This document shows positions 1 to 20,292 of a stretch of DNA of 20,292 nucleotides, piece by piece; the first letter of the stretch is position 1; every line of letters starts with the position of its first letter. The notes below the pieces were generated by a model. It was given only the letters and a program-made list of their open reading frames with translations. It was not told the DNA's origin and made no database searches. A program made the position numbers and the translations under genes. Source of the DNA: a virus. Where the stretch lies: the IMG/VR virus record IMGVR_UViG_3300020419_000103, positions 1 to 20,292 of that record; one strand, given 5' to 3'.

Positions 1-543
1 AGAAAAGTCTCCTTCATATTCATCACTGAAAGATATGTTCTCAAGTACAATAGGAATATCTCTTTTCTCTCCAATAGCACCTACCAAGTCTATTGTAACA
101 TTAAATGCTGGTTGGAAGAATGGTAGTATCTGTTCTACTATCTGCAATGCATCATCATTCAACTTAGTCATTACATTAAGTTCAAATCCCACATTGTAAG
201 GTACTGGTAAATATACTTTCTTTACTTTAGTATTAGATGGGTCTCTATTATCAACTGCTTTAAAAGTTCTTGTTATACTAGCTTTTCTACTAGGGTCGTA
301 TGACATAGATGTCATCTCAAATGACATTCTTGGTAATGTTATAGCAGTTGCTTTTGTTAATTCTTCTTGTTGCTCAAGTTTTGCTAAAAACTTTTGCTTT
401 GGTCCATATATTAATGGAACCTTAGTTTCACTAAGAGTGTTACCAGATCTATCATCATGCCTAATATTAACATCATTAAATAATGTACCAAAGGCAATAA
501 TGGTTTTTCTTAGTATCTCATGATAGAAATAAGTACCTAACAT
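1..543 (-). CDS. 15: Tail terminator / proximal tail sheath stabiliser, gp15-like (3' end off the window)
   Basis: The frame opens at ATG 543-541 and reads without a stop for 181 codons to base 1, so the C-terminus is missing. The N-terminus (MLGTYFYHEILRKTIIAFG) and the later segment IRHDDRSGNTLSETKVPLIYG resemble T4 gp15, which starts MFGYFYN and has a similar RVPITYASK strand. T4 gp15 is a hexameric ring that caps the tail tube and sheath and binds the neck. It is 272 residues long, so about two thirds is visible here. The start overlaps the gp14 stop by one base (TAATG), and a GGAGA ribosome binding site sits 6 nt upstream within the gp14 coding end. Its position directly after gp13 and gp14 matches T4 order and supports the call. 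Confidence 0.88.
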   Translation of the reverse strand, partial: MLGTYFYHEILRKTIIAFGTLFNDVNIRHDDRSGNTLSETKVPLIYGPKQKFLAKLEQQEELTKATAITLPRMSFEMTSMSYDPSRKASITRTFKAVDNRDPSNTKVKKVYLPVPYNVGFELNVMTKLNDDALQIVEQILPFFQPAFNVTIDLVGAIGEKRDIPIVLENISFSDEYEGDFS

Positions 544-2201
544 TATACATCTCCAAAGGGATTAGATTCGGTAAAGTCAAGAAGCTGATCTGCTTCTGTT
601 TCAAATTCATCATTCATAAAGTATTCATCACCAACAGCAGCAGCACTCAAATCATTATTGTAAGAGAATACTTGATACCTAGCGGATGATGCAGTTCCAG
701 TTATATATTCACCAGATCTGAAATCACCTGTATTTATGGATACTTCCAAACTTCTAGTTGTTGCATTCCAACTCTTAACATATGCTTCAGCACCAGACTC
801 TGAACCAACTACTCTTTCATTGAGATGATATGTTCCAATACCAGTACTCAATGGAGCACTAATAGAAACGGTTGGAGTTGCTTCATATCCACTACCAGCA
901 TCAGTTAGATATATTCTAAACATACTAGAACCAGATAGAGTTGCAACAGCAGTTGCTTGAACTTGACCTACCTTAGCACCAACCATAGCACCAGTTCCAA
1001 CAAAGGTAACAGATGCAGTTCCAGTACCACCTATAGAAGTTCCAATACCAATACTATTAGTACCAATAGAAGTTACAATTCCACCACCAGAAAGTATTTG
1101 AGCACCAACAACTTTGAAGTTAATAGTATGACCAATAGCAATATTTGCCATAGTATTAATTCCACTAATCTGCATTGTTCCAGCAGTAGCTACACCAGTA
1201 AATTCATATTGTTTATCGACAAATTGAGGATGTTGAATACTAACTATAGGTGGAGCAACATAGTTAGAACCTGGTTGTTGAATTCTAATAGAACAAATAC
1301 CACTGTTAGTTAATGTTGAAGTTGCAGCAGCACCTACACCTGGAGTACCAAATCCAATAGTAGGTGGTTCCTGATAAGCAAAACCTGGATTAGTTATTGC
1401 AAGATAATCTATAGCAGCAAGATTACCTTTTTGAGTTGTAATAGCAACGACAGCACCAAGAGATGTGGATACACCTGCAGGAGACGCTGAGACGCTAATA
1501 TTAGGCACTGAAGTATATCCAGAACCATCATCATTTAATGTGACCATTCTCATTGCACCTGATAGTGCAAAAGTATCTACAGATGCTTTAGCAGTAGATC
1601 CTATACCAGCTAAACTAACAGTAGTAATATTTCCTTCTTCACTCAATCTTGTATCAATAGCAGCAACATTTGTATCGATAATATCGTCTTGAAGTTGATA
1701 TAGTTCACATTGTAATTCGTAAGTATAATTTTTACCTAATTGAAAGAAAGGAGTTTCATGTTCTACAAGTTTAATCTCAAATAATCTTTCTCCTAATGGA
1801 AACCAGATAAGGTCTCCTTCTTTAGGTCTTGTTCCAAAATCAATATCACCATCTAAAGCACCAGTTAAGTTAGTGGAATTAAATTGAAAGGGAGCAATAA
1901 AGTCTTCAAATCTTTCTCTTGATATGGTCAAAGTAATCTCATTTTGTAAGTTGATGCCAAACTTTGTCATTACATCACTACCCTTAGCATAACCCTCATA
2001 GTTGTTTAGGTATGCTTCAATAAGATAATTATCATTAAACTTTGATGATTGTACTTCCCCTAATATATCATCTGTAACAATTTGTTTTCTTGGTATGTAA
2101 TAGACATCAATACCATGAATAGACAAATGCTCATCTACCAGAGACTGTACTAATCTCTGCTCATCAGGTGAACCATGCTGGAAGAACGGTGATACAGGCA
2201 T
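543..2201 (-). CDS. 14: Neck protein gp14-like, enlarged by inserted beta modules
   Basis: The N-terminal 185 residues (MPVSPFFQHGSPDEQRLVQS, then IDVYYIPRK, SSKFNDNYLIEAYL, GDLIWFPLGERLFEI and a YELQCELYQL strand) have the pattern of T4-type gp14. Together with gp13 this protein forms the neck that seals the filled head and receives the tail. T4 gp14 is 256 residues and this one is 552. The extra length lies mainly at residues 190-510, which is Gly/Thr/Ser-rich and holds GxGY-type strands near 225-230, 270-276, 309-314 and 434-439, followed by a GxESGA segment near 463-476. An acidic tail (523-546) precedes the end. The gene starts one base after the gp13 stop, with AGG 5 nt upstream, and ends in a TAATG overlap with gp15. 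The family call is firm; the role of the insert is unknown. Confidence 0.87.
   Translation of the reverse strand: MPVSPFFQHGSPDEQRLVQSLVDEHLSIHGIDVYYIPRKQIVTDDILGEVQSSKFNDNYLIEAYLNNYEGYAKGSDVMTKFGINLQNEITLTISRERFEDFIAPFQFNSTNLTGALDGDIDFGTRPKEGDLIWFPLGERLFEIKLVEHETPFFQLGKNYTYELQCELYQLQDDIIDTNVAAIDTRLSEEGNITTVSLAGIGSTAKASVDTFALSGAMRMVTLNDDGSGYTSVPNISVSASPAGVSTSLGAVVAITTQKGNLAAIDYLAITNPGFAYQEPPTIGFGTPGVGAAATSTLTNSGICSIRIQQPGSNYVAPPIVSIQHPQFVDKQYEFTGVATAGTMQISGINTMANIAIGHTINFKVVGAQILSGGGIVTSIGTNSIGIGTSIGGTGTASVTFVGTGAMVGAKVGQVQATAVATLSGSSMFRIYLTDAGSGYEATPTVSISAPLSTGIGTYHLNERVVGSESGAEAYVKSWNATTRSLEVSINTGDFRSGEYITGTASSARYQVFSYNNDLSAAAVGDEYFMNDEFETEADQLLDFTESNPFGDV
550..554 (-). promoter_or_regulatory. 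Ribosome binding site of gp15 inside the gp14 3' end
   Basis: GGAGA on the minus strand, 6 nt upstream of the gp15 ATG at 543-541. It is formed by the Gly-Asp codons of the gp14 C-terminus (FGDV-stop), so the site is also coding sequence. It supports the chosen gp15 start. Confidence 0.7.
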
Positions 2202-2202
2202 A

Positions 2203-3024
2203 TTAACCTATCATATCAAGAACTGGAATTTCGTAAGTAGATAGCATTTTTTCTTCTATCTCTCTTATCTCTAGATCACCATCTTCGTAGATCTGACGAC
2301 CATTGAGTTCTATACCACCAGGAAGTTTTACTCCTTGGAATTTTATGAGGTTCTGACCCCATTGCTTTTTAATCTTTGCTGTTAGATATCTCTTCAAGAA
2401 AGAATCATTATATACTCCACTATAGTTAGAAGGATCCATAATTCTATAACACTCAATTAATACATAATGACCAACAGTAGTAGAAGCCCAATCAATATCA
2501 AAATAAAGCTTATTGTTTCTCTTGTTGTATCTAATCTGAGTAGATGTAGTCAATAAGAAATTAATATCTTCTAGATATGTCTTGGTCATAGAATAATTTA
2601 GGAGACCATCATACCCCATGTTAAAAGCAACATCATTTAAAAACAACTGATACTTCAAGTTAAACATACCATTACTAAGTCCACTACTATCAAATTGCAT
2701 AACTCTTTCAATTCCTAATATAGAATCAGGTACAGTTATATAATTGGAATTTTCCTCAAATACACCAGATGCAGTAGTTGTACTAGTAATACCTAAATTA
2801 TTATCACCACCTCTTGCTCTACCTCTTCTCTTATCTTCTTCAGTAAGTTGATACTTAAGCAATACCTTTTCTACACCATCAAAATGTCTCTCATAGAAAA
2901 ACTGTAGAGAGTCATCCATTAAGTCGTCAACTTGCTCATCGGCAACATTAATCTCCAGAATTGGAGCACCTAATTGTCTTAAACAATAATCTTGTAATGT
3001 TGCCCTACTATTTGGTTTTGCCAT
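2203..3024 (-). CDS. 13: Neck protein gp13-like
   Basis: 273 residues, close to the 309 of T4 gp13. The N-terminus (MAKPNSRATLQDYCLRQLG, then PILEINVADEQVDDLMDDSLQFF) is the helical opening that recurs in gp13 neck proteins of marine T4-like phages. The later ITVPDSILGIERVMQF and KLYFDIDWAS strands, and the C-terminal KIKKQWGQNLIKF with PGGIELNGRQIYEDG, fit the same family. gp13 works with gp14 in the head-tail connector after DNA packaging. The ATG overlaps the stop of the giant fibre gene by one base and has a strong GGAGGA site 8 nt upstream, which fixes the start. gp14 follows after a single base. The order gp13-gp14-gp15 is that of T4. Confidence 0.9.
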   Translation of the reverse strand: MAKPNSRATLQDYCLRQLGAPILEINVADEQVDDLMDDSLQFFYERHFDGVEKVLLKYQLTEEDKRRGRARGGDNNLGITSTTTASGVFEENSNYITVPDSILGIERVMQFDSSGLSNGMFNLKYQLFLNDVAFNMGYDGLLNYSMTKTYLEDINFLLTTSTQIRYNKRNNKLYFDIDWASTTVGHYVLIECYRIMDPSNYSGVYNDSFLKRYLTAKIKKQWGQNLIKFQGVKLPGGIELNGRQIYEDGDLEIREIEEKMLSTYEIPVLDMIG

Positions 3025-6000
3025 TAGAAGAATCCTCCATCGATGGAGTTAGTCCATTGCGGAACTCCAGAAGCGTTTGTAGTCATTACATAGTTAGAAG
3101 TAGTTAGGAATCCAACTGTGCTTGCTGTACTTACCAACCTACCATCATCTTCAAAGTAAGCAACACCGTTAGGACCACTATATCCTATACCTGTGCTTCC
3201 CCCTTGATCTGAGCGATAGTATAATCCTTGTTTAAATGTAGCATATCCTACGACATGTACATTGTCTTGAATAGTAACTTGACCAGCAGCAGAATCTAGA
3301 ACTAACTCTCCACTATTAGTTTCAATCTTAGTTGCAGAGCTACCAGCACCAATCTTGATATTAGAAACTGTAGTAACACCAGTAATAACAACTTCGTTAA
3401 ATGTACTTATTCCAGTTACATTAATGTTTCTACCATTAACTTCATCATAAACAACATCACCTATAACATTTAAGTTACCAGCGATAAAGATATCATCTTG
3501 GAATGTTGCTATACCAACGAAAGTTGAGAAACCAGCGAAGGTCATTTCAGTAGCAATACCAGTTTGAATTCTGGCATTAGTTATTGCAAAGTTAGTTGCT
3601 AAACCAGCAGTAATCTTAGCGTCAAGAATGTCAGCATCAGCAAGGTCTACTGCATTAGCAGTTACTACACCAGCAGTTGCTGTTATAGAAGAACCAATTG
3701 CAACTTCACCTTTATAAACACCGTTATCCTTAAAGGTAACAATACCAAGCATCTCTGAACCAGATGCTCTAACAATCAATCTATCACCGATACCAGAAGC
3801 TGAACTATCAGCATACATTAACTTAAGTGTCTTATTATCGACAGTTAAGAAGTCGCTGCTACCAGCAGCAGTCTGTACACTAAAGTAATCACTTCTTATT
3901 TGAAGTCTGCTATATGTTGCATTACCATTTGCATGAGAGAGGACTGTATGACCTCTGTTAGCAAATCCATCTGTATCAACATGTTCAACAGTTAAGTCAT
4001 CATCTGAACCAATTCTTACCTTAACATTATCTGGGAGATCTGTGTGACTGTTAAGTCCAACAGGAGCATTAATTGTTAATGATCCATCACCAACAGTCTG
4101 ACCAACTGTGAATGCTGTAGCAAGACCTGTAGCGATCCTAGCATCTACTACATCAAGGTTATTAACATCTGCACTACTACTAACTGTTACAACGCCTGTA
4201 GCGTTGATTCTTTCAAATCTAGCAGTGTCTAAAACATCTAATCTATCTCTAGGTGAGTCAGTACGAATACCAACTTTCTGGTTAGCGTCAACACGCCATG
4301 CTTCTACATTCTCAGTGCTAGCTACAATAGTACCATCACTACCACTATCAGTTAAAGCAATAGATGTATCACCCTTCTGGAATGCATCCAGTTGAATAGT
4401 TGTAGCAGTTAAGATACCTAAGACATTGACATCACCAGTAATATTAACATCACCAGCACCAGCAGGGTCAATATTAATATCACCTGAGGTTGATTCAATA
4501 TTATTACCAGCAATCTGGATATTACCAAATGTACCACTAGTAGGTGTTACCTGACTACTATTACCAGAAGAATCTGAGATAGTTAGATTAGATAAAGCCT
4601 GTAAACTTGTTACCTGTTGAGAGAATGCAACTGTACCATTTTCTTGGTCAACATAGAATGCATCACCAACTCTAAAGTCTCCTTTCTGATCAATACTAAC
4701 GAATGATATGTCACCGTTATTAACTTGAGTGACTTCGTTTGCTTGGATTGCTGTGTTAGGATCGTTATTAATATTTCCACCAGCACCAACATGGTTGAAA
4801 TTAAGTGCAAAACATCTTAGTGTTACACCATCACCATCAGCAACAACACCCTTCTGACCGTACTCAACAGCACAACCCACAGAACGCATGTCAGCACCAA
4901 ACTGACTGTAATCTGCTAAGGTTATCCTAGTAGCAGTTCCTACTCCACTGTTAGGTTGAGTAATTCTGATGTCCTGAGTAACTACTGTATTATCAGTAGC
5001 AGTTGAGACACCGTTAGTTCCGTTAAAGTTAACTAGTAATGAAGTCTTTCTATTACCAGCAGCCTCAGCACTATTACCATAAGTATATGCACCATCTGGG
5101 AATGAATGCAATCCTTTCTGAACAAATACATCATCTATCCAACCTGTATGTGCATTAGCAGCACCATCAAAGTCAGCACCAATTACAATAGGTTTTTGTG
5201 TACCAAGATCAGTAGTATATGATGTTGCTTCAGCTCTCTTAGCACCATTAGAATATGCTATTAATTTTGTACCTAACTTAGCAACAGCAATGTGATGCCA
5301 TGCACCAGTTGTAATACCTGCACTAGTAGCCGATAATGCTGTAGTGTTTCCAACACGAACATCATATTCATTACCTCTGAAGGCAATACTTAAACCACTT
5401 GCATCAGTTCCTGAATCCCTAAAGTCAATAGCAGTAGCACTAGTTAATCCAGTAGTGTTTCTGTAAACCCAGAAACCAACAGCAAATTCTCCTGTACCAA
5501 ATCCAAACTGATCGTGAGATGCTGCACTAACAGAATCGTTAGTACCATCTAATTTAAGTGACGCACTACCAAACTTCTTAACACTGGTATCTAATTGTGC
5601 ATTACCATTAAATGTAAGTGTTTTAGCAGTTCTATTTTGAAGAATTTCAAATCCAAGTTGCTTACCACTTACATCAAGATATGTACCATCGTAGTTAGCT
5701 ACAACAGCAGTACCTAATCCAGTAACACCATCAGTGTCATAGTAAGTAATTGTATTACCAATGCCTAGCATTGATGTTGTAGTAATACCAGTTAATCTTA
5801 ATCTTGTCTTACCAGCAGATGCAATACCGAGTGTACCAGATTCACCTCTAATACCTTCAGAAGCAAAGTATGTGAAACAGTTAAGGAACTCAACACGAGC
5901 TCCGTTGGTCATTACTAGACCTTTAGCATTAGGTACAATGAAGGTTGCTTCATTGAATAACATTGCTGCTTCAATAGATCCTTCTTGAACCTGAGAACCA

Positions 6001-9000
6001 TCGATATATGCACCAGCACCAGCTATGTAAGAAGATGGAGCTGCATCAGCACTGTTAAATCCGTATAAATCATCTGCAGTTTGATTAGTACCTTTGTTTA
6101 ATACAGTTATACGCTGTACATAAGGTGATCTAGTAGTAATTGCAATACCAGGTTCATACTTAAATGCGTATCCTTCATTTGCTGATGTGTTGAAGAACAT
6201 GTCAGCGATAGTTAAGTCTTCAACGACTGTTCTATCATTAAGTAGGAAACAATCCTTTTGCTTAGTAGCACTTGTTGGAACAATCTTAGTAGCACGAAGA
6301 CCGTTACCTTTAACAGTTAATCCTGCAGGAACATATAATGGGAATGATTCTTCATAAACACCACCACCAATATTCAATGTTTCATTAACACCTATGATTG
6401 TAGGAGAGACATTAACATTAATTCTAAATGAAGTTGAATCAAGTACTGTAACAGCAGTTGTTACACCAGCAATAGGATCACTACCAGCACGAGGATAAGT
6501 CTTACTTGCAGTATTACCATCCATCGAACAGGTGAATGATAATGAATTATTATCAAGTGTTATAGTATCAGCAGTTGATAATCCGTGAGCAGAAGCAAAT
6601 GATAGAACTAACTCTCCAGTATGCTGGTTGTAAGTTGCTCCATTAGGAGACTTCTGATTACCTGACTCAGCACCACTCTGAACATTAACTGCGTTTGTAG
6701 CAGTTCCTCCATTATAAGTGTGATCATACTTATTAGAAATTCTTGATAAAGCGTATTTAATCGATTTGAACGGTCTTTCTCTAGTACGACCACGAGAAGC
6801 ATCGTAAGCATCAAGACCATGAGTATCAACAAACCATAAATCATCAGCAGGGTTGATTGTAGCAATACCAATCTGAGCAGGTTCTTTCCATGACAAAGTA
6901 TTGTCATCATTAGTACTCAACATGTGTTGAGTGTTAATACCAACAACTCCTGTGGAGTCATATAGTGAAGTTACATAACCAGAATTGATCTTAGCTGTTA
7001 GTGCATCAAAGTTTGTAACATCAATCGTAGTGATAGATGCAGCAGTACCAACAATATCAGTTATGATACCAGAGGTAATTTTAACATCCTTAAGATCTGC
7101 AGTCTCAGTATCAAATACTGTTATAGTTGCATATGTACCAACTTGAGATGTAATAATACCAGCAGTTATCTTAACATCTTGAAGATCTGCTGTCTCTGTG
7201 TCAAATGTTGTAATAGTTGCATAAGTACCAACTATTGATGTAATAACACCAGCAGTGATCTTAGCATTAACGATGTCACCTTCTGTGGCATCGATAGTTG
7301 TAATGGTTGCTGCAGTACCAACAATGTCAGTAACAGCAACTCCTGTAAAGCTTAAATTATCAGCACTTAAAGTTGTTACATGTGCTGTAGTAATAGTTGC
7401 ATAAGTACCAACCAATGATGTGACAACACCAGCAGTGATCTTAGCATTTACTATATCGCCTTCCGTAGCATCAATCGTAGTGATTGTAGCAGCAGTACCA
7501 ACGATATCAGTAATGATACCAGATGTAATCTTAACATCCTTAAGGTCTGCAACCTCGGTATCAAAAGTTGTTATAGTTGCATAAACACCAACTGTTGAAT
7601 CAACACTTAGATCATCAACATAAGCAACACCATCAATATGAATATCTTTCCACTGTTGAGTAGCAGTACCAATACTATAGGTATCGTCATCATCAGGGAT
7701 AAAGTTGGAATCAATATCAGCATTGAATACGACATTATCTGTTACAGAATCACCAAGACCGATTGTACCGCCATTAAAGGTTACATTACCAGTGAAGGTA
7801 GTTGCACCACCAACTCTAAGATCATTCGTAATATGAACATCTTGAATTGTTGAGTATGTACCAACTAGTGATGTAACAACACCAGCAGTGATCTTAGCAT
7901 TAACTATGTCACCTTCTGTAGCATCTATAGTTGTGATTGTTGCTGCTGTACCAACGATATCAGTAATGATACCAGCAGTAATCTTAACATCTTTAAGATC
8001 GGCAGTCTCAGTGTCAAATACTGTTATAGTTGCATAAGTACCAACCTGAGAGGTAATGATACCTGCAGTGATCTTAGCATTAACTATATCACCTTCTGTT
8101 GCATCAATTGTTGTTATAGTCGCTGCAGTACCAACAATATCAGTAATGATACCAGAGGTAATTTTAACTTGGTTAAGGTCTGCAACCTCTGTATCAAAAT
8201 TTGTAATAGTTGCATAGATACCAGTTATTGATGTAACAACACCAGCAACGATATTACCATGTATAATATCAGCTACAGTTGCATCAATCGTAGTTATGGT
8301 AGCAGCAGTACCAACGATATCAGTAATGATACCTGCAGTGATCTTAACATCTCTAAGATCTGCTGTTTCAGTGTCAAATACTGTTATGGTTGCATAAGTA
8401 CCAACTTGTGAAGTGATGATACCAGAAGTTATCTTGACATCATTAAGGTCAGCAGTTTCTGTATCAAATACAGTGATGGTAGCATAAGTACCAACTTGAG
8501 AGGTAATGATACCAGCAGTAACATATGCTGCTTCTATACCAAGATCATTAACATCTAACTGAGGAACAGTAGCAACACCAGTGATATTGACATCACCATC
8601 CACATCGAGAAGAGCTGTTGGCGTGGTAGTTCCCACCCCGACCCAACCGTCGCTATTACCTGAAACCCACTTAACATCACCTGAACCAATAACTAATTGA
8701 TCATCTTGATCTGGATATCTAACATCTTGTCCTTTACCAATGATAACATTGTTATTACCAGTATTATGAGTACCAGCAGAATTACCAATAGCAATATTAT
8801 CACTACCATAAACATTGTATAAAGTAAACGCACCAATAGCAATATTATTGCTCTGGTTAGTTGATATACCAGCACCCCATAGTGCTTCTCTACCTATACC
8901 AATATTCTGATTATGATCTTCTTTACCACTGTTTGTAGTAATACCTGACCTTACGACTAAGAATCCATAAGTATCAGTTAATCCAATACTACCAGTTGAT

Positions 9001-10244
9001 AAGTAAATGGCATCATTTACATCAGTTAATAATCCGAAATTATCCTGACCTTTAACTTTAAACTGACTACCAATTAATTTTGCTAGATGTGCATTAGTAC
9101 AAGTACCAATATTAAATGTTAAATTGCCAGTAACTGCATTATTAATAATTCCAAGGTCACCAAGATTAGCAATTGCTATTGCCCAATCACCACCAGTTAT
9201 GTTAGAATAGCTATCTGTAGTACCATATACTCTGTAAGCATATGGATCATTAGATAATTGACTACCATCAGAGAATGAAATAGTGCTTGCATCACCAGTC
9301 TCACCGTAAGTGATAACTGATTGAGAACCTAAATCTTGTGCTACCTTATCACCAATATAGATGTTATGGGAACCTTCTGCCTCTTGACCAGCATAATGTC
9401 CTAAGAAAAGGTTGGATTCTGCTTTGGTTTGACCACCCTTCTGGAAGGCACTGTGACCAATAGCAATATTTCTCTTAGTGTTATTACCTAAACCAGCTTG
9501 TTGACCTGCGAAGTTACCAATAAAGAACCCCTGACGATCACTACCATCAGTTTCTTGTTCACCTGCTTCTCTACCAATTCTTATTAACTGCGTTCTGAAG
9601 TCTACATTATCTTCAATAGTTGCTATACCAGTAACCGTAAGGTTCTTAGTAGTAGATGCATGACTTACATTGATCTGCTCAAACTGTGCAGATGTAGAAT
9701 TAAAATCGTTATATGTAGCACCAACACCAGCAAGAGCACTGATAATACCTACCTTACTTTGTAGGTTAAGAGTATCAGTAATATCAGTTACATAAAGAGT
9801 GGGTGCAGTTGCAACACCAGTTATATTCCAATTTCTTGCATTTACTTCATCGTATGATAAATCTCCTGTGACAGATAAATCTCCAGCAACGGTCAAATTA
9901 CCCGATACAGTGGCTGCAGCACCTACTAGAAGGTCAGTAGCTACACTCCAGGTGTCAATCTGTCCTGATGGGTTAAGAATAACCGCCTTAGATCCAGTTG
10001 GTTTACCAAAGTCTGCAGGGTTCTCTGGCAGCATATCGGTGTAGTATTCACCACCGATTGCTATTGGTGCAGAAGTATTACCGTCTGGATGACCAATATA
10101 TAATTTCTTATAAGACTTACCAGCACCTACATTAGATACATCGTAGGTGTATACTAATTCACCAAACGAGACACCAGTACCAACTGGTGCTGCGGTTGGA
10201 GGAGAGGTTCCTTGCGTCCTCTTTATCAGAATCGTTGCAGCCAT
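3024..10244 (-). CDS. Giant modular tail fibre / adhesin-like structural protein (2406 aa)
   Basis: The N-terminus (ATILIKRTQGTSPP, then SFGELVYTYD and KLYIGHPDGN) matches the IKR...GELAY...LYIG opening common in phage fibres. Modules follow: YadA-head-like NIAIG repeats at about 237-304 and 444-528; a VGVGTTTPTALLDVDG segment near 530-550 (echoed near 1985); a 30-residue repeat array at about 578-1089; a probable parallel beta-helix starting with LWFVDTHGLDAYD and RERPFKSIKYAL at about 1132-1470; a LamG/concanavalin-like domain at about 1546-1711 (FAVGFWVYRN, GAWHHIAVAK, GWIDDVFV); then GIAT-type strands to the end (SIDGGFF). No C-terminal autoprotease signature is evident. It lies where T4 has wac and gp12, so a host-contact fibre or whisker-like role is inferred. 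Start: ATG in a TAATG overlap with GGAGGGG 7 nt upstream. Confidence 0.82.
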   Translation of the reverse strand: MAATILIKRTQGTSPPTAAPVGTGVSFGELVYTYDVSNVGAGKSYKKLYIGHPDGNTSAPIAIGGEYYTDMLPENPADFGKPTGSKAVILNPSGQIDTWSVATDLLVGAAATVSGNLTVAGDLSVTGDLSYDEVNARNWNITGVATAPTLYVTDITDTLNLQSKVGIISALAGVGATYNDFNSTSAQFEQINVSHASTTKNLTVTGIATIEDNVDFRTQLIRIGREAGEQETDGSDRQGFFIGNFAGQQAGLGNNTKRNIAIGHSAFQKGGQTKAESNLFLGHYAGQEAEGSHNIYIGDKVAQDLGSQSVITYGETGDASTISFSDGSQLSNDPYAYRVYGTTDSYSNITGGDWAIAIANLGDLGIINNAVTGNLTFNIGTCTNAHLAKLIGSQFKVKGQDNFGLLTDVNDAIYLSTGSIGLTDTYGFLVVRSGITTNSGKEDHNQNIGIGREALWGAGISTNQSNNIAIGAFTLYNVYGSDNIAIGNSAGTHNTGNNNVIIGKGQDVRYPDQDDQLVIGSGDVKWVSGNSDGWVGVGTTTPTALLDVDGDVNITGVATVPQLDVNDLGIEAAYVTAGIITSQVGTYATITVFDTETADLNDVKITSGIITSQVGTYATITVFDTETADLRDVKITAGIITDIVGTAATITTIDATVADIIHGNIVAGVVTSITGIYATITNFDTEVADLNQVKITSGIITDIVGTAATITTIDATEGDIVNAKITAGIITSQVGTYATITVFDTETADLKDVKITAGIITDIVGTAATITTIDATEGDIVNAKITAGVVTSLVGTYSTIQDVHITNDLRVGGATTFTGNVTFNGGTIGLGDSVTDNVVFNADIDSNFIPDDDDTYSIGTATQQWKDIHIDGVAYVDDLSVDSTVGVYATITTFDTEVADLKDVKITSGIITDIVGTAATITTIDATEGDIVNAKITAGVVTSLVGTYATITTAHVTTLSADNLSFTGVAVTDIVGTAATITTIDATEGDIVNAKITAGVITSIVGTYATITTFDTETADLQDVKITAGIITSQVGTYATITVFDTETADLKDVKITSGIITDIVGTAASITTIDVTNFDALTAKINSGYVTSLYDSTGVVGINTQHMLSTNDDNTLSWKEPAQIGIATINPADDLWFVDTHGLDAYDASRGRTRERPFKSIKYALSRISNKYDHTYNGGTATNAVNVQSGAESGNQKSPNGATYNQHTGELVLSFASAHGLSTADTITLDNNSLSFTCSMDGNTASKTYPRAGSDPIAGVTTAVTVLDSTSFRINVNVSPTIIGVNETLNIGGGVYEESFPLYVPAGLTVKGNGLRATKIVPTSATKQKDCFLLNDRTVVEDLTIADMFFNTSANEGYAFKYEPGIAITTRSPYVQRITVLNKGTNQTADDLYGFNSADAAPSSYIAGAGAYIDGSQVQEGSIEAAMLFNEATFIVPNAKGLVMTNGARVEFLNCFTYFASEGIRGESGTLGIASAGKTRLRLTGITTTSMLGIGNTITYYDTDGVTGLGTAVVANYDGTYLDVSGKQLGFEILQNRTAKTLTFNGNAQLDTSVKKFGSASLKLDGTNDSVSAASHDQFGFGTGEFAVGFWVYRNTTGLTSATAIDFRDSGTDASGLSIAFRGNEYDVRVGNTTALSATSAGITTGAWHHIAVAKLGTKLIAYSNGAKRAEATSYTTDLGTQKPIVIGADFDGAANAHTGWIDDVFVQKGLHSFPDGAYTYGNSAEAAGNRKTSLLVNFNGTNGVSTATDNTVVTQDIRITQPNSGVGTATRITLADYSQFGADMRSVGCAVEYGQKGVVADGDGVTLRCFALNFNHVGAGGNINNDPNTAIQANEVTQVNNGDISFVSIDQKGDFRVGDAFYVDQENGTVAFSQQVTSLQALSNLTISDSSGNSSQVTPTSGTFGNIQIAGNNIESTSGDINIDPAGAGDVNITGDVNVLGILTATTIQLDAFQKGDTSIALTDSGSDGTIVASTENVEAWRVDANQKVGIRTDSPRDRLDVLDTARFERINATGVVTVSSSADVNNLDVVDARIATGLATAFTVGQTVGDGSLTINAPVGLNSHTDLPDNVKVRIGSDDDLTVEHVDTDGFANRGHTVLSHANGNATYSRLQIRSDYFSVQTAAGSSDFLTVDNKTLKLMYADSSASGIGDRLIVRASGSEMLGIVTFKDNGVYKGEVAIGSSITATAGVVTANAVDLADADILDAKITAGLATNFAITNARIQTGIATEMTFAGFSTFVGIATFQDDIFIAGNLNVIGDVVYDEVNGRNINVTGISTFNEVVITGVTTVSNIKIGAGSSATKIETNSGELVLDSAAGQVTIQDNVHVVGYATFKQGLYYRSDQGGSTGIGYSGPNGVAYFEDDGRLVSTASTVGFLTTSNYVMTTNASGVPQWTNSIDGGFF
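3033..3038 (-). promoter_or_regulatory. Ribosome binding site of gp13 inside the fibre gene 3' end
   Basis: GGAGGA on the minus strand, 8 nt before the gp13 ATG at 3024-3022. It is made by the two glycine codons of the upstream fibre C-terminus (DGGFF-stop). One sequence therefore sets both the fibre tail and gp13 translation. Confidence 0.8.
5114..5609 (-). other. LamG/concanavalin A-like domain in the fibre
   Basis: Residues about 1546-1711. The order of strands KFGSASLKLDGTNDSVS, FAVGFWVYRN, GAWHHIAVAKLGTKLIAYSN, KPIVIGADFDG and GWIDDVFVQKG is that of LamG/Laminin-G-3 jelly-roll domains. In other proteins these bind glycans or host surface molecules, which makes this the most likely receptor-binding module of the fibre. 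Specificity cannot be read from the sequence. Confidence 0.8.
6979..8513 (-). repeat. 90-bp in-frame repeat array in the fibre gene
   Basis: A conserved Gly codon opens each unit and falls at exact 90-nt steps: 8513, 8423, 8333, 8243, 8153, 8063, 7973 and 7883, and then, after an insertion, 7520 and 7430, and 7250, 7160, 7070 and 6980. Units translate to two alternating types, GIITSQVGTYATITVFDTE followed by TADLKDVKITA, and GIITDIVGTAATITTIDATE followed by GDIVNAKITA. Between the two blocks at about 7593-7832 is an unrelated insert of about 80 residues, and one unit near 7341 carries an extra residue. The regular hydrophobic and Thr pattern suggests a beta-helical or beta-spiral shaft. Confidence 0.92.
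7593..7832 (-). other. Non-repeat insert within the fibre array (DDDDTYSIG/WKDIHIDG module)
   Basis: This stretch of about 80 codons interrupts the 30-residue repeats. It contains NDLRVGGATTFTGNVTFNGG, then IPDDDDTYSIGTATQQWKDI. The D-x-x-Y-x-I/L-G-x-x-x-x-x-W-K-D-I pattern recurs in phage tail fibres, usually as a turn between shaft segments. Boundaries are approximate. Confidence 0.65.
8660..9535 (-). other. Two YadA-head-like repeat blocks in the fibre
   Basis: Two groups of short units (about residues 237-304 and 444-528) carry the pattern N-I-A-I-G-x-x-A-x, for example RNIAIGHSAFQKGG, NIAIGAFTLYNVYG and DNIAIGNSAGTHNTG. This is the left-handed beta-roll repeat of trimeric autotransporter heads, also used in phage fibres. 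They are separated by about 140 residues of ordinary beta-rich sequence. Confidence 0.7.
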
Positions 10245-10459
10245 TAGTATTCCCCTCCATCAACTGTGGTGGATGGTAAAGTTGTTTGTGTTATAAATTT
10301 TGCGGATGCTGAGTCATAGACCAGAAAACTACCGTTTGTTAAAGCACTTGCATTAACATCCGAAAGTAAAACTAGTTTACCTCCTCCTCCACCGCCCCCT
10401 AAAGAGCCGCTGGCAATAACCTTAACTTGGCTGCCAGTACCAATTCGTAAAGATGGCAT
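10244..10459 (-). CDS. Small Gly-rich structural protein resembling a fibre tip (71 aa)
   Basis: A 71-residue frame coupled on both sides by one-base TAATG overlaps: its start overlaps the end of the 111-residue gene and its stop overlaps the start of the giant fibre. After a short beta segment (SLRIGTGSQVKVIASGS) comes a run of seven glycines (20-26). The pattern LVLLSDVNASALTNGSFLVYD and AKFITQTTL follows, ending in VDGGEY. The second half looks like LSDV...LVYD...KFV tip or strand segments frequent in marine phage fibres, and its end mirrors the C-terminus of the 2406-residue fibre (IDGGFF). It may be a minor fibre subunit or connector, but no function is established. A weak AGGGG lies about 10 nt upstream of the ATG. 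Confidence 0.78.
   Translation of the reverse strand: MPSLRIGTGSQVKVIASGSLGGGGGGGKLVLLSDVNASALTNGSFLVYDSASAKFITQTTLPSTTVDGGEY
10252..10258 (-). promoter_or_regulatory. Ribosome binding site of the giant fibre gene
   Basis: GGAGGGG on the minus strand, 7 nt upstream of the ATG at 10244-10242. It lies in the Gly-Gly codons of the upstream 71-residue protein (DGGEY-stop). It is one of the strongest purine-rich sites in the window and fixes the fibre start. Confidence 0.8.
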
Positions 10460-10794
10460 TACCTTGTTACCCCTGCTCTAACATTGACCATTCCTTCAAC
10501 GACTTTTACCTTGCTTGTTCCGTCTTGCAAAACAACATCGTAAAGATAACGGCCAGGTTTAATATCGGTTGTTATAGTAGATGCCATAGAGATTTGAATT
10601 TCTCCATCCGTGGCACTGGATACAGTCGATGCAAAAGACACAGCAGTTGTGCTTCCTGCCCATTTACGCAATTGCGATGTTACCGTGAAACCTGCTAGAT
10701 TTAGGGTAGTGTTATTATCGTTATCACCAAGAGAAAATAAATGTTCAAAATCAGTACCCGATTCAATCTGCAAATTTGCGACATATACTGCCAT
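10459..10794 (-). CDS. Small beta-rich virion protein, prophage upper-baseplate-like (111 aa)
   Basis: The layout VANLQIESGTDFEHLFSLGD, LNLAGFTVTSQLRKWAGS, DGEIQISMASTITTDIKPGR, YLYDVVLQDGTSKVKVVEG and VRAGVTR is that of a widespread family of about 100-residue phage proteins. Members have a gap after 'LxGYTxxxQIR', then 'LPAGRYxYDVxxTxxxGxVxRLxEG', and resemble the N-terminal beta-sandwich of upper baseplate proteins (BppU-like). In such phages it attaches receptor-binding parts to the baseplate; the same role is inferred here because it directly precedes a tip-like gene and the fibre. It follows a 20-nt gap after the coiled-coil gene, the only real gap downstream of the gp8 promoter. No clear Shine-Dalgarno precedes the ATG. 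Confidence 0.82.
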   Translation of the reverse strand: MAVYVANLQIESGTDFEHLFSLGDNDNNTTLNLAGFTVTSQLRKWAGSTTAVSFASTVSSATDGEIQISMASTITTDIKPGRYLYDVVLQDGTSKVKVVEGMVNVRAGVTR

Positions 10795-10814
10795 CTTTTA
10801 TGCTGACTATTATC

Positions 10815-11003
10815 CTATAAGGTATTTAGTTGCTTTATCTCTGTCAGAACTTCTTGCAATACTTGTGTTAGTTGACTCATTTTCATATCCAATCGATCTA
10901 TATCATTTCTTATAATTTCAAGATCACCCAATTCTGCTACTTTTGCTGGTACACATTCGTCTCCATGAAGGAATCTTAAGTGTTCAATGTGTGGATCTCT
11001 CAT
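10815..11003 (-). CDS. Coiled-coil mini-protein B (62 aa)
   Basis: I do not recognise a named family. The N-terminal 25 residues (MRDPHIEHLRFLHGDECVPA) contain His/Asp/Cys and may form a small folded head. From residue 28 to 59 hydrophobic residues fall at 28, 31, 35, 38, 42, 45, 49, 52, 56 and 59, an unbroken a/d heptad pattern, so a helical coiled coil is very likely. The start overlaps the stop of the previous small gene by 4 nt (ATGA). Placement between baseplate and fibre genes suggests a minor virion part, a connector or an assembly chaperone; T4 gp57A is a small coiled-coil fibre chaperone, but no sequence relation is claimed. Confidence 0.8.
   Translation of the reverse strand: MRDPHIEHLRFLHGDECVPAKVAELGDLEIIRNDIDRLDMKMSQLTQVLQEVLTEIKQLNTL
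10823..10829 (-). promoter_or_regulatory. Possible secondary late promoter before the 111-aa gene
   Basis: CTAAATA followed by CC on the minus strand, inside the last codons of coiled-coil protein B and about 28 nt upstream of the ATG at 10794. It shares TAAATACC with the strong box upstream of gp8 but lacks a full TATAAATA. It coincides with the second largest gap of the operon, hence the tentative call. Confidence 0.3.
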
Positions 11004-11197
11004 AGTTTTTCTGTAATTTTAGCAAGCATTTCTTTTATCTCAGAAATCTCTTGCTTCATAGTATCTAGTTCTTCTTTTTGTGTAGACCTTTTTTCTCTTG
11101 CCTTGACATATGCTGAATAACCAGAGCTATCATCGTTTATGATAGCTCCTGTCTTTTCATCTCTATAGAGATTTGAGTAACCTTCAACCCTTATCAT
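11000..11197 (-). CDS. Coiled-coil mini-protein A (65 aa)
   Basis: The N-terminal segment MIRVEGYSNLYRDEKTGAII followed by NDDSSGYSAYVKAR resembles small uncharacterised proteins in marine T4-like phages; this is from memory of the pattern, not from a search. The C-terminal half is a charged helix with hydrophobic residues at 44, 47, 51, 54, 58, 61 and 65, a clean heptad pattern. It overlaps the giant upstream gene by 4 nt (ATGA) and the next small gene by 4 nt, which implies coupled translation. No Shine-Dalgarno is visible before its ATG. The role is unknown; a structural or assembly helper for the neighbouring giant proteins is an inference. Confidence 0.82.
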   Translation of the reverse strand: MIRVEGYSNLYRDEKTGAIINDDSSGYSAYVKAREKRSTQKEELDTMKQEISEIKEMLAKITEKL

Positions 11198-14100
11198 GCT
11201 AATGCTAACGCTCTAATGTTCTTAAGAACAGGAACTTCAGCTTGGTTAGTACCGTTAAATACAACCTTAATAACAAATCCAGTATAAGGTTCTAGATCGT
11301 TAATACTATACTGATATTCTCTGAACTCTCCACCAGGATTTATGAATTTATCAGGACGGCCATCGTTCTTTGCAGTATCGATTGGCGTATCCCCAAACCC
11401 ATTACCAGTGGTATCAACGCTATTTAGATAGCCAGGGAACAATACAAATTTCTGATCAACTTCACTAGCATCACCTCTAATCAAACTATACAACACCCTG
11501 AAGTCAGTAGATGCAGGTCTAAATGCATCAAATATAACTTGCAACGAAGTTGCTGGTTGTTTGATAAGAATTGGTTTAGAAACATAGTATGAAGTATGTT
11601 GATCACCAAATAGAACATTAGCTCTTGGATCTGAAGCATACGCATCATCTCCAATTGGTTTATTAAGTCTATTAGAAGAGAACTTAAATGCCATTGTATC
11701 TAAACAAATCATTGGAGAACTATGGAAGTTTCCTCCGTTATTCATTGCAACTCTAGCAGTTAAAGATCTATTCCTAAAGAGATTAGTTAACCTTGCATTT
11801 TCATTTGCTTCAGAAGCAACTATTCTAGTGGATGAAAGTTTTGTTGGTTGGTTGAGAACATAACTCTCAAATCCTTGATCAACAAATGAGGCTTCTTCAC
11901 CATCAATACTAGTTCCACTAACAGTTCTAACACTTAAGTTAGCAGTATCGGTAGGACCAGGTACTGTTATGTCAAATACTGGTGTAATAGTATCATACTG
12001 TATATTCTTAGAGGCATGAACATGAGCTCCACCGCCATGAATATCAGCATTGAATGAAAGTTGTGGTTGGGATAGACCTGAGATGTCGGTAGTTCTACCT
12101 TCTCTGTCAATCTTAATCATAAAGTCATCCATATTTCTACCAGTAACCTCAACACTATGCTCAGTATTGATCTTACCTAGACCAATTCCAGCAAATTCAT
12201 ACTTTTGGATATTAGATCCTTGAGCATGGTTGATAGATTGAGTGTTATTTACACCTCTAGTAATACCACTTAGAGTATTAACTCCAACAGCAGTGTAAGA
12301 GATAATTTCATTATTCAAAATAGCATAACCTGTGTTAGCAGCACTAACAATAACTCCTTCATAAACATTGTATCCAGTACTGTCTGCTATAGAAATACTA
12401 TTTGAGGTAGAATTAACTATAGTAGCAGTTGTTGTTGGAAGAGTATTTGGAGATACTCCACTAATCGCAACTTTATTACCAGTACCATACATGCCATGAT
12501 TGAAGTATGATAGTTTTGCATATTCTCCAGTATAAACGCTACCAGTTTCATCGTATCTAGTAACATCTAAACCAGAATCAATAAGAGTTCCAAGGTCATG
12601 ATAGTAATTAACACTAGCTGCATTACCAAATTCTTCTGCTTGGACATTTGTTAGATACAATGTATCCAAACCACCAAGAGAATTAATACCAATTCTAGCT
12701 CCAGAACCACTACCACTCATTTCAGCAGTAACAATTCCTACAATATCACCAACTTGATAACCTTGACCATCATCTTGAATAGTAACAGCAGTAACACCAC
12801 TATTACCAGTACCAACAGTTACACCTAATTTTAATCCAGCACCTTGACCTGTAATTGCATATGTTGCAACAGCAGCAGATGATGGAGTTCCATAGTTGAG
12901 ACCATTTGTTGAGATACCAACTGCAAGAGTACCACCAGTTTTAACTGGTCCACCCGTTGATTCGATATATCCATATCGATAATTTGCAGAAGCATCACCA
13001 ACTTTTCTACCAGGAACAAATACAGTACCAATAAGACCAGCATTAGTTGTTGTAGTGATTCCAAGTGCAGCTTTCTTAGGAAGCGCATGAATTGGATTCT
13101 TATTCAATACTGGTAAGATACCATTATTTGCTCTAATAGGTGGGTTCTGGAATGTTACTACAGCATCTTGATGAATGAACTCTGCTCTATACAACTTGAA
13201 GCACAAGTCTTCAAACTGACATGGAGTCCATGTAGAAGCATTCTGTGATTTAAACAGAGATCCAACTGAGAACTGGTTAGCATATACTCTACCAGCAGCA
13301 CTTGGTAAATCCTGAGCATTAAGCGCAGTCTGTCCCATCTCTGCTGTAAATACCTCATAGGTGTTCGTAGGAGCACCTACAACGATAGCATACTCTGTAG
13401 CAGGTTCTAAGTATATTGGAGAACTAAATGTCGCTTTAGTTGCCACTGAAGCATCAGTAGACAAATTAATATCATTAGATGTTAAAATTACCCTAGCATC
13501 TGGAGACACCAATTTTGTAGTAGGTGTTCCTAATTCCATTGTCCTTAACTCTACAAAAGCAGGGACTTCTGGATCTAGCATAGTTGCAAAGTAAACATCA
13601 ACAGAAGTAATATATGCACCATATTGGTCAACCTTAAATGATTGTGCCAATGGGTCATCATTCTCTTCAGCTTGAGGAGGAGCAGGTACTGGGAACGGAA
13701 CAGGTTGAATAATAGTTCTAGTATTATCAACAACCTGTGTAACAGTATTATCAATAGTTTGCTGTACAGTAACAGTTCTATCAATAGTCCTTCTATCAAC
13801 AAATGTTCTTGTTCTGTCAATAACCCTTGTATTATTAATAATAACGGGGGCAGGAGGTGGTGGTGGTGGGGGTGGTCTTCGGTTTACGAAGGTCAGACTT
13901 ATATCTCTCTGTATTGTCGTAGTTTCTAGTGTCGTAACACTAACATCAGTTTGTACAATTCTTGTAGTTCCAACGGCAGTGTAGATTGCTTGAGCAGCTG
14001 AAATAGCAGTGCTTCCTCTTAATCCAGTAGCATTGACAGAACTAGAAGATACCTTAAATTCTCTTTCACCAGTTCTTACTCTAGCAAGTGGAGCAGGAGA

Positions 14101-17100
14101 AGCAAATGGATCTCTAACCCATACACATGCTCTTAAATCTCCATAGTTGTCAGAGAATAAACCAAGATCAGCAATAGTTGCTTGAGCACCGCTACTTTCT
14201 CCAGATACCACAGTACCTATTGGAAGATATCCAAAGAAATCTCCTTGAGGTGCAGAAGCTAAAGCAGTCGTATCTATGTTAATAACAGTAGAACCTTGTG
14301 AGTATGCTACAGGTAATGTTTCCTCTCTGTCTAAAGGATTATGCTCATAAGACATTGTAGGAGCAGCAAATGGTCCTTTCTTATGATCAGGTCTACAAAG
14401 TCTGAAACGATATGTTTCACCATTAACTAATGCAGTAATAGTTTCACCAACAGTAAATGCACCAACAACATTACTAATACCTATAACTTTAGGAACTACA
14501 TCAACATTGCCAAGTTCATCAAAGAATGTAAAGAATCTAGCATTTGGTCTTAAACCATTTACATCATATTCTATATTTCTAGATCTAATAAATGGATCAA
14601 ATTCTTCACTAGCAATAAAAGTATTTCTAGATGTTATATCATCTCTTTCTACTTTCTGTACACTATCCTGAGTACTTGCTTGCAATTCATCATCACCAAA
14701 ACCACCATCAACATTAGTTACCGCTACTCTTGGATCAATTGAAGTTCTTCTAATAACTTGTGTTTGTAGTGTTTGTGTCCTATGAGTATTAATCCAGTTA
14801 TCACTAGTTGGACTTAATTTTAAATCACCAATATAACTATAGACTAAAAATGGGTTAAGATTTTCTACTCTAGTTGCAAAATTCTGTTCAACAAATGCAG
14901 TTTCTTTATAATCTAATGTAATCATTCTACCTGTCTTTCTTGCCTTACCATCCAATAAAGCAAAGTCCTGACTAAAATCTAATGTCTCAGGTGGTTCTTG
15001 TGTAGCAGGTAATACCTGCATATCAATAGAACTGAGATCAGTTAAAGGACGCATATGTCCTCTAGTAGAATCTATATCAATAGGAGATGATACATCAACA
15101 AAAGTTCTAGACTTCAATGAATCTGCAAAGAAACCACTCTTAAATCTATCAAGACCATCAGCATCTTTAACTTGTAAAGTAGCAACTTTCTGTTCTAATA
15201 GAGATAGTGATGTAACATTTTCTAGATTCTCAACTCTATCTTCAATAGCACCGATATCACGCATTGTGTAACGGCGATTATCTATTAAGAATACCCTAGC
15301 ATTTGAAGTTTGGTAAAGGAATGGTGGCCACGCAATCGTAGCTAAAACCATAGAACCAGGATCATCAGCAGGTGGTACAGGTTTTACAGATGGTTCACCT
15401 TGATGAACTATTATATTACCTGTTGATTTAAGAAGAACTTTATCCATTCTTCCCAAATAATGCTTATACTTGAACCTAGAATTCTCATTTGGTGTTGGAA
15501 TTCTATTACCTGATTGTATTGTGTCTCTATTTGATGGGAAGAATGGAGATACAGCAGCACTAGATGGAGTAAATTCTACAACCCTAGGTCTGAAATCAAG
15601 AGTATCAGTTGCTCTCTTACTCGATTTACCTATACCAGGAATATCTTTCTTAAATCTTTCTGCATCATAACTGTTGACAGTAAATACATCTCCAGTATCA
15701 GCAGATGGAATCTCATACCTATCAAGAACAACTAGAAGTTTTCTAGATGGAATATAACCATCATTGATTCTTAATAGTCTAGAATAGTCGTAATACTGTT
15801 CTCTTTGACCTTGATCTAAAGTAAATGCATCTGTTACATCATTATATTTTCCAGGAGTTGTACCCTGTAATGTGGCAGATGAATTAGATTCTTGGAATAA
15901 AAGAGTTTCTAAAAGTTGGAATTTATCTGTAGTTTTATATACAATACTAATACTGCTAGTACCAGCATTAACAGAAACTATAATAGCAACAGAGTTACTA
16001 TTCTCACCTACAATGGTTTCACCAACAATCGCATTTTGGAAAATAGGATCTGTAGAGCTAAAAACTAATTGATCAAGAATTGGTTTATTTTTATCTAAAG
16101 ATTCATAAACAGCAGCAACTTTTGCTACATCTGGGAAGTTTAAACAAATTTCTTCATCCTGAACTCTTATACCATAAAGACCACTAGGAGTTAATCCATC
16201 ATCAACACTACTTCCAGTTGTAGTTCCAGATGAATCTTTAGATGAATATACTATTTCAATTTCTTGACTTCTTTTATATTCTTTAACTTTACTCTTAATA
16301 TTACTCTTAGCAACTGTTACATTAACTTTAATGTTAGATTCAGAGAATGCCAATCCACTAAAAGTTAAAACATCATCAGTAACTGTAACTTGATCTTCAG
16401 TGATAGTTGCAACTAAACCACTACTATATTGTACTTGATATCTTTCTTGATCAAATGAAACAAAATTACAATCATCAATAGTAAGAGAACTACTATTAAC
16501 AACTAAAGTTCCATTTGCATCAGTTGATTCACCAGTTACTTGATCTGAAAGAATTAACTGAGCTCCAGTAAAATCAATATCAGCAATATGTTTCTGTGGA
16601 AGTGGTAAATATAAACCAGCAGCATCCTCATTACTTAACTGTTGCTCACCTATAAAGATTGGACCTTCATACTGAGAACCTGGAAGAGATCCAGTATAAA
16701 GATTGGGGTTAGTTGTTAATGCAGCAACTCTCATGCTACCACCATCATTGGCAACATATGATACTACATTACGATTAGGTAAAGATTGACCTGGTCGTCT
16801 ATAGATTATAATATCTCCAGGTTTAAATCTTTCAAATGTTCTACCTACACAAGTTACATCACCATTAGTAGCAATTCTAACAGGATCATCTCCTCTTAAA
16901 CCATAAGGTATTTTTTCATTTAATACTTTCTTAGCATAGAATGTATTTGACTGTTGAACATTCTCAACATTATTCATATTGTAAGCAATTACCTTATCAA
17001 CAACTCTAGATAAGTTTTCATTACTTCTAAACTTAATTCTTTCTCCTGCTTGGAAATGACCAGATACTTGAGTTAAAGTGATAGTACTACTTCCAGCACC

Positions 17101-18567
17101 AGCAGCTATTGTATATCCAGTTGCGCCACTTTCTGCACCTTCAACATACGCAGATTTAACAACCTCATCATTAGATACATTGTCATTAACAAATAACTTT
17201 GTATATAATTGAACATCATAAAGATACGCATCAAATTCAGTTGAATTATCTTTATACTTAGCATCAGATAATGCAAAGTTATATACCTTGGCATCTCCAA
17301 TCTTTTCACTACTAATACCACTTTGAAGATCAATAGGATTTCTAAATGTTGTTATACCTTGTACACCATCAAGTTTAAGTCTATTTCCTATTCTAAATGA
17401 GAACGACTCTTCTATTTTATCTGAAGTAGTTCTTGGTTTTACACAATCAATGGTTTCACCCATTGTTTCAAATTCATATCCTTTAACATAGGCAGTACCT
17501 GGTGAAATCCTAACACAAGCAAGATCGTCAGAGGGAGTATTACCTTGTCTTGTAGATTCTGTTGCATAGTAAATACCCTCACTTCCCATTCTATCATTTA
17601 AACTATCAAGAACAGTAACAAAGAATGGAGTTGTTGTATAGTCTCCAGACTCATCAAAAGTTCTTTTAGCAAAATAATCTCTAATTAAATTATACTGACT
17701 TTCCCTATTAATTTGCTTTTCAATATTACCAGCTCTTATTCTTATAAGTTCAATAAAATCAGTATCATCAAAATCGTCAGTAAACTTTTTAGCTAGAACT
17801 AGATCTATCTTTAATCTATCTGCACCTGGTGCTGCATAGTTTGAAAATCCTTTAGCGTTATCATATAGTGCAGCGTCTTCTTTAGCATTAATTGTTTTTT
17901 CTACAACCTGAAGTCCAACTCTATAAAATGGTTGATTATCATATTGATCCAAAATAAGAGTTTGTTGATTAACTCTTACAAAAGAACCTCTTACAAAATA
18001 TACACCAGATTGAATATTAGCAGCAGAACCTGATAGACAAGAATCCTGTGATATTGTCGAAGCAATAGATGAACCAGTATTTAATGTTGTATTGCCATAA
18101 GTAACAGGTTCTTCTAATATTAGTAATTCAGAATCAGAGAAGAAATCAAAAGATCCACTAGGACCAGGTGAACGATATTTTACATATAATGTTGGATCTG
18201 ATGATATAGAAGTTGATGCTGGAATAAAATTAATAATTTTTGCAGTAATACCTGAAGTCTGTCCTTTTATTCTTTTTCCTACAAGATCTTTTATATAAAC
18301 TTCAACATCAGTTCCTAAATGTGTCGCATCTAATCTAACAGCAAAATAATTTCCATCGTAAGTTACACCACCAGGGATAACAACAGATCCCTCTTTAAAC
18401 ATATGACTACCAAATTGTTCAATTTGGTTCTGCATTATAGATTGCAGACTCGTTAACTCACGAGCTTGTACAGGGAATCCTGGTTTGAATAGAACTCTAT
18501 GATAATTGTCTGTCCTGTTAAAGTCATCGTAGTAAGGACTTATATTCAGGTTAGTCTGTTGTGGCAT
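11194..18567 (-). CDS. Giant DUF4815-like baseplate/virion structural protein (2457 aa)
   Basis: The N-terminus (LNISPYYDDFNRTDNYHRVL, then FKPGFPVQARELTSLQSIMQNQIEQFG and an EGSVVIPGG strand) is the signature opening of DUF4815-type phage structural proteins. The middle holds several G-E-x-I-x-G-x-x-S-G-A strands (near 97-107, 845-905, 1366-1388 and 1446-1466). A run of eight prolines at 1565-1572 is followed by Thr/Arg/Val repeats (RVIDRTRTFVDRRTIDRT) and then DPLAQSFKVD near 1638, a conserved entry to the second half. A GQGY strand lies near 1933. The C-terminus (TGFVIKVVFNGTNQAEVP) is also beta-rich. It follows gp8 by 4 nt, where T4 has gp9 and gp10, so a baseplate wedge or fibre-anchoring role is likely. 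It could also be a gp7 or gp10 equivalent; sequence alone does not decide. Confidence 0.85.
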   Translation of the reverse strand: MPQQTNLNISPYYDDFNRTDNYHRVLFKPGFPVQARELTSLQSIMQNQIEQFGSHMFKEGSVVIPGGVTYDGNYFAVRLDATHLGTDVEVYIKDLVGKRIKGQTSGITAKIINFIPASTSISSDPTLYVKYRSPGPSGSFDFFSDSELLILEEPVTYGNTTLNTGSSIASTISQDSCLSGSAANIQSGVYFVRGSFVRVNQQTLILDQYDNQPFYRVGLQVVEKTINAKEDAALYDNAKGFSNYAAPGADRLKIDLVLAKKFTDDFDDTDFIELIRIRAGNIEKQINRESQYNLIRDYFAKRTFDESGDYTTTPFFVTVLDSLNDRMGSEGIYYATESTRQGNTPSDDLACVRISPGTAYVKGYEFETMGETIDCVKPRTTSDKIEESFSFRIGNRLKLDGVQGITTFRNPIDLQSGISSEKIGDAKVYNFALSDAKYKDNSTEFDAYLYDVQLYTKLFVNDNVSNDEVVKSAYVEGAESGATGYTIAAGAGSSTITLTQVSGHFQAGERIKFRSNENLSRVVDKVIAYNMNNVENVQQSNTFYAKKVLNEKIPYGLRGDDPVRIATNGDVTCVGRTFERFKPGDIIIYRRPGQSLPNRNVVSYVANDGGSMRVAALTTNPNLYTGSLPGSQYEGPIFIGEQQLSNEDAAGLYLPLPQKHIADIDFTGAQLILSDQVTGESTDANGTLVVNSSSLTIDDCNFVSFDQERYQVQYSSGLVATITEDQVTVTDDVLTFSGLAFSESNIKVNVTVAKSNIKSKVKEYKRSQEIEIVYSSKDSSGTTTGSSVDDGLTPSGLYGIRVQDEEICLNFPDVAKVAAVYESLDKNKPILDQLVFSSTDPIFQNAIVGETIVGENSNSVAIIVSVNAGTSSISIVYKTTDKFQLLETLLFQESNSSATLQGTTPGKYNDVTDAFTLDQGQREQYYDYSRLLRINDGYIPSRKLLVVLDRYEIPSADTGDVFTVNSYDAERFKKDIPGIGKSSKRATDTLDFRPRVVEFTPSSAAVSPFFPSNRDTIQSGNRIPTPNENSRFKYKHYLGRMDKVLLKSTGNIIVHQGEPSVKPVPPADDPGSMVLATIAWPPFLYQTSNARVFLIDNRRYTMRDIGAIEDRVENLENVTSLSLLEQKVATLQVKDADGLDRFKSGFFADSLKSRTFVDVSSPIDIDSTRGHMRPLTDLSSIDMQVLPATQEPPETLDFSQDFALLDGKARKTGRMITLDYKETAFVEQNFATRVENLNPFLVYSYIGDLKLSPTSDNWINTHRTQTLQTQVIRRTSIDPRVAVTNVDGGFGDDELQASTQDSVQKVERDDITSRNTFIASEEFDPFIRSRNIEYDVNGLRPNARFFTFFDELGNVDVVPKVIGISNVVGAFTVGETITALVNGETYRFRLCRPDHKKGPFAAPTMSYEHNPLDREETLPVAYSQGSTVINIDTTALASAPQGDFFGYLPIGTVVSGESSGAQATIADLGLFSDNYGDLRACVWVRDPFASPAPLARVRTGEREFKVSSSSVNATGLRGSTAISAAQAIYTAVGTTRIVQTDVSVTTLETTTIQRDISLTFVNRRPPPPPPPPAPVIINNTRVIDRTRTFVDRRTIDRTVTVQQTIDNTVTQVVDNTRTIIQPVPFPVPAPPQAEENDDPLAQSFKVDQYGAYITSVDVYFATMLDPEVPAFVELRTMELGTPTTKLVSPDARVILTSNDINLSTDASVATKATFSSPIYLEPATEYAIVVGAPTNTYEVFTAEMGQTALNAQDLPSAAGRVYANQFSVGSLFKSQNASTWTPCQFEDLCFKLYRAEFIHQDAVVTFQNPPIRANNGILPVLNKNPIHALPKKAALGITTTTNAGLIGTVFVPGRKVGDASANYRYGYIESTGGPVKTGGTLAVGISTNGLNYGTPSSAAVATYAITGQGAGLKLGVTVGTGNSGVTAVTIQDDGQGYQVGDIVGIVTAEMSGSGSGARIGINSLGGLDTLYLTNVQAEEFGNAASVNYYHDLGTLIDSGLDVTRYDETGSVYTGEYAKLSYFNHGMYGTGNKVAISGVSPNTLPTTTATIVNSTSNSISIADSTGYNVYEGVIVSAANTGYAILNNEIISYTAVGVNTLSGITRGVNNTQSINHAQGSNIQKYEFAGIGLGKINTEHSVEVTGRNMDDFMIKIDREGRTTDISGLSQPQLSFNADIHGGGAHVHASKNIQYDTITPVFDITVPGPTDTANLSVRTVSGTSIDGEEASFVDQGFESYVLNQPTKLSSTRIVASEANENARLTNLFRNRSLTARVAMNNGGNFHSSPMICLDTMAFKFSSNRLNKPIGDDAYASDPRANVLFGDQHTSYYVSKPILIKQPATSLQVIFDAFRPASTDFRVLYSLIRGDASEVDQKFVLFPGYLNSVDTTGNGFGDTPIDTAKNDGRPDKFINPGGEFREYQYSINDLEPYTGFVIKVVFNGTNQAEVPVLKNIRALALA
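13660..13875 (-). other. Polyproline hinge and Thr/Arg repeat in the giant baseplate protein
   Basis: Eight consecutive proline codons (residues 1565-1572) plus APVIINNT lead into about 45 residues of short units around R/D-x-T-x-T-V/I (RVIDRTRTFVDRRTIDRTVT, VQQTIDNTVTQVVDNTRTII), ending with PVPFPVPAPP just before the DPLAQSF segment. The two Pro-rich flanks around a repetitive beta-prone stretch suggest an extended linker between two halves of the protein. Confidence 0.75.
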
Positions 18568-18571
18568 CGGT

Positions 18572-20149
18572 TTAGAATTCTAATACGATTTTAATGTCTT
18601 CTTTTTGTCGAACATTTCTTGAGATAGCAGGTCTATTGTCAAGATAGATTATTTCGCCAGTCCTTTTATTTATCTCACCGTCAGCAACACCATTTGTAAA
18701 CTGAACGCCTAGATCAACCACCTTACCAGCAGGTGTTGTTGTTGAGATACCACTAAAAGCAGCATCTACATTGACACTGAAAGCAGTACTAGTGACTGCA
18801 TTAGCAGATGCCCCAGATTGAAAATCAATAACAGGGGACTGTGATGCAACCTCTTTACTGTCAGTAGCATCATATGTTGATTGGTTATAAACTAAACTTC
18901 TATCTTGGAAGTACTTAATAACCATAGTGTCAATATCATAAGAAGCAACATACCCTCTAGCAGTACCAACTCCTGTTATGTTCTGCTCAATAGCAGTTCC
19001 AATACCAAGAGCTTGTGAAGTATCTCCAGTAAACTTGATCGATTTTAGTGAAGAAAATTCAGAGGATTGTAAGTAATTAGTACCAGCAACACCAATTGCA
19101 GTTGGGTTTCTAATTAATCCAACTTGTGCAAATCTAGTATCAGAAGCAAAATCATAAGAAGATGCATCAAATCTAGTATAAATTAGAACTTTATCAGTAC
19201 CTAATTCTTTGTATGCGTTGAATCCATGTCCATTTGAGGGAGGGATGATCGGAGTGAGCTTAGCAAACTTTGTAGTAGAACCATTGATAGAAGAAAGATC
19301 AACCCTTCCATAACTATACCCCTTACCACCGTTAGTAACTTGTGCAGAAATAATTTGACCTTGAGTATTAGTTAGTACCCTAACTTTAGCTCCAGTGCCA
19401 TCACCGATAACATCAACTTCTATGGGACTTGATAGGAAATTATATCCTATACCAGCCTCATCAATTGATATTACTTTAATCTGATTATTATTTGTTTCAG
19501 AATCTCCGTTCTCTCTAACAACTTTAACATCTGAATCATTTGTTGTTTCCCATTCATTAGGAACCGCAATATATTCAGTAGAGTCAAATTTTACGATATC
19601 CGCAGGAGGAACCGTAAACATATACTTCCAAAGATAAGTGTCACCACTTACACCAGCAGCAGATGGTTCAAGGTCGGTAAAAGTTGGTTCATCTAAAGAT
19701 GCGCTTGCAATAGTTGAAATACCAGCAGAACCATTATTGATACAAACATAGACTCTATAGTCTTTGTTCATAACATAGTAGTTTGCTGAATAAAGTCTAC
19801 TTGAGTTAGAAACTAGAGAACGATTAGTCGTGCTATAATCATGACGGTACATATCATATGATGTACCCTTAGTCCAAGTAACTTTTCTAATCAACCTTCT
19901 AACATCACCAGGAAAAACTTTCCTGCCAAATAACATAGTATCGTATACATGGTTATTGTAATTGATACTATCAACAGGTGAAGGCGGTTGAATAGTTGTA
20001 CTATTCCAAGTATCTGTTCTTCCGAATCCCGATACCGTAGGATTTGCTAATCCAAGAAAAGCATAGTAAGAGTTATTCCCACTAGTAACATCATCCATGA
20101 AGTTATTAGCGTTAATAATCCTAAACTGATCGGTTATAATTGCTGCCAT
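18572..20149 (-). CDS. 8: Baseplate wedge protein gp8-like
   Basis: 525 residues against 334 in T4. Shared landmarks with T4 gp8 are in order: YYAFLGLANPTVSGFGRTDTW (T4 has FITFGRSEPW), PPSPVDSI near 54-61, the MLFGRKVFPGDVRRLIRKVTW strand, GDTYLWKYMFTVPPADIVKF (T4 GYVWEYLFEIPPD), EYIAVPNEW, and the C-terminal TGEIIYLDNRPAISRNVRQK ending in DIKIVLEF (T4 GEMIYMENRPPI and INILFTF). The extra length lies between residues about 225 and 480 and includes GxGY modules near 231 and 274. gp8 forms a dimer in each wedge of the baseplate. A perfect late-promoter box lies 34 nt upstream of the start. The next gene starts 4 nt after the stop. The start codon is the first ATG after that promoter. Confidence 0.92.
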   Translation of the reverse strand: MAAIITDQFRIINANNFMDDVTSGNNSYYAFLGLANPTVSGFGRTDTWNSTTIQPPSPVDSINYNNHVYDTMLFGRKVFPGDVRRLIRKVTWTKGTSYDMYRHDYSTTNRSLVSNSSRLYSANYYVMNKDYRVYVCINNGSAGISTIASASLDEPTFTDLEPSAAGVSGDTYLWKYMFTVPPADIVKFDSTEYIAVPNEWETTNDSDVKVVRENGDSETNNNQIKVISIDEAGIGYNFLSSPIEVDVIGDGTGAKVRVLTNTQGQIISAQVTNGGKGYSYGRVDLSSINGSTTKFAKLTPIIPPSNGHGFNAYKELGTDKVLIYTRFDASSYDFASDTRFAQVGLIRNPTAIGVAGTNYLQSSEFSSLKSIKFTGDTSQALGIGTAIEQNITGVGTARGYVASYDIDTMVIKYFQDRSLVYNQSTYDATDSKEVASQSPVIDFQSGASANAVTSTAFSVNVDAAFSGISTTTPAGKVVDLGVQFTNGVADGEINKRTGEIIYLDNRPAISRNVRQKEDIKIVLEF

Positions 20150-20183
20150 TGCAATATTCTAGTGTGGGGTCTTACTATTTTGG

Positions 20184-20191
20184 TATTTATA
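20184..20191 (-). promoter_or_regulatory. T4-type late promoter upstream of gp8
   Basis: The minus strand reads TATAAATA here, identical to the T4 late -10 box read by the gp55-type sigma factor. It lies in the 50-nt gap between the upstream gene's stop and the gp8 ATG. By T4 spacing, transcription would start near 20178, giving a leader of about 29 nt without an obvious Shine-Dalgarno site. Position and exact match support it; the AT-rich background is the main caution. Confidence 0.7.
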
Positions 20192-20199
20192 ATGAAAAA

Positions 20200-20292
20200 T
20201 TAAAGTTTCTTTCCGAGAGCACCAGTATTACGCAAACCAATATTCCTTCTTTGGACAATTGGCCACTTATCTAGGTCTGGATTATAGTCAAG
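20200..20292 (-). CDS. C-terminal end of an upstream baseplate gene (5' part outside the window)
   Basis: The minus-strand frame entering at base 20292 reads 30 codons (LDYNPDLDKWPIVQRRNIGL, then RNTGALGKKL) to TAA at 20202-20200. No start is visible. A basic, non-repetitive tail directly before gp8 fits the gp6/gp7 wedge position of T4, but 30 residues are too few to name it. The frame is supported by its clean stop, the late promoter immediately downstream and the dense packing of genes on this strand. Confidence 0.6.
   Translation of the reverse strand, partial: LDYNPDLDKWPIVQRRNIGLRNTGALGKKL

Follow-up and report, generated by a model that had tools for sequence, protein, structure and literature searches.

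Background

Phage tail-fibre genes exchange modules, T4 gp37 carries duplications of small domains, and recombination reshapes the fibres. In such exchange whole domains or tips move, or the copy number of a domain grows, whereas in the locus described here it is 30-residue words that turn over while the length of the array stays similar.

Two fibres of solved architecture and one genomic locus are among the closest described systems. The proximal long tail fibre protein gp34 of T4 is a trimeric beta-helix shaft punctuated by wider domains (PMC5537660), and P22 of the chlorovirus PBCV-1 (A122/123R, Vp260; PDB 8h2i) is a homotrimeric right-handed parallel beta-helix fibre that has been likened to T4 gp34 (PMC9617893). 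In pelagimyophages and cyanomyophages a hypervariable host-recognition cluster sits between the VrlC gene and gp14; tail-fibre genes are found there, and structural proteins carry carbohydrate-binding domains such as concanavalin A and YadA (PMC7029224).

The gene considered here occupies the same genomic place as the host-recognition cluster of these marine T4-like phages (PMC7029224). It differs in scale, as the cluster has a mean size of 44.6 kb in pelagimyophages as against about 9 kb here, measured from the phrog_358 gene to gp14 (2202-11193), and apparently in content, as a unit array is not among the features described for the cluster. Like gp34, the predicted shaft is punctuated, here by an insert of 61 residues; unlike the triple beta-helix of gp34, which has no clear sequence motif (PMC5537660), it carries a motif that is strict at 30 residues.

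The array gene and its neighbourhood

The window, i.e. the whole stretch of DNA that was analysed, comprises positions 1 to 20,292 of IMG/VR virus record IMGVR_UViG_3300020419_000103, which is 20,292 bases long. All seven of its frames with family matches (PHROG, Pfam) lie on the minus strand, and read in that direction they form an ordered set of homologues that constitutes a T4-like virus structural module: a T4 gp8-like baseplate wedge protein (18572..20149; PHROG and Pfam PF09215), a 2,457-aa structural protein of phrog_358 (11194..18567; PHROG), an LtfC-like protein of 111 aa (10459..10794; PHROG 'L-shaped tail fiber protein assembly', E 2e-29), the array gene (3024..10244), a head-tail adaptor (2203..3024; PHROG Ad2), a T4 gp14-like neck protein (543..2201; PHROG and Pfam PF11649) and a T4 gp15-like tail sheath stabiliser cut by the window end (1..543; PHROG and Pfam PF16724). 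The adaptor occupies the gp13 position of T4-like genomes. The 111-aa protein, which lies upstream of the array gene and has a Pfam LtfC-like match below the Pfam cut-off, may be a helper of fibre assembly. Relatives of the phrog_358 protein are annotated as VriC or as virulence-associated structural proteins.

The array gene encodes a tail-fibre or baseplate protein of 2,406 aa, whose C-terminal half matches PHROG families named 'baseplate wedge subunit'; it belongs to the fibre family phrog_1469/13163 under that label (phrog_1469 E 3e-238, best stretch aa 1279-2337). Its N-terminal part (aa 1-560; 8565..10244, minus strand), in which aa 110-219 match phrog_13163, forms the upstream flank of the array and is better conserved than the array among close relatives. 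A LamG/concanavalin A-like lectin domain at aa 1566-1708 (5121..5549, minus strand; PF13385, E 5e-13) is a candidate receptor-binding part. The array region has no convincing match to a curated family, and alone gives only phrog_16267 (function unknown, E 4e-4) and weaker ones.

Architecture of the array

The array consists of 15 units of 30 residues at aa 581-1091 (6972-8504, minus strand), counted as the copies, none overlapping, to which a unit matrix gives more than 15 bits in the 2,406-aa frame. These copies score 33.9-82.0 bits, against a maximum of 9.05 in 200 shuffles of the protein, a control that is partly circular because the matrix was built from the same 15 units; Tandem Repeats Finder independently reports periods of 90 and 180 bp. 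The existence of the array, proposed in an initial annotation made from the letters alone, is thereby borne out by both methods, with fifteen units at 6972-8504 in place of the 'about fourteen' given there. The 'exact' 90-bp register of that annotation holds within block 1 (units U1-U8; 7785..8504, minus strand) and within block 2 (units U9-U15; 6972..7601, minus strand) and is lost between them: an insert of 61 aa (7602..7784, minus strand), delimited like the blocks by the unit matrix, produces a step of 91 residues and sets the register off by one residue. The insert occupies the same place in close relatives. Directly after the array comes a conserved anchor, TSLYDSTGVVGINTQH (aa 1092-1107; 6924..6971, minus strand), identified by an anchor search.

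By type the units run A A B' A' B A B x, insert, A' B D B A A B', so that types A and B are, as annotated, not strictly alternating; the second half of U8, U11 and U15 is diverged. Each unit can be divided into six pentads, in which residues of inward type recur at regular intervals.

Units with the same peptide differ at many silent sites. The type-B example in the annotation was misplaced, in that its unit near 7973 is of type A, the intended pair being U5 (8055-8144) and U7 (7875-7964); the 'roughly ten' synonymous differences claimed for this pair are correct, as the two differ at 10 synonymous codons and 13 nt with 28/30 residues identical. U7 and U10 are identical at 30/30 residues, yet show 11 synonymous differences. 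Across all window pairs with 28-30 identical residues the distance is 9-17 nt and 8-15 synonymous codons, as compared to the 13.7-15.0 synonymous differences predicted by random codons drawn from the rest of the gene, which places the silent sites of the window near saturation and mostly below it. Near-identical DNA between neighbouring units, which the annotation had named as speaking against its reading, was not encountered; the closest pair of the window, U7 and U12, agrees at 81/90 nt.

A vocabulary of words and a junction rule across relatives

A scan of viral contigs recovered 71 loci, all of them IMG/VR contigs and mostly metagenomic, in each of which the unit matrix gives at least two units (threshold 12 bits; shuffle maximum 9.05). 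Grouping of the loci that share at least 30% identical unit DNA left 40 non-redundant arrays, the window's included, several of them cut by contig ends. Together these hold 456 units with 287 distinct peptides and 436 distinct DNA sequences. Five second-half types cover 330 of the 456 units, with 126 falling outside, and the same words reappear in differing order across arrays. The commonest word, TDIVGTAATITTIDATEGDIVNAKITAGVV, occurs 23 times in 17 of the 40 arrays and is encoded by 23 different DNA sequences. Units of 25 residues occur too.

Residues of the words are correlated both within and between units. Within the unit, S at position 2 is paired with Y at position 7 in 210/235 units, and D at position 2 with A at position 7 in 192/203. 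Between consecutive units separated by a step of 30 residues, a unit ending in LAV, VAV or IAV is followed by TD in 85/85 junctions and one ending in GVV, GVI or GLV by TS in 91/91, while the GII end permits both (43 TS, 83 TD). This junction rule is surely in part inheritance, because words and their neighbours have common ancestry.

Purifying selection and the absence of concerted evolution

In six related arrays (the window's and those of L011, L013, L015, L018 and L019) silent divergence amounts to 0.372 within arrays (64 pairs), to 0.361 between different slots of different phages (333 pairs) and to 0.257 between the same slot of different phages (101 pairs); that of the flanks is 0.16-0.23 among the window, L013 and L018, and 0.03-0.25 when L011 is included. 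A crude pN/pS of 0.059 for type-B and 0.110 for type-A units of the same six arrays points to purifying selection on the units. The notion of an old array held by protein-level selection is thus supported both by these low ratios and by a silent divergence within arrays that equals the between-slot level and exceeds that of the flanks.

The same picture emerges from all 40 arrays when same-word pairs are defined by at least 28/30 identical residues. Of 76 such pairs within arrays, 10, 3, 1 and 0 reach 80, 82, 84 and 86 of 90 nt, respectively; the corresponding counts are 143, 79, 36 and 15 of 1,667 pairs for other slots of different phages, and 349, 265, 195 and 124 of 728 for the same slot of different phages, with 228 further same-word pairs set aside because they have no common anchor. 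The closest within-array pair of the 40 arrays, slots aa 618 and 648 of L021, agrees at 84/90 nt, and the longest exact internal repeat per array measures 11-47 nt. Copies are therefore not closer within a genome than elsewhere, as those of a homogenised tandem repeat are: the array is without concerted evolution, its same-word units being as diverged within arrays as between phages at other slots.

Unit trees group by slot and not by phage. The type-B tree requires 6 changes of slot against a shuffled mean of 11.3, and the type-A tree 14 against 21.0, with 0/200 shuffles as low in either case; by phage the counts (B 14 vs 12.6, A 22 vs 21.9 shuffled) show no grouping. These trees rest on 90 columns and are weakly resolved (0/15 and 3/30 inner branches starred), and only the label tests were used. 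The clustering by slot is partial: B slots 7 and 13 and A slots 4 and 9 each form one side of a branch, whereas 4 of the 13 slot groups, namely B slot 10 and A slots 5, 6 and 12, fail to cluster at all. Since no same-word pair within an array exceeds 84/90 nt, the duplications that copy order may record according to the annotation are, if there were any, too old to be ordered, with slots 618 and 648 of L021 as a possible exception.

Turnover of words at similar length

The distance from anchor to anchor is 515-629 aa in the 29 of 40 arrays in which both TSLYDSTGVVGINTQH and an upstream anchor are present, the other 11 being without one or both; in the window's close group (the window, L011, L013, L017, L018 and L019) it is 551-563 aa. 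Relatives whose N-flanks are at least 0.75 identical form 106 pairs, which have members in common and so are not independent of one another. In 81 of these pairs both adjoining flanks show higher identity than the array; the two array lengths lie within 12 aa of each other in 72 and are 25 aa or more apart in 19. In nine of 14 relatives tabulated the array is better conserved than the LamG region, and in five distant ones it is better conserved than the N-terminal part. Among relatives the array hence usually changes more than its adjoining flanks, but is not always the fastest part of the protein.

When arrays are compared in fixed register, whole words differ at 5, 8, 9 and 10 of the 15 slots (window/L011, window/L013, window/L018 and L011/L018, respectively) where the N-flank proteins are 0.88-0.92 identical. 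With slot gaps allowed, the fit between the window and L018 in block 2 improves once two slots are taken as absent from its beginning and two as added to its end; four aligned slots then stand at 72-84/90 nt (the twelfth slot of the window vs the tenth of L018 at 84/90). In-place replacement of eight or nine slots out of 15, as a reading of the window against L013 or L018, was accordingly abandoned: the two-slot shift fits block 2 better, and slot gain and loss account for at least part of the word differences there. Slots 3-5 of the window and L018, in contrast, stay at 56-61/90 nt even with slot gaps, between flanking slots at 82 and 78. Balanced gain and loss on the one hand and replacement on the other are thus both needed to account for this pair.

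The clearest replacements affect single slots. L021 and L027 agree at 84-90/90 nt in ten of their first twelve slots, and at only 69 and 55 in the remaining two, at aa 648 and aa 903. A search over 114 locus pairs for such single-slot differences gave 28 pairwise cases, which come down to five distinct word pairs, with two of these at one slot; the replaced slots are aa 648 and 903 of L021/L027, aa 594 of L036/L041 and aa 595 of L049/L055. They agree at 50-72/90 nt between neighbours at 84-88/90 nt, and only 3-4 independent single-slot replacements are resolved. The sources differ from slot to slot. Both alleles of slot 594 recur at the matching slot of other lineages (L041/L045 90/90, L036/L056 88/90 nt), and the best matches in their own arrays reach only 61 and 78/90 nt. 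For slot 648 of L021, the neighbouring slot 618 of the same array stands at 84/90 and the best slot of another phage, in L024, at 86/90; with sources this nearly equal, copying inside the array is an equally good explanation there, and a general statement that replaced slots have no donor in the same array was dropped on account of this neighbour. For slots 903 and 595 a search of all units gave no clear source (best 73-80/90 nt).

One further case involves a larger segment: a block of about 3 kb that includes the array is identical between L011 and L012, its flanks being 67-82% and 82-97% identical, which is either an exchange or a chimeric contig.

Carriers of the array

The array was met only in the IMG/VR loci. 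Genome contigs yielded no carrier (90 pattern stretches, 0 confirmed). Among phage records, tblastn gave no match even at E 10, whether the query was the array or a word composite, though the low-complexity filter may mask either query; blastn with the DNA filter gave one 45-nt match to the window's array and one 95-nt match to the array region of L041; and ten stretches of nine phage records, from isolates and single-cell viruses, held no unit in frames of at least 200 aa (best 2.7 bits). With the same caveat on filtering, these tblastn, blastn and unit-matrix searches found no named phage record with the array. Phage relatives of the rest of the protein abound (402 records for the whole protein, 357 for aa 1085-1300, all below 60% identity); they match the parts after the array and are mostly Synechococcus and Prochlorococcus phages. 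Photosystem reaction-centre genes are present in 3 of 12 relatives' records, with two copies in a record of 179,846 bases. Some carriers of the array are therefore likely cyanophages; the window's own record spans only 20,292 bases. No second array gene was found in the 12 relatives' records, where the unit matches share one open-frame length and lie close together.

The fold of the units

Hydrophobic residues show a five-residue rhythm (power 4.4 at 5 residues, where the 99% level of shuffles is 4.1), and the power at 2.5 residues is 21.8; the shuffles cover the 5-residue period. From the five-residue rhythm and the existence of 25-residue units, the pentad is likely the structural step of the array. 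Single-chain AlphaFold models of two array parts are all-beta, with best mean pLDDT values of 81 and 80 and a spread over five models of 81-37 for block 1 and 80-62 for the second part. Foldseek gave no match at E 0.001 or better for these models. The best hits of fold searches (Z 12.2, rmsd 2.5 over 165 aligned residues, and Z 13.1, rmsd 3.6 over 178) stand among many unrelated solenoids; T4 gp34 and PBCV-1 P22 are absent among the best 50 matches listed per search, which is no evidence against them.

In sequence, the best match of the array to a solved structure is P22 (E 6e-7 and 3e-9; profile 1e-5), a protein that is likewise repetitive in sequence (PMC9617893). The reversed control is negative, but the best single stretch reaches only an i-E of 0.01 and the composition is biased; further, P22 belongs to an algal virus and its repeats lie about 64 residues apart in the alignment. 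With its best stretch at this i-E, the match does not establish common descent. Pentapeptide repeat proteins and designed beta-solenoids also resemble the array in their five-residue rhythm, with weak sequence and fold matches. The Pfam pentapeptide profile was found neither for the whole protein (E up to 0.1) nor, for 24 array stretches (E up to 10), among the families listed, which comprise all those of the first member and the best 25 of 35 over all members.

Alternative explanations

The reading that we favour, and hold as a whole to be somewhat more probable than not, is that of a shaft of beta structure, old and probably trimeric, on which purifying selection acts while its words turn over. 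The rival that has to be taken most seriously is an ordinary turnover inside each array, by copying of neighbours or by loss through unequal crossing-over, balanced by selection on length, with no need of exchange between phages. The pair of slots 618 and 648 in L021, the closest within any of the 40 arrays, is what it predicts, as is the shift in block 2 between the window and L018, which fits the loss of two slots at one end together with a gain of two at the opposite end; there is also a slight within-array excess of close copies at 80/90 nt and above (10/76 vs 143/1,667). The excess does not extend to the higher thresholds (3/76 vs 79/1,667 at 82 and above), however, and the near-identical alleles of slot 594 are found only in other lineages, so that as a full account we judge this rival unlikely, if by no means far-fetched. 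An array of a single ancient origin, its slots altered since then only by point mutation, would explain why several slots group across phages, why the insert keeps its place in close relatives and why silent sites are near their plateau. It is at odds with words that differ at 5-10 of 15 slots beside flanks of 0.88-0.92 identity, with slots 3-5 of the window and L018, which remain at 56-61/90 nt even when slot gaps are allowed, and with isolated slots at 50-72/90 nt between neighbours at 84-88; we regard it as improbable. Arrays with near-identical copies could instead exist and be broken or collapsed in metagenome assembly, as all 71 loci are IMG/VR contigs and in 12 of them the contig stops no more than 200 nt beyond the outermost unit. 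None of these 12 ends recurs exactly, over its last 60 nt, within its own contig (best 33-55/60), which makes repeat-driven breakage less likely; eight recur exactly in other loci, which says little because five of these match only loci of the same near-identical cluster. Moreover, 29 arrays, among them the window's, are spanned from anchor to anchor, and such an artefact would leave the replaced slots unexplained; we consider it quite unlikely, if slightly less so than a frozen array.

Two further proposals concern how differences between copies arise. Codon diversification, suggested in the initial annotation, would have selection favour different codons in each copy and so prevent recombination and deletion between repeats. 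It could point to exact internal repeats that nowhere exceed 47 nt in the 40 arrays and to the lack of same-word pairs at 86/90 nt or more, but 0/76 is no deficit where 0.7 is expected at the rate of other slots between phages (15/1,667). Codon-diversified repeats would have silent differences above, or repeats below, the shuffle expectation, and the opposite is seen: among 129 pairs with at least 26/30 identical residues in 29 arrays, synonymous differences are 0.40 as against 0.52 in within-array codon shuffles, being lower than the shuffles in 27 of the 29 arrays and roughly level with them in L030 and L051; the longest exact repeat falls under the 5th percentile of shuffles in 0 of 39 arrays (one of the 40 being too short for this comparison) and over the 95th in 17. 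The ratio of observed to expected silent difference is, furthermore, similar within arrays (0.77) and between phages (0.72). A column-specific codon bias, present but modest (e.g. GTT GGT ACT at columns 4-6), may be the reason that units of the same word resemble each other more than shuffles do, within phages as well as between them. Codon diversification hence finds no support here and is very improbable. Rewriting of the units by a diversity-generating retroelement would be in keeping with the restriction of change to a single part of a fibre protein; no reverse-transcriptase family match was found in any of the 15 records searched, most of them fragments, and the changes swap whole words, silent differences included, which makes this the least credible of the proposals, with next to no probability.

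Mechanistic interpretation

Under the favoured reading of a selected shaft with word turnover, the array would form a section of the shaft in a long fibre protein of the tail or baseplate, probably a homotrimer, that belongs to a marine T4-like (cyanomyovirus-like) phage, and each 30-residue unit would make up a layer of a beta-solenoid or beta-helix. Selection acting on that layer would maintain the words, and homogenising gene conversion would be rare. The turnover of words would be a mix of replacement in place and balanced gain and loss of slots, brought about in part by recombination with other phages inside co-infected cells. The junction rule may mirror the packing between consecutive layers, and length may be held because the fibre must span a fixed distance.

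A stronger and more tentative version, which we think rather unlikely, is that of a length-locked and slot-addressed shaft: interchangeable words would obey a junction grammar, slot alleles would be common to lineages and be swapped in place by recombination, and the surface of the fibre would be remixed while its length and fold stay constant. If true, fibres would evolve here in a way that differs from change in copy number, exchange of tips and retroelement mutagenesis.

Implications

New here are an array that among relatives usually changes more than its adjoining flanks while staying similar in length, the in-place replacement of single slots (3-4 events) and a strict junction rule. Among the titles listed by a literature search none concerns unit-level exchange in a fibre shaft; such a paper may exist nonetheless. 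Repeat arrays are often homogenised or variable in copy number, whereas close DNA copies within the arrays described here are rare. The 456 units, together with the strictness of their junctions, provide a natural data set on the residues that a layer of a beta-fibre needs and on the neighbours that each layer permits. Finally, the turnover of words at similar array length suggests that the length of the fibre is under selection separately from its content.

Variation within and around the unit array

Among the related viral loci carrying the same kinds of unit, the array varies in the length of its steps: a 25-residue unit type, e.g. TDLAVTNLVNQVGIITNAYIDVGVV, is interspersed among the 30-residue units in L028 and L046, and a scan with the unit matrix recovered 55-residue steps in L017 and other loci. 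Since the 25-residue units sit among 30-residue ones, the length of the array can change by a single pentad, i.e. a five-residue step. Many relatives (L021, L030, L036, L043, L049) additionally contain a second unit pair about 860-970 residues further along the same protein; at the corresponding place the protein of the window shows only a weak trace (aa 2189-2223, window 3576-3680; 42% identity, E 5e-4). Ahead of the array, the motif NIAIG occurs in this protein at aa 259, 467 and 483 (window 8782-8846 and 9456-9470); it resembles the heads of YadA-like trimeric adhesins, a likeness of motif with no family match.

Two genes near the array gene on the minus strand also encode structural proteins. 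In the gp14-like neck protein (window 543-2201, minus strand), several virion structural and tail-fibre PHROGs match a long C-terminal part (aa 175-452), even though the neck family phrog_460 covers aa 1-368. Relatives of the 2,457-aa neighbor (window 11194-18567) are annotated as VriC or virulence-associated structural protein; an eight-proline run is seen at its aa 1565.

Array blocks against the contig background

Comparison of L011 (~5101-8400) with L012 revealed about 3 kb of 100% identity that includes the array, flanked by 67-82% identity upstream and 82-94% further downstream, pointing to either a recent exchange or an assembly chimera. L030 and L057 are mostly 93-100% identical from ~3600 onward, with the genes upstream at 78-84%; within this stretch part of the array drops to 67-91%, and one later step to 90%. 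This pair presents a changed array within a nearly identical background.

Follow-up and report, generated by a model that had tools for sequence, protein, structure and literature searches.

The locus and its two small genes

What do two short genes, each ending in a heptad pattern and lodged behind a giant structural gene, contribute to a T4-like cyanophage? The window, meaning the whole stretch of 20,292 nucleotides that was analysed, is a 20.3-kb record of an ocean virus with a Kyanoviridae-type (T4-like cyanophage) structural and tail cluster, in which all genes lie on the minus strand in the order gp8, a 2457-aa giant, A, B, a 111-aa LtfC-like protein, a 71-aa protein, a 2406-aa giant, gp13, gp14 and gp15. 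The features on which the argument depends are as follows.

18572..20149, minus strand: gp8-like baseplate wedge protein (context)
11194..18567, minus strand: giant DUF4815/VrlC baseplate protein, 2457 aa, proposed client of A (phrog_358 E 0; PF16075 E 8.9e-56)
11194..11197, minus strand: ATGA overlap of the DUF4815 gene stop and the A start
11000..11197, minus strand: gene A, 65 aa, N-terminal hairpin motif and C-terminal coiled coil (PHROG 473 / T4-GC 112)
11135..11188, minus strand: conserved motif, A residues 4-21 (alignment of 88 sequences; AF2 strands)
11003..11068, minus strand: heptad coiled coil, A residues 44-65 (conservation, shuffles, AF2)
11000..11003, minus strand: ATGA overlap of the A stop and the B start
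10815..11003, minus strand: gene B, 62 aa, lineage-restricted small coiled-coil protein
10827..10922, minus strand: heptad coiled coil, B residues 28-59 (shuffles, AF2, heptad-sized indels)
10459..10794, minus strand: LtfC-like beta-sandwich protein, 111 aa, adjoining B in B loci (phrog_3304 E 2e-29)
10244..10459, minus strand: small protein, 71 aa, PHROG 13853, neighbour gene
3024..10244, minus strand: second giant, 2406 aa, repeat-rich and fibre-like ('baseplate wedge' PHROGs)

An initial annotation made from the letters alone had described A and B as proteins of 65 and 62 residues with heptads at positions 44-65 and 28-59, coupled by ATGA overlaps to the giant (11194-11197) and to one another (11000-11003); reading of the ORFs reproduces the coordinates, the heptad positions and both overlaps exactly. 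It placed the pair between two giants, which do flank it, although the LtfC-like and 71-aa genes also separate B from the second.

Several neighbouring genes have features of their own. The LtfC Pfam match of the 111-aa protein (E 3.7e-5) falls under the curated cut-off; in DT57C, an LtfC ring anchors fibres via strand donation (PMC10713586), and the LtfC-like protein of a T4-like cyanophage may anchor the second giant. Within that giant lies a concanavalin/laminin-G-like domain (PF13385, E 5e-13; window 5121-5549), possibly a sugar-binding module. The start of the 71-aa protein (window 10244-10459), of VRVGQxxAVK type, resembles those of fibre-like proteins elsewhere (L082 1180-3360; L089 9735-10376), a likeness at the sequence level that suggests a possible fusion or fission with the second giant. 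At 552 aa (window 543-2201), the gp14-like neck protein is long, and its residues 175-452, which resemble parts of baseplate or virion structural proteins (PHROGs 701 and 708), are perhaps an added decoration domain.

Conserved coils and a conserved motif

The heptad core of A consists of L44, M47, I51, I54, L58, I61 and L65, and that of B of L28, I31, I35, L38, M42, L45, L49, V52, I56 and L59. Runs as long occurred in 17 of 20,000 same-residue shuffles for A and 14 of 20,000 for B, but heptad runs of 9-11 also turn up in certain spurious hydrophobic ORFs of the window; the shuffle test is therefore weak by itself, and conservation was relied on instead. Throughout 88 sequences the core a and d columns of A remain hydrophobic, and the variants in helix length differ by exactly seven residues, one A homologue (L017) being seven longer and the B of two loci (L117 and L119) seven shorter. 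With dN/dS between 0.05 and 0.28 for both, A and B are real genes under purifying selection. That the coils are functionless accidents of composition in short lysine- and glutamate-rich ORFs might be argued from the shortness of the genes and from the long heptad runs in other frames of the window, yet this selection contradicts it, as do the invariant motif, the heptad-sized indels and the very wide conservation and synteny, and it can practically be dismissed.

Conservation in A is concentrated at the other end of the protein, its first 21 residues being conserved far above the coil in the 88 sequences. Residues 4-21 form the motif V-E-G-[HY]-x-N-L-[YF]-R-D-E-K-T-G-A-I-I-N, in which V4, G6 and R12 are present in 88/88 sequences, D13 and G17 in 87/88, and A18, I19 and N21 are nearly invariant. 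The AF2 model of A has two short strands (10-12 and 19-21) followed by a helix over 24-64 (mean pLDDT 90), and that of B a short helix (4-13) followed by a long one (23-61; mean pLDDT 86).

A family that follows the DUF4815 giant

The match of A to PHROG 473 (E 8.6e-20, residues 1-62) spans most of the protein, and the family, which is T4-GC 112 in P-SSM2 and S-PM2, is present in 309 phage records and at least 598 IMG/VR stretches. By tblastn, the end of the giant lies directly upstream of A in 134 of 139 distinct metagenomic loci; three of the remaining five show an upstream DUF4815 on ORF reading, and two are too short upstream. A follows a DUF4815/VrlC giant in every one of the 137 metagenomic loci with enough sequence. 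The same order, DUF4815 and then a small ORF, was found in 14 diverse isolates, two of them with a split DUF4815 gene: in XG4 and SAC12B, DUF4815 is apparently two consecutive ORFs, with the small partner behind the second (L106 3459-8996; L107 8977-12509).

Isolate homologues of A stand behind DUF4815 in phages of Vibrio, Salmonella, Serratia, Acinetobacter, Pseudoalteromonas, Stenotrophomonas, Rhizobium and Desulfovibrio, and in Ackermannviridae, Pootjesviridae, a Menderavirus and, more weakly, Herelleviridae this position is occupied by small ORFs that share both motif and coil. A profile of the N-terminal part only, with the coil removed, recovered five of seven distant ORFs from outside the Herelleviridae with E-values between 4e-11 and 0.005; out of 2400 shuffles, not one reached any of the seven. 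In the Herelleviridae sampled (phages of Listeria, Enterococcus, Lysinibacillus, Staphylococcus and Lactobacillus), the ORF behind DUF4815 encodes 52-73 aa, belongs to PHROG 1074 and has a recognisable R-D-x-x-S-G-A motif and a coil; hhalign aligned A with these ORFs on the motif (probability 75%, E 2.5e-5). Since the single-sequence evidence is marginal, the small Herelleviridae ORFs are graded as probable counterparts of A. PHROGs 473 and 4322, and probably 1074, are accordingly joined here as a single family of DUF4815 partners.

The limits of the family were sought in several ways. The A profile, used to look for fusions of A to the giant, matched no ORF longer than 107 aa, and the A pattern, run against bacterial and archaeal genomes, picked up no relative. 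A PDB fold search returned nothing, and PDB searches that used A or B as single sequences or as profiles returned generic coiled coils only, while the probable members of the family that a viral fold library yielded, from pf16, phiM12, RL2RES and cyanophages, had E-values between 0.002 and 0.5, with no hit below 0.001. Phage 812 ORF67 was rejected as a relative, its match being weak (E 0.17) and coil-driven and the gene a different one from the DUF4815 neighbour; matches to Pfam COMP, DivIC and RIN1 and to a PHROG 'Arc-like repressor' were weak or under the cut-off and probably coil-driven.

Two records have a missing or wrong annotation at this position. In Serratia phage phiMAM1, an unannotated A homologue lies between VrlC and the next gene (L096 13903-14130). 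In Synechococcus phage Sf-CH8, the homologue (L100 19407-19571), whose coil looks truncated, is labelled N-acetylmuramoyl-L-alanine amidase, an evident misannotation.

Absence of the small protein from published virion proteomes

The initial annotation had proposed virion proteomics of relatives as the way to distinguish a chaperone, absent from particles, from a structural part. In cyanophage S-CREM2 (PMC10665884), the DUF4815 giant gp124 was detected with 450 peptides and 46% coverage, along with gp123, gp126, gp127 and gp128; the A homologue gp125 (88 aa, phrog_473 E 5.6e-17; peptide example NEETGLILNTDK) is absent from the list, which includes other proteins of 78-84 aa. In cyanophage S-SZBM1 (PMC9146016), the giant _203 has 53 peptides, and the A homologue _202 (82 aa, E 5.9e-27) is not among the 30 proteins given, one of which is of 9 kDa. 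For Salmonella phage Sajous1 (PMC10892097), VriC gp140 has 311 spectra and the A homologue gp141 is absent from the list. The same proteome gives two spectra to a 'gp142 putative virion structural protein', whereas GenBank has gp142 as hypothetical and gp141 as putative structural; this case is ambiguous, because gp142 is possibly gp141 under another number. In Listeria phage CKA15 (PMC12282133), the 128-kDa protein CKA15_125 has 62 peptides and 79% coverage, and its expected 8.6-kDa partner, between 125 and the RBP, is absent from the list, the identity of gene _126 being inferred from gene order and molecular weights.

The small proteins of all four phages have several usable tryptic peptides each, but mass spectrometry under-detects small proteins, and each non-detection is weak singly. 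The 52-aa counterpart in phage 812-type phages likewise has no matching PDB chain, though ORF65 and ORF67 are modelled. The four proteomes and the PDB search all point the same way, towards absence of the A type from the particle, which is the outcome expected of a chaperone. A-family proteins are named 'virion structural protein' in RefSeq, and a search for an experiment underlying this label found none. The published proteomes speak against a structural role, and many records may bear this label in error.

A proposed chaperone of the DUF4815 trimer

The likely client of A is better characterised than A itself. The giant matches ORF65 of Staphylococcus phage 812, a DUF4815 protein modelled in 15 PDB entries (9euf and others), in four collinear stretches (E 4.1e-38). 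A relative of ORF65, gp106 of Listeria phage A511, forms trimeric baseplate pyramids (PMC9863714, PMC11406892), and a 2024 review of the Ackermannviridae connects VriC both with prong-like structures and with these proteins of A511 and phi812 (PMC11721090).

We propose that A serves the DUF4815 (VrlC) trimer as a dedicated assembly chaperone and is not retained in the virion, a reading to which we assign a probability of roughly two in three. It is read as a non-virion protein because the proteomes with a strong giant omit the A type, and because the 812-type counterpart has no PDB chain. A is made from the next, overlapping start codon after the giant, and its motif R-D-x-x-[ST]-G-A-I-[IV]-N, which the model renders as a pair of short strands, would dock on the beta-rich giant. 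Several copies would then zip together via their coils, probably three, to match the trimeric A511 gp106, although this stoichiometry is a guess; the zipped copies could keep the giant chains in register or help them fold so, and would depart before or at incorporation of the giant into the baseplate.

A could instead be a minor structural cap or anchor, kept on the virion DUF4815 trimer at, for example, the pyramid tip, and aiding binding or attachment. The RefSeq name would fit this, and A511 gp107 is also proposed as a part of the pyramid (PMC9863714). Furthermore, LtfA of DT57C, which is anchored by strand donation (PMC10713586), has the same layout, with a coil after two short strands; this likeness between A and the LtfA of DT57C/T5, with its short N-terminal strands and trimeric coil, is accompanied by an LtfC-like gene adjoining B, but LtfA is a long fibre and A a protein of 65 aa. 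Nor is A strictly paired with LtfC, no LtfC-like gene being detected in 22 of 118 loci, such as that of P-SSM2. A retained cap is rendered somewhat improbable by the four virion proteomes that omit the A type while the giant ranks among the best-detected proteins, and by the lack of a matching PDB chain though the DUF4815 protein of phage 812 is modelled in 15 entries.

Searches of PHROGs and Pfam matched A to no known fibre-chaperone family. T4 gp57A is a small coiled-coil chaperone of trimeric tail fibres that is not part of the virion. The resemblance of A to it would lie in the proposed working only, an analogy of action rather than a claim of kinship, and the two differ in gene position and in the conserved hairpin motif of A. 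The closer comparison is with A511 gp107 and its relatives in PHROG 1074, which are likewise small ORFs directly behind DUF4815/VrlC with the R-D-x-x-S-G-A motif and then a coil, and whose relative in CKA15 is likewise omitted from the virion proteome; these proteins, however, do not have most of the first ~10 residues of A (VEGHxNL), their coil length differs and their single-sequence similarity is marginal. A511 gp107 is already named a 'putative chaperone' (PMC11406892), and with this label on the probable Herelleviridae counterpart the remark that these genes had no described function was only half right. Membership of A in PHROG 473 is clear, and the gene position is the same across PHROGs 473 and 4322 (T4-GC 112; cyanophages and Ackermannviridae), whose name implies a structural role that the published virion proteomes, two from cyanophages and one from an Ackermannviridae phage, do not support.

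B as a lineage-specific addition

B was found in 17 loci, always directly behind A and never behind the giant itself, and in 16 of the 118 A loci with enough downstream sequence. Elsewhere its slot is either empty or taken by a protein of PHROG 27081 (other cyanophages) or of PHROG 580 (S-SZBM1). The PHROG 27081 protein, of 57-60 aa (LFEYEKHSR...KLYxKQQE), occupies the slot in many cyanophages (L089 9188-9364, L021, L034, L065, L086 and others), and has no Pfam match over the cut-off.

The initial annotation had read A and B as a heteromeric coiled coil working as one unit and looked to conserved co-occurrence for support. The overlapping genes, the clean heptads in both and the finding of B only beside A would suit such a unit, but most phages have A without B, the features of A are unchanged where B is missing, unrelated genes fill the slot elsewhere, and direct alignment of A with B gave no match. 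A heteromer is therefore very unlikely; what survives of that proposal is a small coiled-coil accessory of the giant, in the case of A most likely a chaperone.

B may alternatively be a diverged duplicate of an A or gp107-type gene, serving the second giant or the LtfC-like cassette, with one helper per fibre protein. Its only matches in the phage collection below E 1 are to the Listeria gp107-type gene (E 0.4, 12/12 records), which is also the first hit of the B-family profile outside the family (E 0.0011) and shares with B an RDPH...L[RK]F start. Set against this, an unrelated coil scores nearly as well in the same profile search (E 0.01), hhalign of B with the Herelleviridae set reaches only 32%, and the start of B is modelled as a helix rather than strands. 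Common descent of B and gp107 is only suggestive because of that competing coil and the hhalign value. The LtfC-like and 71-aa-type genes are both present in 16/16 B loci versus 44/102 others (Fisher p 1e-5, uncorrected for relatedness), an enrichment that hints that B serves this cassette and that would also suit the duplicate. Descent of B by duplication is possible but doubtful; we regard B as an additional small coiled-coil protein, specific to its lineage and broadly similar in kind to A, perhaps serving the LtfC/second-fibre cassette. The broadest combination of these ideas, in which one universal non-virion motif-plus-coil chaperone operates in DUF4815 prong/pyramid contractile phages of several families, with a diverged copy, B, for the second giant, is unlikely as a whole.

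Implications

Joining PHROGs 473, 4322 and probably 1074 into one family is a useful step. The analysis gives an unexplained gene, present in more than 300 sequenced phages, a specific client and a testable job. B marks a variable slot in which cyanophages carry differing small genes. As host-contact parts, the VrlC/DUF4815 proteins of marine, enterobacterial and Gram-positive phages are hard to place, and the proposed role of A suggests that, when these baseplate proteins are expressed, the small gene behind them would be worth co-expressing.
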